From: Chryseobacterium taiwanense
Lineage (GTDB): Bacteria; Bacteroidota; Bacteroidia; Flavobacteriales; Weeksellaceae
DNA: 64,000 bases
Assembly: GCF_000813825.1 (NCBI RefSeq)
Contig: NZ_JWTA01000004.1
Location: 124,001-188,000 of the forward strand
Direction: 5' to 3'
The notes beneath the pieces are model-generated. The model did not search any database, had not been told where the DNA came from, and saw only the letters and a list, made by a program, of their open reading frames with translations. Shown piece after piece: positions 1 to 64,000 of this stretch (position 1 is its first letter; each line of letters begins with the position of its first letter). A program made the translations under genes and the position numbers.

Positions 1-286
1 GTTCAAAGTGAATATTGTTGAAAGACATATCGGAACGATGCGTTCTCGCTCAAAATTAAATCATGTCCTGTTCAAAGTCAGAACGTTAGACAATGATTTA
101 ATTAAAACTAAAGCAGGTAACGGAAGAATCAAAATAAAAGGTGAAGATTTTGAAATATACCAAAGATCTATGCAGAATTTGGCTTCATATGAATATAAAA
201 ACAAGCTTATCAACAGAAAAAAGGTTGAGGAAGAGTATGTTCACTTCATTCTAAGATTGGTTATTTCTAATTATACCCTAAACTAA
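1..286 (+). CDS. C-terminal end of an unrecognised protein (cut by window edge)
   Basis: The frame is open to the left edge and ends at a TAA at 284-286, so this is probably the 3' end of a longer gene. A GTG at position 8 could be read as a start, but nothing upstream supports it. The visible 92 or so residues are basic and charged, with no signal peptide, membrane segment or motif that I recognise. About 200 bp separate it from the chloride channel on the same strand. That gap (287-485) is AT-rich and shows no clear terminator. No function is proposed. Confidence 0.45.
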   Translation, partial: FKVNIVERHIGTMRSRSKLNHVLFKVRTLDNDLIKTKAGNGRIKIKGEDFEIYQRSMQNLASYEYKNKLINRKKVEEEYVHFILRLVISNYTLN

Positions 287-485
287 TAAACACCAGAGTT
301 TACTTGTAAACCATCAATATCCTTTTTATAATTGTATAATTAGGATCGTATTTCTGTTTTTATATTTTAAAATTTCAAACAGAGAAAGAAGGATCTATTA
401 CAAGAATACCTTGCTATTTTCTGCATTAAAAATATAATTCATTACATTTACAATCTATTGATTATACACTCCCAAATTTAAGCAG

Positions 486-2330
486 GTGAAAATTCATAAT
501 AAAAAAAAGTTACTGAGCTTTTTGAAGTTTAAAAGAGACTTTCAGAAGTTTGGACTTGAAAAAGCACGCAGCTACGAACTTATTCTTCATTGGTTAAATA
601 ACAGACTCAGCAGAAATCAATTTCTTGTTTTATCAGGAATTCTTGTAGGCTGTACTGCAGGTTTAGCCGGAGTGATATTAAAGACACTGGTTCACGATAT
701 TCACCATTTTATTACAACCAAAGTTCATTTTGAATATCAGATCTTATTTTACATTGTTTTTCCGTTTTTAGGAATTGTTTTAACGACAAGTATTGTTCTT
801 ACTTTATTTAAGGGACAGGACAGAAAAGGAATTGGAGCTATATTATACGAAATCGCACAGAATTCCAGTATTGTATCTTCAGTTAAAATGTATTCTCAAA
901 TTGTTCAAAGTGCCGTAACGGTAGGACTTGGTGGATCTGCAGGATTGGAAAGTCCGATTGCAGTCACCGGTGCAGCCATCGGTTCAAATTATGCGCAAAC
1001 CTACCGACTAACCTATAAAGAACGTACACTTTTATTAGCTGCCGGAGCTACTGCCGGAATCGCATCAGCTTTTAATGCCCCGATTGCCGGAATTATGTTT
1101 GCCTTCGAAATATTATTGACAGGGGTTGTATTCACAGACTTTATTCCTTTGGTTGTTGCTGCGGTATGCGGAAGTTTGTTATCCAGAGTTTTACTTCAGG
1201 AAGATATTTTATTTAGATTTTACACAAGAGAGCCTTTCAATTATCGTAATGTGCCTTATTATCTTATTTTAGGGATTGTTACAGGATTGTATGCACGATA
1301 TTTTGTGATCATTTCTCAAAAAGTAGAACATTTTATAAAAGGATTACAAATTTCCCGTTTAAGAAAAGCCATGTTTGGTGGTGCTGTATTATCCTTATTG
1401 TGTGTACTTTTCCCACCGTTATTCGGGGAAGGTTATGATACAATAAAGGCTTTTACCAACGGAGATACTCACAAAATTATTGAAAACAGTCTTTTCAGAT
1501 ATTTTGAAATCAAGGAGATCACCATTATTATTTTCCTTGTTCTTGTTCTTCTTTTAAAGGCTTTTGCTACTTCTTTTACTATTTTCAGCGGAGGAAACGG
1601 AGGGAATTTTGCACCTTCTCTTTTTGCAGGTGGGACTGTTGGTTATTTATTTGCTATTATTTGTCAGCAAATTGGCTTTACAGACGTTCCAATTACCAAT
1701 CTTGTTTTGGTAGGAATGGCAGGAGCTATGAGTGGCGTTATGTATGCTCCGTTAACTGCAATTTTTTTGATTGCCGAGTCTAGTTTTGGATATGATTTGT
1801 TCATTCCATTGATGATTGCATCTATTTTATCGTATCTCATTGTGAAATGGTTCTCTCCTATTTCTCCGGAACTTAAATCGATGGCTGATCAGGGAAAAAT
1901 CTTTACCAATAAACATGATAAGAATTTATTGTTTTCTTTAAAAACTGAAGATTTTATTGATCGATATTCTCAAATTATTCAAGAGAATGCTCCTATTGAT
2001 GATCTATTTGAACTAGTAAAAAACGGAGATAAAAATATTTTCGCCATCGTGGATGATCAAAAAACATTACGCGGAATATTAACGTTAGATGATATAAGAC
2101 CTTATTTATTTACGATTGATAAAGTTTCCATGACCATTACTGAGATTATGAAAACGCCTCCTGCAATCATTCATCCGGAAGAAAGTCCTTTGGAAATTCT
2201 TCAGATCTTTGACGACACAGGTGTTTGGAATTTGCCGGTAGTGGATACCAACAATATATTCATTGGGTTTATTTCTAAGTCTAAAATCTTAATGAGTTAC
2301 AGACAATTGCTGAAAGAATACTCAGATTAA
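486..2330 (+). CDS. ClC-family chloride channel/transporter with C-terminal CBS pair
   Basis: Inner-membrane chloride channel or H+/Cl- exchanger. About ten hydrophobic helices lie between residues 45 and 460. The selectivity-filter motifs are present: GSAGLESP at 150-157, where Glu155 is at the gating-glutamate position, and GGNFAPSLFAGG near 375-386 (the GxFxP element). Two CBS domains follow at about 495-550 and 555-607; in this family they bind nucleotides and tune gating. The length of 614 residues fits CBS-bearing bacterial ClC proteins. The start is GTG at 486, the first start in this frame after the AT-rich leader. A terminator-like hairpin follows at 2365-2408. Whether it is a channel or an exchanger cannot be told here. 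Confidence 0.9.
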   Translation: MKIHNKKKLLSFLKFKRDFQKFGLEKARSYELILHWLNNRLSRNQFLVLSGILVGCTAGLAGVILKTLVHDIHHFITTKVHFEYQILFYIVFPFLGIVLTTSIVLTLFKGQDRKGIGAILYEIAQNSSIVSSVKMYSQIVQSAVTVGLGGSAGLESPIAVTGAAIGSNYAQTYRLTYKERTLLLAAGATAGIASAFNAPIAGIMFAFEILLTGVVFTDFIPLVVAAVCGSLLSRVLLQEDILFRFYTREPFNYRNVPYYLILGIVTGLYARYFVIISQKVEHFIKGLQISRLRKAMFGGAVLSLLCVLFPPLFGEGYDTIKAFTNGDTHKIIENSLFRYFEIKEITIIIFLVLVLLLKAFATSFTIFSGGNGGNFAPSLFAGGTVGYLFAIICQQIGFTDVPITNLVLVGMAGAMSGVMYAPLTAIFLIAESSFGYDLFIPLMIASILSYLIVKWFSPISPELKSMADQGKIFTNKHDKNLLFSLKTEDFIDRYSQIIQENAPIDDLFELVKNGDKNIFAIVDDQKTLRGILTLDDIRPYLFTIDKVSMTITEIMKTPPAIIHPEESPLEILQIFDDTGVWNLPVVDTNNIFIGFISKSKILMSYRQLLKEYSD

Positions 2331-2364
2331 ATATTGATCGTTGATCTGATGATATAAAAAAACT

Positions 2365-2412
2365 ATTCCGGGAAAATGAGCCATTAAAAGCTGATATTTT
2401 CTCGGAATAATT
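2365..2412 (+). terminator. Hairpin terminator after the ClC gene
   Basis: The arms ATTCCGGGAAAAT (2365-2377) and ATTTTCTCGGAAT (2396-2408) pair along 13 bp with one G-U pair, followed by the T-rich stretch AATTTTAATTTT. It lies 35 bp after the stop codon. Confidence 0.6.
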
Positions 2413-2436
2413 TTAATTTTAGGCGACTTACACCAT

Positions 2437-2510
2437 TGTCATTCTGACGAAGGAAGAATCTCATACATAATCTAGATTCTTCATTTCACTATATTACATT
2501 CAGAATGACA
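2437..2510. repeat. REP-like nested palindrome
   Basis: The outer arms TGTCATTCTG (2437-2446) and CAGAATGACA (2501-2510) are perfect complements. Inside them GAAGAATCT (2453-2461) pairs with AGATTCTTC (2474-2482). This type of palindrome is, from memory, a common interspersed repeat in flavobacterial chromosomes. It lies between the convergent ClC and histidine kinase genes. A related but looser hairpin is at 26101-26133. Confidence 0.6.
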
Positions 2511-2566
2511 GAGTCATAATAATGAGATAACAGGATTAATGTAAAATTGTATATAGTTACCTAATT

Positions 2567-4309
2567 TTATATACTTTCCCCTTTCTCATTCTCTTTTAAA
2601 AGAAAGGAAAACGTACTTCCTGCTCCATATTCACTTTTTACAAAGATATTTCCGCCTTGAGATTCTATAAATTCTTTACTGATGCTTAATCCTAATCCTG
2701 TTCCTTCTTTTTTGGTTCCCGGAATCCTGAAATAGCGGTCAAATACTTTTAAAACATATTGAGGTTCAATCCCCTGTCCTGTATCTGTCACAGAAAACAT
2801 GACTTTATCATCCAGTTTTTTGACTTCTATCGCAATATCAGAGTTTTCATAAGAATAACGGACAGCATTGGAAAGTAAGTTATTGAGAACCCATGCCGTT
2901 TTTTCACTGTCAGCTAAAACATAGTGAACTTCAGGAGAGATATTCACAAGAAATTTGATCTGTTTCTGATCTGCTGCTGCTCTATTGGCATCTATTGCAT
3001 ATTCTACTATTTTTGAAATCTCAGAAGGTTTAATATTTAGCTTGATAGATCCGCTTTCCAACTGAGCGATATTCAAGAGTTCTCCCGTGATTTTTAATAA
3101 TCTGTTGGTATCATCTTTAATTCCGTTCACCAAATTTTTCTGATCTTCATTCAGGTTTCCAACCTTATCATTTTCAAGCAATTGTAATCCCATCTTTATA
3201 GAAGAAATAGGTGTTTTAAACTCGTGGGAAACTGTTCCTATGAAATTGGTTTTCGCTAAATCCAGTTCTTTAAACGGAGTAATATTATGCAGCATAATTA
3301 CCTGTCCTATAAACTGACTTTCTTCTTCTCCTGTAGGTACAATATTAATATCGATCACATCTTTTTCAAAATAGCTTTCTTTACCATCTGCATAGATTTT
3401 CATAAGTTCAGATTCGGTTTTTGCATTAGGATGGATGATATCTTTGATAATATTCCTTACCAAATCATTGGTAACAGCAACATCCTGAATCAATTTCCCC
3501 ACAAAATCTTCTTTTTTAAGTCCTGTAATACTTAACGCTTCATCATTTACAAAAAGAACCTTTTTATTTTCATCAATTCCAATTACAGGATCCTGCATAT
3601 TATCGATCAGTGTTTCGATACGTTTTTTACCTTTTAAGATCTTTTCCAACTTACTTTCTGAATATTCATGAATCTTTTCGGCCATGGTATTAAAAGATCT
3701 GGCCAGTTCGCCAAATTCACTGTTGCTTTTAAAGTGAACTCTTTCTTTGTAATTCTGATTGGCAATCTGTTTAATACTTGCAGTGAGTATTCTAATCGGA
3801 TCAGCAATATTCGACGGAAGATTTACCATTAAAATAAATGCCATTAAAAAACAAAGCGTTCCCACAATAGAAATCACCGTAATGGCATCTTTAGCCGTTT
3901 CATCGGCAATACTGCTCTTATGTTGAATGGCAGCCATATTGAGCTGCATTAATTCTGCAATGTCTTTTCTGATGGAGGACTTTAACGACGTATTCTGAAG
4001 ATCTTTTTTCAAAGCAGAAAAATGAATAACGACCTCTTCCGTAGCTTCTCTTTCACCGGGTTCCGTAACATTCTCTCTTTGCTTGTCCAAATATTTTTCA
4101 AATACTCCAAAAGCCAATGGATCTGAATTTACTTCCTCCAGCGCCAATAACATATTTCTGGAATATTCCAGCGTATTATAATTGGCCACTAAGATGTTAT
4201 TGGTATCCCGTTTCAATTGATTGATGTACCATGCACTTAATACCGAAAGCACGATAATCATAATGAACAAAAGACCTACACCAATATTAAGTTTTGTTTT
4301 AATTCTCAT
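2567..4309 (-). CDS. HAMP-PAS sensor histidine kinase, kinase half of a split KdpD system
   Basis: Membrane sensor kinase of 580 residues. TM1 is at about 9-28, an extracytoplasmic helical segment at 30-140, TM2 at about 143-165, HAMP to about 217, a PAS domain at about 230-345, HisKA with phospho-acceptor His362 in SHEFKTP, and a HATPase domain with DTGQGIE and GTGLGLS boxes to about 575. Its ATG overlaps the stop of the KdpD-like gene by the ATGA at 4306-4309, so the two are translationally coupled. The preceding gene carries the KdpD sensory domain but no kinase, so this protein likely supplies it. The PAS and HAMP domains are not part of classical KdpD. The partner is probably the NtrC-type regulator at 14582-15931 (inference from the locus). 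Confidence 0.88.
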   Translation of the reverse strand: MRIKTKLNIGVGLLFIMIIVLSVLSAWYINQLKRDTNNILVANYNTLEYSRNMLLALEEVNSDPLAFGVFEKYLDKQRENVTEPGEREATEEVVIHFSALKKDLQNTSLKSSIRKDIAELMQLNMAAIQHKSSIADETAKDAITVISIVGTLCFLMAFILMVNLPSNIADPIRILTASIKQIANQNYKERVHFKSNSEFGELARSFNTMAEKIHEYSESKLEKILKGKKRIETLIDNMQDPVIGIDENKKVLFVNDEALSITGLKKEDFVGKLIQDVAVTNDLVRNIIKDIIHPNAKTESELMKIYADGKESYFEKDVIDINIVPTGEEESQFIGQVIMLHNITPFKELDLAKTNFIGTVSHEFKTPISSIKMGLQLLENDKVGNLNEDQKNLVNGIKDDTNRLLKITGELLNIAQLESGSIKLNIKPSEISKIVEYAIDANRAAADQKQIKFLVNISPEVHYVLADSEKTAWVLNNLLSNAVRYSYENSDIAIEVKKLDDKVMFSVTDTGQGIEPQYVLKVFDRYFRIPGTKKEGTGLGLSISKEFIESQGGNIFVKSEYGAGSTFSFLLKENEKGESI

Positions 4310-5430
4310 GATAAAATAACCAGATCAATATTTTCCTGTGACAGTTTATTAAGTAAAGTATTAAAAGTATCTGTTGCCAGAATAATTTTCCATAAGTTCA
4401 AATGCGGTTTTCCGATGCATACAGTCGTAATTTTTCGTTCTTCACATTGTTCCATGATCGTATGGGCAACATTCGGATTATCTACTTTTATAATTTCGGC
4501 TCCTAATTCTGTTGCTAATTTAAAATTATTAATCAGATGACGCTGCTTATCCAACGCGATTTTATCAGAACTTTCACGAGGAATCTGTACATACAGAAGA
4601 TACCATTGACTGTTGTAATAATTAGCCAGTCTTGCCGTTTTTCTGATCACATTTTTAGCCGTTTTTTCATTGGAACTGATACACGCTAAAAACCTTTCTT
4701 TTTTAATCGCTTTATGAATAGTAACTTCCGATTCTACTTTTCTTGTCACCTGTGAAGCTACTTCTTTTAAAGCCAGCTCTCTAAGCTGTAAAATACTTTC
4801 AGATCTAAAAAAATTATTGAGCGCGGAATTAATTTTCGTCTGATCATAAATTTTCCCTGCCTTTAATCGATTGATGAGTTCTTCAGCAGTTAAATCAATA
4901 TTCACTACTTCATCTGCCTGAGAAAGCATAGAATCCGGAACTCTTTCTTTGACTTCAATATCCGTAATATTTTTTACTTCTTCATTTAAGCTTTCAATAT
5001 GTTGAATATTCACTGCTGAAATCACATTGATCCCGGAATCCAGAATTTCCATGACATCCTGCCAACGTTTTTCGTTTTTGCTGCCTTCGATGTTCGTATG
5101 AGCCAATTCGTCAACAATCACCACTTCGGGACGGAGATTCAGTACAGCCTGAACATCTAATTCTTCCAGCTCTTTTCCTCTGTAGAAAAGTTTTCTTCGG
5201 GGGATAATTGGCAACCCATCTAATAAAGCATGGGTTTCTTTACGATTATGTGTTTCAATATAGCCGATCTTTACATCTATTCCGTTTTCTAAAAGGGCAT
5301 GAGCTTCCTGCAGCATGCGGTACGTTTTTCCTACCCCTGCGCTCATTCCTATGTATACTTTAAACTTTCCTCTTCTTGAATTTTTGATAAGATTAAGAAA
5401 GTCTTCCGCAGAATTTCCGTCTTTCGACAT
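4306..5430 (-). CDS. kdpD: KdpD N-terminal sensor protein with USP domain, no kinase domain
   Basis: Contains the KdpD sensory domain (Pfam KdpD family) at about 15-220, with the Walker A box GMSAGVGKT at 28-36, followed by a universal-stress-protein-like domain to the C-terminus. E. coli KdpD continues into a four-helix membrane domain and kinase; both are absent, and the kinase is the next gene. The open frame extends up to 5472, where it would overlap the DUF389 gene by 17 bp. I prefer the ATG at 5430 (protein begins MSKDGNSAED) because it follows an AT-rich leader and lies just after the upstream stop at 5456. It should be a cytosolic regulator of potassium sensing. Function beyond the domain match is inferred. 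Confidence 0.85.
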   Translation of the reverse strand: MSKDGNSAEDFLNLIKNSRRGKFKVYIGMSAGVGKTYRMLQEAHALLENGIDVKIGYIETHNRKETHALLDGLPIIPRRKLFYRGKELEELDVQAVLNLRPEVVIVDELAHTNIEGSKNEKRWQDVMEILDSGINVISAVNIQHIESLNEEVKNITDIEVKERVPDSMLSQADEVVNIDLTAEELINRLKAGKIYDQTKINSALNNFFRSESILQLRELALKEVASQVTRKVESEVTIHKAIKKERFLACISSNEKTAKNVIRKTARLANYYNSQWYLLYVQIPRESSDKIALDKQRHLINNFKLATELGAEIIKVDNPNVAHTIMEQCEERKITTVCIGKPHLNLWKIILATDTFNTLLNKLSQENIDLVILS

Positions 5431-5455
5431 ATTGTATTTTTTTATTATTTTAAGT

Positions 5456-6310
5456 TTAATTTTGTTTGACATTGCGTTCCAAACTTTCTATTCGTTTTTC
5501 CAATGCTTGGATTTTTTCTGAATCTGTCATCTGAGGCGGAGAATCTTCTTCAATTTTCCATTTCTGGTATCCGATCCATATTCCCGGAACGAGCATGACC
5601 ACCAAAAGCAAATCCCATAAAAGTACATTCTTCAGAGATCGTTTCTCTCGTTCTTTAGTAATAGATTCAAATTTAAAATACCTTGACAGCAAAAAAGTTG
5701 CCCAGCCAATAAAAAGGCAGTTGATAAAGTAAAAGTAAAATCCACCAATAAAATAGGTAAAATCAAGGTGGGCAATTCCATAAGCAGCCGTACATAGTGG
5801 CGGCATACAAGCTGTAGCAATAGCGACACCTGCAATGATTTTTACACCTTCTTTTTTTACAATCCCTATAAAACCTGCCAATCCGCCAAAAAAAGCCAGA
5901 AAAATATCAAAAATTGAGGCTTTTTGAAATGCTTCCAACAATTCTGTGGAATGATCGAAAGGATTAATCAGGAAAAATAATGTTGCCGAAGCTAAACTGA
6001 CCATCGTCATTTTAATCCAGTTTCGGGCTCCTTCAATTCTAAGATTTTTATCATTAATGGCCAATCCAAAAGCGAATCCGATTACAGGCCCCATTAAAGG
6101 AGAAATCAACATCGCTCCAATCACTGCACTTATCGAATTGGTAGTAAGACCAATACATGCGATAATCATGGCAAACCCCAAAATCCAAAGATTGAATCCT
6201 TTAAAGATGACTCCTTCTTTTATTTCTCCATAAGTTTCCCACTCATGTTCTTCTTTCGCTGTGTAAATCTGCTGTCCTAAGTATCTCTTAAAAATGTCGA
6301 ATCTTCTCAT
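5456..6310 (-). CDS. DUF389-family membrane protein
   Basis: Polytopic inner-membrane protein of 284 residues. It has about six hydrophobic helices between residues 30 and 255 and the conserved core SAVIGAMLISPLMGPVIG characteristic of DUF389 (TIGR00341-type) proteins, whose biochemical role is not settled. A short charged, coiled-coil-like tail (EKIQALEKRIESLERNV) ends the protein. It is the first gene of the DUF389-kdpD-kinase group, directly upstream of kdpD. A link to potassium or turgor sensing is suggested only by this position. Confidence 0.85.
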   Translation of the reverse strand: MRRFDIFKRYLGQQIYTAKEEHEWETYGEIKEGVIFKGFNLWILGFAMIIACIGLTTNSISAVIGAMLISPLMGPVIGFAFGLAINDKNLRIEGARNWIKMTMVSLASATLFFLINPFDHSTELLEAFQKASIFDIFLAFFGGLAGFIGIVKKEGVKIIAGVAIATACMPPLCTAAYGIAHLDFTYFIGGFYFYFINCLFIGWATFLLSRYFKFESITKEREKRSLKNVLLWDLLLVVMLVPGIWIGYQKWKIEEDSPPQMTDSEKIQALEKRIESLERNVKQN

Positions 6311-6371
6311 TCAATTATATTTTAAGGAAAGTTAGAAAATTTACACGCATTTTTGTACATCCTATCGTAAA

Positions 6372-6398
6372 ATCCCCGACCGATTTCTCGGCAGGGAT
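6372..6398 (-). terminator. Hairpin between porin and DUF389 genes
   Basis: ATCCC (6372-6376) pairs with GGGAT (6394-6398) and CCGA (6380-6383) with TCGG (6388-6391), with a small internal loop. On the minus strand it is followed by TTTTAC. It may end or attenuate the upstream kdpFABC-porin transcript. Confidence 0.45.
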
Positions 6399-6419
6399 GT
6401 TTAGTTAATTTGGAAACAA

Positions 6420-7496
6420 TTAAAAACTTACCGCCAGTGATGTCACTGCCATAAGATTATTATTTTTAAGACGATTATCCCTATTCAGAAAAATCTCATC
6501 TTTGCTATTTAAATTTTTGATTTCCGTTCTCCAAACCAGATTGGGAAGAATCCAATAATCTGCATTGAAAGAATATCCAAAAGTTTTGAACCCGTTTTCT
6601 GTTCCGGTAGCAATGATGACTCCTTTTTCATCACTGTAGTATTCTCCTCTTGCAGTAAAACTTAATTTTTCTGTTGGAGAATATTTAGCAATAATCACAG
6701 GTGAATACCAAATATTGTACTGATCACTTCCTTTAGCTTTCTGTTCGGCTCCAATATCAAATCCTGTAATCAACGCAAATTTTTTGCTCAATTGGAAGCT
6801 TCCATACAAATTGTGGAAATATCTCATCTGTTTTAGACTGTCCGGTTTATCATTTCCAATGAAAGAGCTGCTGTTCAGGGTAATTTTTTCATTGAGCTTA
6901 AATGTTAACTGATGACCGAAAGCAACTGTAGAATTTCCGTCTACACGTTGAATTCTTTGCCAACCGTTCAGAACCAATCCGCTTACAAACCATTTTCCGT
7001 TGTCGCTCGTATAAGAAATTTTAACACCTGTCTCAAAATAAGGAGAATTTTCGGCCAACAAACTTCTTGTTAAGGTAAAACAGTCTTTACTTACAGCACT
7101 TTCAAAACCAATATGAGAAGGCATAACTCCTGCATCAATCCAAAGATTTTTATTCTTTGAAATTTTCACTCCTACATTAGCTTCATAGATATTTTTTAAA
7201 ACTCCGGATTCTGCCGCATAGTTGGAATTCATATAAGTCCCGGCTGCCAAAGCAATATTCGCTCTGAATTTTTCATTTTCATAATTGGCTTTTATAAACC
7301 CTAAATTTAAGTTCACTTCATTGTTTCGATGATGACTGTATATAAAAGCAGGACGTGAGTTATTTTGGGGATTGTTGAATTCATATTGATAATACAATTC
7401 AGCATACCCCGTAATTGTTAATGATTTTTTTTCCTGTGCAAATCCTAAAATTGAAAATCCTAGTAGTAAAAATATACACAGTATTTTTTTATTCAT
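6420..7496 (-). CDS. Outer-membrane beta-barrel porin
   Basis: Secreted outer-membrane protein of about 358 residues. The ATG at 7496 gives a clean signal peptide (MNKKILCIFLLLGFSILGFA, then QEKKS), so the longer frame starting at 7529 is less likely. The mature part alternates polar and hydrophobic residues in short strands and ends in Phe (AVTSLAVSF), as expected for a beta-barrel. It resembles the OmpL-like 'putative beta-barrel porin-2' group, judged from the pattern only. It lies 64 bp after the 456-residue porin and on the same strand as kdpFABC, suggesting potassium-responsive expression. Substrate unknown. Confidence 0.8.
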   Translation of the reverse strand: MNKKILCIFLLLGFSILGFAQEKKSLTITGYAELYYQYEFNNPQNNSRPAFIYSHHRNNEVNLNLGFIKANYENEKFRANIALAAGTYMNSNYAAESGVLKNIYEANVGVKISKNKNLWIDAGVMPSHIGFESAVSKDCFTLTRSLLAENSPYFETGVKISYTSDNGKWFVSGLVLNGWQRIQRVDGNSTVAFGHQLTFKLNEKITLNSSSFIGNDKPDSLKQMRYFHNLYGSFQLSKKFALITGFDIGAEQKAKGSDQYNIWYSPVIIAKYSPTEKLSFTARGEYYSDEKGVIIATGTENGFKTFGYSFNADYWILPNLVWRTEIKNLNSKDEIFLNRDNRLKNNNLMAVTSLAVSF

Positions 7497-7559
7497 TTTA
7501 AAAATTGATTGATAATGTAAGTGAGTCATTTGTTAATACTAGGAATATACTATTTTTAA

Positions 7560-8930
7560 TTACAGTCTGAAAATAACAGCTAATGTCAAGCGGCTATCTC
7601 TTTTTCTCAAATCCGGTCTCCAGTTTTCAACAGCTGTATCTGCCCATCCGTCCGGACTTGTAGTGCCTTCTCTTCCTGCAAAATATGGAATATTGCTGCT
7701 TCTGTACCCATATTCCAGTCTGAAAGTACAAAACTGATTGGGCATATAATCGAAAGTTGCAGTTCCCTGAAACATTTTCAGATCTTTTCCTGCTGCAAGT
7801 GCATCATTAAAATCATTATTGGCTACCGGAGAAGGCGCAAATGCCAAATAGGCTCCCGGATTGCTGATTACATCACCTCTTAAAGTTAATGCAAATTTGT
7901 TTTGATTAAACCATAATCTATTGGCTAAAGACGTTCCTATCATATAATTATCTTTTGCTTTAACACCTGCACCGGATTGAAAACCATAATGGGTATTTAA
8001 GCTGAAAGCTGCCTGCGAAATCCCTTTGCTATCTTTTCTGTTAAAATATCTTGCAACAACACTGTTATCATGGTGAAATCTTCTCACTCCTGGATTATTT
8101 CGGGTATCTTTTCCGTTTAAATAAAAATTAGCAACCAATTGTAAGTTTTCATTAGGACGGTAGTAGTTTGAGTTTCCGATTGACAATCCTGTATTCCATG
8201 AATTATAGGTTTGCCAACCATTCATTACCCAAACTTCTGTTTTAAATTTTTTAGAAGGATACGCCTGAATCCTTGCCCCCTGAAAATAGAAAGGGGTAAA
8301 ATCACACACTAAACTTCGTTGATAATTCCAGTTTTCATTAAGAACATAGCTTTCCAAGCCAATATAGCTCATAAAAATCCCCGCTTCAACATTTAAACCG
8401 TGCATTACATCAAAATGATAACCTCCTGCAGCTTCACGGATGTATTTTAAATTGCTTGTAGATGTGTTTTTTCCATGATTTACCGTTCCGTCAAGATCTT
8501 GTACAATGGATCCCATTTGGCCAAACTGTAACCAAAGTCGACCGATTACATTTTTATAATTTGTTTCTAAACCAATACTCGCCATATTAATGGTAAACTC
8601 ATTGGAACGGCCTATTGCCGAAGAAGCGTTGTGGGTATTATCTTTTGGACGATTAAAGTCATAATTAAAATATGAATCAACATAAGCCACCCCGGTTATA
8701 ATAGTTTCTCCATCTTTATCTTTTAACGTAAGCGGAAAATCAGTTTGTCTATTTTGTCCGTTGATCCAAGAAAGGTCATACCCTTCAAACGGGATTTTAG
8801 ATTGGGTGATTATAGAGTCTTTTTTTACATTTTCAATAGATGCAGAATCTGCAGTTTTTTTCTGAGAAAAAGCCCATTGATTGGTTGCCAAGCATAATAC
8901 GGTAATTGCAAGGCTCATTGTTTTTTTCAT
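7560..8930 (-). CDS. Outer-membrane beta-barrel porin in the kdp operon
   Basis: Outer-membrane protein of 456 residues. It has a signal peptide (about residues 1-22, cleavage near FSQK), a short polar linker to about residue 55, and a strand-rich barrel ending in aromatic-containing LAVIFRL. It belongs with the same porin-2-like group as its downstream neighbour, but the two differ in length and sequence. Only 20 bp separate it from kdpC. Together the two porins could let potassium or a counter-ion cross the outer membrane when Kdp is induced; this is inference from the operon. Confidence 0.8.
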   Translation of the reverse strand: MKKTMSLAITVLCLATNQWAFSQKKTADSASIENVKKDSIITQSKIPFEGYDLSWINGQNRQTDFPLTLKDKDGETIITGVAYVDSYFNYDFNRPKDNTHNASSAIGRSNEFTINMASIGLETNYKNVIGRLWLQFGQMGSIVQDLDGTVNHGKNTSTSNLKYIREAAGGYHFDVMHGLNVEAGIFMSYIGLESYVLNENWNYQRSLVCDFTPFYFQGARIQAYPSKKFKTEVWVMNGWQTYNSWNTGLSIGNSNYYRPNENLQLVANFYLNGKDTRNNPGVRRFHHDNSVVARYFNRKDSKGISQAAFSLNTHYGFQSGAGVKAKDNYMIGTSLANRLWFNQNKFALTLRGDVISNPGAYLAFAPSPVANNDFNDALAAGKDLKMFQGTATFDYMPNQFCTFRLEYGYRSSNIPYFAGREGTTSPDGWADTAVENWRPDLRKRDSRLTLAVIFRL

Positions 8931-8950
8931 TTCTAAAATTTCTTTTTTAA

Positions 8951-9565
8951 TTATTTTAAACCATCTAAAGCGAGGTTAAGCTTCAGTACGTTGATTTTTT
9001 CAGTTCCGAATAATCCCAACAGTGGTTTTTCTGTGTGAGATGTTATTAATTCCTGAATTTTATTTTCATCGATATGTCTGATTTTAGCAATTCTTTTTAC
9101 CTGAATTTTTGCCCCCTGTACAGAAATATTGGGATCTAATCCTCCTCCACTCGCAGTTACCATATCCGATGGTATTTCTGATTTCTGAATTTCAGGATTG
9201 TGCTTTATAAAATGGTCTATTCTTTCCTGGACGGTCTTAAGATAATCAGGATTAGAAGGTCCCTTATTACTTCCTCCTGCTCCTGCAGCATTATAGTCTA
9301 CCGCTGAGGGACGTGACCAGAAATATTCATCTTTATCGAATTTTTGACCTATGTTGGCGTAATAGTAAGATGTTTTCGGTGAAATGTGAGAAGTCCCATT
9401 CCCCTTTTCACTGTTTACTAAAGTCTTCTCACTCTTAATGATTTCTCCTTTTCCGTTATTAGGACTTGCCTGAGCGATTCCGAAGATGAAAAGTGTATAA
9501 ATTCCTGAGAAAAACACAGCACATAAAAGTGTTAATTTAATCGCTGGTAATATATTTTGTTTCAT
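8951..9565 (-). CDS. kdpC: Potassium-transporting ATPase subunit C
   Basis: KdpC, the single-span subunit of the KdpFABC potassium pump. A TM helix lies at about 9-31, followed by an extracytoplasmic domain with the family signature ASGGGLDPNISVQGA (about 139-153) and a C-terminal LGLFGTEKINVLKLNLALD tail. At 204 residues it is close to the usual size. It follows kdpB after an 88-bp gap filled with repeat sequence (see 9575-9656), an unusually long gap for these genes. Confidence 0.95.
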   Translation of the reverse strand: MKQNILPAIKLTLLCAVFFSGIYTLFIFGIAQASPNNGKGEIIKSEKTLVNSEKGNGTSHISPKTSYYYANIGQKFDKDEYFWSRPSAVDYNAAGAGGSNKGPSNPDYLKTVQERIDHFIKHNPEIQKSEIPSDMVTASGGGLDPNISVQGAKIQVKRIAKIRHIDENKIQELITSHTEKPLLGLFGTEKINVLKLNLALDGLK

Positions 9566-9574
9566 AATGATGAA

Positions 9575-9656
9575 TGTTAGAGGTTGAAAGTAAAAAGTGT
9601 GAAGTTTAGTAATCTGCTTTTTACTTTTTACTTTTTACTTTTTACTTTTTACTTTA
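9575..9656. repeat. Repeat-filled gap between kdpB and kdpC with five CTTTTTA units
   Basis: Five exact tandem copies of CTTTTTA run from 9617 to 9651, and a partial CTTTA covers the kdpB stop codon. At the other end the segment GTTAGAGGTTGAAAG then TAAAAAGTGTGAAG (about 9575-9603) matches about 24 of 29 bases with GTTAGAAGTAGAAAG then TAAAATGTGAAAAG near 11719-11747, at the edge of the four-helix-bundle gene insertion. The two sides of this gap can base-pair (AAAGTAAAAAGT with ACTTTTTACTTT) in several registers. It looks like a gene-less copy of the element between kdpA and kdpB. Confidence 0.6.
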
Positions 9657-11708
9657 AATAAATAGTGATACAAAAAGATCAATAATCTTAATACCGATAA
9701 ATGGAATGATAACCCCACCTAAACCATATATAAAAAGGTTTCTTCTTAGTAGTGCACTTGCTCCGATGGGTTTGTAAGCCACCCCTTTTAACGCTAGAGG
9801 AATCAACATTGGGATGACAATCGCATTGAAAATTACCGCTGAAAGAATCGCTGATTCCGGAGAATGAAGATTCATAATGTTCAACCCTTGTAATGCGGGA
9901 ATGGAGGCAATAAATAACGCGGGAACAATTGCAAAATATTTTGCCACGTCATTCGCAATACTGAATGTTGTTAACGTTCCACGAGTCATTAATAATTGTT
10001 TTCCGATCTCTACCACTTCAATCAGTTTTGTAGGATCATTATCCAAATCCACCATGTTTCCTGCTTCTTTTGCAGCCTGTGTTCCACTGTTCATCGCAAC
10101 ACCTACATCTGCTTGTGCAAGAGCCGGAGCATCGTTAGTCCCGTCTCCCATCATGGCAACCAATCTTCCTTCCGTCTGTTCTTTTTTGATGTAATTCATT
10201 TTATCTTCAGGTTTCGCTTCTGCGATAAAATCATCAACTCCTGCTTTTTCAGCAATGAATTTTGCAGTCAGAGGATTATCTCCGGTTACCATCACTGTTT
10301 TGATCCCCATTTTTCTTAAACGGTCAAAACGTTCTTTAATCCCCGGTTTAATAATGTCCTGTAATTCTATAACTCCCAGCGCTTTTTCATTTTCTGAAAC
10401 CACGAGCGGTGTTCCTCCGTTTTGCGAAATAACTCTGACTTTTTCTTCAACCTCTGTTGGAAATAGATTGCCCGAATTTGTAACAATATTTTTAATTGCG
10501 TCAGTTGCCCCTTTTCTGATTCGTGTGTTTTCATAGTTGATTCCCGAACTTCTTGTTTCTGCCGTAAAGTTGATGTACTCCGGTGAGATGTTAGAAGTAA
10601 GAAGTGCCAATTCTTTCTTTAAAACACCTTCAAAATCTAACTTTTCACTCAGTTCTACAATAGATTTTCCTTCCGGAGTTTCATCTGCCATAGAACTTAA
10701 AACCGCTGCTTTTATCAATGTTTTTTCTTCAATTCCATTGGCCGGATAAAAATTCGTAGCTTTTCTGTTTCCTATAGTGATGGTTCCTGTTTTATCCAAC
10801 AGTAATACATCAATATCTCCTGCCGTTTCTACCGCTTTACCACTTTTTGTTATCACATTGGCTCTTAAAGCTCTGTCCATTCCCGCAATACCGATTGCTG
10901 ATAATAATCCTCCAATTGTAGTTGGAATCAGACAAACAAATAATGAAATAAATGCTGCAATAGTAATCGGTGTATTGGCGTAATCACCAAATGGCTTCAA
11001 CGTAACAGTAACAATGATAAATACTAATGTAAATCCTGCCAAAAGAATCGTTAAAGCAATTTCATTCGGAGTTTTCTGTCTTGATGCACCTTCAACCAAA
11101 GCAATCATTTTATCTAAGAAGCTTTCTCCGGGTTCTGTGGTAACTTTTACTTTAATTTTATCTGAAAGTACTTTCGTACCTCCGGTTACACTGCTTTTAT
11201 CACCTCCCGCTTCTCGAATTACCGGCGCACTTTCTCCTGTGATCGCACTTTCATCGATTGTAGCTAATCCTTCAATAATTTCTCCGTCTGAAGGAATAAT
11301 ATCTCCTGTTTCGCAGAAAAACACATCTCCTTTTCTTAATTGATTAGAAGGAACTATTGTAATTTCCCCGTTGGAAGAGAACATTTTTGCAGGGGTTTCT
11401 TCTCTGGTTTTTCTTAAAGAATCTGCCTGAGCTTTTCCTCTTGCTTCTGCTATGGCTTCTGCAAAATTGGCAAAAAGCAGGGTGATAAATAATATTGCTG
11501 TTACAATGATATTATAGATAATGCTTCCCTGAGAAGTTTCTCCAGCTGCAATCCAAACACAAACTCCAGCCATTACCAATGTTCCGATATACACCATAAA
11601 CATAACCGGATTACGGAACATTTTTGCAGGGTGTAATTTTATAAATGATTGTTTCAATGCTTCATTCACTAAATCAGCCTGAAACAAGTTGTTATTATTT
11701 CCTTTCAT
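9654..11708 (-). CDS. kdpB: Potassium-transporting ATPase subunit B (P-type ATPase)
   Basis: Catalytic subunit of KdpFABC. The phosphorylation motif DKTGT, preceded by LLL, is followed by the nucleotide-binding region and the hinge [10 protein letters not shown] and [18 protein letters not shown] motifs. The A-domain motif TGES ([13 protein letters not shown]) is present, as are membrane helices before and after. The start is the ATG at 11708 (protein begins [13 protein letters not shown]), giving 684 residues, the usual KdpB size; the longer frame to 11759 only adds a hydrophobic stretch translated from repeat sequence. The stop at 9654 lies inside the CTTTTTA repeat edge. Confidence 0.96.
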
Positions 11709-11714
11709 TTTTTT

Positions 11715-12263
11715 ATTTGTTAGAAGTAGAAAGTAAAATGTGAAAAGAGTAAAAATCATTCACATTCAAGTTTTTATACTTATATTTATTTTTTAACACA
11801 TTTTTGATGAAACCACATAGAAATTTAAAAGCCTGGGGCGACAGTATTTCTTTGATTAAAGAAGTATATCTTGTTACCAAATCTTTTCCTAAAGAAGAAC
11901 TTTTTGGCACCACTTCACAAATGCGGCGAGCTGCATTATCCATTCCTTTAAATATCGCAGAAGGAGCTGCAAGAACCAGTAAAAAAGAATTTGTCCGCTT
12001 TCTTGATATATCCATTGGATCTATTGCTGAACTTGATACTTTATTGATCATTTCATTTGAATTAGAATTTTTATCTAATGAAGAATTCCATTTGCTAAAT
12101 AATAAGCTTGATTTAATTGGAAAACTCGTTTATGGTTTGAAGCGAAAGTTGCTTAGTGAGTAATATCTTTTTTTATTTGGTGAGAAGTTATATGTAAAAA
12201 GTGAGCTGTAGTGACTCCACTTCTTACTTTTAACTTTTAACTTCTCACTTCTCACTTCTCTTT
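11715..12263. mobile_element. Insertion-like unit carrying an antisense four-helix-bundle gene between kdpA and kdpB
   Basis: A roughly 0.55-kb unit with purine-rich AGAAGT/GAAAGT words at one side (11719-11750) and the complementary CTTCTTAC, TTTTAAC and CTTCTCA words repeated at the other (12217-12263). These form imperfect terminal inverted repeats around one small gene on the opposite strand to kdp. The right-hand repeats abut the kdpA stop codon. No transposase, target-site duplication or classical IS end is visible. Calling it mobile is inference from the placement, the repeats, and the gene-less sister at 9575-9656. Confidence 0.45.
11807..12163 (+). CDS. Four-helix-bundle (S23/23S rRNA intervening-sequence-type) protein
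   Basis: Small cytosolic all-helical protein of 118 residues of the TIGR02436 / S23 type. It shows the usual N-terminal KAWGDSISLIKEVY, central QMRRAALSIPLNIAEGAAR, and ELDTLLIISFELEF segments. In this family such genes occur inside 23S rRNA intervening sequences and scattered in intergenic sites; the molecular role is unclear. The ATG at 11807 is preferred over the TTG at 11804. It is the only plus-strand gene inside the minus-strand kdp operon and is flanked by repeats, so it was probably acquired. Transcription of kdpAB must read across it antisense. Confidence 0.88.
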   Translation: MKPHRNLKAWGDSISLIKEVYLVTKSFPKEELFGTTSQMRRAALSIPLNIAEGAARTSKKEFVRFLDISIGSIAELDTLLIISFELEFLSNEEFHLLNNKLDLIGKLVYGLKRKLLSE

Positions 12264-13961
12264 CTACATAGAAAAATATTCTGCGATAGGTCCCAAAGCC
12301 AATGCCGGGAAGAATGACAATGCTGCTACAATAGCGATTACTGCAAATACCATCAGTCCGAATGTTGAAGTATCTGTTTTTAATGTTCCCGCACTTTCAG
12401 GAATATATTTTTTAGCGGCAAGGCTTCCTGCAATAGCAACCGGACCAATAATTGGTAAGTATCTAGCCATTAGCATTACAATTCCGCAGGCGATATTCCA
12501 GAAAGGAGTGTTGTCTCCTAGTCCTTCAAAACCGCTTCCGTTGTTCGCACTGGACGAGGTAAATTCATATAGCATTTCACTGAAACCGTGATACCCCGGG
12601 TTATTCAACCAACTTCCGTACGTTTCAGGATCCTGAGAGTATAAATAACTCGCAATCGCCGTTCCTGAAAGGATTAAAAGAGGATGAAGAAGCGCAATAA
12701 TCATGGCTATTTTCATTTCTCTTGCTTCAATTTTCTTTCCTAAAAATTCGGGTGTTCTTCCTACCATCAATCCACTGATAAAGACGGCAAGAATGATGAA
12801 AATATAAAAATTCAGAAATCCGACTCCTACTCCTCCGTAGAAGCAATTCACCATCATTCCAAGCATTTGATTCATACCGCTTAATGGCATAAAACTATCA
12901 TGCATAGAATTGATACTTCCTGTAGAAATTACGGTTGTTGCAATACTCCAATAAGCAGATGCTGCAGAACCAAAACGAACTTCTTTACCTTCCATATTCC
13001 CCATGGTCTGAGAAATTCCCATATGAGAAATCGCAGGATTACCATTTACTTCGGTAATAACCGTCGGGATGGTAAGCAATAAGAAACCTATTGTCATGAC
13101 TCCAAATACTGTCCAAGCTAATTTTCGTCTTCTGACAACATATCCCATTGCAAAAACCATTGCCAAAGGAATCAGCATCTGAGTTACAATTTCTACGATA
13201 TTGGTGAAGTAATTAGGATTTTCGAAAGGGTGAGCCGAATTAGGTCCAAAAAACCCACCACCGTTTGTTCCTAAATGTTTTATTGCCGTAAATGCAGCAA
13301 CCGGACCACGACTGACTTCTATTTTATCACCTTGTAAATTGGTTATTGTGTCTTTACCTTCAAATGTCATTGGGGTTCCGTTGAATACCAATAATGTTGC
13401 TACTACAATGGCAATTGGCAATAAAATTCTTGTACAGCTTCTTACAAAAAAGAAGTAAAAATTTCCCAATTTATCAGTTGCTCTTTCTTTCATGGCAAGA
13501 AAAACTACGGCAGCAATCGCAATACCACACCCTGCAGAGATAAACTGCCAAAGCATTAAAACCAATTGTCCTAAATATGACATTCCTGTTTCGCCGGAAT
13601 AATGCTGTAAGTTGGTGTTCGTAACAAAGCTTACCGAGGTATTAAATGCCAAATCTCCACTCATAGACGGATTATGATCCGGATTGAGAGGCAGCCAGCT
13701 CATATTGGTAAGAACAAACATTGAGATCAGAAACCAAACAACGTTTATCGTCAGTAATGCTGCAAGATGTTGTTTCCAGTTCATTTCCTTTTCAGGATCT
13801 ACCCCGGAGATTTTGTAAAAAATTTTGTCGATAGGATTAAAAATCCCGTCCAGCCAGGTTTTTTCTTTAGTAAAGATCTTCCCGATATATCTTCCCAGAG
13901 GAATTGCAAGCAAAACCACTAAAGCATACATGAGAACAATTCCTGTAATTTCTGTATTCAT
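12264..13961 (-). CDS. kdpA: Potassium-transporting ATPase subunit A
   Basis: KdpA, the potassium-binding, channel-like subunit, 565 residues with about ten membrane helices. Selectivity-filter-like segments are visible: SFVTNTNLQHYSGETG (first), GTNGGGFFGPNSAHPFENP (second), AYWSIATTVISTGSINSM (third) and TSSSANNGSGFEG (fourth). The start at 13961 begins MNTEITGIVL as in other family members. It lies 52 bp after a 39-residue membrane peptide and is followed by the four-helix-bundle insertion instead of directly by kdpB. Confidence 0.96.
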   Translation of the reverse strand: MNTEITGIVLMYALVVLLAIPLGRYIGKIFTKEKTWLDGIFNPIDKIFYKISGVDPEKEMNWKQHLAALLTINVVWFLISMFVLTNMSWLPLNPDHNPSMSGDLAFNTSVSFVTNTNLQHYSGETGMSYLGQLVLMLWQFISAGCGIAIAAVVFLAMKERATDKLGNFYFFFVRSCTRILLPIAIVVATLLVFNGTPMTFEGKDTITNLQGDKIEVSRGPVAAFTAIKHLGTNGGGFFGPNSAHPFENPNYFTNIVEIVTQMLIPLAMVFAMGYVVRRRKLAWTVFGVMTIGFLLLTIPTVITEVNGNPAISHMGISQTMGNMEGKEVRFGSAASAYWSIATTVISTGSINSMHDSFMPLSGMNQMLGMMVNCFYGGVGVGFLNFYIFIILAVFISGLMVGRTPEFLGKKIEAREMKIAMIIALLHPLLILSGTAIASYLYSQDPETYGSWLNNPGYHGFSEMLYEFTSSSANNGSGFEGLGDNTPFWNIACGIVMLMARYLPIIGPVAIAGSLAAKKYIPESAGTLKTDTSTFGLMVFAVIAIVAALSFFPALALGPIAEYFSM

Positions 13962-14013
13962 TTTTTTAAATAATAATTTATTGTAGTTTATCTGTTTGTG
14001 ATGTGGTGGTGTC

Positions 14014-14133
14014 TTATGTTAAGGCTAAGCCTTTAACAAATAGTACCAGATAAATAAAGGCTATCACGAAGGATGTCCAAAAAATTAAGTCTAGCCAATC
14101 CTTCAATTTTTCTTTAGAATTTGGACTCATCAT
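14014..14133 (-). CDS. 39-residue single-span membrane peptide in the kdp operon
   Basis: Short frame starting ATG ATG at 14133 and ending TAA at 14014. The product has a charged N-terminus (SPNSKEKLKDW) and one hydrophobic helix (LIFWTSFVIAFIYLVLFV), then KGLALT. It begins 4 bp after the kdpF stop and ends 52 bp before kdpA. I do not recognise a family. The tight spacing and clean hydrophobic profile argue that it is translated. It could be an extra KdpFABC accessory peptide (inference). Confidence 0.6.
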   Translation of the reverse strand: MMSPNSKEKLKDWLDLIFWTSFVIAFIYLVLFVKGLALT

Positions 14134-14137
14134 TCTT

Positions 14138-14215
14138 TTAGAATTTTTCTGGTTTTACCAAAACGTAGCATACATAGGCAAATACGGCAATGGCAATAAC
14201 GAATAGTGCGATCAT
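14138..14215 (-). CDS. kdpF: KdpF, small subunit of the potassium pump
   Basis: A 25-residue peptide that is almost entirely one membrane helix (ALFVIAIAVFAYVCYVLV) ending in KPEKF, the same size and ending style as known KdpF peptides, which stabilise the KdpABC complex in the membrane. Its ATG (14215-14213) overlaps the stop of the 26-residue peptide before it in an ATGA, showing translational coupling. It stands upstream of kdpA, as in classical kdpFABC operons. Confidence 0.75.
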   Translation of the reverse strand: MIALFVIAIAVFAYVCYVLVKPEKF

Positions 14216-14292
14216 ATTTTTTCGAAAGATTTAATGATTAAAAAGAAAAGTACAAACAGTACTAATCCTGTAAGTGTCAAAATAGCTGTCAT
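14212..14292 (-). CDS. 26-residue single-span membrane peptide before kdpF
   Basis: Begins MTAILTLTG at 14292, continues as one strongly hydrophobic helix (LVLFVLFFLIIK) and ends SFEKI before TGA. The ATGA overlap with kdpF couples the two. It looks like a second KdpF-like peptide with a slightly different tail (FEKI versus PEKF), possibly a diverged duplicate. Too short for confident homology. Confidence 0.6.
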   Translation of the reverse strand: MTAILTLTGLVLFVLFFLIIKSFEKI

Positions 14293-14302
14293 TGTTCTTA
14301 TA

Positions 14303-14410
14303 TTAGAAGATTTTTATCGCAAGTCCTATAAACACAATTGATCCGTAAAGAAGCAAGAGTAAATGCCAAGGTTTAAACCTTTTTATTATTTTTAATTTCC
14401 AGTTTTGCAT
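14303..14410 (-). CDS. 35-residue membrane peptide, first gene of the kdp operon
   Basis: Begins MQNWKLKIIKRFKPW at 14410, a basic amphipathic stretch with two Trp, then one membrane helix (LLLLLYGSIVFIGLAI) and KIF. It ends 10 bp before the next peptide. Its start codon lies in the 3' arm of a small hairpin (GCATAC 14407-14412 with GTATGC 14426-14431). I do not recognise a family; expression is inferred from compact spacing and composition. Confidence 0.5.
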   Translation of the reverse strand: MQNWKLKIIKRFKPWHLLLLLYGSIVFIGLAIKIF

Positions 14411-14529
14411 ACCAAAATTTTTATTGTATGCCAGAATATTCTCAATAATAAGACCGCCAAGAATAAAAAATCACAACAAACTATATTTCAATTCATTAAA
14501 ATTAAAACAGCAGATATACCAAAAGAAAA
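14411..14529 (-). promoter_or_regulatory. Upstream region of the kdp operon (likely promoter, not resolved)
   Basis: AT-rich gap before the first kdp peptide, read on the minus strand. No perfect TAnnTTTG box is present; TATAGTTTG has one extra base. Because the neighbouring regulator is of the sigma-54-dependent type, a -24/-12 element is expected. The best match is CGG, ten bases, then GA (within TTGGCGGTCTTATTATTGAG), which has GA instead of the required GC. The promoter therefore lies here, but its exact site is uncertain. Confidence 0.3.
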
Positions 14530-14550
14530 ACCCTTTCATTTTGAAAGGGT
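14530..14550 (-). terminator. Rho-independent terminator after the NtrC-type regulator
   Basis: Perfect 9-bp arms ACCCTTTCA (14530-14538) and TGAAAGGGT (14542-14550) with a 3-base loop, followed on the minus strand by TTTTTCTTTT. It lies 31 bp after the regulator stop and separates it from the kdp operon. A third copy of the arm, TGAAAGGGT, occurs at about 14563-14571. Confidence 0.8.
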
Positions 14551-14581
14551 CTTAATAGTATTTTGAAAGGGTTATATCATC

Positions 14582-15931
14582 TTATGAAGTGATTCCGTAT
14601 TCAGAAAGTTTCCTGTACAAAGTCGTTAATGCTATATTGAGTAAACGAGCGGTTTCGGTTTTATTTCCGTTTGTATAATTAAGAACTTTTTGAATATGAA
14701 TTTTTTCTGCACTGGCCAATTCAAAAGCCGACAAGATTTTCCCTTTTATTTTTTCTTCATTTAGATTCTGAAAATCATAAGGCAATGATTCCACCTGTAA
14801 ATGATCTCCTTCCGTCAGAATAATACTTCTTTCAATAATATTTCTTAATTCACGAATGTTTCCTTTCCAAGGATGCCTTTTAAGCGCTTCCAGATAATCG
14901 GGGGAAAGTTCTGAAATCTTTTTTCCGATCTTAACCGAAAATTTCTTTAAAAAACTATACGCCAAATCTTCAATATCATTGATTCTCTCACGAAGCGGAG
15001 GCAGAGTCATGGTGAAAATATTGATTCTGTAATAAAGGTCTTCTCTAAAATTACCTTCTTCAATTTCTTTTTCAAGATCACGATTGGTCGCTGCAATGAT
15101 TCTAACATCAATTTTCGTAGGTTTATTGTCTCCTACTTTCAAAAACTCTCCGGATTCCAACACACGAAGAAGTTTTGCCTGAAGATCCAAAGGCATTTCA
15201 CCGATTTCATCCAGAAAAACAGTTCCGTTATTTGCTTCTTCAAAAATTCCTTTAGAATCTTTTATCGCTCCTGTAAAGGCTCCTGCTTTATGTCCAAACA
15301 ATTCATTTTCCAATAATTCTTTACTGAAAGCTGAACAGTTGATCGCGATAAAGTTATATTTCGTTCTTTTACTGGCATTGTGAATAGCATTGGCGAAAAC
15401 TTCTTTTCCTGTTCCTGTTTCTCCTGTTAACAAAACGGTTGCATCCGTAACGGCCACCTTTTTTGCTGACTCAACGGCTAGTTTAAGTTTTTTTGAATGT
15501 CCGATTATTGAATCAAATGAATGTTTATCTCCCAATTGTTTTTCCAACTGAGAAATACGCTTATTCAGAGAAGCTTTTTCCAATGCTTTATATACCAATG
15601 GAATGATTTTATTGTTGTCATCTCCTTTTGTAATGTAATCAAAAGCACCATTTTTGATCGCTTGAACGCCATCGGGAATATTACCAAAAGCGGTTAATAA
15701 AATAACTTCAACAACATCATATTTCTCTTTTATTTTTTTTACGAAATCAACCCCACTTCCATCCGGCAATTTGACATCGCAAACCACCACATCGATGTCG
15801 CTAAATTCTAATCTCTTTGAGGCATTCGCAAGATCGGAAGCCTGAAATACTTCAAATCCTTCAAGGCTTAGAATTTTGGATAATAAAGTTCTTATTTTCT
15901 CTTCGTCGTCAATAACCAGTATTTTACTCAC
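14582..15931 (-). CDS. NtrC-family sigma-54-dependent response regulator of the kdp locus
   Basis: A 449-residue activator. The receiver domain is at 1-115 with Asp8/Asp9 and phospho-acceptor Asp52. The AAA+ domain has Walker A GETGTGKE at 170-177 and the sigma-54 contact loop GAFTGA at 217-222. A Fis-type helix-turn-helix lies at about 410-449. The GAFTGA loop marks it as an activator of sigma-54 promoters. It stands where KdpE (an OmpR-type regulator in proteobacteria) would be, directly upstream of kdp and with its own terminator. It is the likely partner of the kinase at 2567-4309 (inference). The sequence TAAATTTG, a good -7 box, lies close before its start (15949-15956, minus strand). 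Confidence 0.92.
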   Translation of the reverse strand: MSKILVIDDEEKIRTLLSKILSLEGFEVFQASDLANASKRLEFSDIDVVVCDVKLPDGSGVDFVKKIKEKYDVVEVILLTAFGNIPDGVQAIKNGAFDYITKGDDNNKIIPLVYKALEKASLNKRISQLEKQLGDKHSFDSIIGHSKKLKLAVESAKKVAVTDATVLLTGETGTGKEVFANAIHNASKRTKYNFIAINCSAFSKELLENELFGHKAGAFTGAIKDSKGIFEEANNGTVFLDEIGEMPLDLQAKLLRVLESGEFLKVGDNKPTKIDVRIIAATNRDLEKEIEEGNFREDLYYRINIFTMTLPPLRERINDIEDLAYSFLKKFSVKIGKKISELSPDYLEALKRHPWKGNIRELRNIIERSIILTEGDHLQVESLPYDFQNLNEEKIKGKILSAFELASAEKIHIQKVLNYTNGNKTETARLLNIALTTLYRKLSEYGITS

Positions 15932-15948
15932 TGCTTTTATTTTATTTA

Positions 15949-15956
15949 CAAATTTA
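15949..15956 (-). promoter_or_regulatory. -7 box of the response regulator gene
   Basis: On the minus strand TAAATTTG is a perfect match to the Bacteroidota -7 motif TAnnTTTG, 17 bp before the ATG at 15931. The implied leader would be only about ten bases. No strong -33 box is visible. Confidence 0.4.
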
Positions 15957-16033
15957 AAATTATCTTTTCCTGTTTTTTCTTTTTATGAAAAATTTAGCCA
16001 CATTTTTTGAAGGCAGGTCTACAAACAAAAAAT

Positions 16034-16058
16034 CAGCAGACTGGAAAATTGCCTGCTG
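16034..16058 (-). terminator. Terminator after the 44-residue membrane peptide gene
   Basis: CAGCAG (16034-16039) pairs with CTGCTG (16053-16058), extended by one Watson-Crick and one G-U pair. On the minus strand the hairpin is followed by ATTTTTTGTTTG. Confidence 0.6.
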
Positions 16059-16092
16059 TTTATCAAAACTAACAAAATTAACTGCGAAATAA

Positions 16093-16227
16093 TTACATAT
16101 ACTGCATGATAGCTGCAATTACAAATACTCCTACAATCACAATAATATGGGTAGCAAAAACTTCTGTTCCGTGTAATTTGGAAGTTTTTTTCCACTGTTC
16201 CCAACTTCCGTGTTTTCTTATTTTCAT
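16093..16227 (-). CDS. 44-residue single-span membrane protein
   Basis: ATG at 16227, TAA at 16093. The peptide has a basic, Trp-containing N-terminal half (KIRKHGSWEQWKKTSKLHG) and one C-terminal helix (IIVIVGVFVIAAIM). It is preceded by a 119-residue gene (its stop is 11 bp upstream) and followed by a terminator, so it is likely the second gene of a two-gene unit. No family recognised. Confidence 0.6.
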   Translation of the reverse strand: MKIRKHGSWEQWKKTSKLHGTEVFATHIIVIVGVFVIAAIMQYM

Positions 16228-16238
16228 AGTCAAATATT

Positions 16239-16598
16239 TTAAATTCCTGATTTATAAACTTGGTGTAGGTAAGCATTTTTCAAAGGCACAGGGATCTTTT
16301 CAAAAATCAGATTTTTGTATGCTTTGTCACAGGTAAACGTAAGGCTGTCTAAAGAATAGATAAAAACAGATTCTATAGCATTTTTCAAAGCCTGATCTCC
16401 CTTTTTATACATCTCATCCATTTTATTAAGGCAGAGAATCAAAACTTTCTGATCTTTATTCCCAATAAGTTTCTTTATTTGTTTTGTGAAAACATTAATT
16501 ACCATAAAAGAGTTTCTGGTTCTAAAGGTATCTTTGAATTCTTCTTCTGATTCCGGAATTACTTTTACGATTTCCTGTATTGCTTCTGTATGATTCAT
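16239..16598 (-). CDS. Small cytosolic protein of unknown function
   Basis: A 119-residue, soluble, largely helical protein (IQEIVKVIPESEEEF; INVFTKQIKKLI; LILCLNKMDEMYKKGD). It has no signal peptide or membrane segment. It resembles small hypothetical proteins seen in flavobacteria (possibly the DUF7674 type, uncertain) with no known activity. It starts 8 bp before nothing else on this strand and leads directly into the 44-residue membrane peptide. Confidence 0.7.
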   Translation of the reverse strand: MNHTEAIQEIVKVIPESEEEFKDTFRTRNSFMVINVFTKQIKKLIGNKDQKVLILCLNKMDEMYKKGDQALKNAIESVFIYSLDSLTFTCDKAYKNLIFEKIPVPLKNAYLHQVYKSGI

Positions 16599-16710
16599 TT
16601 TTAGAATTATTTTGAATCATTGATGCCAATTTATATTCCTTTTTCGACGAGCAAAAAATTACAATCTAAAAATCAAATAGTTATATTAAATTCTATGATA
16701 ATTAGAAATA

Positions 16711-16739
16711 AAAAAGACTATCGTTTTGATAGTCTTTTT
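16711..16739. terminator. Bidirectional-looking terminator after the SNF2 helicase gene
   Basis: AAAAAGACTATC (16711-16722) and GATAGTCTTTTT (16728-16739) are perfect 12-bp arms with a GTTTT loop. On the minus strand it would end the helicase transcript, about 90 bp after its stop. The rest of the 16599-16829 gap shows nothing else. Confidence 0.75.
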
Positions 16740-16829
16740 CTCAATATGATCATTGGTAAAATAGTTTTATCAGCAGAATTCCCTCTATTTTACTCTGACA
16801 GTAAAGTTGTTTTTAAAGATTAATTTCAA

Positions 16830-19800
16830 TTACAAAATTTCCAGCAGCTCGTCTTTTGACAGATTATTAAAAAAAGAAGCATCTGTTTTAATTAAATCCT
16901 GAGCCAGCTTATGTTTTTTCTTTTGCATATTCATGATTTTTTCTTCCACCGTATTCGCACAAATCAGCCGAACTGCGACTACATGCTTTGTCTGTCCGAT
17001 TCTGTGGCTTCGGTCGATCGCCTGATTTTCGATGGCCGGATTCCACCATGGATCAATAAGGTATACGTAATCTGCTTCGGTAAGATTCAAACCAACTCCT
17101 CCTGCTTTTAAGCTGATTAAAAATACCCGAACCTCATCATTGGTCTGGAAATTCTGAACTTTGGTTCCTCTGTCTTTCGTTTGCCCCGTAAGATATTCAA
17201 ACGGAATATTCTTTTTCTCCAGTTCCGCTTTAACAAGATCGAGCATTCCTACAAATTGGGAAAAAACCAATATTTTGTGTTCTTTGGATTTATTTTCAAT
17301 CTGTTCGGTAAGGATTTCAATCTTCACGGCATTATTTCCGGAATGTCCTTCTTTTAAAAGTACCGGAGAATTGCATATTTGTCTGAGTTTCGTTAACCCT
17401 GTTAAAACATGCATATTATTTTTTGTGATATCGTCATCATTGGAAGCGGAAATAAATTCGCGCAGTTCCTGTTCGTAATTATCATAAATTTTGCGTTGCT
17501 CCGCATTCATTTCACAGTAAATGACCATCTCCGTTTTTTCGGGTAATTCACTGGCAACCTGTTTTTTTGTTCTTCGGAGGATGAAAGGTTTTATTTTTTG
17601 CTGAAGTTCCAATGCTCTTTTGCTGTACTCAAATTTATCGATCGGGATTGCATAAATATCTTTGAAATACTGCTTGCTTCCCAACAATCCGGGACAGGCA
17701 AAAGAAAGCTGCCCGTAGAGATCAAACGTATTGTTTTCAACAGGCGTTCCTGTAAGGACGATTCTGTTTCTGGACTGTAATAAACGCGCGGCTTTATATC
17801 TTTCTGAATTGGGATTTTTAATTGCCTGTGATTCATCTAAAAAGATATAATTGAAACGGAAATTTTTCAGAAAACGAATATCAGACAATACCATTCCATA
17901 CGTCGTTAATACGATCTCATATTCATTTATCTTTGTGATACTTTTCTCCCTTTCTGCTCCGTAATGCGTAAATATTTTCAGAGAAGGGGCAAATTTTTGT
18001 ATTTCTTCCTGCCAATTGAACAGTAAAGAGGTCGGAACCACCACCAAATTGGTTGTATGTCCGTATTTTTCTCTTTGTGATAAGATAAAGGCAATGATCT
18101 GTAAGGTTTTTCCCAATCCCATATCATCGGCAAGACAGCCTCCGAAATTGAAATTGTCTAAAAAATTCAGCCAGTTCAGTCCTTCCCGCTGATAATCTCT
18201 GAGTTCTGCATTCAACTCAGCAGGAACTGATATTTCAGATCGGTTTATAGTTAAAAATTGCTCGTGGTAAGTCGTAATTTCATTTTGTACTTCTTCACTC
18301 AACACTTCTTTTTCAAATAAATCGGATATTTCCGTAAAATTGACTTTAGGAATTTTTAGTAAGTCTTCATCTATATCTCCTGCCTGAAAATATCTGTTTA
18401 TTTTTTCGATCCATTCATCGGGTAAAATCCCGTGAGAACCATCATCCAGCTGTACAAATTTGCTTTTGTTTCGGAGCGCTCTGTGTACCTGTTTCAGCGT
18501 GGCTTTCTTTTTTCCGAAATGAACTTTCAATTTAGCATTAAACCAATCAATTCCGCTATTGACCTCTATGGTTATTTTGGCTTTGTGAGGATTGAGCCTG
18601 TTATTTTTAATTTCATTAAATCCAAGAATGCTAATTCCTTCATTTCTCCATATTTCAAAAGTGTTGAGAAACCAGTTTTCTTCTAAAAATTTATCTTTAT
18701 GCAGATAGAAATATTCACGTCCTTCCAACTGTTCACTAAAATCAGGATGCTGATTCATGATCACCGAAGTGAGAGCAATTTCTGCATTATAATCGCGCTC
18801 TATTGTAAATTCATTTCCGTTCTGATCAGTATCAAAAATCTGCTTTCTGGAATAAACCGGAACTTCTGCTTCCCCATACTTCATGACAGGAATAATGGAG
18901 ATGAAATTCCCTGTCTGATTAAGGTAAACAATGCGTTCTACTTCAAATTTTTTCTCAATAAGTTCTACAGAAGTGGCTTTTCGGATATAGCTGTAATTAA
19001 TATGAACCAGATTCTCTAAAGGAGCCAAAACATGCTGAACAAATTCTTCATATTTGGAAGAATGAACCAATAAAATTTCATTATTAGCTTTAAAGAACTT
19101 AAGCACCCGAAGCATATCGGGATGATCTACATAATGAAAAGTCTGCTGATGATAGACAAAGTTTTCATTCCGGATCACCACATTTTTGAAAGGAATTGAA
19201 ACATCATTAAAAACAAGTTCACCGGTAATTTCAAAAAACGGTTCTTTTTTAAATACAGTCAGCTGTATTTCAGCTTTTAAAACCTTTACATCTACAGGAA
19301 TCAGAGATTTTGAAGATATCGTTTCAGAAATCTCTCTGTCATGAAAATAGGTATCTAAATCTAAGGGATTTTTAATAATTTGCTGTAAAGCATCCAGTTC
19401 AGTATCGGTATTGTCTTCATTGTATTTATTCTGGAAAACAACAAGGGCTGTATAAAATTTAATGGCTAAAGTACTTTCAGCCTTCCATATCAGATTCATC
19501 GGATCTGTACTGCTTACCGGATTTTTAATTTTTCCGGTCTGTGTGATATCCGCTTCCATGAGCAAAAAGCTCAGTTGGTTGTAATAGCGGTGCCTTCCAA
19601 TAACAAGGATCTGTTTTTTATCTGTTTCCTGAGCCGCTAATTTCTTGATCAGAGATTGTTGTTGAGGAATGAGATCTTTCTTAAAAGCCTGTTCGTCTAT
19701 TTTCAGCAGTTCTTTTATTTTACTTTCGATACTCAGCTTTCCATCCCCATAATTTAATTGAAAGTAGGCATCCAGATTCGATTCATTTTCCAAGCCATAT

Positions 19801-20165
19801 CCTTTCGCTGATCGTACTAACATTTTACGGCGAAGGTTATTATCATAGAATATCCGAAAGTCTTCTTTCTCAAGAATACAATGAATGATCTCAGCCTGAT
19901 GTTCACACAATTTTTGATCATCATGATCACAGGAGCAGGATGAAATAATATCATTTCCGATCTGGCTTACCGAAACTCTGGGAAAATCAAAGGTTGCATT
20001 GTTTTTAGTAAACACGCCAACATTCAGTTCAAGAGCAATGGGATAAATATTTTGGAAGTCTCTGTTTTCCATAAAACTTCCGTTTTGGGTATGTTTCAGC
20101 AATTCATACACTGAAAGTGTACTGATATTGGTATTGAATAGTATATATTCTTCTGATAATTCCAT
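16830..20165 (-). CDS. SNF2-family helicase with SWIM-type zinc finger
   Basis: Large ATP-dependent DNA translocase of about 1111 residues. Near the N-terminus a SWIM-like zinc motif is seen (CSCDHDDQKLCEH, about 77-89). The C-terminal half carries the SNF2 motor: DDMGLGKT (motif I), the DEAH-box equivalent DESQ, LTGTPVENN (motif III), and DPWWNPAIENQAIDRSHRIGQ-type motifs (read as DPWWNPAIENQA then HRIGQ). Such proteins remodel protein-DNA complexes; the bacterial role is mostly unknown. The frame begins with TTG at 20189, but the ATG at 20165 (MELSEEYILF) is the more natural start. A terminator follows it. Confidence 0.9.
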   Translation of the reverse strand: MELSEEYILFNTNISTLSVYELLKHTQNGSFMENRDFQNIYPIALELNVGVFTKNNATFDFPRVSVSQIGNDIISSCSCDHDDQKLCEHQAEIIHCILEKEDFRIFYDNNLRRKMLVRSAKGYGLENESNLDAYFQLNYGDGKLSIESKIKELLKIDEQAFKKDLIPQQQSLIKKLAAQETDKKQILVIGRHRYYNQLSFLLMEADITQTGKIKNPVSSTDPMNLIWKAESTLAIKFYTALVVFQNKYNEDNTDTELDALQQIIKNPLDLDTYFHDREISETISSKSLIPVDVKVLKAEIQLTVFKKEPFFEITGELVFNDVSIPFKNVVIRNENFVYHQQTFHYVDHPDMLRVLKFFKANNEILLVHSSKYEEFVQHVLAPLENLVHINYSYIRKATSVELIEKKFEVERIVYLNQTGNFISIIPVMKYGEAEVPVYSRKQIFDTDQNGNEFTIERDYNAEIALTSVIMNQHPDFSEQLEGREYFYLHKDKFLEENWFLNTFEIWRNEGISILGFNEIKNNRLNPHKAKITIEVNSGIDWFNAKLKVHFGKKKATLKQVHRALRNKSKFVQLDDGSHGILPDEWIEKINRYFQAGDIDEDLLKIPKVNFTEISDLFEKEVLSEEVQNEITTYHEQFLTINRSEISVPAELNAELRDYQREGLNWLNFLDNFNFGGCLADDMGLGKTLQIIAFILSQREKYGHTTNLVVVPTSLLFNWQEEIQKFAPSLKIFTHYGAEREKSITKINEYEIVLTTYGMVLSDIRFLKNFRFNYIFLDESQAIKNPNSERYKAARLLQSRNRIVLTGTPVENNTFDLYGQLSFACPGLLGSKQYFKDIYAIPIDKFEYSKRALELQQKIKPFILRRTKKQVASELPEKTEMVIYCEMNAEQRKIYDNYEQELREFISASNDDDITKNNMHVLTGLTKLRQICNSPVLLKEGHSGNNAVKIEILTEQIENKSKEHKILVFSQFVGMLDLVKAELEKKNIPFEYLTGQTKDRGTKVQNFQTNDEVRVFLISLKAGGVGLNLTEADYVYLIDPWWNPAIENQAIDRSHRIGQTKHVVAVRLICANTVEEKIMNMQKKKHKLAQDLIKTDASFFNNLSKDELLEIL

Positions 20166-20251
20166 TACTGATTTCCGGCTAAGCGGCAAATTTCTGAAAA
20201 TTAATAGAAAACTTGCTTATACTTTTTCTATTTAATTAATCGGCTCTTTGA

Positions 20252-20418
20252 ATTTAACCACAAAAGACACAAAAGCTATATCAGTAGATGCTATTAGATA
20301 ATAAAGTTCTCAAAAGAATAAAAATCAAAGATTTTTAAAGACTGGTGTTTTCTTTTTTCATTTTAATGATAAACTTTAAATAGATTATCTGATTCTTTTG
20401 TGTCTTTTGTGGTTAAAT
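20252..20418. repeat. 167-bp unit bounded by a perfect 24-bp inverted repeat
   Basis: The 24 bases at 20252-20275 (starting ATTTAACCACAAAAGACAC) are exactly complementary to those at 20395-20418. Between them lie 119 bp with a small hairpin (AAAAATC 20320-20326 with GATTTTT 20330-20336) and no reading frame. It fits a non-coding MITE- or REP-like element, between the divergently oriented helicase start and the metal efflux terminator. It accounts for most of the 20190-20431 gap. Confidence 0.65.
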
Positions 20419-20431
20419 AAAAATAGTAAAA

Positions 20432-20461
20432 AAGTGAAATCCTCCGAAAAGAATTTCACTT
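20432..20461 (-). terminator. Terminator of the metal efflux operon
   Basis: AAGTGAAAT (20432-20440) and ATTTCACTT (20453-20461) form a perfect 9-bp stem. On the minus strand a TTTTTACTATT run follows. It lies just after the adaptor gene stop. Confidence 0.75.
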
Positions 20462-20469
20462 AGAAAAAT

Positions 20470-21717
20470 TTAATGCTCGTGTTCTCCTGAATTAGACAGT
20501 TTTGCATTCACAAAAAAGGCTCCTTTTACCACAATTCTTGCATCAGGATCAATTGTACTTACTGGAGTAATTGCTGTGTATCCCATATCCGTAGATCCTT
20601 TTACCACTTCAATTTTTTCAAAACTCATAGTATTTAAATGCTGTTTCGGTTCTTTCCCGTGACCTTTTTCCTCTTCATGCGCTTCTGCTTTTTTATTGGT
20701 CTGTACAAAGACATAATATTTTCCATCTGCTTCTACGATTGCTTCATTGGGAATTGCAGGAGTAACCGATTTATCCAGACTTACAATTCCCGTGATATTC
20801 ATTCCGTCAATTAATCCTTCTTTATTTCCTGTAACATTGGCATGAACTGAGATTGTTTTGCTTTCATTTTCAAAAGAGGAACCGATGCTGTATATTTTTG
20901 CATCATATTCGGTTTCAGGATTATTGGTCAGCTTAAAATGAACGATCTGATCTATTTTCATTTTAGGCAAATCTTTTTCAAACACCTGAAGATCAAGATG
21001 AATGGAATTATTATCAATAACATCCAACACCGGAGAAGAAACATCTACATAACTTCCGATCTGTGCATTGATATTACTCACTGTCCCGCTGATTGGTGAG
21101 GTAATAACCAATCCTGATCGTAAATTACCATTTGTTACTTTTCCCGGGCTTATTCCCATCATCTGAAGCTGTCTTTCTACAGAAGACCGTTGAGTTCTCA
21201 GGCTTTTTAATTCTGCATCTGCACTTTGGAGATTCTTTTTTGCTCCTGCATCATTATCGAAAAGTTCTTTTTGTCTTCTGTATTCCTGTTCTGCATAGGT
21301 AATTCTACTGTTTATCGTCAAATATTGCTCCTGCAGCTGAATGTATTCAGGATTGCTTATGGTAGCCAATACCTGACCTTTTCTCACAAAATCACCGATC
21401 TGAACGTTAATGGTTTTAATAACTCCGCCATACAAAGAAGTTACTGTTGCTTTTCTATTGTTAGGAACTCTTAACAAACCATTGGCTTTAATGGTTGAGG
21501 TCAGTTCTTTCATTTCAATCGTTGCCAGACTCACTCCTACCGATTTCATTTGCTCTTCGGTCAGTTCTGCAATCGTTTGGGGAGCTTCTTCATGATTTTC
21601 TTCTTTCTGCTCGGTTTTGGGTTGTTCCACCGTTTTTTCTGCATCCTCTTTTTTTCCGCAGCTTATGGCAAAAAGTGAAATAAATACAAAAGCGATGATA
21701 TGATATTTAATGTTCAT
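20470..21717 (-). CDS. RND efflux periplasmic adaptor (CzcB/CusB type) lipoprotein
   Basis: Membrane-fusion protein of 415 residues linking the inner-membrane pump to the outer-membrane channel. The N-terminus is a lipoprotein signal with lipobox ISC (Cys20) in LFAISCGKK. A barrel-sandwich/lipoyl domain (GGVIKTINVQIGDFVRKGQVLATI), a helical hairpin and a beta-barrel follow. His- and acid-rich stretches (EAHEEEKGHGKE and the C-terminal GEHEH) could bind metal. The start is one base after the fusion gene stop region (21719), so both are co-transcribed. Metal specificity is not certain; see the fusion protein. Confidence 0.9.
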   Translation of the reverse strand: MNIKYHIIAFVFISLFAISCGKKEDAEKTVEQPKTEQKEENHEEAPQTIAELTEEQMKSVGVSLATIEMKELTSTIKANGLLRVPNNRKATVTSLYGGVIKTINVQIGDFVRKGQVLATISNPEYIQLQEQYLTINSRITYAEQEYRRQKELFDNDAGAKKNLQSADAELKSLRTQRSSVERQLQMMGISPGKVTNGNLRSGLVITSPISGTVSNINAQIGSYVDVSSPVLDVIDNNSIHLDLQVFEKDLPKMKIDQIVHFKLTNNPETEYDAKIYSIGSSFENESKTISVHANVTGNKEGLIDGMNITGIVSLDKSVTPAIPNEAIVEADGKYYVFVQTNKKAEAHEEEKGHGKEPKQHLNTMSFEKIEVVKGSTDMGYTAITPVSTIDPDARIVVKGAFFVNAKLSNSGEHEH

Positions 21718-21718
21718 T

Positions 21719-24700
21719 TTATTTATTAATTATAGAATTGATAGTAATTACAGATTCATTTACCTTTTGGATGGATTCCAGATATTTCAGCTGAATATTG
21801 GCAGCAGTTTGCAGAGCGAAAAGATATTCCACATACGATATTTCACCTGTTTTATATCCCAGCTGTCCTGCTTTTATAATCTTTTCTGCATTCGGAATTG
21901 CCTGATTCATATAATACTCATATTGTTTTACATTTTGCAGATATTGATTGAATGCATTTTCCAAAAGTGTTTCCAGTTGCTTTGTCTGTAATTTCGCATT
22001 AGATTCTGCCATTTGCTTCTGAAGTTCCCAGGATTGCATTCTCGCTTTTGTTGCCCCGAAAGTCAATGGAATGGAAACTCCTATCGTTCCTGAATGAAAC
22101 CGGTTTCCTCCATTGAAATACCGCTCCATCCCGTTGATTGTCTGAAAACCCATCAAAGACTGATTGGTATACCCGATCGTAAATTCCGGAAGTCCCTGAG
22201 ACTTTTCAACCTTCTTATTTTTTTCTGCAATCTCCATTTCCTGATAGAATGCTTTCACAGTGGGATGTTTCGCAATAGAAAGACTGTCAAGAACATCATC
22301 AGCTTTTAGAGGATAATAATTTTTATTGGCAGGAACGGTAATCTCTTCTGAAGTATTGAGCAATGTTTTTAAACTTTTATAAGCATTGGTAAGATATACC
22401 TCATTTTGATTGAGCAACAGGTTAATTTCTCCTTTTTGAGTTTCTGCCGTATTGATCTCAATTTTTTTAATATCTCCGGCTTTAAATCGTACCGTAGCAA
22501 TTCTTATAAAATCCTGATACAGACTATCGAGGTTTTTCAGCTTTAATTGATTGTACTGCAAATATTCAATCTGATAATAATAGGTTCTGACCTGTTTTGC
22601 CAGTTCATTGACAGAGATCTCTTTATTAATCTGTTTTCCTTTGATCTCTTCAGCAATCAGCTCTTTTTTAGCTTTAAATAAGGTCGGAAACGGAATATTT
22701 TGCGAGATCGAAAAAGACTGGTCAAACTTTTTACTGTTATATTGCCCTACTTGTGCATCAAAATTCAATTTTGGGAGTTCTTTGGCAGTAGGTTGTAAAG
22801 CTTCACTGGCTTTGATATCTAGATCTTTTGATTTGACCAACTCATTATTAATCAACGCCATTTGTACAGCCTGTTCCTCGGTTAAAGAGGTTCTTTGCTG
22901 TGCTTTAAAAGTCTGTCCAAAGCATAAAAATCCTAACACGACAACTGTCGTTACTGATTTAGGTTTTATCTTTTTTATATCAACTTTTGTATTAAAAATA
23001 ATATACAGCAGCGGTAATACGAACAGCGTAAGGAAAGTTGCGGTAATCAAACCTCCTATTACTACTGTTGCCAAAGGTTTCTGAACTTCCGCTCCGGCTC
23101 CCGTAGAAATGGCCATCGGTAAAAATCCTAATGAAGCAACAGTTGCTGTCATCAGTACAGGTCGTAATCTTGTTTTTGTGCCTTCAATGACACGTTTTAT
23201 CATATTGGTTTCTCTCTCTTTTTCTAATTGGTTGAAAGTTCCGATCAAAACAATTCCGTTAAGAACGGCCACACCAAATAGAGCGATAAATCCTATTCCG
23301 GCACTGATACTGAAAGGCATATCTCTAAGCAATAAAGCGAAAACACCTCCTATTGCACTCATCGGAATCGCTGTAAAGATCAATGCCGCCTGTTTAAAGG
23401 AATGGAATGTAAAATACAACAGCATAAATATCAACAATAATGAAACCGGTACCGCAATCATCAATCGTTGACTTGCAGCCTGCAGATTTTCAAACTGACC
23501 TCCGTACGTGAAATAATATCCTGATGGTAATTTCACTTTGTCCAGTCTTGCCTGAATATCTTTTACAACACTTTCTACATCCCGGTCTTTTACATTAAAG
23601 CCTATTACAATTCTACGTTTTCCTTCTTCACGGCTGATTTGGGCAGGTCCTAATTTGTAACTCACATTCGCCACCTGAGAAAGCGGAATCTGCGCTCCGG
23701 AATTCGTAGAAATCATCAGATTATTTACATCATCAATATTTGTTCTGTGGAGACTGTCTAAACGCACCACCAAATCAAACCTTCTTTCGTTCTCGAAAAC
23801 CTGACCTGCAGTCTGCCCCGCAAAAGCGGTGCTTAAAGCATTATTGACCTGTTCAATATTCAATCCGTAATTTGCCATTCTGGTTCTGTCGTACTCCACA
23901 TTGATTTGCGGAAGACCACTTACCCGCTCGATCTGCGGCGAAGTCGCTCCTTCAACCGATGAAATTATTTTTGCTGTTTTATCTGCATATATTGCCAGTG
24001 AATCCAAATTTTCACCAAAGATCTTTACAGCTACATCTTGTCTGATCCCGGTCATCAATTCATTAAAACGCATTTGGATCGGCTGATTCTTCTCAAAAAA
24101 TACTCCCGGAATGGTTTCCAGTTTTTCGGAAATCTCATCGGCCAATTCATCATAGGATTTTTTGCTTTTCCACTCCTCTTTCGGCTTTAAAACGATAATC
24201 AAATCGGAAGCTTCAGGCGGCATGGGATCTGTAGGAACTTCTGCCGATCCTGTTTTTCCTACCACCATTTTTACTTCATCAAATTGTTTGATGATTCTTG
24301 AAGCCTGCATTGAGGTTTCAATACTCTGACTCAGTGAACTTCCTTGTGGAAGAATACAATGGAAAGCATAATCTCCTTCCTGCAATTGCGGAATAAACTC
24401 ACCACCCATCCTGTTAAATAGGAAAATCGATACCGCAAATAGAGCAATGGTCCCTCCTACTAAAACATATTTTATTTTTAAAGCTTTCTCCAACAATGGC
24501 TTATAGATTCTTTGCAATCTGTTCATCATTTTATCCGAAAAAGTCTCTTTTCGAGATATTTTTTTAGATAAAAATAATGCACTCATCATCGGAATATAGG
24601 TCAGTGACAAGATCAAGGCTCCCAAAATGGCAAATCCTACCGTTTTGGCCATCGGTGTAAACATTTTTCCTTCTACCCCCGCTAATGTTAAAATAGGGAT

Positions 24701-26080
24701 GTAAACAATCAGAATTATAATCTCCCCGAAAGCCGCGCTGCTCCTGATTTTTGAAGCGGATAAGAAGACTTCTTCATCCATTTCAGATTGAGTCAGCATT
24801 CTTGTTGTTTTTCTTAGTCCTAAATGATGGATGGTTGCTTCTACAATAATGACCGCTCCGTCTACAATCAACCCGAAATCGATCGCTCCCAAACTCATTA
24901 AATTGGCACTTACACCAAAAACATTCATCATTCCTAACGCAAACAAAAGAGAAAGCGGAATAGCCGAAGCTACAATTAATCCTGCTCTAAAATTTCCAAG
25001 AAAAAGTACCAGAACAAATATGACAATCAAGGCTCCTTCAATTAGATTTTTCTCTACAGTATTAATTGCTCTGTCAACCAAATCAGTTCTGTCCAGAAAC
25101 GGCTCAATAATCACATCATCAGGTAACGATTTCTGAATCGTCGGAATTTTATCTTTAATTCTTTGCACGACTTCATTACTGTTGGCTCCTTTCAGCATCA
25201 TCACAACCCCTCCTACTGCATCAACTTCTCCATTATAAGTCAAAGCACCATAACGAATGGCATGTCCAAGACCTACATTGGCCACATCTTTTATAAAAAT
25301 AGGAATACTTCCCGTTTCATTTTTTACGGCAATATTTTTTATATCTTCTATTGACGTTACCATGCCGATTCCTCTTATAAAATAGGCATTCGGTTTTTTA
25401 TCAATATACGCGCCTCCAGTATTCTGATTATTTTTTTCCAGTGCTGTGAAAATATCGGTAATACTGATTCCCATTGCTTTCAAACGGTCCGGATTGATGG
25501 CTACTTCATATTGCTTAAGCTCTCCACCAAAGCTGTTGATTTCGGCCACTCCCGGAGTTCCGTTTAATTGTCTTCGGATAATCCAGTCCTGCATAGTTCG
25601 CAGTTCTTTGCTGGTATATTTTTTCTCACTTCCTTTTTTCGGATGGAGAATATATTGATAGACTTCTCCCAAACCTGTACTTACAGGAGCTAATTCAGGC
25701 ATTCCTACTCCTTTCGGGATTTCTTCAACGGCTTGCTTTATCTGTTCGTTGATTAACTGTCGGGCAAAATAAATATCTACATTTTCTTTGAAAACAACCG
25801 TAATCACAGATAACCCAAACCTTGAAATACTTCTCGTTTCTTCTATATCAGGAATATTGGCAATACTTTGTTCAATAGGAAATGTAACCAACTGCTCCAC
25901 TTCCTGCCCTGCAAGCGTAGGACATACAGTAATAATCTGTACCTGATTGTTGGTGATGTCGGGTACAGCATCAATCGGTAATTTTGAGGCACTCCAAGTT
26001 CCCCAAATGACCAGCATCAAAGTCATTATTCCAATGACTATTTTATTCTTGATGCTAAATCTTATGATTTTATCTAACAT
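21719..26080 (-). CDS. CzcA-type heavy-metal RND pump fused to a TolC-like outer-membrane channel
   Basis: A 1453-residue fusion. Residues 1 to about 1031 are a full heavy-metal RND permease (12 helices, two large periplasmic loops). The helix-4 signature DFGLIVDGAVIIVEA matches the HME1 pattern tied to Zn/Co/Cd transport in this family. At about 1037-1058 a hydrophobic stretch (VTTVVVLGFLCFGQTFKAQ) looks like a former signal peptide and would act as a thirteenth helix. It puts the last 395 residues, a TolC/CzcC-like efflux channel domain, in the periplasm. The CzcC gene is therefore missing as a separate gene. I saw no frameshift. Such fusions exist in other Bacteroidota. Confidence 0.93.
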   Translation of the reverse strand: MLDKIIRFSIKNKIVIGIMTLMLVIWGTWSASKLPIDAVPDITNNQVQIITVCPTLAGQEVEQLVTFPIEQSIANIPDIEETRSISRFGLSVITVVFKENVDIYFARQLINEQIKQAVEEIPKGVGMPELAPVSTGLGEVYQYILHPKKGSEKKYTSKELRTMQDWIIRRQLNGTPGVAEINSFGGELKQYEVAINPDRLKAMGISITDIFTALEKNNQNTGGAYIDKKPNAYFIRGIGMVTSIEDIKNIAVKNETGSIPIFIKDVANVGLGHAIRYGALTYNGEVDAVGGVVMMLKGANSNEVVQRIKDKIPTIQKSLPDDVIIEPFLDRTDLVDRAINTVEKNLIEGALIVIFVLVLFLGNFRAGLIVASAIPLSLLFALGMMNVFGVSANLMSLGAIDFGLIVDGAVIIVEATIHHLGLRKTTRMLTQSEMDEEVFLSASKIRSSAAFGEIIILIVYIPILTLAGVEGKMFTPMAKTVGFAILGALILSLTYIPMMSALFLSKKISRKETFSDKMMNRLQRIYKPLLEKALKIKYVLVGGTIALFAVSIFLFNRMGGEFIPQLQEGDYAFHCILPQGSSLSQSIETSMQASRIIKQFDEVKMVVGKTGSAEVPTDPMPPEASDLIIVLKPKEEWKSKKSYDELADEISEKLETIPGVFFEKNQPIQMRFNELMTGIRQDVAVKIFGENLDSLAIYADKTAKIISSVEGATSPQIERVSGLPQINVEYDRTRMANYGLNIEQVNNALSTAFAGQTAGQVFENERRFDLVVRLDSLHRTNIDDVNNLMISTNSGAQIPLSQVANVSYKLGPAQISREEGKRRIVIGFNVKDRDVESVVKDIQARLDKVKLPSGYYFTYGGQFENLQAASQRLMIAVPVSLLLIFMLLYFTFHSFKQAALIFTAIPMSAIGGVFALLLRDMPFSISAGIGFIALFGVAVLNGIVLIGTFNQLEKERETNMIKRVIEGTKTRLRPVLMTATVASLGFLPMAISTGAGAEVQKPLATVVIGGLITATFLTLFVLPLLYIIFNTKVDIKKIKPKSVTTVVVLGFLCFGQTFKAQQRTSLTEEQAVQMALINNELVKSKDLDIKASEALQPTAKELPKLNFDAQVGQYNSKKFDQSFSISQNIPFPTLFKAKKELIAEEIKGKQINKEISVNELAKQVRTYYYQIEYLQYNQLKLKNLDSLYQDFIRIATVRFKAGDIKKIEINTAETQKGEINLLLNQNEVYLTNAYKSLKTLLNTSEEITVPANKNYYPLKADDVLDSLSIAKHPTVKAFYQEMEIAEKNKKVEKSQGLPEFTIGYTNQSLMGFQTINGMERYFNGGNRFHSGTIGVSIPLTFGATKARMQSWELQKQMAESNAKLQTKQLETLLENAFNQYLQNVKQYEYYMNQAIPNAEKIIKAGQLGYKTGEISYVEYLFALQTAANIQLKYLESIQKVNESVITINSIINK

Positions 26081-26100
26081 TGAATGTAATTTTTATTGAA

Positions 26101-26133
26101 GTCGTTCTGCTTAAAATCTTTAAACAGAATGAC
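26101..26133. repeat. Hairpin in the gap before the CzcA fusion gene
   Basis: GTCGTTCTGCTTAAA (26101-26115) and TTTAAACAGAATGAC (26119-26133) pair over 15 bp with two mismatched or G-U positions. It shares the TTCTG/CAGAATGAC arm sequence with the REP-like palindrome at 2437-2510. It lies inside the likely efflux operon, where it could also lower read-through. Confidence 0.45.
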
Positions 26134-26225
26134 AAAAATGAAAAGAAACTCCATGCAACGGAATTGCAAAGATTTCATAACGAATTGATGAAAGACAGAA
26201 GTCTTCCATGAAAAATCAATAAAAA

Positions 26226-26552
26226 TTAAATTTTAGGAGGTTGCCATATTTGGTCATACACCAAATAGACAAAATCATTTTTCTGGAAAAAGATTTTCTT
26301 TGAAAAATAGCTACGAACCTGCTCCGGAAAGGTAATGATCGGTTCTATTTTAAAAGAGGTTACCGTGATCTGGCAACAATTGCAAAAACATAACGGCGAA
26401 CAGGCATCATTGCTTGCATGGGAATGTTCCTGCGGATTATTTACATAAGTAAAACTTATATTAGCATTCAGTTGCTTAGCAGCAACATCATTACATGGCA
26501 TGATAGACAATGCCACGAAATAGAATGTTAAAAGCAATCTGAATAAATACAT
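26226..26552 (-). CDS. Cys-rich exported small protein at the head of the metal efflux operon (DUF6660-like)
   Basis: A 108-residue protein with an N-terminal hydrophobic signal (YLFRLLLTFYFVALSIM) and a central Cys cluster CSPLCFCNCC preceded by His/Asp residues (EHSHASNDA). It resembles the small proteins that precede RND metal pumps in flavobacteria (DUF6660 group, from memory). A periplasmic metal-binding or sensing role is inferred from Cys/His and context only. It lies 145 bp upstream of the CzcA fusion, same strand. Confidence 0.7.
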   Translation of the reverse strand: MYLFRLLLTFYFVALSIMPCNDVAAKQLNANISFTYVNNPQEHSHASNDACSPLCFCNCCQITVTSFKIEPIITFPEQVRSYFSKKIFFQKNDFVYLVYDQIWQPPKI

Positions 26553-26557
26553 TAGGG

Positions 26558-26582
26558 CAAATGTATAAAAATTTTACATTTG
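26558..26582. promoter_or_regulatory. Inverted repeat overlapping a -7 box before the metal efflux operon
   Basis: CAAATGTA (26558-26565) and TACATTTG (26575-26582) are exact complements 9 bp apart. Read on the minus strand the first is TACATTTG, a perfect TAnnTTTG -7 box lying 5 bp before the ATG at 26552; the second is the same box on the plus strand. The symmetry could be an operator for a metal-responsive repressor, or coincidence of two -7 boxes. Confidence 0.4.
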
Positions 26583-26603
26583 AAAAATTGAAGTTTAAAA
26601 GAA

Positions 26604-26632
26604 TTGCAGCCCAATAAAACTTTTTATCTTTG
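26604..26632 (+). promoter_or_regulatory. Promoter of the small lipoprotein gene
   Basis: TTG at 26604-26606 and TATCTTTG at 26625-26632 match the Bacteroidota -33 and -7 elements with an 18-bp gap. The ATG follows 40 bp later at 26673. Confidence 0.5.
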
Positions 26633-26672
26633 AGTATTATAATTTGATCCTACTTCCCTCTCTAAAAAACAA

Positions 26673-27176
26673 ATGAAAAAAATATCACTCTTAATTTTAT
26701 TAATTTCCCTTTTAAACTGTAAAAAGCAAACCTTTGATGAGTTTGATTTTTCTTTTGGAAATACTTTTGAAACAGATTTTTCAATAAAATTTGACAGCAA
26801 AAATGATTCTGTTTATATTCGTGAAAATTGGTCATCATTTCAAAATAAAACCACTAAAAGCGAAACAAACTATCTTGCAGTTTTAAATACATCACAAAAA
26901 ATAAAACTAGATAGTTTTGTAGAAAGTATCAACTTTAAAACTCTTGACACTCTTTATTTTGAAAGATACTCAGATGGTGAATATTATAATTTTCACATAA
27001 AAAAAGATGGGATTGAGAAAACCATTAAAACTCACAGTCATTCTATTCCAAAGTCTTTAGAGAAATTTGCATATTGGATATATGAAACAAAGAAATCGTT
27101 GAAATTAACTGAAACTAAACGAAATTTTGATTTTAAGAGTAAAAATAATTTTCCGGAACCACCTGAAGCACCTTAA
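26673..27176 (+). CDS. Small lipoprotein of unknown function
   Basis: A 167-residue protein with a typical lipoprotein signal: KK, a hydrophobic stretch, then LLNC with Cys16 as lipid anchor. The mature part is rich in Asp, Lys, Ser and Phe, with repeated short beta-like segments and no domain I recognise. It is followed 51 bp later by a transporter gene on the same strand; no shared function is evident. Confidence 0.75.
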   Translation: MKKISLLILLISLLNCKKQTFDEFDFSFGNTFETDFSIKFDSKNDSVYIRENWSSFQNKTTKSETNYLAVLNTSQKIKLDSFVESINFKTLDTLYFERYSDGEYYNFHIKKDGIEKTIKTHSHSIPKSLEKFAYWIYETKKSLKLTETKRNFDFKSKNNFPEPPEAP

Positions 27177-27226
27177 AAACTTTACTCAGAAAATAATCAC
27201 ATAATAATAAAAAAGTCGCCGATTAC

Positions 27227-28114
27227 ATGATAGAAACAGTCTCAGTAACAATTGCAGTAGTTTTGAGAGTCATTTCAAATCCTTTAGCAAATGTTTACCA
27301 AAAGCAGCTTACTTCAAAAAACAATCATCCATTAATCGTCAATTTTTTAACGTACTTTTTACTATCCGTTTTTTGCTGTACTCTACTTTTCTTTATAGAT
27401 GTTCCTTTTTTACCTAAAAATTTTTGGATGTATTCCATTTTAGGAGGAATTGCAGGTGCTGTTGGAAATGGATTTTTGGTGAAAGCTCTTCAAATGGGTG
27501 ATTTGTCAGTTTTAGGTCCTATAAATTCCTATAAATCTGTGGTCGGGATTATTTTTGGAATTTTTCTTCTTTCTGAAATTCCAAACATTTGGGGAATTCT
27601 GGGGATTATTCTAATTATTTACGGAAGCTATTATGTTTTAGACACTACCGATGAAAAATTTTTCTGGAAACTTTTCAAAAAACCTGAAATTCAGTTTAGA
27701 GTTTGGGCAATGATTTTAACCGCTATTGAAGCTATTTTTGTAAAGAAAATCATTTTAGTCTCTTCTAAAACCTTAGCGTTTATAAGCTGGTGTACTTTTG
27801 GCGCTTTATTTTCCTTTATCGTTCTATTTTTCGCCAAAATAAAAGTAGGTAAAGAGCTAAAATACACACTTCAAACCGGAAACATCTTCAAGTTTCTGTT
27901 ACTTATTATCTGCATAGGAACGATGCAGTTCACCACCAATTTTGTTTTCGATCATATGCCTGTTGGATATGCTTTATCCCTGTTTCAACTGTCTACGATT
28001 GTCAGTATAATCTTTGGATATCAATTTTTTCAGGAAAAAGATATCAGAAAAAAAGTTTTTGGTTCATTAATTATGATCGCTGGTTCCATCCTTATCATAT
28101 TGATGAAAAATTAA
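27227..28114 (+). CDS. EamA/DMT-family transporter
   Basis: Inner-membrane protein of 295 residues with about ten helices in two five-helix halves, the layout of the drug/metabolite transporter superfamily. Conserved features include the GGIAGAVGNGFLVKALQMGDLSVLGPI segment (read as GGIAGAVGNGF then KALQMGDLSVLGP) in half one, and YALSLFQLSTIVSIIFGYQFF in half two. Substrate unknown; members export amino acids, sugars or nucleotides. A convergent terminator follows. Confidence 0.85.
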   Translation: MIETVSVTIAVVLRVISNPLANVYQKQLTSKNNHPLIVNFLTYFLLSVFCCTLLFFIDVPFLPKNFWMYSILGGIAGAVGNGFLVKALQMGDLSVLGPINSYKSVVGIIFGIFLLSEIPNIWGILGIILIIYGSYYVLDTTDEKFFWKLFKKPEIQFRVWAMILTAIEAIFVKKIILVSSKTLAFISWCTFGALFSFIVLFFAKIKVGKELKYTLQTGNIFKFLLLIICIGTMQFTTNFVFDHMPVGYALSLFQLSTIVSIIFGYQFFQEKDIRKKVFGSLIMIAGSILIILMKN

Positions 28115-28146
28115 ACCCTTCTTAAGATAAAACTTAAAAAGGATTT
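28113..28146. terminator. Convergent terminator between EamA and dioxygenase genes
   Basis: AAACCCTTCTTAAG (28113-28126) and CTTAAAAAGGATTT (28133-28146) form a 14-bp stem with two G-U-type positions. The first base overlaps the EamA stop codon. T- and A-rich flanks would serve both directions. Confidence 0.5.
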
Positions 28147-28182
28147 AATCATTGATCAAGTATTCAAATATTCCTTATTCTG

Positions 28183-29280
28183 TTAAAAATGTTGGAAATT
28201 TTTCCCTAAATGCTCTTCTATCACAAAGAACGGGTCTTCTGTCAAAGTATGCGCTCTCATGTCAATAAGACTCACTTTACTCATCATACGAAGCATAATT
28301 CTTCTTTCGCATTCATTTTCTATCCCGTCTACATTTCTCACCCCGGCTTTAAAAGCAGATCTTCCGTGAGCGCATAAATGATTGTTAACCAATATCACAT
28401 CTCCCGCTTGTGGAGTAAATCCTGAATAAATGAGATGTCGCGCCTCTTCCCAAAATTCTTTCAGATGATAATGAGCCTCCTCAGTTTGTTTAATACTTGG
28501 ATTAAATAACTGTTCTGCTGCATCAAATCTCATAAATGGAAGCTGATGATTTCCATATAAAACCGAATCTAATGTGTCTGCCTCATCAAGTTCATTCTCT
28601 AAATTGGCATCCTTAGGAATTTTATAGATACGATCAAAAAGAGCTCTGTAATTTTCTCCAATGGATTCGTGAGAACGGATAGAATAAAGAGTTGAAGGAA
28701 CCTGTTCTTCATTTCTAATGTACATAAAACTTAAAAAGTCTGCCTGATGTTTCAGGAATGCATCTTCCGTATGCACATAAAGATCCGTCGAAGAGCCCGA
28801 TCCAGTCTGTGTTTCTCTCATTTTTTCGTCAGGAATGATCGCATGGATCAGTCCTCCTCCTTTACGCTGCGAATAATACTGTACAGGTTTCGAAGGAAGC
28901 GCCCCATGAATCAGTGCACACGCAAAACCGTATAAACTGAACTTTGAATAATCTGCTGACTGCCAGTTAGGAGGCGTTGTTCCGATACTTTCCTGATCAA
29001 TATCCATTAACCCTTTAAAAATTAAGGCTCCATATTGATTCTTAGAAAAATCACTGGAAAAATCGGCAGCTATATTTAATATTCTCTCGGGCAAAAAATA
29101 AGAAGCTAGCTGATGAATCTGCTTTATAAATTCACGGTTTTCATAGTTCTCATATTTTTTCTGAAGATGTTTTGCTGCGTCTTTGATCATTTTTCGTTCC
29201 TCTGAAGTCAGTTCAATCACTGTTGGAAGCACTTTTACTTGAGAAATTGGGTCTTTTTTTAAAATTTCTGTAGAATTCAT
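28183..29280 (-). CDS. Fe(II)/2-oxoglutarate dioxygenase, probable amino-acid (lysine) hydroxylase
   Basis: Cytosolic non-heme iron oxygenase of 365 residues in the TauD/clavaminate-synthase-like fold. The metal ligands are His170 and Glu172 (HTE) and distal His305 in CAHGRSAF, with Arg residues near 326-331 for 2-oxoglutarate. The HxE form is typical of arginine/lysine hydroxylases such as VioC and the KDO lysine hydroxylases, some of which come from Flavobacterium and act at lysine C4. It is divergent from the siderophore operon, with a shared 215-bp promoter region. Lysine C4 hydroxylation followed by decarboxylation would give 3-hydroxycadaverine. The family is clear; substrate is inferred. 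Confidence 0.8.
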   Translation of the reverse strand: MNSTEILKKDPISQVKVLPTVIELTSEERKMIKDAAKHLQKKYENYENREFIKQIHQLASYFLPERILNIAADFSSDFSKNQYGALIFKGLMDIDQESIGTTPPNWQSADYSKFSLYGFACALIHGALPSKPVQYYSQRKGGGLIHAIIPDEKMRETQTGSGSSTDLYVHTEDAFLKHQADFLSFMYIRNEEQVPSTLYSIRSHESIGENYRALFDRIYKIPKDANLENELDEADTLDSVLYGNHQLPFMRFDAAEQLFNPSIKQTEEAHYHLKEFWEEARHLIYSGFTPQAGDVILVNNHLCAHGRSAFKAGVRNVDGIENECERRIMLRMMSKVSLIDMRAHTLTEDPFFVIEEHLGKNFQHF

Positions 29281-29311
29281 AAAAAAAAATTTGGTGTTAG
29301 CTAATAATTAA

Positions 29312-29368
29312 TATATTTGTTTTTAATTATTCTAAATAACAATAGCGAGTTCAAATTTAGAAATAATT
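29312..29368. promoter_or_regulatory. Divergent promoter with Fur-like inverted half-sites
   Basis: AATTATTCTAAAT (29325-29337) and ATTTAGAAATAATT (29355-29368) are near-perfect complements. Perfect -7 boxes flank or overlap them: TATATTTG on plus (29312-29319) and TAAATTTG on minus (29352-29359). ATTCTAAAT/ATTTAGAAT words resemble Fur sites in low-GC genomes. The site lies between the dioxygenase and siderophore genes, where iron control is expected. Binding by Fur is inference. Confidence 0.4.
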
Positions 29369-29451
29369 TATAAACTACCAAATAAAAAATACAAAAAAAT
29401 GAAAACTTAAAAAACTGATAACCAGAAAATTAATTTAAATAATACAAAATA

Positions 29452-29464
29452 ATAGACCGTCTAT
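29452..29464 (+). promoter_or_regulatory. 13-bp palindrome before the siderophore operon
   Basis: ATAGACCGTCTAT is palindromic around its central base and sits 31 bp before the decarboxylase start at 29496. Its form suits a TetR-type operator. No regulator gene is encoded in the locus, so the binding protein is unknown. Confidence 0.4.
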
Positions 29465-29495
29465 CTATTTACAAAATCACTTTATAAAAACGTAT

Positions 29496-31022
29496 ATGAA
29501 TAACAATTTAATATCCTCAGAGGAGCTCTCAAACGCAGTTTTACCTCACAATTTGGGGAATTTTGAGAATATTTTTCATTCTGCCAATTCTGAGCATTAT
29601 CGAAATGCGATCAATACCACTACAGATCTTGTTCAGGAATTTCTTTCTAGAAATAAAAAACCGTTCAGCGGTATAGAAGCAAAAGAAATGAAAGAAAAGG
29701 TACAACAGATTGACCTTGATCAAAAACTTTCAACGTATGATGAACTTCTTGCTGAAGTAGATGATATTTATGTAAAACACGCTACAGCTTTTCACCTTCC
29801 TCAATATGTAGCGCATCTTAACTGTCCTATAGTTATTCCGGCTTTGGCAGGAGAAATCTTGGTAAGTGCCATCAATTCGTCACAAGATACCTATGATCAA
29901 AGTGCAGGAGGAACTTTTATGGAAAGAAAACTTATTGACTGGACGGCGAAACAGATTGGTTATGATGTGAATGACAGTGACGGAGTTTTTACAGCCGGAG
30001 GTTCACAAAGTAATCTCATGGGACTTGTAATGATGCGTGACTGTTTTTCTCAGAAAAGATACAATCACAATATAAAAATGGATGGTTTATCGCCGGAAGC
30101 AGGTCGTTTCAGAATATTTGTTTCGGATAAGTCTCATTTCAGTAATCTGAAAAATGCCTCTATCATGGGATTGGGTGAAAAATCGATCATTAAAGTTCCT
30201 ACAGATGACCGTTTCCGTATGGATATTTCTTTATTGAAGAAATACATAAAAAGAGAAGAACAGCTGGGAAATATTCCTATCGGAATTGTTGCGACAGCAG
30301 GAACCACAGATTTCGGAAATGTTGATCCTTTGGAAGATATCGCCGATATTGCCGAACAATACAATATCTGGATGCATGTAGATGCCGCATACGGATGTGC
30401 CTTACTGCTAAGTGAAAAATACCGTGATCTTTTGAACGGAATTGAAAGGGCAGATTCTGTAACGATTGATTACCATAAATCATTTTTCCAGCCTATCAGC
30501 AGCAGTGCTTTTATCGTAAAAAACAAAAGAGAACTGCTTATTCTTAAACATCACGCCGATTACCTGAATCCGAAAGAGATGGATGAAGAGGAAATTCCTG
30601 CTCAAATTAATAAATCCATCACTCAGAGTACCCGTCGATTTGATGCCTTGAAATTATGGTTCACGTTAAGAATGATGGGAAAAGAGCAATTAGCTGAATA
30701 TACCGACACCGTTATTGATCTTACAAAAGATACGGCTTCAATGATCTCTGAAGATCCTGATTTTGAAATCCTTTCTGATTCAGATCTGAGTGTACTCGTT
30801 TTCAGATATATCAGATCAGATATTGAAGATACGAATGCTTTGAACCTTTTTATTAAGATGAAACTGTTTTACAGCGGAGAAATCTTGGTGGCAAGTACTA
30901 AGGTGAACGGAAACTTCTATTTAAAGTTTACTCTGTTAAATCCTATTACAACCACAGAAGACATTCATCAAATTCTCACTACAATCAAAAAACATGGAAA
31001 AGACTTTAATACAGAAAAGTAA
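29496..31022 (+). CDS. PLP-dependent decarboxylase of the siderophore cluster (lysine-type)
   Basis: Group II (aromatic/basic amino-acid) decarboxylase of 508 residues. PLP-binding Asp296 lies in HVDAAYG and the Schiff-base Lys328 in DYHKSFFQP. The substrate-side motif SAGGTFMERKLIDW is at about 136-150. In hydroxamate siderophore pathways this family (DesA-like, diaminobutyrate or lysine decarboxylases) makes the diamine building block. Here it would convert lysine or 4-hydroxylysine to cadaverine or 3-hydroxycadaverine. It overlaps the next gene by 29 bp, so it heads a tightly coupled operon. Substrate is inferred from context. Confidence 0.85.
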   Translation: MNNNLISSEELSNAVLPHNLGNFENIFHSANSEHYRNAINTTTDLVQEFLSRNKKPFSGIEAKEMKEKVQQIDLDQKLSTYDELLAEVDDIYVKHATAFHLPQYVAHLNCPIVIPALAGEILVSAINSSQDTYDQSAGGTFMERKLIDWTAKQIGYDVNDSDGVFTAGGSQSNLMGLVMMRDCFSQKRYNHNIKMDGLSPEAGRFRIFVSDKSHFSNLKNASIMGLGEKSIIKVPTDDRFRMDISLLKKYIKREEQLGNIPIGIVATAGTTDFGNVDPLEDIADIAEQYNIWMHVDAAYGCALLLSEKYRDLLNGIERADSVTIDYHKSFFQPISSSAFIVKNKRELLILKHHADYLNPKEMDEEEIPAQINKSITQSTRRFDALKLWFTLRMMGKEQLAEYTDTVIDLTKDTASMISEDPDFEILSDSDLSVLVFRYIRSDIEDTNALNLFIKMKLFYSGEILVASTKVNGNFYLKFTLLNPITTTEDIHQILTTIKKHGKDFNTEK

Positions 31023-33399
31023 AACTGGAGAAAGCGCCAAAAAAATAACGGCTCGAGTAGTACTCAACGGAATGTTGAGAGAACTGGGAAACGGAAAATT
31101 TTATCAGGGAGTTCCGAAGCATGATCTGTTGACGGCACAGGCTCTTGAAAAAAGCAAGTATCCGCTTCACATGAGATTTGAGATGAAGAAAAACGGAATA
31201 TTTTTATTCGCTCCCATTTCGTATCGATCGAAAACAACCTTCCATGAATATGGTTTTCCCATTTGGGCAGTAGATCATAACAACAACGAAATCTTTGAAG
31301 TTCATTTGGAAGAATTAATCGAAATGATCTACATAGAATTCTGCGATACTTTTACGGAAGAAGGACTGGATCGTTTTACCCAAAGAATTAAAAGCAGTGT
31401 CAGGAATCTTCAAATAACCTCAGAAGCAATTTCTGAGAGACAACACCCCATCAGTTATTCATTTTTGGAGTCAGAGCAGATTCTTCCTGCAGGACATAAT
31501 CTACATCCTTTCACCAAATCAAGAATGGGATTTTCTGAAGAAGAGCAAAAACTGTATGCCCCTGAATTTGAGAATGGGTTTCAGCTGGATTATTTCCTGA
31601 TTCATAAAGACTGTATCTCTGAACAATCTCTTTCTGGAATATCTGCAAAAGAGATTTTTGCCACACTGGCATCCGTTCCCGAAGAATATTATTTTGACAA
31701 TATTGCGGATTACTATATTGTTCCGTGCCATCCCTGGGAAGCAAAATACTTAATGTCAACAGAAGAATATCCTGAAATCATAGGATCCGGACTAGTCATT
31801 CACATCGGTAAACTGGGCGAAGAGTTTTATGCTACCTCATCGATCAGGACACTTTACAGCCCGCAATTCAACTGGATGCTAAAGTTTTCTTTACATGTTT
31901 TGATGACCGGATCTGTAAGAACCAACAGTTTAAAGGATCTCAGAAGAGGATATGCTTCTTCCGCCTGGTGGAATGACAGAAAAACGTTATTTGAAAAGAC
32001 TTTTCCAGACTTCAAACTGCTTTCAGAACCTTCTACCATAAGTGTTTTCTTTAAAAAAGAAAATATTGACAGCTTTAATATTTTAGTCCGTGAAAATCCT
32101 TTTTCATCTCAGGACAAAGTGCTTTTACTGGCGAGATTATGTCAGGACGAGTCTACAGATCATAATTTTACTACAGATTTCTTTAAAAACCTTGCTGAAA
32201 CCTTACAGACATCACCGGAACAGGCAATTCTAACTTGGTTTAAAAGATATTCGCAACTGCTGCTTCCTCCTTTAAATACTTTATTTAAAGAATTTGGAAT
32301 GGCTCCCGAAGTCCATCAGCAGAATCTTCTTATCCAGCTTAATGACGAACTGCTTCCTCAAACTATTTATGTGAGAGACGGACAGGGATATCTTTTGAAG
32401 GAAAGCTACAAAGAAAAATACAAAAAAGCGATAGAAGAATGTCCTGAGATTGAAGATCTTTTCATTAGAGATGAGCGTCTTTTGGATATTATTTCCCATC
32501 ATTTACTGGTAAGCAATTTTGCAGCTTTGATCTCTTCATTAGGCAAAACAGGATTAATTGAAGAGCAAAAACTCATCCATATTCTTTATGACGAATTCAG
32601 CAGTCTTCATCAGTCAGAACCGTCAGATCTTACAGATTACGCTTTACACCAAAGGTATTGGGCGGTGAAATCAAATCTTCAGTCTGCCATTCTTGATGTA
32701 GACGGAGGCATTAATGCTTCTTCTATTTCTTATGCTAAAGTTCCCAATCTTCTTCACAGGTATTTCTTTTCACAACAATTGATTCATCCTCAGGGAAAGG
32801 AAGTTTTCTTTAAACGGTATTTTCCTAAAGAAGACGTCACCATCAGCATGAGACCTATCGATCTGGAAAATGATCTGGAAATGCTTCATGAATGGTTTAA
32901 CAGGGAACACGCCGTAAAAATATGGCAGATGAACTGGCCGATCGATGAGCTCGAAACCTATTACAGACTGATGCTCCCAAGCGACGAAGCACATAGCTAC
33001 ATTATTGCAAGTAACGATGAACCCAGCTGTAATATTGAAGTGTATTGGGCGTGTAGAGATATCGTTGGAGATTATTATGAGGTTTTACCTACAGATTACG
33101 GAACCCATCAGTTCATTGCTCCGACCGATCCGAAGAAAAAATACGTATCCCCTTCTACCCAATCTATGGTTGATTATGTATTTGCACAGCCGGAAGTTGG
33201 AAAAATGGTTGGTGAAGGATCTGTTGATTCTCTTGCTTCGATGATGAATAAAGCACATGTAGGCTTCAAAGTAGATAAAGTCATTGAAATGCCTCATAAA
33301 AAAGCCAATCTTAATTTCTGCTACAGAGAATGGTACTGGGAAAAGTTTCCACAAAATAAAAATATACAAATCACCACAAACATCATAAAAAATGAATAA
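30994..33399 (+). CDS. NIS siderophore synthetase (IucA/IucC) fused to a GNAT acyltransferase
   Basis: An 801-residue fusion. Residues 1 to about 590 are an NRPS-independent siderophore synthetase with GHNLHPFTKSRMGF, VPCHPWE, SSIRTLYSP and the EVHQQN motif, enzymes that adenylate citrate or another carboxylate and join it to an amine or hydroxylamine. From about 614 to 790 follows an IucB-like GNAT domain (SMRPIDLENDLEMLHEWFN; EVYWACRDIVGDYYE; VGEGSVDSLASMMNKAHVGF read in parts). This domain would acylate the N-hydroxy-diamine. Separate genes are usual; here both steps are on one chain. It overlaps the next gene by 8 bp. Confidence 0.9.
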   Translation: MEKTLIQKSKTGESAKKITARVVLNGMLRELGNGKFYQGVPKHDLLTAQALEKSKYPLHMRFEMKKNGIFLFAPISYRSKTTFHEYGFPIWAVDHNNNEIFEVHLEELIEMIYIEFCDTFTEEGLDRFTQRIKSSVRNLQITSEAISERQHPISYSFLESEQILPAGHNLHPFTKSRMGFSEEEQKLYAPEFENGFQLDYFLIHKDCISEQSLSGISAKEIFATLASVPEEYYFDNIADYYIVPCHPWEAKYLMSTEEYPEIIGSGLVIHIGKLGEEFYATSSIRTLYSPQFNWMLKFSLHVLMTGSVRTNSLKDLRRGYASSAWWNDRKTLFEKTFPDFKLLSEPSTISVFFKKENIDSFNILVRENPFSSQDKVLLLARLCQDESTDHNFTTDFFKNLAETLQTSPEQAILTWFKRYSQLLLPPLNTLFKEFGMAPEVHQQNLLIQLNDELLPQTIYVRDGQGYLLKESYKEKYKKAIEECPEIEDLFIRDERLLDIISHHLLVSNFAALISSLGKTGLIEEQKLIHILYDEFSSLHQSEPSDLTDYALHQRYWAVKSNLQSAILDVDGGINASSISYAKVPNLLHRYFFSQQLIHPQGKEVFFKRYFPKEDVTISMRPIDLENDLEMLHEWFNREHAVKIWQMNWPIDELETYYRLMLPSDEAHSYIIASNDEPSCNIEVYWACRDIVGDYYEVLPTDYGTHQFIAPTDPKKKYVSPSTQSMVDYVFAQPEVGKMVGEGSVDSLASMMNKAHVGFKVDKVIEMPHKKANLNFCYREWYWEKFPQNKNIQITTNIIKNE

Positions 33400-34708
33400 T
33401 GAACCCATTTATAATGTCATTGGCATTGGAATAGGACCATTTAATCTGGGATTGGCAGCTTTATCCCACCCCATCCCGGAATTGAAAACGCTGTTTCTTG
33501 ATCAGAGAGACGGTTTTGACTGGCATCCCGGATTGATGATCGATCATGTGACTTTACAGACTCCGTTTTTATGCGACTGTGTCTCCATGGCAGATCCTAC
33601 CAATCCTTTAAGTTTACTGAATTACCTTAAAATAACGGGAAGGCTTTATCAGTTCTTCATCCGTGAGAATTTCTTTGTCCCGAGAAAAGAATACAACCGC
33701 TATTGCCAATGGGTAATTGAGCAGCTTCCACAATGCCGGTTTTCAACTCAGGTTGTAGATATTCATTATGAAGACGGTCTTTATCATGTCTCTACGGTTA
33801 ATACTCAAACCAAGGAAAAAACAGTTTTCAGGACGGAACGTTTGGTGTTAGGAACCGGAACGCAGCCTCATATTCCTTCTTTTATTCCTAAAGATGATCA
33901 GCGTATACTGCATACCAGCAGCTATCTTTACCGTAAGGAAGAGCTTCTTTCAAAAGGAAGTAAAATAGCCGTAATCGGTTCAGGGCAAAGTGCGGCTGAA
34001 GTTTTTTATGACCTTCTTCAGAGCAGAGATATAAAAACAGAATTAGGTTGGTATTCGCGACCGGACAGGTTTTTCCCTATGGAATATTCTAAACTAACCT
34101 TAGAACTGACCTCTCCAGATTATGTTGAGTATTTTTATAACAGAAACCCTGAGGCAAAGAAAACCATCTTAAGCAAACAGCAGAGCCAGTTTAAAGGAAT
34201 CAATTATGATCTGATCAATGATATTTATGATTTCATTTACGATCTTACTATTGATAATGCCGATCCGAATCTTAAAATTATTCCAAACAGTCAGCTCAAT
34301 ACCGTTGATAACAGCAGAGACAACCTCATCAATCTTGAATTTACCCAGTTAGAGCAGGAAATCCCTTACGAACAGGAAGCCGATTATCTGATTCTGGGAA
34401 CCGGGTACCGTTACCATGAACCCGCATTTTTAGAAAACATTCAGGACAGAATTAAAAGAGATGCAAATGGTTTGTTTGATGTAAACAGAAATTATTCTAT
34501 CGATCATAATGGTGGAGAAATCTATGTGCTTCATGCAGAAGTTCATACCCATAGTTACATTTCAACCGATCTTGGAATGGCTGCTTACAGGAACTCCTCT
34601 ATCATTAATGATATTCTGGGAAGAGAGCATTATCATATCGAGAAAAAAATTGCTTTCCAGGATTTTGATGTAGAAAAATATGCTCAGATATCAACCGCCC
34701 AAATTTAA
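33392..34708 (+). CDS. Flavin N-monooxygenase (SidA/IucD/PvdA family)
   Basis: FAD/NADPH enzyme of 438 residues that N-hydroxylates primary amines (lysine, ornithine or diamines). The FAD motif GIGIGPFNLG is at 11-20, a NADPH motif VIGSGQSAAEVF near 194-205, and a C-terminal LGTGYRYHEP equivalent to the LATGY motif. In this cluster the natural substrate is most likely cadaverine or 3-hydroxycadaverine, since a decarboxylase is first in the operon (inference). It is flanked on both sides by synthetase genes (8-bp overlap before, 8-bp gap after). Confidence 0.9.
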   Translation: MNNEPIYNVIGIGIGPFNLGLAALSHPIPELKTLFLDQRDGFDWHPGLMIDHVTLQTPFLCDCVSMADPTNPLSLLNYLKITGRLYQFFIRENFFVPRKEYNRYCQWVIEQLPQCRFSTQVVDIHYEDGLYHVSTVNTQTKEKTVFRTERLVLGTGTQPHIPSFIPKDDQRILHTSSYLYRKEELLSKGSKIAVIGSGQSAAEVFYDLLQSRDIKTELGWYSRPDRFFPMEYSKLTLELTSPDYVEYFYNRNPEAKKTILSKQQSQFKGINYDLINDIYDFIYDLTIDNADPNLKIIPNSQLNTVDNSRDNLINLEFTQLEQEIPYEQEADYLILGTGYRYHEPAFLENIQDRIKRDANGLFDVNRNYSIDHNGGEIYVLHAEVHTHSYISTDLGMAAYRNSSIINDILGREHYHIEKKIAFQDFDVEKYAQISTAQI

Positions 34709-34716
34709 CAGAAACA

Positions 34717-36525
34717 ATGAACACCAAGTTAAGAAACACCATAAGCCAGGAAAACTGGCACCAAGCCAACAGAAACTTAATGGCAAAAACGATTGCAGAA
34801 CTCATGCATGAAGAACTTTTGAAACCTATTTTTTCTTTCGAGGATGAAGCAGGATATTCCGTCTTTACCATCGAAACAGGTTTTGAAAATATTATATACA
34901 GCTTCAGAGGACAGGAAAGGATGATGGATTACTGGCATATTGATAAAAACAGTATCACAAAAACAGAAAACGGAGAAAAAATTTCTTTGATCGATGTAGC
35001 GAACTTCTTCAGAGAAATGCATCCTGTTTTTGATCTAGATCCGAATACGTTGGCTAAATATACGGAAGAACTGCTTCATACTTTGTATTGCGATGCTTTG
35101 ATCCTGTCAAAAGGAATCATTTCTTCAAAAGATTTGGCAATGGCGGATTACCAGACTGTGGAACACAATATGACAGGACATCCGTGGGTCATTGTTAACA
35201 AAAGCAGACTTGGGTTTTCCCCTCGTGATTTTAAGACATTTGCTCCTGAAGCAGAAGAAAACCTGCATATTATCTGGCTGGCTTCACACCGCAGCAGATC
35301 AACCTTCCAGTCATTGGAATATATTGAAAGAGAAGCATTCTACCGTTCAGAAATCGGAGATGATTTATATGAAAACTTTACACAAAAGCTTGCTGATGAA
35401 GGAAAAATTGCTGACGATTATCTTTTTATTCCTGTTCATCCGTGGCAATGGGAGCATAAGCTTCAGGTTCATTTTGCCGGAGATATCGCGACCGGACTTT
35501 TAATTAATCTGGGGGAAGGAAAAGATGTATACAGTCCACAACAAAGCATCCGTACACTGTTCAATGTAGATCATCCTGAAAAAAGATATCTGAAAACTGC
35601 GGTTTCTATTCTGAGTACAGGAAACATCCGAGGACTTTCTCCCAAACAGATGAAAATAGCCCCTTCTATCACGGAATGGGTAAAAAGCCTGATCAAAGAT
35701 GATGTTTATTTAGAAAACAAAGGAACTATATTTTTAGGGGAAGAAGCTTCAATTACATACTTACATCCGCAATATTCATCAATAGAACAAGTACCTTATC
35801 AGTATAATGAGTTTCTTGGGGCTTTATGGCGTGAAAGTGCTGAAAATTATCTTCAAGAGGATGAACAAATGGTAACGATGGCATCACTCCTTTATGTAGA
35901 TGATCACGGGATTCCTTTAGTACAGGCTTTTGCTGAAAAATCAGGAATGAGTATTAAAGAATGGCTGAAAAGCTATCTTGACGCTTATCTTACGCCTCTG
36001 CTCCACATTTATTACACTCATTCACTGTGTGTAACTCCACATGGAGAAAACATCATGGTGGTTTTAAAGAATGGTGTTCCGCAGAGGATTGTCATCAAAG
36101 ATTTTGTAGATGATATTGTGCTTACCAAAGAAGCCAGAGAAAAACTTCCGCCGCATCTTGCAGACGGACTTATCCAGTCTTCCAATAAAGAAAACATTCC
36201 TCTTTTTATTTTATTAGGCGTTTTTGATGCCTTCTTCAGGTATCTTTCAAATATTCTACATACGTATTCAAACTTTAAAGAACAAACCTTCTGGTCGCTT
36301 GTTCATGACTGTGTGGAACATTATAAAACAGAAAATACTCATCTACAGGAACGTTATGAAAAATATGATTTGTATGTGCCTACATTCAAAAGGTTTTACA
36401 TCAACAGTCTGCGTCTGAAAAATAACGGATACAGCGAAAATAAAGCATTCGCAATTCCAAGGAAAGACGGAGCACTGCCTAATCCTCTGTATGAGATTGC
36501 CAATAAAAATTCGGTATCTGTATGA
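34717..36525 (+). CDS. NIS siderophore synthetase (IucA/IucC family), stand-alone
   Basis: Second NIS synthetase, 602 residues. Motifs: TGHPWVIVNKSRLGFSPRD (the HPxxKSRxGF ATP-site segment), PVHPWQWEHKL, SPQQSIRTL, and HGENIMVVL with the C-terminal FVDDI. The full set of family motifs is intact. With the fused synthetase it would make two successive citrate-amide bonds, giving a symmetrical or mixed citrate siderophore. Its stop overlaps the next start by ATGA. The order in which the two act cannot be read from the sequence. Confidence 0.9.
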   Translation: MNTKLRNTISQENWHQANRNLMAKTIAELMHEELLKPIFSFEDEAGYSVFTIETGFENIIYSFRGQERMMDYWHIDKNSITKTENGEKISLIDVANFFREMHPVFDLDPNTLAKYTEELLHTLYCDALILSKGIISSKDLAMADYQTVEHNMTGHPWVIVNKSRLGFSPRDFKTFAPEAEENLHIIWLASHRSRSTFQSLEYIEREAFYRSEIGDDLYENFTQKLADEGKIADDYLFIPVHPWQWEHKLQVHFAGDIATGLLINLGEGKDVYSPQQSIRTLFNVDHPEKRYLKTAVSILSTGNIRGLSPKQMKIAPSITEWVKSLIKDDVYLENKGTIFLGEEASITYLHPQYSSIEQVPYQYNEFLGALWRESAENYLQEDEQMVTMASLLYVDDHGIPLVQAFAEKSGMSIKEWLKSYLDAYLTPLLHIYYTHSLCVTPHGENIMVVLKNGVPQRIVIKDFVDDIVLTKEAREKLPPHLADGLIQSSNKENIPLFILLGVFDAFFRYLSNILHTYSNFKEQTFWSLVHDCVEHYKTENTHLQERYEKYDLYVPTFKRFYINSLRLKNNGYSENKAFAIPRKDGALPNPLYEIANKNSVSV

Positions 36526-37928
36526 TGAGGAAACTCCTTACGCTCATAAAAGAAGGATCGGTTTTTACCTATAGAGCCTTAGCCGGAAAAAAAACCGAGC
36601 TGACCTCCGGAAGTATTAACCGTTCCATCTTTAGCCTGGCAATTCCTATGGTGATGGAATTGGTGATGGAATCCGTCTTCGTGAGCGTCAATCTTTTGAT
36701 CATTGCCAAATTGGGTGATAAAGTTCTTGGTCTTGTCGGGATTACGGACAACTATATCAATTTTGCTTATGCCATTGCGGTGGGTATCGGGATTGCTGCT
36801 GCAACATTAACTGCAAGAAGAGCCGGTGAAAAAGATTACGAAGGAATGGGAAGAACAGCGCAGTATATTATTTTGCTGGCTTTGTTTTTTGCTGTTTTAA
36901 TTGGCGGACTTTCCTGTCTATTCTCCTCTGAAATTGTAAGTTTTCTGGGAGTAAACAGTCATGGCGTCAATGACGGATTGCAGTTTTCAAGGTTGGTTTT
37001 TCTCAGCATAGGACTAATTATCGTTCGCCTTTCTGTCAATGGACTGTTTCGGGGAGCAGGTGATGCCGATATTGCCATGAAATCTCTCTGGATCTGCCAT
37101 ATTTCCAACATCATTTTTGCGATTATCCTTGTTTTCGGATTAGGAGTTATCCCCGCTTTCGGACTGATGGGATTGGCTTATGCAACTGTACTGTCGAGAT
37201 TTTTAGGCGTTTTGTATCAGATATACATCTTCTTTTCCGGGAAGACTAGTATCCGTATTATGACTCCTTTTCAATGGGATTTTCCATTGTTGAAAAAGAT
37301 CCTGAAAATTGCCTTTGGAGGACTTGTTCAGTATATCATTCCCACCTCAAGCTGGCTGATTATGGTGAAAATCATTGCCACTTTCGGAACAACAGCTCTT
37401 GCAGGATACATTATCGCCCAGCGTATTGCTTCAGTAGCAACAATGCCTGCCTGGGGAATAGGAAACGCAGCCGGAGTGCTTACAGGGCAGAATCTAGGAG
37501 CCGGCAATTCGGAACGCGCTGAAAAAACGGTATGGAGAGCCGGAACCATCAATATGACCTATTTGGTTGCCGTAGCTTTATTCTGGCAAATCGCGGCTGA
37601 ATATGTTGTCAAGCTATTCACTACAGAAGCAGAAGTTGCGAGATATGCTGTACAGTATATTCATGTTGTTTCTATGGCTTATTTACTGTTAGGATTTACC
37701 ATGGTCATAAGCCGTGCGCTGAATGCAGCCGGAAATATTATGCAGGTTACGCTGCTTTACATCATTATGTTTTATGTCATTCAGCTTCCTATGGCGTATC
37801 TCTTAGGAGTGCGGCTGCAATGGGAACTGAAAGGAATATTTGCCGCTATTGTTTCTTCTGAAATCGTACTGGCTGTATTATTCCTGATGATTTTTAAAAA
37901 TGGAAAATGGAAAACTATAAAAATTTAA
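36522..37928 (+). CDS. MATE-family exporter, probable siderophore efflux
   Basis: Twelve-helix multidrug/toxin-extrusion transporter of 468 residues, with the family segments SLAIPMVMELVMES near the start, LFRGAGDADIAMKSL, and GAGNSERAEKTVWRAG in the second half. Starting inside the stop of the synthetase gene (ATGATG at 36522), it is translationally coupled to siderophore assembly, so export of the finished siderophore is the likely job. The frame from 36522 uses either of two adjacent ATGs. Confidence 0.88.
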   Translation: MMRKLLTLIKEGSVFTYRALAGKKTELTSGSINRSIFSLAIPMVMELVMESVFVSVNLLIIAKLGDKVLGLVGITDNYINFAYAIAVGIGIAAATLTARRAGEKDYEGMGRTAQYIILLALFFAVLIGGLSCLFSSEIVSFLGVNSHGVNDGLQFSRLVFLSIGLIIVRLSVNGLFRGAGDADIAMKSLWICHISNIIFAIILVFGLGVIPAFGLMGLAYATVLSRFLGVLYQIYIFFSGKTSIRIMTPFQWDFPLLKKILKIAFGGLVQYIIPTSSWLIMVKIIATFGTTALAGYIIAQRIASVATMPAWGIGNAAGVLTGQNLGAGNSERAEKTVWRAGTINMTYLVAVALFWQIAAEYVVKLFTTEAEVARYAVQYIHVVSMAYLLLGFTMVISRALNAAGNIMQVTLLYIIMFYVIQLPMAYLLGVRLQWELKGIFAAIVSSEIVLAVLFLMIFKNGKWKTIKI

Positions 37929-37929
37929 A

Positions 37930-38175
37930 ATGAACACTACAGACGAATTTTATGAAATTATTGCTGCTGCCATCGCAGTAAAAAAAGAACTGGTGAATGA
38001 AGACCTCACTTATCAGGAAATCCCGGAGTGGGATTCTATGTCTCATCTTCTTATCGTAGAAGCTCTTGAACAATACTATCAGGTAAAGTTTGACTTTAAC
38101 GATATCATGGAAATGGGCACCGTGGGAAAAATCCGTGAGAAAATGAAAAAATACGAAGTATTCGTAGAAAACTAA
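37930..38175 (+). CDS. Acyl carrier protein of the siderophore cluster
   Basis: An 81-residue acidic, helical protein with the phosphopantetheine site EWDSMSHL; Ser36 is the attachment residue. Its length and layout fit a stand-alone acyl carrier protein. It starts one base after the MATE stop region and ends just before an adenylate-forming ligase gene, so the two are a loading pair. Most NIS clusters have no carrier protein. Here it would present an activated acyl group, perhaps to the GNAT domain (inference). Confidence 0.88.
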   Translation: MNTTDEFYEIIAAAIAVKKELVNEDLTYQEIPEWDSMSHLLIVEALEQYYQVKFDFNDIMEMGTVGKIREKMKKYEVFVEN

Positions 38176-38179
38176 TTTT

Positions 38180-39568
38180 ATGAAAATTTTAGAAAATATA
38201 ATTGCCAATAAAAGCCTCTTATTCACAGAGGCTTCTACTGGCAAAACGATTCCGGTGGGAACACTGTACCGGTCTCTGGGATTAAACCCCGTCGAAAAAG
38301 GGTTGTTATTTCTATATAATGATAATCAGCTTCCGGGTATTGAGGTGCTTCTTAATTTTTATGGAACAGCACATACCATTGCTTTGCTCGGGCAAAAACT
38401 GCATACAGATTTCAAAGACCGTCTTGAAGCAGAATATCGTCCCAAATACATCTTTGATCCTCAAAGAAATGAAATTCTCGGCTACAGCCTGAAAGAGTTT
38501 TCAGAGACGATCAGCATCTTTATGAAGGATGATTATAAGCATGAAGTGACTATTAATCCCGAAATCAAGATCCTTCTGAGTACTTCAGGAACAACAGGAA
38601 ATCCCAAATTGGTAAAACTCTCGGATGAAAGTCTTTATCAGAATGCTTTGAGTATTCTTCAGTATATGCCTATTCTGGACTCTGATGTGGTGGCTTTAAA
38701 TGTTCCGATTAACTTCGTGTACGGATTTTCCATATTTACCACCAACTGTATGCGTGCAGGAAGAATCGTATGTTCTGATAAGGATATCATGCAGAAAGCC
38801 TTTTGGGATGAAATGGATCTGTACGGATATAGTACTTTAGGAGGCGTTCCTTACCTTTATGAAAACCTCAACAGAATCGGTTTTTTCAGAAAAGACTCTC
38901 CCAGCTTACGATATTTAACTCATACCGGCGGAGTGATCAACAGTGAATTAAGAAAAATCATTTTTTCATACTGTAATGAGTACAATAAGGAATTCTTTGC
39001 CCAATACGGACAGACTGAAGCCGGAGGAAGAATGGCTTACCTTTCCACTGAAGGGCTTTTAAATGATGAAACCTCTATTGGAACTCCGGTACATGGCGGC
39101 GATTTCAGGATTGATCCTGATACCGAAGAACTACTGTTCTCCCATAAAAGTATTTTTGGAGGATATGCAAATACACTGGAAGATCTTATTTCATATAATC
39201 AACCTAGGATACTTCATACCGGAGATACGGCCAGAAAAAGTGATGATGGAATCTATTATATCACAGGAAGGATAAAACGTATTATGAAGCTTTTCGGTAT
39301 CCGCCTGAATCTGGATGAGGTTGAATTCATTCTTAAAAATGAACTGAAAGAAAATACGTTTGCCTGTCTTAATGATCGCGATAAAAAAATCATTGTTCTG
39401 TATGACAATCCGGAAATAGATCCGCAACATATTATTGACATCATAAAAAACAAACTGAGTATCAACCCACAATACATACGTACAGAATACATAGAGTCAT
39501 TTCCACTATCACAAAACGGTAAAATCAACTACCCCTTACTACAAAACTTACAGCATGAAAATATTTAA
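38180..39568 (+). CDS. Adenylate-forming acyl-ACP ligase of the siderophore cluster
   Basis: AMP-dependent synthetase of 462 residues. Motifs: STSGTTGNPKLVKLS (A3 P-loop, near 133-147), YGQTEAGGRM (A5), LHTGDTARKSDDG with YYITGR (A7), RIKRIMKLFGIRLNLDEVE (A8), and SQNGKINYPLL with the catalytic Lys (A10). It lacks any fused carrier domain; the ACP directly upstream (4-bp gap) is the probable acceptor. It likely activates the carboxylic acid of the hydroxamate arm; fumarate would fit the chryseochelin structure, and a fatty acid is an alternative. It overlaps the receptor gene by 14 bp. Confidence 0.85.
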   Translation: MKILENIIANKSLLFTEASTGKTIPVGTLYRSLGLNPVEKGLLFLYNDNQLPGIEVLLNFYGTAHTIALLGQKLHTDFKDRLEAEYRPKYIFDPQRNEILGYSLKEFSETISIFMKDDYKHEVTINPEIKILLSTSGTTGNPKLVKLSDESLYQNALSILQYMPILDSDVVALNVPINFVYGFSIFTTNCMRAGRIVCSDKDIMQKAFWDEMDLYGYSTLGGVPYLYENLNRIGFFRKDSPSLRYLTHTGGVINSELRKIIFSYCNEYNKEFFAQYGQTEAGGRMAYLSTEGLLNDETSIGTPVHGGDFRIDPDTEELLFSHKSIFGGYANTLEDLISYNQPRILHTGDTARKSDDGIYYITGRIKRIMKLFGIRLNLDEVEFILKNELKENTFACLNDRDKKIIVLYDNPEIDPQHIIDIIKNKLSINPQYIRTEYIESFPLSQNGKINYPLLQNLQHENI

Positions 39569-41996
39569 AACCCCTATATTACTTTTATTTTTTATTGGTC
39601 TTCCAATGGTTGTTTCTGCCCAGCAGAGCGAACGTGTAAACGGAAAGATCATGCTCTCTGAAAAAGTGCCTGTGAAAAACGCACTTTTAAGATTAGTCAA
39701 TACACCGTATCAGGCCAAGACCAATAGTTCAGGAGAATATTACTTTGATAATGTGCCGCCGGGAGAATATACACTTCAGGTGGTTTTGAATGATATTGAG
39801 TTAATGCGTGAGCAGATTCACATTGAAAAAGATGTGTTTGAAATTCCTCCAATCTATACTTCTTCAGTAGAAAACAACGTCATTGAAGGAATTACAGTAT
39901 ATGCTTTCAGCAGAAACAAATTTTTGGATAGGGACAGTACCACCGTCGCCAAAATGCCGTTAAAAAACATTGAAAATCCCCAGTTTTACACAAGTATTAA
40001 CCAGCAGGTTCTTAAAGAGCAGCTTATTTATGATGTTTCGGATGCGGTAAAAAATGCTCCCGGTATTGTAAAAATGCAGGGAAGCGCCGGTAGAGCAGGA
40101 GATGGAAGCTTTTATTATAATTTAAGAGGGTTTCCTACCAGAATTTCTATGGTAGATGGTGTTCCTGCAACGACCAACTCAGAAATTGATCCTGCGGACA
40201 TTGAACGTATCGATGTGATTAAAGGTCCTTCCGGAACTCTGTACGGAGGTACCGTAAATTCCTTTGGAGGATTGATTAATGTGACCACCAAAAAACCGAA
40301 AGATTATTTTGGAGGTGAGGCTTCATATCTTTTGGGAAGTTATAATCTGAACCGTGTTACAGCTGATGTATACGGTCCGATCACGAATTCAAGGAAAACT
40401 TTGTTCCGTTTGAATGCCGCCTACCAGTATCAGAATGGTTTCAGAGATTCTGAGTTCAGAAAATCCATGTTTGTGGCACCTACATTCAGCTATCAGGTGA
40501 ATGACCGGTTAAAATTCAACCTTGGTGCTCAGATTTATACCTATGAAGGAACGAACACCCCGATTATCTTTTTACCGAGAACCAGACCATTTATTGCAAC
40601 AACTCCGGATCAGCTTGGATACGATTGGAAAAAATCATATTCTAATAATGATATGAGCTTAAAGGCTCCTTCTATCAACATAAAGGCTGAGGTGAATTAT
40701 AAAATTTCAGATCAGTGGAGTTCTCAGACTTTAATTTCAAGAAACTATAGAAAAACGGAAGGATTGTATCAGTACCAGTTCATGAGAGGAGCTACAGATA
40801 ACCTTTTGGAACGTAATGTACAGTGGCAGAATGGTGAAGGTGCGTCTACAAGTATTCAGCAGAACTTTAACGGAGAATTTAACATAGGAAGCATCAAAAA
40901 TAAACTGCTTGTTGGCTTAGATTATTTAAACCAGTCTTTGAATAATAACCTTTCTCCGATTGTTGTATTTGATTACATTGACCCTAGAAACCCTACTGCG
41001 CCAATAGCATCACCAGTAACGGGTACATATGGAAATATATCCAGAGATCTGGCATTGCAGAAGATTCAAAGCTCTACAGCTCCTTTGGTAAGAAATACGG
41101 CATCAAGTAATATGTATGGAGCCTATGTTTCTGATGCGGTATATATTACAGACCGTTTGGTTGCTTTGCTAAGCTTACGTTTTGACCATTATGAAAGTAA
41201 GGGGCAGCTTGACCTGAACACAAACATCAATACAGGAACATTCAACCAGAATGCATTGTCTCCTAAATTTGGTTTATCTTATCAGATCATCAAAGAACAT
41301 TTGTCTGCCTATGCCAACTATATGAATGGATTCAGTAATGTCGCTCCTGTTGCGCAGCCGCTTGCCGACTACAGCGGGGATTTCAAGCCACAGAGATCCA
41401 ATCAGTGGGAAGCAGGATTCAAAGGAAATCTTTGGAGAAACAGAGTGAATTTTACCGTAGGATATTATGATATTCTTGTGGATAATATGTTAAGAGTAGA
41501 ACCAATAACCCGTGACGGAAAGAACTACAATGTGACGATCCAGGATGGAGAACAAAGAAGCAAAGGGTTCGAAATTGAAACAACCATGAACCCGATCCAG
41601 GGGCTGAATATTATAGCAGGGTATTCTTATAACGACAGCAAATTTGTAAGAGCTGCCGCGTCTGTTGACGGTCGTCGTCCTTCATCTTCGGGGCCTGCTA
41701 ATGTTTTCAATTCATGGGTCAGTTATATTTTGCCGATTAAAGGGCTTCAGGGATTAGGTTTAGGCTTTGGGGTCAATCGTGTTGGGAAGCAGATTAGTGT
41801 AGACAATGTGACCACCGGACAGTTTATATTCCCAGCGTATACTTTGGTGAATGCTTCCGTGTCTCTTGAAAAAGAAAGATACAGAGTAGGATTTAAAATG
41901 AATAATTTAGGAAATACCCAGTATTTTGCAGGACAGGGTGTTATAGTTGCCCAGATGCCTCGTAACTTTGTTGCAGAGGTTACTCTTAAATTTTAA
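39555..41996 (+). CDS. TonB-dependent siderophore receptor
   Basis: Outer-membrane receptor of 813 residues. A signal peptide at 1-22 (cleaved after VSA) is followed by a CarboxypepD_reg-like beta domain (residues 26-90, SGEYYFDNVPPGEYTLQVV), a plug domain (YDVSDAVKNAPGIVKMQG; IDVIKGPSGTLYGG) and a 22-strand barrel ending in Phe (FVAEVTLKF). The plug motif VIKGPSGTLYG is usual for hydroxamate-type receptors. It overlaps the ligase gene by 14 bp, so uptake is co-expressed with synthesis. The ligand is most likely the siderophore made here. Confidence 0.92.
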   Translation: MKIFKTPILLLFFIGLPMVVSAQQSERVNGKIMLSEKVPVKNALLRLVNTPYQAKTNSSGEYYFDNVPPGEYTLQVVLNDIELMREQIHIEKDVFEIPPIYTSSVENNVIEGITVYAFSRNKFLDRDSTTVAKMPLKNIENPQFYTSINQQVLKEQLIYDVSDAVKNAPGIVKMQGSAGRAGDGSFYYNLRGFPTRISMVDGVPATTNSEIDPADIERIDVIKGPSGTLYGGTVNSFGGLINVTTKKPKDYFGGEASYLLGSYNLNRVTADVYGPITNSRKTLFRLNAAYQYQNGFRDSEFRKSMFVAPTFSYQVNDRLKFNLGAQIYTYEGTNTPIIFLPRTRPFIATTPDQLGYDWKKSYSNNDMSLKAPSINIKAEVNYKISDQWSSQTLISRNYRKTEGLYQYQFMRGATDNLLERNVQWQNGEGASTSIQQNFNGEFNIGSIKNKLLVGLDYLNQSLNNNLSPIVVFDYIDPRNPTAPIASPVTGTYGNISRDLALQKIQSSTAPLVRNTASSNMYGAYVSDAVYITDRLVALLSLRFDHYESKGQLDLNTNINTGTFNQNALSPKFGLSYQIIKEHLSAYANYMNGFSNVAPVAQPLADYSGDFKPQRSNQWEAGFKGNLWRNRVNFTVGYYDILVDNMLRVEPITRDGKNYNVTIQDGEQRSKGFEIETTMNPIQGLNIIAGYSYNDSKFVRAAASVDGRRPSSSGPANVFNSWVSYILPIKGLQGLGLGFGVNRVGKQISVDNVTTGQFIFPAYTLVNASVSLEKERYRVGFKMNNLGNTQYFAGQGVIVAQMPRNFVAEVTLKF

Positions 41997-41998
41997 TA

Positions 41999-43177
41999 AT
42001 GAAACTTATATTCAGAAAAATTGCTTATCAATTACATGTATGGCTCGGACTCACGTCCGGGCTTATCATTGTTATTATAGCGGCAACAGGATGTATCCTC
42101 GCTTTTGAAGATGAGCTGAAACAGTTTATACATCCTCAAAGGTATTTTGTAGAAAAAATAGAACAGAAAAAATTACCGCTTTCAGAATTGACTCTGAGAG
42201 CAGAAAAAGCACTCCCCGACAGTCTGAAAATAAAAAGGGTTCAAATCTCCTCCGATCCATCAAGAACCTATATGTTCCGTACTCTGAAAATGAATAACGA
42301 GGCCCTCTCCTTTTGGGGAACCTATATTTATTATTACAGAGTCTATGTAGATCCTTATTCAGGAAAAATTCAGGAGGTGGAAAATGCAAAAAAAGATTTC
42401 TTTGAAATTGTTCTGGATCTACACCGCAGACTTTTACTCGGAGAGAAGATAGGAAAAATGATAACGGGATATTCTACTCTTATATTTACGATCCTATTAC
42501 TTTCCGGACTGGTCATCTGGTATCCCCGAAAAATGAGCAAGGCCATGCTGAAAGGGATGTTTTTTATTAAAACCTCAGCCAACTGGAAAAGAATCAATTA
42601 TGATGTTCATAATGTACTGGGATTCTATGCTGTCATTCCGTTATTATTAATATGCTATTCCGCATTGATATGGAGCTTTGAAGATATTGATAAATGGGTA
42701 GAAAACACATTAAACGACAATAGTATCAAGGAAAAAAAAGCTGAAAGTAAAATTCCGGCCGGAGAATTCATCCATCAGAAAAATATTTTGAATCTAGTAG
42801 GTGACAAAGTACTGAAAGACCTTCATGATAAAAAATCTGCCATGATTAATTTTCCACGAACGGAAGAAGGAACTTATTATGCTGAAGTAAATTTTGACAA
42901 CAGATACTATCGGAATATTCATTATAATATTGACCAATATTCCGGTGAGGTTTTAAAATATCAGTCTTATAAAGATCATATGGGATCCGGTTCTGCATTA
43001 AGGGAGAGAAATTACGATCTGCATACAGGAAGTATTCTCGGAACTCCAACCAGACTGATTTATCTTTTGGCAGCCTTCATAGCAACTTCATTGCCTATTA
43101 CAGGTTTTATTATTTATATCAATAAAAAGAAGAAAAAACCTAAAAAGAAATCTAGAATTAAAATATCCAAAAACTAA
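41999..43177 (+). CDS. PepSY-TM membrane protein, probable ferric-siderophore reductase
   Basis: Inner-membrane protein of 392 residues with a PepSY-associated layout: TM near 12-35 (LHVWLGLTSGLIIVIIAATG), a periplasmic domain, TM near 155-175 (LHRRLLLGEKIGKMITGYST before it), a further TM near 203-225, and a last TM near 350-372 before a Lys-rich tail. His residues at helix ends (HVW, LHRRL, VHNVLG) fit heme binding, as in FoxB/FpvG-type iron-siderophore reductases. It lies 2 bp after the receptor and is last in the operon. Confidence 0.85.
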   Translation: MKLIFRKIAYQLHVWLGLTSGLIIVIIAATGCILAFEDELKQFIHPQRYFVEKIEQKKLPLSELTLRAEKALPDSLKIKRVQISSDPSRTYMFRTLKMNNEALSFWGTYIYYYRVYVDPYSGKIQEVENAKKDFFEIVLDLHRRLLLGEKIGKMITGYSTLIFTILLLSGLVIWYPRKMSKAMLKGMFFIKTSANWKRINYDVHNVLGFYAVIPLLLICYSALIWSFEDIDKWVENTLNDNSIKEKKAESKIPAGEFIHQKNILNLVGDKVLKDLHDKKSAMINFPRTEEGTYYAEVNFDNRYYRNIHYNIDQYSGEVLKYQSYKDHMGSGSALRERNYDLHTGSILGTPTRLIYLLAAFIATSLPITGFIIYINKKKKKPKKKSRIKISKN

Positions 43178-43182
43178 AGTAC

Positions 43183-43216
43183 AAAAGGCTTTCTTATGAA
43201 TAAGGAAGTCTTTTTT
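43183..43216 (+). terminator. Terminator of the siderophore operon
   Basis: AAAAGGCTTTCTTAT (43183-43197) pairs with ATAAGGAAGTCTTTT (43200-43214) along 15 bp with two G-U pairs, then a T run. It is 6 bp after the PepSY stop codon. Confidence 0.8.
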
Positions 43217-43266
43217 GTTATTAATTTTCTCCCTCCTTTCCTATCAAAAATATTTCAAAACTTATT

Positions 43267-43298
43267 CATCACACTTATCAGGAATTCCATCACACTTA
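43267..43298. repeat. Two CATCACACTTA direct repeats 21 bp apart
   Basis: Exact 11-bp copies at 43267-43277 and 43288-43298, start to start 21 bp, two helical turns. This is the spacing used by regulators that bind direct repeats on one face of DNA. The remaining 43217-43549 gap is AT-rich and holds no gene. Its target and direction are unknown; the next gene downstream starts at 43550. Confidence 0.4.
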
Positions 43299-43549
43299 CT
43301 AAATTAAAAAGAACAGTTGTTAGTTTTAATTTTATGTTCATTTAGATCCTTTTTATATTAGTAACAACAATTATTAAAGTATTGTTAAGCTTGATATTTT
43401 CACTTAATATAAATTATCAAATCTAAACCTTTTTGATTATAAAAAAACAACCAATAAGCTTATTAAAATATTACATAAGTGTTAATTTAAAAACAATCAT
43501 ACATTATTCAAACTAATTTTTAGCTATATTTAAATAACTAACAAATCAC

Positions 43550-43828
43550 ATGCGAATGAAATATAAATCTACTATTTTTCTTTTTTGTTTCTATTTCAGT
43601 ACTATTCTCTATTCACAAGTTCCCAAATATCGCGGAACAAATGGCAATTCTCATTATGATTTTTTGCAAACCTTGGATAGAGTATATATCCATATAGGTA
43701 CCTTAGACTTTAATAATATTAATGCTACTAGAAGCAATCCTTTCTCATTCGCAAATGGAATGTATATGATTCTACTCAAAGACCGAGAAAAAACCGTTGT
43801 TTCTGAAAAATTAATTATTAAAAGATAA
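43550..43828 (+). CDS. Short secreted protein with a degenerate T9SS sorting-domain tail
   Basis: A 92-residue protein with a signal peptide (YKSTIFLFCFYFSTILYSQ, about 4-22) and no recognisable functional domain. Its last 25 residues (FANGMYMILLKD, then KLIIKR) match the end of a type-A sorting domain, as in other T9SS cargo ('NGIYII.LKDG....KKFI'). The front of the sorting domain is missing. It could be a small T9SS cargo, or the remnant of a larger gene left after an internal deletion. A terminator follows. Confidence 0.6.
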   Translation: MRMKYKSTIFLFCFYFSTILYSQVPKYRGTNGNSHYDFLQTLDRVYIHIGTLDFNNINATRSNPFSFANGMYMILLKDREKTVVSEKLIIKR

Positions 43829-43849
43829 TTTAAAGATACGCTTATAGTT

Positions 43850-43899
43850 ACACCTTCCTTTTTTAAATTAAAAACTTAAATCTTGGAAGGTGTTTTTTG
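43850..43899 (+). terminator. Terminator after the short T9SS-tail gene
   Basis: ACACCTTCC (43850-43858) pairs perfectly with GGAAGGTGT (43885-43893) across a 26-base loop, followed by TTTTT. Confidence 0.65.
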
Positions 43900-43943
43900 C
43901 TTTAAAAGTAATTCTACATTTTAACATTTAAATAATATTGCCT

Positions 43944-43997
43944 ATGAAAAAACTTTACAACAACATGACCAACCACCTGTTCTTTAATTCCACCTAA
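43944..43997 (+). pseudogene. Broken 5' end resembling the leaders of the two giant T9SS genes
   Basis: A 17-codon frame starting MKKLYNN, ended by TAA. The first five residues and most of the bases match the starts of the genes at 44089 (MKKLYSF) and 49139 (MKKLYLL). It may be the remnant of a third copy, or a short leader. The frame is too short to call it a gene with confidence. Confidence 0.3.
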
Positions 43998-44088
43998 ATT
44001 AAATACAGTGAATAAACTACACAGTAATTAAAAAACCATTTTTTTAATCAAATGAATTTAATGTTTAATCAATAAGAATTGTATAAAT

Positions 44089-47000
44089 ATGAAAAAACTC
44101 TACTCATTTTTTTCAACAATTTCGTTATCAATAAAAATGTTTGCGCAACCTAATTTGCGTATCCTATTGTTATTTAATATTTTACTATACAATTTCGTAG
44201 GAGCACAAGCAGTTCCGGAATTAATGTATTATAAATTTGACACACCAGGAACAGCTGTAGCAAATAATGCCAGTGCTCCGGTAGGAACTAACCCTGCCCC
44301 TATCTTAGGACTTACTATAGGCGGTACCGGTCAATTTGGTACCGGACTACAAGGAGCTGCAGGTGCTACAGCTACCAATAGAGTAAATCCGGGTTGGACA
44401 GGGACTCATAATGGCAGTTGGACCATCTCATTCTGGATGAATGTTCCTACCCCACCAACGACCCGTTATATGTTTGGGAACACTACCGGGAACGGAACAT
44501 TTAGATGTTTTATAGGTGGTGCTGCAAATAAAATCAGACTAACAGGAGGAGTTCCTTCCATTACGTTAGATATGTCCGCCTGGGCTTCAGGAACGAGTGT
44601 AATACACTATGTATATGATCAAACCGCAGGTACAGTATCCGGATATATTAATGGAGTATTTCAACAATCTGTAACAGTAGGAGCTAGTTATCCATTAGTA
44701 GGGGCAAACTTTGTTGTGGGTTCTCAGGGTACTTCAATTGATGGTACTATGGATGAATTCAGAATGTACAATAGAGCACTTACCCAAGCTGAAATTAGCA
44801 CAACATGGAATATTACTTTACCCGGAACAACTTGTTCAGGATCAGTAACAGCTGGTACAGCATCGGCTTCCGTTAGTAATATTTGCGCAAATACGCCTTT
44901 CAACCTTTCCTTAACTGGTTCTACAATAGGAAGCGGCGTTACTTACCAATGGCAAAGTTCTCCTGCAGGAGCTGCTACATTTACTAATATCGTTGGGGCT
45001 ACATCCATTTCTCATACGGTAACTAATCAAACTGCTGCTACAGACTACAGATGTATTGTAACCTGTACCAATGGAGGGAGTACACAAACTTCCAATATAG
45101 TTGCTGTAGGACAAAACTCTGGTATAGCATGTTTAAATTACTGTGCACCAGTAAGCTCAGGTAGCACAGGTACCTTTATTAACAATGTACAGTTTGGCGG
45201 TATTAATAATAATTCTTCCGCTTCTCAGCCCACAGCATCTCCTTATTATACTTATTATCCAAGTGCAACGACTTCTGTGATGAGGGGGACTACTGAAAAC
45301 ATAAGTATAACAATAGGACCTTCAGGCACTTATAGTGGTGCCATTACCTCTGTATGGATTGACTGGAATCAGGATGGAACTCTAAGTTCTACAGAACATT
45401 TCTATGTAGGACCTGGTAGTAGTTCCGCAGGGATTCCGTCCGGAACAACTTTAAGTGTACCTGTTTCTATTCCGGTAACAGCCACATTAGGAACTACCCG
45501 TATGCGTATTCGAACTAGAGGAAGTTCTAATCCAAACCTTCCAACCGATGCTTGTACGAATTTCGGATCTGGTGAAACAGAAGATTACGATATTACGGTT
45601 ATTCCATCAGTGAATTGTACAGGAACACCTGTCACAGGTACAGCCGCAGCAACAATTACTAATGCCTGTGTAGGTGCTCCTTTTAATCTAGCACTCACAG
45701 GTTACACAATTGCAGTAGGCATAACTTATCAATGGTATAGCAGTCCTGCCGGCGCGGGTACTTTTACAGCGATTGCAGGTGCTACAGCCCCTAATTACGC
45801 TGTAACCAGCCAAACAGTGGCTACCGATTATCGATGCGTAGTCACATGTACTAATACCAGCCAAAGTGCAACCTCTAATACAGTTACTGTAGGACAAAAT
45901 CCTCCTATACAATGTTATTGTACACCAACAGCAGGAACCACTTCTACTACTTATTACCTAAAAAATGTTGTTTCAACCGGAGCTTGGGCGAATATTAATT
46001 ATTCAGCAAACTCTTATAATGCATATACTAATTCTAATATGGCTGCATTGACATCTCCAGGAAATAATATAAATCTTAACTTATCAGGCTCTGTACCGAC
46101 AAGTACTTATCTGTATAAAGTGTGGGTAGATTGGAATAAAGATGGTGTTTTTGCTAATCCGGGAGAATTAGTTATTTCAAATACTTCTTCTGTTTCAACA
46201 TTAACTGGCACAATACCTGTACCTCTTGGTACAACCCTAGGAGATTACAGAGTAAGATGTTCAATTTCTTGGAGTGGCACAGTTACACCTTGTGGACCAG
46301 CACCCTATGGAAACTATGTAGACTTCACATTGACTGTTGTAGCTCCACCTAGCTGCTATCCTCCTACAGGATTAACAGTATCCGGAATTACAGGAAACTC
46401 AGCTACAATAAGCTGGATCATGGGAACCCCTCCTCCAGCTGGTGGATATATATATTATATTTCCACATCATCTACACCACCCCTACCAGGATCAACTCCT
46501 TCGGGTAGTACAATGTCAAATTCGGTAGATTTGCCTGCCAATTTACTTCCTAGTACTACTTATTATTGGTGGGTACAGGCAATTTGCCCACCTACGGATA
46601 GTAGCTATATCATGCAAGGTCCTACCTTTATGACGACACAAATTCCGGCAACCCTTCCTTATCTTCAGAATTTTGAAGCAACGAATGATTTAGGATTATT
46701 GAACGGAACCCAAACCAATAAATGGGCTCATGGTTCTGCCACGGGAAATACCGGAAAATCTATTTATATTTCTAATGACAATGGAACTACAAACGCTTAT
46801 ACCATTACATCAACAAGTGTAGTTCAGGCATATAGAGACATTAAGATTCCGACAGGAACTACCCTGGCTAGTTTCTCTTTTGACTGGAAAGCACAAGGAC
46901 AGACGACTGTAGATTATTTGAGAGTATGGTTGGTACCTTCCACCTTCTTACCTACACCGGGAACTCAGATTACGGCGGTAACCGGAACACCGGGAGCACC

Positions 47001-48765
47001 AGGAAGAGTTCAGGTTGGGCAATTCAATCAAAATGGAACTTGGCAGTCTTATTCCAATGCAAGCTTAAATCTTACCAATTATGCAGGTACCATAATGCGT
47101 CTGGTATTTGAATGGGTAAATAATGCTGCTACAGGAACTCAGCCTCCGGCAGCAGTAGATAATATAGTGTTAAGAGTTTGTAGTACAGCTACGCCTGTAG
47201 TTACAGTAGCTCCAGCTACCATCACTCATAATACAGCTGTAATTACATGGCCACAGGATGACGGTGGAGCGTCTTATAAATTAAGATATCGTCCGGTTGG
47301 TTCTATGGGAGGGTGGCTACCTTCAAATATCGGTCAAGATATAACGCCAAACTATCCTAATCAAAGTATTACGATTCCAAACTTATTACCAGCAACATTG
47401 TATGAAGTAGAAGTAGCTGCAGTTTGTAATACAATTGATATTGGAAATTATTCACATAATGAGTTCATAACAAAATGTGACCCGACTCCACCAAACGTGA
47501 CGTTTACTGGTATTACAGCTACTTCAGCAGTGGTAAGCTGGTCTCCATTAGTGGCAAGTGCAACGTATCAATTGCAATGGAAAAAAGTAGGAGATCCCCC
47601 ATCGGCATGGATTGGCCCAATTAATTTACCAAATCCACCATCAAACACGTACACTCTTCCTTCTCCTGGTAATACTTTAACACCATATACACAGTATGAA
47701 GTTCAGGTAAGAAATATCTGTGTAAATTCTACAGAGCCTAACCCATGGTCAAGCTTATCGAGATTTACAACAGAGAGAACCTGTGATATTGCGCCACCAG
47801 GATTAACTATTCTTGAACTAAAACCTACAAGTGCTAAAGTTCAGTGGGATCCTTATAATGGTCCGGATGCAACAGGTCAGTATATCTTGAGATACAGAAA
47901 AGTAGGAATTCCGGGATGGACGAATATTACAGTATCAAATAATACATATACGCTTACCAACTTATTGGAATTGACAAAATATGAAATGGAAGTAGCAAAT
48001 GTTTGCAGTGGTACACCAGGTAACTTTACTTTGCCATATTACTTTACAACGCCTACGGTAATCTATTGTCAGATGGAAGCATTGAATTCAGCAGGAGATT
48101 ATATTTCTAAAGTAACCGTTACTCCTAACGGAAAATCACAGATGGAAAATCCTTCAGCAGGTTCAACGTATACAGATTATACAGCTGTTACAAAAGCTCA
48201 GATCGAATTGATTCAAGGTTCATCAAATAATCAGCTGACTATTGATAAAGTAGCAACAGCAGATGCAGGCGTTGTCGCATGGATTGACTTTAACAGAAAC
48301 GGAGAATTTGATATCAATGAAAGAATCTTAGTATCCGGACCAAACACGGCAGCAACAGCAACTACCACATTCAATGTTCCTACTGATGCTTTTGTAAGCA
48401 ATGCAGACTATATGTATGTTATAATGAGAGTTGCTTTGATGAAAGGAGGTATTCCTGTGAATTGTACCAACTTTGCTAGTGGAGAAGTAGAAGATTACAC
48501 AGTAAGAATTACCAAGAAATCAGCTACAAATCTGTTGAATCAGGATGATATTTTGATCTACCCTAACCCGGTAACCACGGTATTGAATGTTAAGAATATC
48601 AGCAAGCGTGCAACTTATAAGCTTTATAGTGCAGCCGGTCAGTTGATATCAAGTGGAATTATCTTAAACAACAAGGTAGATGTTCATGCTCTGATCAATG
48701 GAATGTATGTGATCGATATTCAGGATGGATCCACTTCAGCACAGAAGAAGTTTATTAAAGAATAA
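44089..48765 (+). CDS. Giant T9SS-secreted multidomain surface protein, copy 1
   Basis: A 1558-residue protein for export to the cell surface. After a signal region ending near VGAQA (about residue 44) come a LamG/concanavalin-like domain (47-244), an Ig-like module (247-341), a GEVED domain (360-504, SVWIDWNQDG), a second Ig-like module (507-604), a second GEVED-like domain (620-750, VWVDWNKDG), fibronectin III (754-850), a cleaved-adhesin/choice-of-anchor domain (854-1030, PYLQNFEATND), three more fibronectin III domains (1034-1320), a last GEVED domain (1327-1473, VAWIDFNRNG) and a type-A sorting domain (1484-1558, ILIYPNPVTTVLNV). It likely is an adhesin or wall-binding protein. From 46631 onward it is nearly identical to copy 2. 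Confidence 0.88.
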   Translation: MKKLYSFFSTISLSIKMFAQPNLRILLLFNILLYNFVGAQAVPELMYYKFDTPGTAVANNASAPVGTNPAPILGLTIGGTGQFGTGLQGAAGATATNRVNPGWTGTHNGSWTISFWMNVPTPPTTRYMFGNTTGNGTFRCFIGGAANKIRLTGGVPSITLDMSAWASGTSVIHYVYDQTAGTVSGYINGVFQQSVTVGASYPLVGANFVVGSQGTSIDGTMDEFRMYNRALTQAEISTTWNITLPGTTCSGSVTAGTASASVSNICANTPFNLSLTGSTIGSGVTYQWQSSPAGAATFTNIVGATSISHTVTNQTAATDYRCIVTCTNGGSTQTSNIVAVGQNSGIACLNYCAPVSSGSTGTFINNVQFGGINNNSSASQPTASPYYTYYPSATTSVMRGTTENISITIGPSGTYSGAITSVWIDWNQDGTLSSTEHFYVGPGSSSAGIPSGTTLSVPVSIPVTATLGTTRMRIRTRGSSNPNLPTDACTNFGSGETEDYDITVIPSVNCTGTPVTGTAAATITNACVGAPFNLALTGYTIAVGITYQWYSSPAGAGTFTAIAGATAPNYAVTSQTVATDYRCVVTCTNTSQSATSNTVTVGQNPPIQCYCTPTAGTTSTTYYLKNVVSTGAWANINYSANSYNAYTNSNMAALTSPGNNINLNLSGSVPTSTYLYKVWVDWNKDGVFANPGELVISNTSSVSTLTGTIPVPLGTTLGDYRVRCSISWSGTVTPCGPAPYGNYVDFTLTVVAPPSCYPPTGLTVSGITGNSATISWIMGTPPPAGGYIYYISTSSTPPLPGSTPSGSTMSNSVDLPANLLPSTTYYWWVQAICPPTDSSYIMQGPTFMTTQIPATLPYLQNFEATNDLGLLNGTQTNKWAHGSATGNTGKSIYISNDNGTTNAYTITSTSVVQAYRDIKIPTGTTLASFSFDWKAQGQTTVDYLRVWLVPSTFLPTPGTQITAVTGTPGAPGRVQVGQFNQNGTWQSYSNASLNLTNYAGTIMRLVFEWVNNAATGTQPPAAVDNIVLRVCSTATPVVTVAPATITHNTAVITWPQDDGGASYKLRYRPVGSMGGWLPSNIGQDITPNYPNQSITIPNLLPATLYEVEVAAVCNTIDIGNYSHNEFITKCDPTPPNVTFTGITATSAVVSWSPLVASATYQLQWKKVGDPPSAWIGPINLPNPPSNTYTLPSPGNTLTPYTQYEVQVRNICVNSTEPNPWSSLSRFTTERTCDIAPPGLTILELKPTSAKVQWDPYNGPDATGQYILRYRKVGIPGWTNITVSNNTYTLTNLLELTKYEMEVANVCSGTPGNFTLPYYFTTPTVIYCQMEALNSAGDYISKVTVTPNGKSQMENPSAGSTYTDYTAVTKAQIELIQGSSNNQLTIDKVATADAGVVAWIDFNRNGEFDINERILVSGPNTAATATTTFNVPTDAFVSNADYMYVIMRVALMKGGIPVNCTNFASGEVEDYTVRITKKSATNLLNQDDILIYPNPVTTVLNVKNISKRATYKLYSAAGQLISSGIILNNKVDVHALINGMYVIDIQDGSTSAQKKFIKE

Positions 48766-48833
48766 GAATCATAATAATTAATTACTTTTAAAATAGAATC
48801 AGCTCTCAGAAATGGGAGCTGATTTTTTTTTTT
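46631..48833 (+). repeat. 2.2-kb near-identical direct repeat, unit 1 (unit 2 at 51552-53752)
   Basis: From TGACGACACA (46631) the sequence runs parallel to 51552 onward through the stop codon and terminator, with an offset of 4921 bp that becomes 4924 after one 3-bp insertion (ACA in unit 2). Most differences are single bases, many silent. It covers the anchor domain, three fibronectin domains, GEVED and sorting domains. Confidence 0.85.
48797..48833 (+). terminator. Terminator of giant T9SS gene copy 1
   Basis: AATCAGCTC (48797-48805) and GAGCTGATT (48816-48824) form a perfect 9-bp stem, followed by a run of T. The remaining gap to 49138 is AT-rich and holds no gene; it contains a -7-like box (49070-49077). 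Confidence 0.85.
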
Positions 48834-49069
48834 GTGAATATTTTTTTAAACAAACATTTCAATAAGCTATTGAATGAAATTTTTCTTTAAAAAATCTAAT
48901 TTCCTATTTTATTATTCACAAATAAGAGAATTTTTAACTCATATCTGTAAGGAATAAATACTTTTTAAAGAAAATATTTTTTTTAATTATTCATTAAAAT
49001 AAATATATTTAAATAACGTTTAATCAAATAAATTAAAATATTTCAAATTTTTTAATCGAAAAATATATT

Positions 49070-49077
49070 TAAATTTG
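49070..49077 (+). promoter_or_regulatory. -7 box before giant T9SS gene copy 2
   Basis: TAAATTTG is a perfect TAnnTTTG match, 61 bp before the ATG at 49139. No good -33 box is visible about 20 bp upstream. Confidence 0.35.
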
Positions 49078-49138
49078 AGAAATCAATAAAATAATTAATA
49101 TGAAATGAAAATTACTTTTTATTCGTATAACTACATTC

Positions 49139-52100
49139 ATGAAAAAGTTATACTTACTTCTTTACACTATTATCACTATTAAATTTGAAAATATGAAAAT
49201 GATTAAAACCAAAAGATTCCTGAGGAACTTGGTTGCATTGTCTTGTATGATTTTAGGACTGTTTGTACAGGCACAAACAGTTACAATCGGTACAGGAGCG
49301 AGCACCCAAAGGTACCCTCTAGGATCTTATTATGCCTACGAAATGTCGGCATCACTTTATACTGCTGCGGAAATAAGTTTACCGGCAGGAGGAAGTGTTC
49401 AATCTGTAGCCTGGAACTGTACTGAAGCAATGAGCTTCAATCTTCCGATAAAAATTTATTTAAAATCTGTTCCAAGCACCACAACAACATTGACAGCACA
49501 GCCTTGGACGACTACAAAAGCAGGTGCTGTATTAGTTTATGATGGAACGGTAAATAATTTACCGATCGGTTGGAATACAATTACTTTGCAAAACCAGTAC
49601 TATTATAATGGAACAGATAATTTACAGGTTCTTGTTGAAACAAACTTTGGTGGATCTTCAGGAGGATCAACAAGTAGTACAGGAAGTAAAATTACGTATT
49701 CTTCAGCTACGACTAAGCATATGTATTATTATGGGAATAATGTGCCGCAAAGCACTAATGGATACACTTCTTCCAATAGACCCAATATAAGATTGACATT
49801 CGGTGCTGCTCCCACATGTGTACCACCTCCATCAGGCTCAGGTTTAACTTTGACCACATTAACGCCAACAAATGCAGGAATCAGTTGGACAGCTCCGACC
49901 ACAGCTCCTGCAGGAGGATATGATGTATACTATACAACTTCTACAGCTATACCAACAGCTACGGCTGCACCTTTTCAGACAGTGACTACGGGAACTACGG
50001 CTACGCTTTCACCATTGACTGCAAATACAACATATTATGCATGGGTAAGATCAAGATGTAGTGCTTCCAGTCAAAGTACTTGGGTTGGACCTTTAGTGAT
50101 ATATACAGCTTATTGTTTACCTTCTGCCGGAACTGGCTCGTCATTATATTATTTATCACAAATTAGTACGACAGGAGGATGGACAAATTTGAACTATATG
50201 GCATCTTCTTATACTGGATATGTTAATAATTCATCTAATACACTTAGCGCTTCACCTGGGAGTACAATTAATGTAACATTAAAAGGCGCAAGTACATATT
50301 ATTATTACTACTATGTATGGGTAGATTGGAATAACGATTTGGATTTTAATGATGCCGGAGAAACTATTTTGGCCACGACTACAACAGTTAATACCGGAAG
50401 TTCAACAGTTATTAACGTACCTCCTGCACAACCTTACGGAAACTATAGAGTAAGGTTTGCCTCTTCAGGCTCCGGTCAGATTACTTCTTGTGGAGCAGCT
50501 CCTTATGGGAGTTATGTGGATTATAATTTAGAAATTGGTGCTCCACCAACTTGTATGCCTCCTACGGCATTAGTTTTAAATGCCACTTCCACATCATCAG
50601 CAAGTATTGGATGGACAGCTTCTACATCTGCTCCTTTAGGATATGAAATTTATTATAATACCACCAATATCGCTCCTAACACAGGAACTGCTCCTCAAAT
50701 CACAGGAATAACAGGCACAACGTACACCATTCCTGGTTTAGCAGCAGATACTACTTATTATATATGGGTAAGAGCAAGATGTAATGCTACCGATGCAAGT
50801 CCTTGGGCAGGACCGATTACGGCGTATACAGCCTATTGTTTACCTTCCGCAGGTACAAGCTCGTCATTGTATTATTTGTCACAAATTACAACAACCGGAG
50901 GATGGACAAATTTAAATTATGCAGCATCGGCCTATACAGCATATGTTAATAATTCACCAAATACAATCAACACTTCACCAGGAAGTGCAATTAATGTAAC
51001 ATTAAAAGGAGCAAACACCTATTATTATCGTTATTATGTATGGGTAGACTGGAATAATGATATGGATTTTGATGATGTAGGAGAAACTATTCTGGCAACC
51101 ACTACTACTGTTAATACAGGTGCTTCAACAGTGATCAACGTACCTGCCGCACTACCCTATGGAATTTATAGAGTAAGGTTTGCAACATCAGGTTCAGGTG
51201 CTATTACTTCTTGTGGAGCAGCACCGTATGGTAATTATGTAGATTATAGTTTAGAAGTGGGAGTACCTCCTACTTGTTTGCCACCTACAGGTATGACCGT
51301 TAGTTCAATAGAAGGAACAGGTGCTATTATCAGCTGGGCAACTCCAACAACTCCACCTGGAAATGGATATGTATACTATATCTCTACTTCGCCTACTCCA
51401 CCTGCTTTTGGAGCAGCTCCTACAGGACCATCAGCAACTACTTCTGTAGATTTAACTCCTACTTTGGTTCCGAATACTACTTACTACTGGTGGGTAAGAG
51501 CAGTTTGTTCTCCTACAGATAGTAGTTATTGGGCAGAAGGACCAAGTTTTATGACGACACAAATTCCTGCTACGCTTCCTTATCTTCAGAATTTTGAAGG
51601 GACAAATGATTTAGGATTATTGAACGGAACACAAACCAATAAATGGGCTCATGGTTCTGCCACAGGAAATACAGGAAAATCTATTTATATTTCTAATGAC
51701 AATGGAGTCACAAATGCTTATACCATTACATCAACGAGTATAGTGCAAGCATACAGAGATATTAAGATTCCTGCAGGAACTTCTCTTGCTACATTGTCTT
51801 TTGATTGGAAAGCTGATGGACAGACGACCGTAGATTATTTAAGAGTGTGGTTGGTACCCGCCACCTTCTTACCAACACCGGGAACGCAGATTACAGCAGT
51901 AACCGGAACACCGACAGCACCGGGAAGAGTTCAGGTTGGTCAATTCAATCAAAATGGTACAACTTGGCAATCTTATTCCAATGCAAGTTTAAATCTTACC
52001 AATTATGCAGGTACCGTAATGCGTTTGGTATTTGAATGGGTAAATAATGCGGCTACAGGAACTCAACCACCGGCGGCAGTAGATAATATTGTGTTAAGAG

Positions 52101-53689
52101 TTTGTAGTACAGCTACTCCTGTAGTTACAGTAGCTCCAGCTACCATCACTCATAATACAGCTGTAATTACATGGTCACAGGATGATGGTGGAGCGTCTTA
52201 TAAGTTAAGATATCGTCCGGTTGGTTCTACTGGAGGATGGCTACCTTCAAATATTGGTCAGGATGTAACGCCAAACTATCCTACTCAAAATATTACGATT
52301 TCGGGATTATTACCTGCAACATTATATGAAGTGGAAGTAGCAGCAGTTTGTAATACCATTAATGTTGGAGCATATTCACATAATGAATTTACAACAACAT
52401 GTGACCCGACTCCACCCAACGTAACATTTACCAATATTACATCTACATCAGCAGTTGTACACTGGTCTCCATTAGCGGCAAGTGCAACCTATCAATTGCA
52501 ATGGAAAAAAGTAGGAGATCCCCCATCAGCATGGATTGGGCCAATTAATTTACCAAACCCACCTGCAAACACGTACACTCTTCCTTCTCCTGGTAATACT
52601 TTAACACCATATACTCAGTATGAAGTTCAGGTAAGAAGTACATGTGTGAGTTCTACAACACCTAATCCTTGGTCAAGCTTATCAAGGTTTACAACAGAAA
52701 GAACCTGTGATATTGCTCCACCGGGATTAACTATTCTTGAATTAAAGCCAACAAGTGCAAAAATTCAATGGGATCCTTACAACGGTCCGGATGCAACAGG
52801 TCAGTATATCTTGAGATACAGAAAAATAGGAGTTCCGGGATGGACGAATATTACAGTGTCAAATAATATTCATACACTTACCGGCTTATTGGAATTGACT
52901 AAATATGAAATGGAAGTAGCGAATATTTGTAGTGGTACACCAGGTAACTTTACTTTGCCGTATTACTTTACAACACCTACAGTGATCTATTGTCAGCAGG
53001 CAGCAGTGAATTCAGCAGGAGATTACATTTCTAAAGTAACGGTTACTCCTAACGGAAAACCACAGATGGAAAATCCTTCGGCGGGATCAACGTATACGGA
53101 TTATACAGCCGTTACCAAAGCTCAAATTGAATTGATTCAAGGTTCATCAAATAATCAGTTAACGATTGATAAAGTAGCAACAGCAGATGCAGGAGTAGTA
53201 GCTTGGATTGACTTTAACAGAAACGGAGAATTTGATATCAATGAAAGAATCTTAGTATCCGGACCAAACACAGCAGCAACAGCGACTACCACATTCAATG
53301 TGCCAGTAGATGCTTTTGTAAGCAATGCAGACTATATGTATGTCATAATGAGAGTAGCATTGATGAAAGGAGGCCTTCCTGTAAATTGTACCAACTTTGA
53401 CAGTGGAGAAGTAGAAGATTATACGGTAAGAATTACCAAGAAGGCTACTTCAAGCCTATTGAATCAAACAGATATTTTGATTTACCCTAACCCCGTAACA
53501 ACGGTATTGAATGTAAAGAATATCAGCAAACGTGCCAATTATAAGATTTATAGTGCTGCTGGACAATTAATCTCAAGCGGAATTATCTTAAACAACAAGG
53601 TAGATGTTCATGCTCTGATCAACGGAGTATATATGATCGATATTCAGGATGGCTCAACTTCAGTACAGAAGAAGTTCATTAAAGAATAA
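49139..53689 (+). CDS. Giant T9SS-secreted multidomain surface protein, copy 2
   Basis: A 1516-residue paralogue. The start at 49139 gives a MKKLYLLLY leader; a second ATG at 49193 (MKMIKTKRFLRN) gives a cleaner signal peptide cut near VQAQ, and may be the true start. The N-terminal part is different from copy 1: a beta domain (47-225), then fibronectin III (228-324), GEVED (325-468), fibronectin III (469-562), a second GEVED copy (564-708) nearly equal to the first, fibronectin III (709-808). The anchor domain, three fibronectin domains, GEVED and sorting domain (1441-1516) are shared with copy 1. Role: probably adhesion or surface binding, inferred from domains. Confidence 0.88.
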   Translation: MKKLYLLLYTIITIKFENMKMIKTKRFLRNLVALSCMILGLFVQAQTVTIGTGASTQRYPLGSYYAYEMSASLYTAAEISLPAGGSVQSVAWNCTEAMSFNLPIKIYLKSVPSTTTTLTAQPWTTTKAGAVLVYDGTVNNLPIGWNTITLQNQYYYNGTDNLQVLVETNFGGSSGGSTSSTGSKITYSSATTKHMYYYGNNVPQSTNGYTSSNRPNIRLTFGAAPTCVPPPSGSGLTLTTLTPTNAGISWTAPTTAPAGGYDVYYTTSTAIPTATAAPFQTVTTGTTATLSPLTANTTYYAWVRSRCSASSQSTWVGPLVIYTAYCLPSAGTGSSLYYLSQISTTGGWTNLNYMASSYTGYVNNSSNTLSASPGSTINVTLKGASTYYYYYYVWVDWNNDLDFNDAGETILATTTTVNTGSSTVINVPPAQPYGNYRVRFASSGSGQITSCGAAPYGSYVDYNLEIGAPPTCMPPTALVLNATSTSSASIGWTASTSAPLGYEIYYNTTNIAPNTGTAPQITGITGTTYTIPGLAADTTYYIWVRARCNATDASPWAGPITAYTAYCLPSAGTSSSLYYLSQITTTGGWTNLNYAASAYTAYVNNSPNTINTSPGSAINVTLKGANTYYYRYYVWVDWNNDMDFDDVGETILATTTTVNTGASTVINVPAALPYGIYRVRFATSGSGAITSCGAAPYGNYVDYSLEVGVPPTCLPPTGMTVSSIEGTGAIISWATPTTPPGNGYVYYISTSPTPPAFGAAPTGPSATTSVDLTPTLVPNTTYYWWVRAVCSPTDSSYWAEGPSFMTTQIPATLPYLQNFEGTNDLGLLNGTQTNKWAHGSATGNTGKSIYISNDNGVTNAYTITSTSIVQAYRDIKIPAGTSLATLSFDWKADGQTTVDYLRVWLVPATFLPTPGTQITAVTGTPTAPGRVQVGQFNQNGTTWQSYSNASLNLTNYAGTVMRLVFEWVNNAATGTQPPAAVDNIVLRVCSTATPVVTVAPATITHNTAVITWSQDDGGASYKLRYRPVGSTGGWLPSNIGQDVTPNYPTQNITISGLLPATLYEVEVAAVCNTINVGAYSHNEFTTTCDPTPPNVTFTNITSTSAVVHWSPLAASATYQLQWKKVGDPPSAWIGPINLPNPPANTYTLPSPGNTLTPYTQYEVQVRSTCVSSTTPNPWSSLSRFTTERTCDIAPPGLTILELKPTSAKIQWDPYNGPDATGQYILRYRKIGVPGWTNITVSNNIHTLTGLLELTKYEMEVANICSGTPGNFTLPYYFTTPTVIYCQQAAVNSAGDYISKVTVTPNGKPQMENPSAGSTYTDYTAVTKAQIELIQGSSNNQLTIDKVATADAGVVAWIDFNRNGEFDINERILVSGPNTAATATTTFNVPVDAFVSNADYMYVIMRVALMKGGLPVNCTNFDSGEVEDYTVRITKKATSSLLNQTDILIYPNPVTTVLNVKNISKRANYKIYSAAGQLISSGIILNNKVDVHALINGVYMIDIQDGSTSVQKKFIKE
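50107..51256 (+). repeat. Internal duplication of a GEVED-fibronectin module
   Basis: The GEVED segment starting at about 50107 (AYCLPSAG and VWVDWNNDLDF) recurs at about 50826 (AYCLPSAG and VWVDWNNDMDF), about 719 bp later. The two copies are nearly identical, including YYLSQI and TTTTVNTG segments. It looks like a recent in-frame duplication of a whole GEVED plus fibronectin unit. Confidence 0.75.
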
Positions 53690-53720
53690 GAATCATAATA
53701 ATTCATTATTTTTAAAATAG

Positions 53721-53752
53721 AATCAGCTCTCAGAAATGGGGGCTGATTTTTT
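53721..53752 (+). terminator. Terminator of giant T9SS gene copy 2
   Basis: AATCAGCTC (53721-53729) pairs with GGGCTGATT (53740-53748); the A-to-G change relative to copy 1 keeps the stem through a G-U pair. A T-rich tail follows. It is the duplicate of the terminator at 48797. Confidence 0.8.
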
Positions 53753-53786
53753 GTTTTTTCATAAGAAGTCAAAATTATCACGACTC

Positions 53787-53852
53787 CAACGACTCATTTT
53801 GCCCGTTCATCGAAAATAATCTCAAAATAATAGATTTTGGACAGAACTTTAC
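53787..53852 (+). promoter_or_regulatory. Shared 28-bp activator site and promoter of dps (site A)
   Basis: The 28 bp at 53787-53814 (CAACGACTCATTTTGCC followed by CGTTCATCGAA) recur at 59274 and 60813. Exactly 29 bp later stands GAACTTTAC (53844-53852), aligned with the TAGCTTTAC boxes of the other two sites. The position 20 bp before that box is a poor -33 (CTC). The ATG of dps is 41 bp after the box. Confidence 0.8.
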
Positions 53853-53893
53853 TTCAGAAAAAAACAATACTACTCACCTTAAATTTTATTATT

Positions 53894-54370
53894 ATGAAAA
53901 CAAAAATCGGAATTACAGAAACCAACGCAGACGCTGTTGCAGCAGAATTGGCAAAATTATTGGCTGACGAAACCCTACTCTACATCAAAACCAGAAATGC
54001 ACACTGGAATGTAACCGGAGACAACTTCCACGCCAATCATATTTTCTTTGAAGAGCAATACAAACAGCTAGACGAAATCATCGACAGTGTAGCAGAACGT
54101 ATGAGAAAAATAGGACATTACGCTCCTGCAGCCATGAAAATCTATTTGGAATTAACACACCTTACAGAATACAGTGACAGAACCAATGATGGATTGGGTT
54201 ACATGAAAGATTTGTTGAGCGATCATGAAAGTGTCATCGAATTTTTACGCGGGAACATCACTCCTTTTGCTGAAGAATACAAAGATTATGGTACTAGCGA
54301 TTTCATTACCGGATTGATGGAAACTCACGAAGAAATGGCTTGGATGATCCGTTCATACTTCAGAAAATAA
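53894..54370 (+). CDS. dps: Dps-family DNA-binding ferritin-like protein
   Basis: A 158-residue four-helix protein that forms a dodecameric cage, oxidises Fe(II) with peroxide and protects DNA. Ferroxidase residues lie in NAHWNVTGDNFHANHIFFEEQY (read as AHWNVTG, then HIFFEEQYKQLDEIID). The ATG at 53894 (MKTKIGITET) gives the normal Dps length; the longer frame from 53837 would start inside the promoter region. The shared stress site precedes it, and the LytTR regulator gene follows 43 bp later with its own -7 box. Confidence 0.94.
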   Translation: MKTKIGITETNADAVAAELAKLLADETLLYIKTRNAHWNVTGDNFHANHIFFEEQYKQLDEIIDSVAERMRKIGHYAPAAMKIYLELTHLTEYSDRTNDGLGYMKDLLSDHESVIEFLRGNITPFAEEYKDYGTSDFITGLMETHEEMAWMIRSYFRK

Positions 54371-54381
54371 AAAGGAATAAT

Positions 54382-54389
54382 TATATTTG
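54382..54389 (+). promoter_or_regulatory. -7 box of the LytTR regulator gene
   Basis: TATATTTG is a perfect TAnnTTTG box 24 bp before the ATG at 54414. The regulator can therefore be transcribed separately from dps. The sequence CCGTTCAT at 54349-54356, inside dps, resembles half of the shared site but is not at the 29-bp spacing. Confidence 0.5.
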
Positions 54390-54413
54390 TGTACATCATA
54401 AATAAATAGCCCT

Positions 54414-55109
54414 ATGAAAGCTCTTATCGTAGACGATAATGATATTGCAAGAACAACTTTAGCACACTTAGCAAAGCAGGTTCCTAATCTTACAATTGTG
54501 AGTGAATTTTCAAATGCGATTGAGGCTTACAGTTATTTGCAATCCAATCCTGTAGATCTAATTTTTCTGGATATCGAAATGCCGGAAATGACCGGAATCG
54601 AACTTACGAAAAACCTTTCAGGGAAAGATACCATTATCATTTTTACGACGTCAAATAAAGAATATGCCCTAGAAGCTTTTGAGCTTAATATTGCTGATTA
54701 TCTTCTAAAACCAGTAATGCCTGCGAGATTTTTACAGTCCGTAAGCAAAGCACAAGCGATTCTTGAAAGTAGAAAAGAAAATGTAGAGGTTACCAAAGAT
54801 GAATTTCTTTTTGTAAGAGACTCCAATATTACAAGGAGATTGAAACTGGATGATATTTTTTATGCAGAAGCAATGGGCGACTATGTAAAATTTTACACCA
54901 AAGAAAAAATGTTTGCCATTCATGGGACAATGAAAGCCGCAGAAGAGCGATTACCCAAAGAAAGCTTCATCAGAGTTCATAGATCGTATATTATCTCTGT
55001 TGGTAAAATCGATACCTTACAAGATGGCGGAATTAAGATAAACGGAAAATTTATCCCCGTAGCAGACGCTTACAGGAAAGCTCTTAACAAAAGAATGAAT
55101 GTTTTTTAA
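54414..55109 (+). CDS. LytTR-family response regulator
   Basis: A 231-residue regulator. The receiver domain has Asp7/Asp8, phospho-acceptor Asp53 (FLDIEMPEMTG) and Lys (LLKPV, about 103), followed by a LytTR DNA-binding domain from about 125 (FVRDSNITRRLKLDDIFYAEA; RVHRSYIISVGKID). LytTR proteins bind short direct repeats beside promoters. It lies between dps and a hybrid kinase with an HPt domain, the natural upstream phosphodonor. It is the best candidate to act at the shared 28-bp site (inference). Confidence 0.92.
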   Translation: MKALIVDDNDIARTTLAHLAKQVPNLTIVSEFSNAIEAYSYLQSNPVDLIFLDIEMPEMTGIELTKNLSGKDTIIIFTTSNKEYALEAFELNIADYLLKPVMPARFLQSVSKAQAILESRKENVEVTKDEFLFVRDSNITRRLKLDDIFYAEAMGDYVKFYTKEKMFAIHGTMKAAEERLPKESFIRVHRSYIISVGKIDTLQDGGIKINGKFIPVADAYRKALNKRMNVF

Positions 55110-55162
55110 ACATTTATTTCTTACAATAACTTCCTTCTGCTCATTAATTTAAAATTTAATTT

Positions 55163-57385
55163 ATGAAAAAAATATTCTCAGTAATGGGCAACAAGCGATT
55201 TAGTTATTTTATCATTATAAGCTTCATTGCGGGTTCGTTACTCTTAATAGCTGTTCAAATCAATTCTGCCAAAAATACTAAAGAACTTATTCAAAATAAT
55301 AATAAACTTTTGAATGAATTACGTTCCAGCAATCACTTACGTGAAATCGACCGAGATATTTTAGGCGTTGAAAGCAGAATCAGAGCTTCTATTGCAACGA
55401 ATGACACCACTCATTTGGAAGGCATTGATCAAAAGATTTATCAAATAGAAAACTTTCTGGATTCTCTTTCCAAAGACAATGCAGATACTGGAGAAGAAAG
55501 ACTTATTCATAGATTAAGTGTTTTGGCGATGGACAAAAAGAGAACGAAGGACAAACTACTCCACCGTTACCTTACTCTTGGCAATATGGATGACAATACT
55601 TCTATTGCCAATCCAAGAGCCAGAAAAATTTCGAATGAAATCACCTCTATTACTGCAAAAATCTATGAAAGCAGAAAGCTTCACATGGTAGACCTCAGTA
55701 AGAAAAATGAAGAAATGGGTCAAAAAGCCAGACTTTATGATATTTCTTTGTTAATTCTTCTAATATTAAGCGGTTCCATTGTTGGTTATCATATCCTTCG
55801 TCAGTTCAAACGTCAACGCTTGCTCATTCAGAACTTAGATATTGCAGAGAAAAAAGCATCTATTGCTGCACAGACAAAAGAAAATTTTCTGGCCAACATG
55901 AGCCATGAAATCCGAACTCCTCTCAGTGGAATTTTAGGATTTACCAATCTCTTGCTTAAAAGACCTTTGGACGAAACCTCTACAGAATTCGTATCGTCTA
56001 TTCAAAGATCAGGAGAAAATTTAATGACCATCATTAATGACATTTTAGATTTATCAAAAATTGAAGCCGGAATGATGAGAATCACTCCAGGAATATTCAG
56101 CATCAACGGATTGATCAACTCTGTAGAGACTTTATTCTTAGAAAGAGTAAAAGAAAAAGGACTTAAAATTTCCAGTAAAGTAGATGCTACAATTCCGGAT
56201 ACACTCATAGGAGATGCCACAAGATTGACCCAAATTTTGGTAAACCTCATCGGAAATGCTATCAAATTTACCCATAAAGGAGAAGTTATTATCGAAGTTT
56301 ACAACAAAAATCAGACAGAAAAACAGGTTGTTCTTGGCGTTAAAATTTCTGATACAGGAATCGGTATTGATAAAGAAAAACTGGGCGAAATCTTTGAAAG
56401 GTTCAATCAGGCCGAAGATTCTATTACCCGAAATTATGGAGGAACCGGGCTAGGATTATCTATTGTAAAAAAACTTATAGAAATTCAAAACGGAAATATT
56501 GAAGTGATAAGTGAACCTGGACGAGGAACAACATTTCATTTCTATATTCCCTATGCTATTGCTGAAGAACAGCTTCATGAGGTACATACGGTAGATCCTC
56601 AAGTATTCAAAGATAGATCCAATACTCCATTAAAAGTTCTTATCGTAGATGATAATGCGATCAATCAGAGCCTGATGAAACACTTATTGAATCAATGGAA
56701 TATTGATTTTGATGTTGCTTCAAATGGATTGGAAGCCGTTGAGTATCTTGAAAAAAATCATTCAGACTTAGTATTAATGGATCTTCAGATGCCTCAAATG
56801 GATGGTTATAAAGCAACTCAACAAATAAGAGAAGTTCTAAAACTGGATGTTCCTATTATTGCAATGACGGCTCATGCAATGGCAGGAGAAAGAGAAAAAT
56901 GCATTAGCAGAGGAATGAATGAATATATTTCAAAACCTGTCAATGAGCATGAATTGTTTAATTTAATCTCTAAATTCGGAATCAAACAAACCCTTACCAA
57001 CCATTCTTATCAACAGAATAGTTCCCTTACTTTCCAATATATTGAGCTATCCTATATGCAGTCTATAAGTGGAGGAAATAACGATTTTGAGAAAACTGTT
57101 ACTCAACAGTTCATCGATAATCTTCCGCCACATTTGAAAGAATTGACAATAGCCTATCAAAATCAGGATTTCAGTGTAGTAAAACTCAGAGCACACGATA
57201 TGAAATCCAGTGTTGCAATAATGGGATTACTGCCATTATTGGAAGAAAAATTGGAACTTTTAGAAAATACGGTTGATCAAAATCCAGTATCAGAAAAAGC
57301 TTTGGAAGAAGTCAAAAACATCATTTTATCTTCTATTTCGGAAGCTGAAAAACTATTGCATCAATTACAGAATATTAAAATTTAA
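55163..57385 (+). CDS. Hybrid sensor histidine kinase with receiver and HPt domains
   Basis: A 740-residue membrane kinase: TM1 about 13-31, a helical sensor region 35-190 (CHASE3-like), TM2 about 193-211, HisKA with His248 (NMSHEIRTP), HATPase (GGTGLGLS near 426-433), receiver domain with Asp540 (LVLMDLQMPQMDG) and a C-terminal HPt domain with His678 (RAHDMKSS). The chain His-Asp-His is complete, so the phosphate would end on an external receiver, most simply the LytTR regulator 53 bp upstream. The signal sensed is unknown. Confidence 0.93.
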   Translation: MKKIFSVMGNKRFSYFIIISFIAGSLLLIAVQINSAKNTKELIQNNNKLLNELRSSNHLREIDRDILGVESRIRASIATNDTTHLEGIDQKIYQIENFLDSLSKDNADTGEERLIHRLSVLAMDKKRTKDKLLHRYLTLGNMDDNTSIANPRARKISNEITSITAKIYESRKLHMVDLSKKNEEMGQKARLYDISLLILLILSGSIVGYHILRQFKRQRLLIQNLDIAEKKASIAAQTKENFLANMSHEIRTPLSGILGFTNLLLKRPLDETSTEFVSSIQRSGENLMTIINDILDLSKIEAGMMRITPGIFSINGLINSVETLFLERVKEKGLKISSKVDATIPDTLIGDATRLTQILVNLIGNAIKFTHKGEVIIEVYNKNQTEKQVVLGVKISDTGIGIDKEKLGEIFERFNQAEDSITRNYGGTGLGLSIVKKLIEIQNGNIEVISEPGRGTTFHFYIPYAIAEEQLHEVHTVDPQVFKDRSNTPLKVLIVDDNAINQSLMKHLLNQWNIDFDVASNGLEAVEYLEKNHSDLVLMDLQMPQMDGYKATQQIREVLKLDVPIIAMTAHAMAGEREKCISRGMNEYISKPVNEHELFNLISKFGIKQTLTNHSYQQNSSLTFQYIELSYMQSISGGNNDFEKTVTQQFIDNLPPHLKELTIAYQNQDFSVVKLRAHDMKSSVAIMGLLPLLEEKLELLENTVDQNPVSEKALEEVKNIILSSISEAEKLLHQLQNIKI

Positions 57386-57389
57386 AACC

Positions 57390-58448
57390 ATGAATCTATT
57401 TAGTCCGATACAACTTCGCAGTCTTGTACTTAAAAACAGGATTGTAGTATCTCCTATGCAACAATACAGTGCAAAAAACGGGATTCCCGGCAATTGGCAT
57501 CTTGTACATTTAGGAAGCCGTGCCGTAGGTGGTGCCGGTCTGATCCTGACAGAATGTACCGCCGTTTCAGAAGAAGGCTTGGCAACCCTAAGCGATGTAG
57601 GAATCTGGAATAATGAACAAAAAGATGCCTGGAAAAATATTGTAGATTTTGTACATGAACAAGAGGCAAAAATAGGAATTCAGCTTTGGCATTCAGGAGG
57701 AAAAGGAAGCTTAAAACATCCTAATGAACGCATGAAGCCTCTCACTATTGAAGAAGGTGGCTGGATTGTGAAATGTTCATCCCCTACAGAAATTAACGGA
57801 GTCATTCCAAAGGAGCTTACCATTGAAGAAATTCAGGAGTTGAAAAACAAATTTACAAAAGCTGCCATTCGTGCTGTAGAAGCTGGTTTTGACACCATTG
57901 AACTTCATGCAGGACATGGATATCTTTTTCATCAGTTTTACTCGGAACTTATTAATAAACGTACAGATGAATATGGTGGAAGCTTTGAAAACAGAATCCG
58001 GTTTCTTGTAGAAACCGTTCAGGAAATCAGAAAAGCAATTCCTGAATCAATGCCATTACTGGTAAGGATTTCAGCAGTAGATTATGTAGAAACAAAAGAA
58101 GGATGGACATTGGACAACAGCATAAAACTTTCTGAAATTTTGAAAAACAACGGGGTTGATTTTATTACCGCTTCAGGAGGAGGTTTTACAAATGTGAGCA
58201 AAGATCTTGTTTTCCCGGGATATCAGGCTCCTTTTGCTACAACAATTAAAGAAAAAACAGGTCTTTTAACCGGAGCCGTTGGTATGATTACCAGTGCTAA
58301 ACAGGCTAATGAAATTATTACCTCAAATAAGGCAGATCTGGTCATTATAGCAAGAGAACATTTAAGAGATCCCTATTTCTCTATTCATTCTGCTATAGAG
58401 TTGGAACTCGATACAAAAATTCCTTGGCAGTACAAACGCGCTTTTTAA
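57390..58448 (+). CDS. Old yellow enzyme family NADH:flavin oxidoreductase
   Basis: FMN-dependent ene-reductase-like protein of 352 residues. Family segments: VVSPMQQYSAKNG near the N-terminus, GGAGLILTECTAVS, QLWHSGGKG, AGFDTIELHAGHGYLFHQF, SPLINKRTDEYGG-type (here SELINKRTDEYGG) and RIAREHLRDPYF-type (here IAREHLRDPYF). The ATG at 57390 is chosen; the longer frame from 57273 overlaps the kinase gene and adds unlike sequence. It is 4 bp after the kinase stop. Members reduce activated alkenes, often in detoxification; the substrate here is unknown. Confidence 0.9.
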   Translation: MNLFSPIQLRSLVLKNRIVVSPMQQYSAKNGIPGNWHLVHLGSRAVGGAGLILTECTAVSEEGLATLSDVGIWNNEQKDAWKNIVDFVHEQEAKIGIQLWHSGGKGSLKHPNERMKPLTIEEGGWIVKCSSPTEINGVIPKELTIEEIQELKNKFTKAAIRAVEAGFDTIELHAGHGYLFHQFYSELINKRTDEYGGSFENRIRFLVETVQEIRKAIPESMPLLVRISAVDYVETKEGWTLDNSIKLSEILKNNGVDFITASGGGFTNVSKDLVFPGYQAPFATTIKEKTGLLTGAVGMITSAKQANEIITSNKADLVIIAREHLRDPYFSIHSAIELELDTKIPWQYKRAF

Positions 58449-58469
58449 CCCTAATTAAAATCTGAAGAA

Positions 58470-59018
58470 ATGGAAACTCATGGTGCATCTGTAGTCATTA
58501 CCCATCATATTCTGGATGGGAAACAGCAGGAATACGAAAAATGGTTACATGAGATCGTCCCATTAACCAAACATTCAAAAGGCTTTATCGATTGGCAAGT
58601 CATAAAACCTATTCCCGATTTAACGTATGTTTATACGATAATTATAAGATTTGACACGATTGACAACCTCAGAAACTGGATGAAATCTGATCACAGAAAA
58701 AAACAGATCGAAAAAGCCAATTCTCTGTTCAGGAAAAATGATCATTATAAAATAAAATCCGGTCTCGACTTCTTATTTGAAAACGAAAATGAAACAAAAG
58801 TTCCCGTTCGCTGGAAACAGTTTTTAGTCACTTGGTCTGCAATCTATCCTTTATCATTATTGATTCCTTTATTGCTTCTTCCCTGTTTAAGACTATTAAA
58901 AATTCCTGCAAATCATTATTATGATGGACTTTTCATTTCCGGTTGTATTGTTTTTATGATGGTTTTCGTAGTCATGCCTAATTATACCAAACTTATCAGA
59001 AAATGGCTTTTTAATTAA
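58470..59018 (+). CDS. Antibiotic-biosynthesis-monooxygenase-domain membrane protein
   Basis: A 182-residue protein. The N-terminal 100 residues form an ABM-type ferredoxin-like fold (VVITHHILDGKQQEYEKWL; FDTIDNLRNWMKS), followed by two membrane helices (about 120-141 and 153-172). The ABM-plus-membrane layout recurs in bacteria with unclear function. It follows the oxidoreductase by 21 bp, so the two may act together on a quinone-like substrate, which is speculation. Confidence 0.82.
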   Translation: METHGASVVITHHILDGKQQEYEKWLHEIVPLTKHSKGFIDWQVIKPIPDLTYVYTIIIRFDTIDNLRNWMKSDHRKKQIEKANSLFRKNDHYKIKSGLDFLFENENETKVPVRWKQFLVTWSAIYPLSLLIPLLLLPCLRLLKIPANHYYDGLFISGCIVFMMVFVVMPNYTKLIRKWLFN

Positions 59019-59051
59019 AATTTTCTTACAGAATGATTAACCCCACTCGTC

Positions 59052-59090
59052 ACTTCGAGTAAAATTCTTTCAGAATTTTACTCGAGAAGT
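59052..59090. repeat. REP-like hairpin (CGAGTAAAATTCT type)
   Basis: CGAGTAAAATTCT (59056-59068) and AGAATTTTACTCG (59072-59084) form a perfect 13-bp stem with a TTC loop, extended by ACTT/AAGT across a two-base bulge. The TTCGAG/CTCGAGAAG style is, from memory, a frequent interspersed repeat in Chryseobacterium. Confidence 0.55.
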
Positions 59091-59112
59091 TATCAAATTA
59101 TATAACCAATAC

Positions 59113-59140
59113 AATCACTGCGTTTTGCAGTGATTTTTTA
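59113..59140 (+). terminator. Terminator after the OYE-ABM unit
   Basis: AATCACTGC (59113-59121) and GCAGTGATT (59127-59135) form a perfect 9-bp stem with loop GTTTT, followed by TTTTATTT. Confidence 0.85.
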
Positions 59141-59273
59141 TTTAAAACATCATTTTTGTCATTCCGTAGGAATCTCAGCCAGACATTTAAAATAATAATC
59201 TAGAATATATTAAGAGTCAAATATTATAGCGATCGCATCCTCTCTTTTTCTCCACTAAATATTTATCATTACT

Positions 59274-59339
59274 CAACGACTCATTCTGCCTGTTCATCGA
59301 ACTTCAATTGATTTTACACAAGGTTGCTTGTAGCTTTAC
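59274..59339 (+). promoter_or_regulatory. Shared 28-bp activator site and promoter (site B)
   Basis: The 28 bp at 59274-59301 (CAACGACTCATTCTGCC then TGTTCATCGAA) match sites A and C. TAGCTTTAC follows exactly 29 bp later at 59331-59339, and TTG stands 20 bp before it. The ATG of the SRPBCC-like gene is 37 bp after the box. Confidence 0.8.
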
Positions 59340-59376
59340 ATCATCAAATAATACAAACAATTAAAACCCAATTATT

Positions 59377-59934
59377 ATGGAAATCTTACAAACTCCCGAA
59401 AACGCATTGTCTCATTCAAGTGTAACAGCTATCATCAGTGCCCCTATCGAAAAAGTTAACATCGCTGACTGGTTGCTTAATCTTCCCGATGCAGAATACC
59501 AAAGATGCTCAACACAACACATCGGAGCAGCTATTTCTACTACGTATGATGGCGAACCCGTTTCTTTAAACGTGGAAACAATTGGTGATGCACTAATGGT
59601 TCAGCATTATGTTGCTACAGTGTACAGACCTGATTATTGCAGAATGTTATCTATTTCAGATTCTATTACCAAAAACGGAAGAACAAAAGTTCAGGTGTTA
59701 TGGGAACTGAAAGCCACAAAAATCGATGATAATACAACGTTGTACACCAATGAAATTCACGCGACAGCCACTCCCGAAATGTTCGAATATTTAAAAGAAC
59801 ATAACGTAAATCTTGCTGATGCAGCCGCATCTAGACAGGCAGCTTCCGATGCCCACAACCACGAAGAAACCCCAAACTTCGCAAAAAGCATTGAAAATAA
59901 AGCATTAACAGGCAAATACAATCAGCCTTTTTAA
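59377..59934 (+). CDS. SRPBCC-like stress-regulon protein of unknown function
   Basis: A 185-residue soluble protein. The order of segments (SVTAIISAPIEKVNIADWLLNLPD; TYDGEPVSLNVETIGDALMVQHYVA; KVQVLWELKATKIDDNTTLYTNEIHATAT, read in parts) suits an SRPBCC/START-like lipid- or ligand-binding fold, judged by pattern only. No catalytic motif is seen. It has the shared stress site and promoter. A hairpin terminator follows, and the next gene encodes a YoaK-family protein. Confidence 0.7.
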   Translation: MEILQTPENALSHSSVTAIISAPIEKVNIADWLLNLPDAEYQRCSTQHIGAAISTTYDGEPVSLNVETIGDALMVQHYVATVYRPDYCRMLSISDSITKNGRTKVQVLWELKATKIDDNTTLYTNEIHATATPEMFEYLKEHNVNLADAAASRQAASDAHNHEETPNFAKSIENKALTGKYNQPF

Positions 59935-59951
59935 TCTGAACTAAAAAAAAT

Positions 59952-59980
59952 AATGAGCGTGCTTAGGTACGCTCATTTTA
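59952..59980 (+). terminator. Terminator after the SRPBCC-like gene
   Basis: AATGAGCGT (59952-59960) and ACGCTCATT (59969-59977) form a perfect 9-bp stem followed by TTATTTAT. Confidence 0.75.
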
Positions 59981-60007
59981 TTTATATCCATTTATAAATC
60001 ATCAAAA

Positions 60008-60700
60008 ATGAAAAAAGATGCCATCTTCTATTCATCTCTCCTCATGGCGTTCAGTGCCGGTTTTGTCGATACAAGTACCTTTACTGTTGCAGATGGTTTG
60101 TTTTCTGCTCATATTACGGGAAACTTTGTTGTGTTTGCCTATAAATTGTCTCATCATCACACATTGAGCGACTTTACCAACCTGGTAAGTTTTCCTGTTT
60201 TTATTTCAGCAGTAATTTTAACCAGAAAAATTGACAATATTTATAAAAATGAACGGGGAATCTTTGCATCCATCGGCTTTTTCCTTATTATAGCTGGCTG
60301 TATTGCCTTTCTTTTAAAACAAAATCATATTGAAACCGGCTTTATCTATCATTTAATGCTGATGTTGATCGTATTTGCCATGGGAATTCAAAATACGGCC
60401 AATCGATTATACGCGAATTCAACATTTGGTTCAACCACAGTAATGACAGGAAATGTGACTAAAGCATTATTAGATTTCTTTTCTTATTTCTCTACACAAC
60501 ACACTTTGGAAAAACTGATTGAATTAAAAAAATCATTAGTTCTTCTAACCGGATTTTTGATAGGTTGCCTATTGGGAGCATTAATATCTTCAACCTTTGG
60601 TTTAGTTTCTATGCTGATTCCCGCAGTATTGATCGTTACTTATTACATGTTACTTTCAAAAGATTCATTATTTCTAAAGCCAACGTCTCATAAAAGCTGA
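60008..60700 (+). CDS. YoaK/DUF1275-family membrane protein (copy 1)
   Basis: A 230-residue protein of about six to seven helices. DUF1275 features are seen: SAGFVDTSTFTVADGLFSAHITGNFVVFA near the start (read as AGFVDTSTFTV and TGNFVVF) and GIQNTANRLYANSTFGSTTVMTGNVTKALLD (read as GIQNTANR and TVMTGNVTKALLDF). The family has no settled function. It follows a hairpin, 73 bp after the SRPBCC-like gene, and is not close to the cupin gene, 222 bp further on. That gap (60701-60922) holds site C. Confidence 0.85.
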   Translation: MKKDAIFYSSLLMAFSAGFVDTSTFTVADGLFSAHITGNFVVFAYKLSHHHTLSDFTNLVSFPVFISAVILTRKIDNIYKNERGIFASIGFFLIIAGCIAFLLKQNHIETGFIYHLMLMLIVFAMGIQNTANRLYANSTFGSTTVMTGNVTKALLDFFSYFSTQHTLEKLIELKKSLVLLTGFLIGCLLGALISSTFGLVSMLIPAVLIVTYYMLLSKDSLFLKPTSHKS

Positions 60701-60812
60701 TGATTTTTGAGATTAAATAACTTTTATATTGGCTAAAAAATCCTGTTTGAAAAACACTTTTACTTCAATGCAGAAACCATTCAAATTTCTCTGACTATTT
60801 CATCTTAAAACT

Positions 60813-60878
60813 CAACGACTCATTTTGCCCATTCATCGAATGAGATCTGAAAATCCGCTGATTCAGGAGTAGCTTTAC
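60813..60878 (+). promoter_or_regulatory. Shared 28-bp activator site and promoter (site C)
   Basis: The 28 bp at 60813-60840 (CAACGACTCATTTTGCC then CATTCATCGAA) match sites A and B. TAGCTTTAC (60870-60878) is exactly 29 bp downstream, with CTG at the -33 position. The bicupin start codon lies 44 bp after the box. Confidence 0.8.
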
Positions 60879-60922
60879 AATAGAAATAAAGACAAACTTT
60901 TATTAATCTAAAAAAAAATAGT

Positions 60923-61969
60923 ATGAACACCGAATTACTTAGTTTCAAATATGAATTAGAAAAAAAAGAACCCCGCACTAATGATGGAGGGACAACAAGA
61001 GGAGCATCTGTAAAAGACTTCCCTGCTTCTATAGGTATTGCCGGAGTTTCAATGAGATTGCAGCCTGGAAGCATGAGAGAACTTCATTGGCATGCCAATG
61101 CTGCAGAATGGGCCTATGTGATTTCCGGAACGGTACGTACAACCATCATTCATCCTGACGGAAAAAGCTATACAGATAATTTTGAACCCGGAGATGTATG
61201 GTATTTCCCAAAAGGATACGGACACTCTATTCAGGCAACAGGAACAGAAGAATGCCATTTCATTTTGATTTTTGATAATGGAAATTTCTCTGAAGATCAC
61301 ACGTTCAGTGTTACAGATTTTGTTTCGAGTGTTCCTCCGGAAATTGTCGCTCAGAATTTAGGATTAACCCTTGAAGAAGTAGCCGCATTACCTCAAAAAG
61401 AAGCTTATTTTGCCGCAGGAATTGTTCCTGATGAATTATCTTTCAATGCCACTGCACGTCCTGAAGAATCAGATATTGAACTCACTAATCTACATCGCTA
61501 TCCTTTACATTCTCAACAGCCAAGAATTATTCCCGGAGGAGGTTTGCAAAGATTGGTCACCAGTAAAGAATTTCCGATCAGCAAGACAATGGCAGGTTCT
61601 GTTTTGGAATTGCAACCGGGAGCTTTAAGAGAAATGCATTGGCATCCGAATGCAGATGAATGGCAGTATTTTATTTCCGGTCAGGCAGAAATGTCGGTGT
61701 TCTTAGCAGAAGGAACTATTGTTACAGAACAGTTTAACGCAGGAGATGTCGGATATGTTCCGATGGGAGCCGGACATTATATTAAAAATACAGGTGATAC
61801 TGTTTGCAAAGTCTTGATAGGATTCAACAGCGGAGTCTACGAATCTATTGATTTAAGCGAATGGTTAGCCGGAAATCCAAAGGATGTCGTAATAACTAAT
61901 TTTGGGTTGAAAGAAGGTGAAATTGAAAAATTTCCAGCGAAGAAAGTCTTCATTCAACCTGAAAAATAA
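60923..61969 (+). CDS. Oxalate-decarboxylase-like bicupin
   Basis: A 348-residue two-domain cupin. Both manganese sites are intact: LHWHANAAEW (His55, His57, Glu62, then His near 100) and MHWHPNADEW (about 238-247, then GHY later). In B. subtilis OxdC a SENST lid with catalytic Glu162 controls decarboxylase activity; the matching place here is SEDHT (123-127), keeping Glu124 but with two changes. The activity could be decarboxylase or a related one, so the name is tentative. It heads a unit with YoaK copy 2, a peroxiredoxin and a DsbA-like protein, under site C. Confidence 0.88.
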   Translation: MNTELLSFKYELEKKEPRTNDGGTTRGASVKDFPASIGIAGVSMRLQPGSMRELHWHANAAEWAYVISGTVRTTIIHPDGKSYTDNFEPGDVWYFPKGYGHSIQATGTEECHFILIFDNGNFSEDHTFSVTDFVSSVPPEIVAQNLGLTLEEVAALPQKEAYFAAGIVPDELSFNATARPEESDIELTNLHRYPLHSQQPRIIPGGGLQRLVTSKEFPISKTMAGSVLELQPGALREMHWHPNADEWQYFISGQAEMSVFLAEGTIVTEQFNAGDVGYVPMGAGHYIKNTGDTVCKVLIGFNSGVYESIDLSEWLAGNPKDVVITNFGLKEGEIEKFPAKKVFIQPEK

Positions 61970-61974
61970 AGGTT

Positions 61975-62658
61975 TTGATAGCGGAGAAATCTCTTCTGTC
62001 TTCCAAACAGATTAGAATACAGGAGAAATTGGCAATATTCTTAGCCTTTATTGCAGGATATACAGATGCAACAGGATTGATACAATGGAAAACCTATGTT
62101 TCCTTTATGAGTGGAAATACTACACAATTAGGAACCGCTTTTTTCAGTGAGAAATCAGAAGTTATCATCACTTCATTAACTGTCATTACAAGTTTTGTTA
62201 TCGGAATTTATGCAGGAACCTGCTTGTCAATGTGGGAAAAATGTAAAATAAAAACTATTCCCATTTACATTGTTTCCATAATCCTGATGCTCTATTCTGT
62301 AATATGGTATTATCATCAAATTGCTATTATCCCTTCCGTTGCCCTCATCAGTTTTGCCATGGGAATGATGAATACGATCGTGACTTCGGTAGGAGATCTG
62401 AAAGTGAACACTGATTTTGTAACAGGAACTTTGAACAGTCTTGCTAAAAATACTGCGATATTCACAATGAGTAATGATGAACATGAAAGGAAAGAATCTA
62501 AAGCCAATGCTATTCATCTTTTACTTTTATGGATCGGTTTTTTATCAGGAGCAGCCATCTCTCCTATTCTACTTCAGGTATTAAAAAACTGGATATTAAT
62601 CATACCTGCAGTTTTATTACTAACTTGTAATAGATTAATTACCAGCACAAAAAAATAA
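61975..62658 (+). CDS. YoaK/DUF1275-family membrane protein (copy 2)
   Basis: A 227-residue protein with about six helices. DUF1275 segments FLAFIAGYTDATGLIQW, VSFMSGNTTQLG and FAMGMMNTIVTSVGDLKVNTDFVTGTLNSLAK (read in parts) are present. The frame has no ATG near its 5' end; TTG at 61975 (MIAEKSLL) is the only reasonable start, 5 bp after the cupin stop. It is only distantly similar to copy 1. Confidence 0.82.
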   Translation: MIAEKSLLSSKQIRIQEKLAIFLAFIAGYTDATGLIQWKTYVSFMSGNTTQLGTAFFSEKSEVIITSLTVITSFVIGIYAGTCLSMWEKCKIKTIPIYIVSIILMLYSVIWYYHQIAIIPSVALISFAMGMMNTIVTSVGDLKVNTDFVTGTLNSLAKNTAIFTMSNDEHERKESKANAIHLLLLWIGFLSGAAISPILLQVLKNWILIIPAVLLLTCNRLITSTKK

Positions 62659-62672
62659 AAAAACTAAACCTT

Positions 62673-63131
62673 ATGTTACAGAAAGATACTGTTGCTCCCG
62701 ATTTTACATTGTTTGCAACTCCTGATCAAAAAATTACTTTATCTGAATTCAAAGGTAAAAACGTGATACTGGCATTCTATCCCGCAGACTGGAGCCCGGT
62801 TTGTAGTGATCAAATGGCTTTGTATAATGAAATGTTGAAATTTTTCAAAAAGTATGATGCAGAAATTTTCGGAATATCTGTAGATAGCAAATGGTGTCAC
62901 CTGGCATTTTCACAATCCCGAAACCTTCACTTTCCTTTACTTGCAGACTTCGAAGCCAAAGGGGAAACTGCCAAGAAATATGGCGTTTATGACGATGAAG
63001 AAGGAGAATGCAAACGAGCTTTATTTGTCATTAATAAAGAAGGGATCATCCAATGGAGCTATCTTTCTCCAACGGCTATCAATCCCGGAGCAGACGGAAT
63101 TCTAGAAGCGTTAGAAAATTTAAAAAACTAA
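62673..63131 (+). CDS. Peroxiredoxin (AhpC/TSA family)
   Basis: A 152-residue thiol peroxidase. Peroxidatic Cys44 lies in YPADWSPVCSDQ, with Ser in the usual Thr place of the TxxC motif. Other Cys (about 69 and 112) may serve as resolving residues. It reduces peroxides using thioredoxin-type donors, and fits the peroxide-defence theme with Dps. It starts 14 bp after the YoaK gene and 6 bp before a DsbA-like gene. Confidence 0.9.
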   Translation: MLQKDTVAPDFTLFATPDQKITLSEFKGKNVILAFYPADWSPVCSDQMALYNEMLKFFKKYDAEIFGISVDSKWCHLAFSQSRNLHFPLLADFEAKGETAKKYGVYDDEEGECKRALFVINKEGIIQWSYLSPTAINPGADGILEALENLKN

Positions 63132-63137
63132 ATAATT

Positions 63138-63653
63138 ATGTCACTAAAACCATCAGTCAACAAAAATGATCATACTCAAGGCAATGAAAATGCTGATCTG
63201 GTCATTGTAGAGTACGGCGACTATCAATGTCCCTATTGCGGAGCAGCTTATCCTGTGCTGAAAGAATTAATGAGAGAATTCGGAAGTCAGGTACAATTTG
63301 TTTTCAGAAACTTTCCGTTATCAGAAATGCATCCTTATGCAAAACCTGCAGCCATTGCAGCAGAAGCAGCTAATTTACAGGGCAAATTCTGGGAAATGCA
63401 CGATGCCATTTATGAAAATCAGCAAAACCTGAATGAATTATACTTATTCGAACTGGCAGAAGCAATAGGCTTAGATATTTCTCAATTTAAAGAAGATATA
63501 CAAAAAGCTGAATTGGAAGAAAAAGTAGATTCAGATTTTGAAAGCGGCGTGATCAGCGGAGTAAACGGAACCCCTTCTTTCTTTATAAACGATAAAAAAT
63601 TCAATGGAGGTGCAACAGATTTACTCCAATTGATAAGAGAAAATACAAACTAG
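63138..63653 (+). CDS. DsbA-like thioredoxin-fold protein
   Basis: A 171-residue protein with the redox motif CPYC at 31-34 (YGDYQCPYCGAAYP) and the DsbA-type helical insertion (FGSQVQFVFRNFPLSEMHPYAKPAA; ends GTPSFFINDKKF). It has no signal peptide, so it is cytosolic and resembles the Thioredoxin_4/DsbA-family proteins that bind frxA-like or arsenical partners; its substrate is unknown. It closes the site C operon. No terminator was found after it. Confidence 0.88.
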   Translation: MSLKPSVNKNDHTQGNENADLVIVEYGDYQCPYCGAAYPVLKELMREFGSQVQFVFRNFPLSEMHPYAKPAAIAAEAANLQGKFWEMHDAIYENQQNLNELYLFELAEAIGLDISQFKEDIQKAELEEKVDSDFESGVISGVNGTPSFFINDKKFNGGATDLLQLIRENTN

Positions 63654-63717
63654 GCGAATATTACACCGCCCAAATTAAACAAAAATAAATTTTTATTAAC
63701 ATATACGATTTTAACTT

Positions 63718-63754
63718 AGGTTAAGATGGATTGAATCTAACCTTACTACATTTG
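63718..63754 (+). promoter_or_regulatory. Operator-like inverted repeat next to a perfect -7 box
   Basis: AGGTTAAGAT (63718-63727) and ATCTAACCT (63735-63743) pair with one unpaired base, and the perfect -7 box TACATTTG begins 4 bp later (63747-63754). The hydrolase start codon is at 63819. Binding there would block RNA polymerase, suggesting repressor control. The regulator is not known. The rest of the 63654-63818 gap is AT-rich without a gene. Confidence 0.5.
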
Positions 63755-63818
63755 TTAAACAATTCAGACATAACATATTCAACAAAATATTAATTACAAA
63801 CATTAAAAATCTAAAAAC

Positions 63819-64000
63819 ATGAGCACATTAACATTAAAAGACGGAACAGAAATTTTTTACAAAGATCAAGGACAAGGACCAGTATTGATGTTTCACCACG
63901 GATGGCCTTTATCATCTGATGACTGGGATGCACAGGTAATTTTCTTCTTACAGAGAGGATACAGAGTAATTGCACACGACAGAAGAGGTCACGGACGCTC
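63819..64000 (+). CDS. Alpha/beta hydrolase, chloroperoxidase-like (cut by window edge)
   Basis: The first 60 residues show [19 protein letters not shown], then [15 protein letters not shown] (oxyanion HGWP motif) and HDRRGHGRS. These are typical of non-heme chloroperoxidase/esterase-like alpha/beta hydrolases. The nucleophile Ser and His lie beyond the window. It is preceded by a promoter with an operator-like repeat. Confidence 0.85.

What the first reader, a model, noticed from the sequence alone, without database searches (positions are those of the whole stretch)
37930..39568. Carrier-protein/ligase pair inside an NIS siderophore operon
Aerobactin- and desferrioxamine-type pathways take acyl groups from acyl-CoA, with no carrier protein. 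Here an ACP (Ser36) and an adenylate-forming ligase lie in a coupled operon with the GNAT-fused synthetase. The simplest idea is that the ligase loads an acid for which no CoA ester is normally available, such as fumarate, and that the GNAT domain takes it from the ACP. That would be an acyl-ACP-dependent hydroxamate acyltransferase. A fatty-acid-loading role is the alternative.
Basis: inference. Interest (0 to 1): 0.7.

Follow-up and report, generated by a model that had tools for sequence, protein, structure and literature searches.

The report
Likely fumarate loader for Chryseobacterium siderophore
A small carrier protein and its loading enzyme sit in a Chryseobacterium iron-scavenger gene cluster whose other enzymes match, piece by piece, a published fumarate-containing siderophore (chryseochelin) with no gene cluster reported in the papers I could search, so the pair most likely activates fumarate for that molecule.

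Summary
In detail: an 81-aa acyl carrier protein (Ser36) and a 462-aa adenylate-forming ligase lie in a tightly coupled NIS siderophore operon of a Chryseobacterium. Lysine 4-hydroxylation plus the operon's decarboxylase gives 3-hydroxycadaverine. Chryseochelin A, from Chryseobacterium, is citrate plus two N-hydroxy-3-hydroxycadaverines, each capped by fumarate; its paper names no genes. Every step has an enzyme family here except fumarate activation, and the carrier/ligase pair is the only unassigned activation machinery. The block is colinear in 44 of 44 related loci. In 296 genomes the hydroxylase (17 genomes) occurs only with the ligase (18); operons without the hydroxylase mostly lack the pair. 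Fumarate loading is the best reading (about 0.7); fatty-acid loading (chryseochelin C) is the main rival. Carrier-dependent acylation is precedented (MbtL in mycobactin; AsbC/AsbD/AsbE in petrobactin, itself an NIS pathway), so this is a new variant of a known kind. No loading step is shown; the ligase structure prediction failed, so substrate choice is inferred.

The parts
28183..29280 (-). L-lysine 4-hydroxylase homolog (Fe(II)/2-oxoglutarate dioxygenase, KDO type); proposed to supply 4-hydroxylysine
   Evidence: Match to solved L-lysine 4-hydroxylase 6euo over residues 14-362, E 8e-140; iron-binding H170-x-E172...H305 identical in 48 orthologs; next to the operon in 44/44 Chryseobacterium/Elizabethkingia loci
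29281..29495 (.). Divergent intergenic region with a conserved AT-rich block (TTTTTAATTATTCTAAATAACAAT), Fur-like by eye
   Evidence: Near-identical block across 45 aligned intergenic regions; regulatory role is inference
29496..31022 (+). PLP-dependent decarboxylase; proposed 4-hydroxylysine to 3-hydroxycadaverine
   Evidence: PF00282 E 2e-67; nearest NCBIfam model RhbB, 383 bits, below its cut-off of 900
30994..33399 (+). NIS synthetase fused to C-terminal GNAT N-acyltransferase (residues about 623-766); proposed fumaryl transfer and citrate condensation
   Evidence: PF04183, PF06276, PF13523; GNAT nearest solved relatives DfoC 5o7o (E 4e-20) and, further, SidF 7qf6 and MbtK 1yk3 (E 6e-12)
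33392..34708 (+). Flavin N-monooxygenase (diamine N-hydroxylation)
   Evidence: PF13434 E 7e-111
34717..36525 (+). Second NIS synthetase (citrate condensation)
   Evidence: PF04183 E 4e-76; closest NCBIfam SbnF, 271 bits, below cut-off
36522..37928 (+). MATE-family exporter
   Evidence: PF01554; TIGR00797 over cut-off
37930..38175 (+). Acyl carrier protein, 81 aa, attachment Ser36; proposed fumaryl carrier
   Evidence: DSMSHL motif, ACP profile hits, four-helix model pLDDT 82, ortholog over Pfam PP-binding cut-off
38180..39568 (+). Adenylate-forming acyl-ACP ligase, 462 aa; proposed fumarate:ACP ligase
   Evidence: PF00501 E 4e-23; orthologs with an adjacent ACP in 49 loci
39555..41996 (+). 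TonB-dependent siderophore receptor
   Evidence: TIGR01783, 246 bits over cut-off 223.5
41999..43177 (+). PepSY-associated transmembrane protein, possibly a ferric-siderophore reductase
   Evidence: PF03929 E 9e-60; reductase role is inference

Best explanation
The operon together with the divergent hydroxylase gene makes a chryseochelin-type siderophore. Lysine is hydroxylated at C4, decarboxylated to 3-hydroxycadaverine and N-hydroxylated. The ligase adenylates fumarate and loads it as a thioester on the phosphopantetheine arm at Ser36 of the ACP. The GNAT domain of the fused synthetase moves the fumaryl group from the ACP to the hydroxylamine nitrogen, forming the fumaryl hydroxamate. The two NIS synthetases join two such arms to citrate; MATE exports and the TonB receptor imports. 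Shown here: the genes, their families, coupling, conservation and co-occurrence. Inferred: that the product is chryseochelin, that fumarate is the acid loaded, and that the GNAT uses the ACP thioester.
For: Lysine 4-hydroxylase homolog next door, E 8e-140, iron ligands intact. Chryseochelin A, from Chryseobacterium, is citrate plus two 3-hydroxycadaverines with hydroxamates to fumaric acid, C24H36N4O15. Families for every other step are present. The block from hydroxylase to PepSY is colinear in 44/44 loci. In 296 genomes of the order, ligase orthologs of at least 50% identity are in 18 genomes and the hydroxylase in 17, all among those 18; of the sampled Chryseobacterium genomes 14 have both and 15 neither. 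Chryseobacterium genomes with a GNAT-fused synthetase but no second NIS and no hydroxylase (L080, L081) lack ACP and ligase, and so do citrate-type two-NIS operons without the hydroxylase (L083-L085). The GNAT is the only N-acyltransferase in the operon. PPTase-domain genes exist elsewhere in the genome to activate the ACP. Ligase residues H248 and G283, in motifs near the acyl pocket in this superfamily (general knowledge), are invariant in 49 siderophore-clade ligases and are Q and A in all six outgroup ligases.
Against: No biochemical test. The producing strains CHR2, CHR5 and CHR6 are identified only to genus, so no genome links operon to product. G176 carries ACP and ligase without a hydroxylase match, so the tie is not absolute. 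The ligase model failed (pLDDT 45), so no pocket was seen. R284, the obvious candidate for binding a second carboxylate, is family-wide, not specific to this clade. The CoA pyrophosphate loop is altered in the GNAT but also in carrier-less relatives. Co-occurrence counts are not corrected for shared ancestry.
Confidence: 0.7

Rival explanations
1. The ligase and ACP activate fatty acids. The acyl-ACP is used to acylate the free primary amine of chryseochelin B, giving the lipid-tailed chryseochelin C, while fumarate reaches the hydroxamate by another route.
For: Chryseochelin C with fatty acids up to C17, saturated, unsaturated and hydroxylated, is reported from the same strains. Mycobactin uses an ACP for its lipid N-acyl group.
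Against: Nothing in the operon would then activate fumarate, the major building block. The spread of chain types suggests acyl groups taken from the general pool rather than by one selective ligase (inference). At 462 aa the ligase is shorter than typical fatty acyl-AMP ligases (general knowledge; the diagnostic insertion was not mapped).
Confidence: 0.15
2. The pair loads another short acid, such as succinate, malate or crotonate, which is converted to fumaryl on the ACP or later, or which makes a different siderophore in this species.
For: Distant relatives of the pair sit beside a 3-ketoacyl-ACP-reductase-like SDR in glycan-type clusters; in F. psychrophilum O-antigen a carrier-delivered hydroxyacyl group is proposed.
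Against: No dehydrogenase or dehydratase lies in the Chryseobacterium operon. Fumarate is an abundant free metabolite (general knowledge). The published product carries fumarate itself.
Confidence: 0.1
3. The ligase is really an acyl-CoA ligase and the ACP an accessory or passenger; the GNAT uses fumaryl-CoA.
For: Siderophore GNATs of this family usually take acyl-CoA (general knowledge). A fumaryl-CoA route by an acyl-CoA ligase was assumed for bafilomycin.
Against: The ACP adjoins the ligase in all 49 siderophore loci and lies with it, one SDR gene between, in four glycan-type loci; three more distant ligase loci (L120, L121, L124) show no ACP of this kind beside it. Ser36 and its motif are invariant.
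Confidence: 0.05

Closest known systems
Chryseochelin A (Rehm et al. 2023, PMC9989332)
   Same: Genus matches; building blocks 3-hydroxycadaverine, hydroxamate, fumarate and citrate each map to an enzyme here or to the otherwise unassigned ligase/ACP pair
   Different: The paper reports no gene cluster, carrier protein or ligase, and producing strains are identified to genus only
Petrobactin AsbC/AsbD/AsbE and methylolanthanin mll (NIS pathways with a carrier protein)
   Same: Adenylating enzyme plus carrier protein in an operon with two NIS synthetases; carrier-bound acyl moved to a polyamine
   Different: Aryl acid donor, catecholate rather than hydroxamate, and a DUF6005-type AsbE transferase and AsbF that are absent here
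Mycobactin MbtK / MbtL / MbtM
   Same: Dedicated ACP and a GNAT homologous to this one (1yk3 E 6e-12) making an N-acyl group that is part of a hydroxamate
   Different: Lipid acyl groups, NRPS pathway, fatty acyl-AMP ligase (own knowledge), GNAT not fused to an NIS synthetase
Desferrioxamine DfoC (5o7o)
   Same: GNAT fused with an NIS synthetase; closest solved GNAT (E 4e-20)
   Different: GNAT is N-terminal; no carrier protein or ligase and acyl-CoA donor (own knowledge)
DdaG, amide-bond synthetase of dapdiamide
   Same: Adenylate-forming enzyme of an NRPS-independent pathway; activates fumarate (own knowledge)
   Different: Acts directly on an amine without a carrier protein (own knowledge)
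Glycan-type ACP + SDR + ligase modules (L104, L105, L122, L123)
   Same: Nearest relatives of the pair outside siderophore operons: ligase about 29-41% and ACP 24-36% identical, two genes apart
   Different: Mostly lie among polysaccharide genes; extra SDR, and LuxE/LuxC-like genes in L104, L122 and L123; ligase positions 248 and 283 differ

Membership tests
Acyl carrier protein | DSL-type motif with attachment serine at start of helix II | tested here: met
   DSMSHL, Ser36 invariant; helix 36-50 in the model
Acyl carrier protein | Pfam PP-binding over curated cut-off | tested here: inconclusive
   Window copy not detected; 46%-identical Flavobacterium ortholog over cut-off
Acyl carrier protein | Four-helix carrier fold | tested here: met
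   Model pLDDT 82, top Foldseek hits are carrier proteins but with E above 0.1; profile hits to solved ACPs, best E 2.6e-8
ANL adenylate-forming enzymes | AMP-binding domain and core motifs including the C-terminal catalytic lysine | tested here: met
   PF00501 E 4e-23; K448 of NGK invariant
Fatty acyl-AMP ligase (FAAL) subgroup | FAAL-specific insertion | tested here: inconclusive
   Only the short length (462 aa) argues against; the insertion was not mapped and the structure model failed
Chryseochelin biosynthesis | Enzymes for 3-hydroxycadaverine (Lys 4-hydroxylase plus decarboxylase) | tested here: met
   By homology: 6euo match E 8e-140; PF00282; activity not assayed
Chryseochelin biosynthesis | Diamine N-hydroxylase, N-acyltransferase, NIS synthetases for citrate | tested here: met
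   By homology: PF13434, PF13523, two PF04183 proteins
Chryseochelin biosynthesis | Fumarate activation | not testable with these tools
   Ligase/ACP is the only candidate in the operon; substrate needs an assay
Chryseochelin biosynthesis | Operon present in a known producer strain | not testable with these tools
   CHR2, CHR5, CHR6 known only to genus level
Petrobactin-type asbABCDEF | AsbE (DUF6005) transferase and AsbF dehydratase in the operon | tested here: not met
   No such match among the operon proteins scanned with Pfam
Mycobactin MbtK-type acyl-ACP N-acyltransferase | GNAT homologous to MbtK with a dedicated ACP and ligase nearby | tested here: met
   1yk3 E 6e-12, 9nnr E 8e-8; ACP and ligase in the same operon
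Mycobactin MbtK-type acyl-ACP N-acyltransferase | Demonstrated use of acyl-ACP as donor | not testable with these tools
   Needs an enzyme assay

The most novel reading that the evidence does not exclude
A fumaryl-ACP-dependent hydroxamate acyltransferase: an NIS pathway that keeps a reactive unsaturated dicarboxylate on a private carrier protein and hands it to a GNAT domain fused to the synthetase, with the carrier/ligase pair recruited from a surface-glycan acylation module. The direction of recruitment and the donor are both unproven.
Probability: 0.55. Interest if true: 0.65.

Novelty: new variant of a known kind. Interest (0 to 1): 0.58.

Why it matters
Chryseochelin has a known structure with two building blocks its authors call new, and they say its biosynthesis needs further study. 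This locus supplies a gene-by-gene hypothesis, including a lysine 4-hydroxylase with a clear metabolic purpose and a proposed answer to how fumarate is activated. It would be, to my knowledge, a first hydroxamate NIS pathway with a carrier-bound dicarboxylate donor. It makes clean predictions: losing the ligase or ACP should remove chryseochelin A, and losing the hydroxylase should give a product 32 Da lighter. I could not check literature outside the open library, so the cluster may already be described elsewhere.

Tried and rejected
Ligase structure prediction with 22 close orthologs failed (pLDDT 45), so there was no pocket analysis and I did not use the model. The idea that R284 is a fumarate-specific carboxylate anchor was rejected because it is invariant in glycan-type relatives too. 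The idea that loss of the CoA pyrophosphate loop in the GNAT proves ACP use was rejected because carrier-less relatives and DfoC also lack it; S719 and T722, aromatic in nearly all carrier-less GNATs compared, track the carrier group, but that could be lineage. A tree of the fused synthetases could not be rooted reliably (one key support 0.53), so gain versus loss of the pair is open. The JBC paper on FadD33/MbtM was not held. Three of the papers citing chryseochelin, which I opened, only list it as a reference.

Full report
The sequence. The window is a Chryseobacterium: the ligase of C. tagetis (L006) is 95% identical. From 29496 to 43177 nine genes run on the + strand with gaps of -29 to +8 bp: PLP decarboxylase, IucA/IucC synthetase with C-terminal GNAT, flavin N-monooxygenase, second IucA/IucC synthetase, MATE exporter, ACP, adenylate-forming ligase, TonB siderophore receptor, PepSY protein. 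The finding's coordinates hold exactly the ACP and the ligase. The ACP is divergent: Pfam misses it, but its Flavobacterium ortholog passes the cut-off, a profile hits solved ACPs, and the model is a four-helix protein with Ser36 opening helix II.

The neighbour that matters. On the opposite strand, 28183-29280, lies a protein matching the solved L-lysine 4-hydroxylase 6euo over 349 residues at E 8e-140, with H170-x-E172 and H305 invariant in 48 orthologs. 4-Hydroxylysine decarboxylated at C1 is 1,5-diaminopentan-3-ol, that is 3-hydroxycadaverine (from the chemistry). Chryseochelin A, purified from Chryseobacterium isolates, is a citrate-based dihydroxamate with 3-hydroxycadaverine and two fumaric acid appendages (PMC9989332). 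The paper's text has no gene cluster, carrier protein or ligase, and three citing papers that I opened only reference it. So the locus matches the molecule block by block, and the one chemical step without a family-assigned enzyme is fumarate activation. The ACP/ligase pair is the only unassigned activation machinery. That is an inference by elimination, not an assay.

Conservation and co-occurrence. All ten genes including the hydroxylase are present and colinear in 44 of 44 Chryseobacterium and Elizabethkingia loci (the loci were found through the ligase). In 296 genomes of the order the fused synthetase, ligase and hydroxylase were searched separately. Ligase orthologs of at least 50% identity occur in 18 genomes, the hydroxylase in 17, and every hydroxylase genome is among the 18. 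Of the sampled Chryseobacterium genomes 14 have both and 15 neither. The exception is G176, a genome with the operon but no hydroxylase match. Two Chryseobacterium genomes carry a GNAT-fused synthetase (37% identical) with decarboxylase, monooxygenase and another MATE but no second NIS, no hydroxylase, no ACP and no ligase; three other genomes carry two-NIS operons with free and N-terminal GNATs and likewise no ACP, ligase or hydroxylase. So the pair tracks the hydroxylase rather than NIS chemistry in general. These counts are not corrected for common descent.

Where the pair may come from. Outside the siderophore operons, ACP and ligase relatives (ACP 24-36%, ligase about 29-41% identical), two genes apart with an SDR between them, occur in polysaccharide clusters (L104, L105, L123) and in L122, with LuxE/LuxC-like proteins in L104, L122 and L123. 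In F. psychrophilum a carrier protein is proposed to deliver a hydroxyacyl group to an amino sugar of the O-antigen (PMC6519341). The same logic, a carrier-bound acyl group moved to a nitrogen, suggests recruitment, but direction is not shown. Three further ligase relatives (L120, L121, L124) have no ACP of this kind beside them.

Specificity. Twenty-five ligase positions are invariant in 49 siderophore-clade ligases and never seen in six outgroup ligases; H248 and G283 fall in motifs that in this superfamily lie near the acyl pocket (general knowledge). R284 is family-wide. The ligase model failed. In the GNAT, 21 positions separate the carrier group from carrier-less relatives, including S719 and T722 where others have mostly aromatic residues, in the segment that contacts CoA in GNATs (general knowledge). 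None of this is decisive.

Mechanism proposed. Ligase plus ATP and fumarate gives fumaryl-AMP; transfer to the phosphopantetheine of Ser36; GNAT transfer to N-hydroxy-3-hydroxycadaverine; two citrate condensations. A plausible reason for a private carrier is that fumaryl thioesters are electrophilic and would be wasteful or harmful as free CoA esters (inference). PPTase-domain genes are present elsewhere in the genome.

Relation to the known. Petrobactin shows an NIS operon with ligase and carrier (PMC6836290), methylolanthanin likewise (PMC11317620), and mycobactin an ACP-borne acyl group for the lysine N-acyl position (PMC5302061) with a GNAT homologous to this one. Verdict: observation confirmed, interpretation partly supported, best reading fumarate at about 0.7, new variant of a known kind.

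Noticed in passing
39555-41996; compare L006 and L026-L045: The TonB receptor gene seems to have a different history from the rest: L006 is 95-100% identical in the other genes up to the ligase but only 75% in the receptor, while many loci with a 65%-identical fused synthetase have an 83-92% identical receptor. Suggests receptor exchange by recombination.
   Followed up: no
29281-29495: The divergent intergenic region holds a block nearly identical in 45 loci (TTTTTAATTATTCTAAATAACAAT) next to TAnnTTTG-like boxes; it looks like a shared iron-regulator site for hydroxylase and operon.
   Followed up: partly
L076:6708-7340, L077:6710-7345, L078:12407-13039, L079:6784-7419: Versions of the operon in another genus (family f3) carry a nitroreductase-family gene before the decarboxylase that Chryseobacterium versions lack. 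It might alter the acyl or hydroxylamine group.
   Followed up: partly
L083, L084, L085: Citrate-type NIS operons with two GNATs, one fused to the N-terminus of a synthetase and one free-standing; could make asymmetrically acylated siderophores.
   Followed up: no
L104:7982-12649, L123:7373-12077, L122:174-4915: Clusters, two of them among polysaccharide genes, with ACP, SDR, ligase, LuxE-like and LuxC-like genes in a row; an acyl-ACP activation and reduction module of unknown product.
   Followed up: partly
44089-48765 and 49139-53689: Two large tandem paralogous secreted-looking proteins with repeated fibronectin-like stretches and a shared C-terminal sorting-like domain (domain names by eye).
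   Followed up: no
G000:C34:244484-250720 (about 56-63 kb beyond the window end): A 2365-aa open frame with two carrier-domain matches and a PPTase-domain match in a nearby 1412-aa frame, NRPS-like.
   Followed up: no
G176:C36 (L078, L106): A genome with the ACP/ligase operon but no lysine 4-hydroxylase match at E 1e-30; predicted to make the deoxy (plain cadaverine) fumaryl siderophore.
   Followed up: partly
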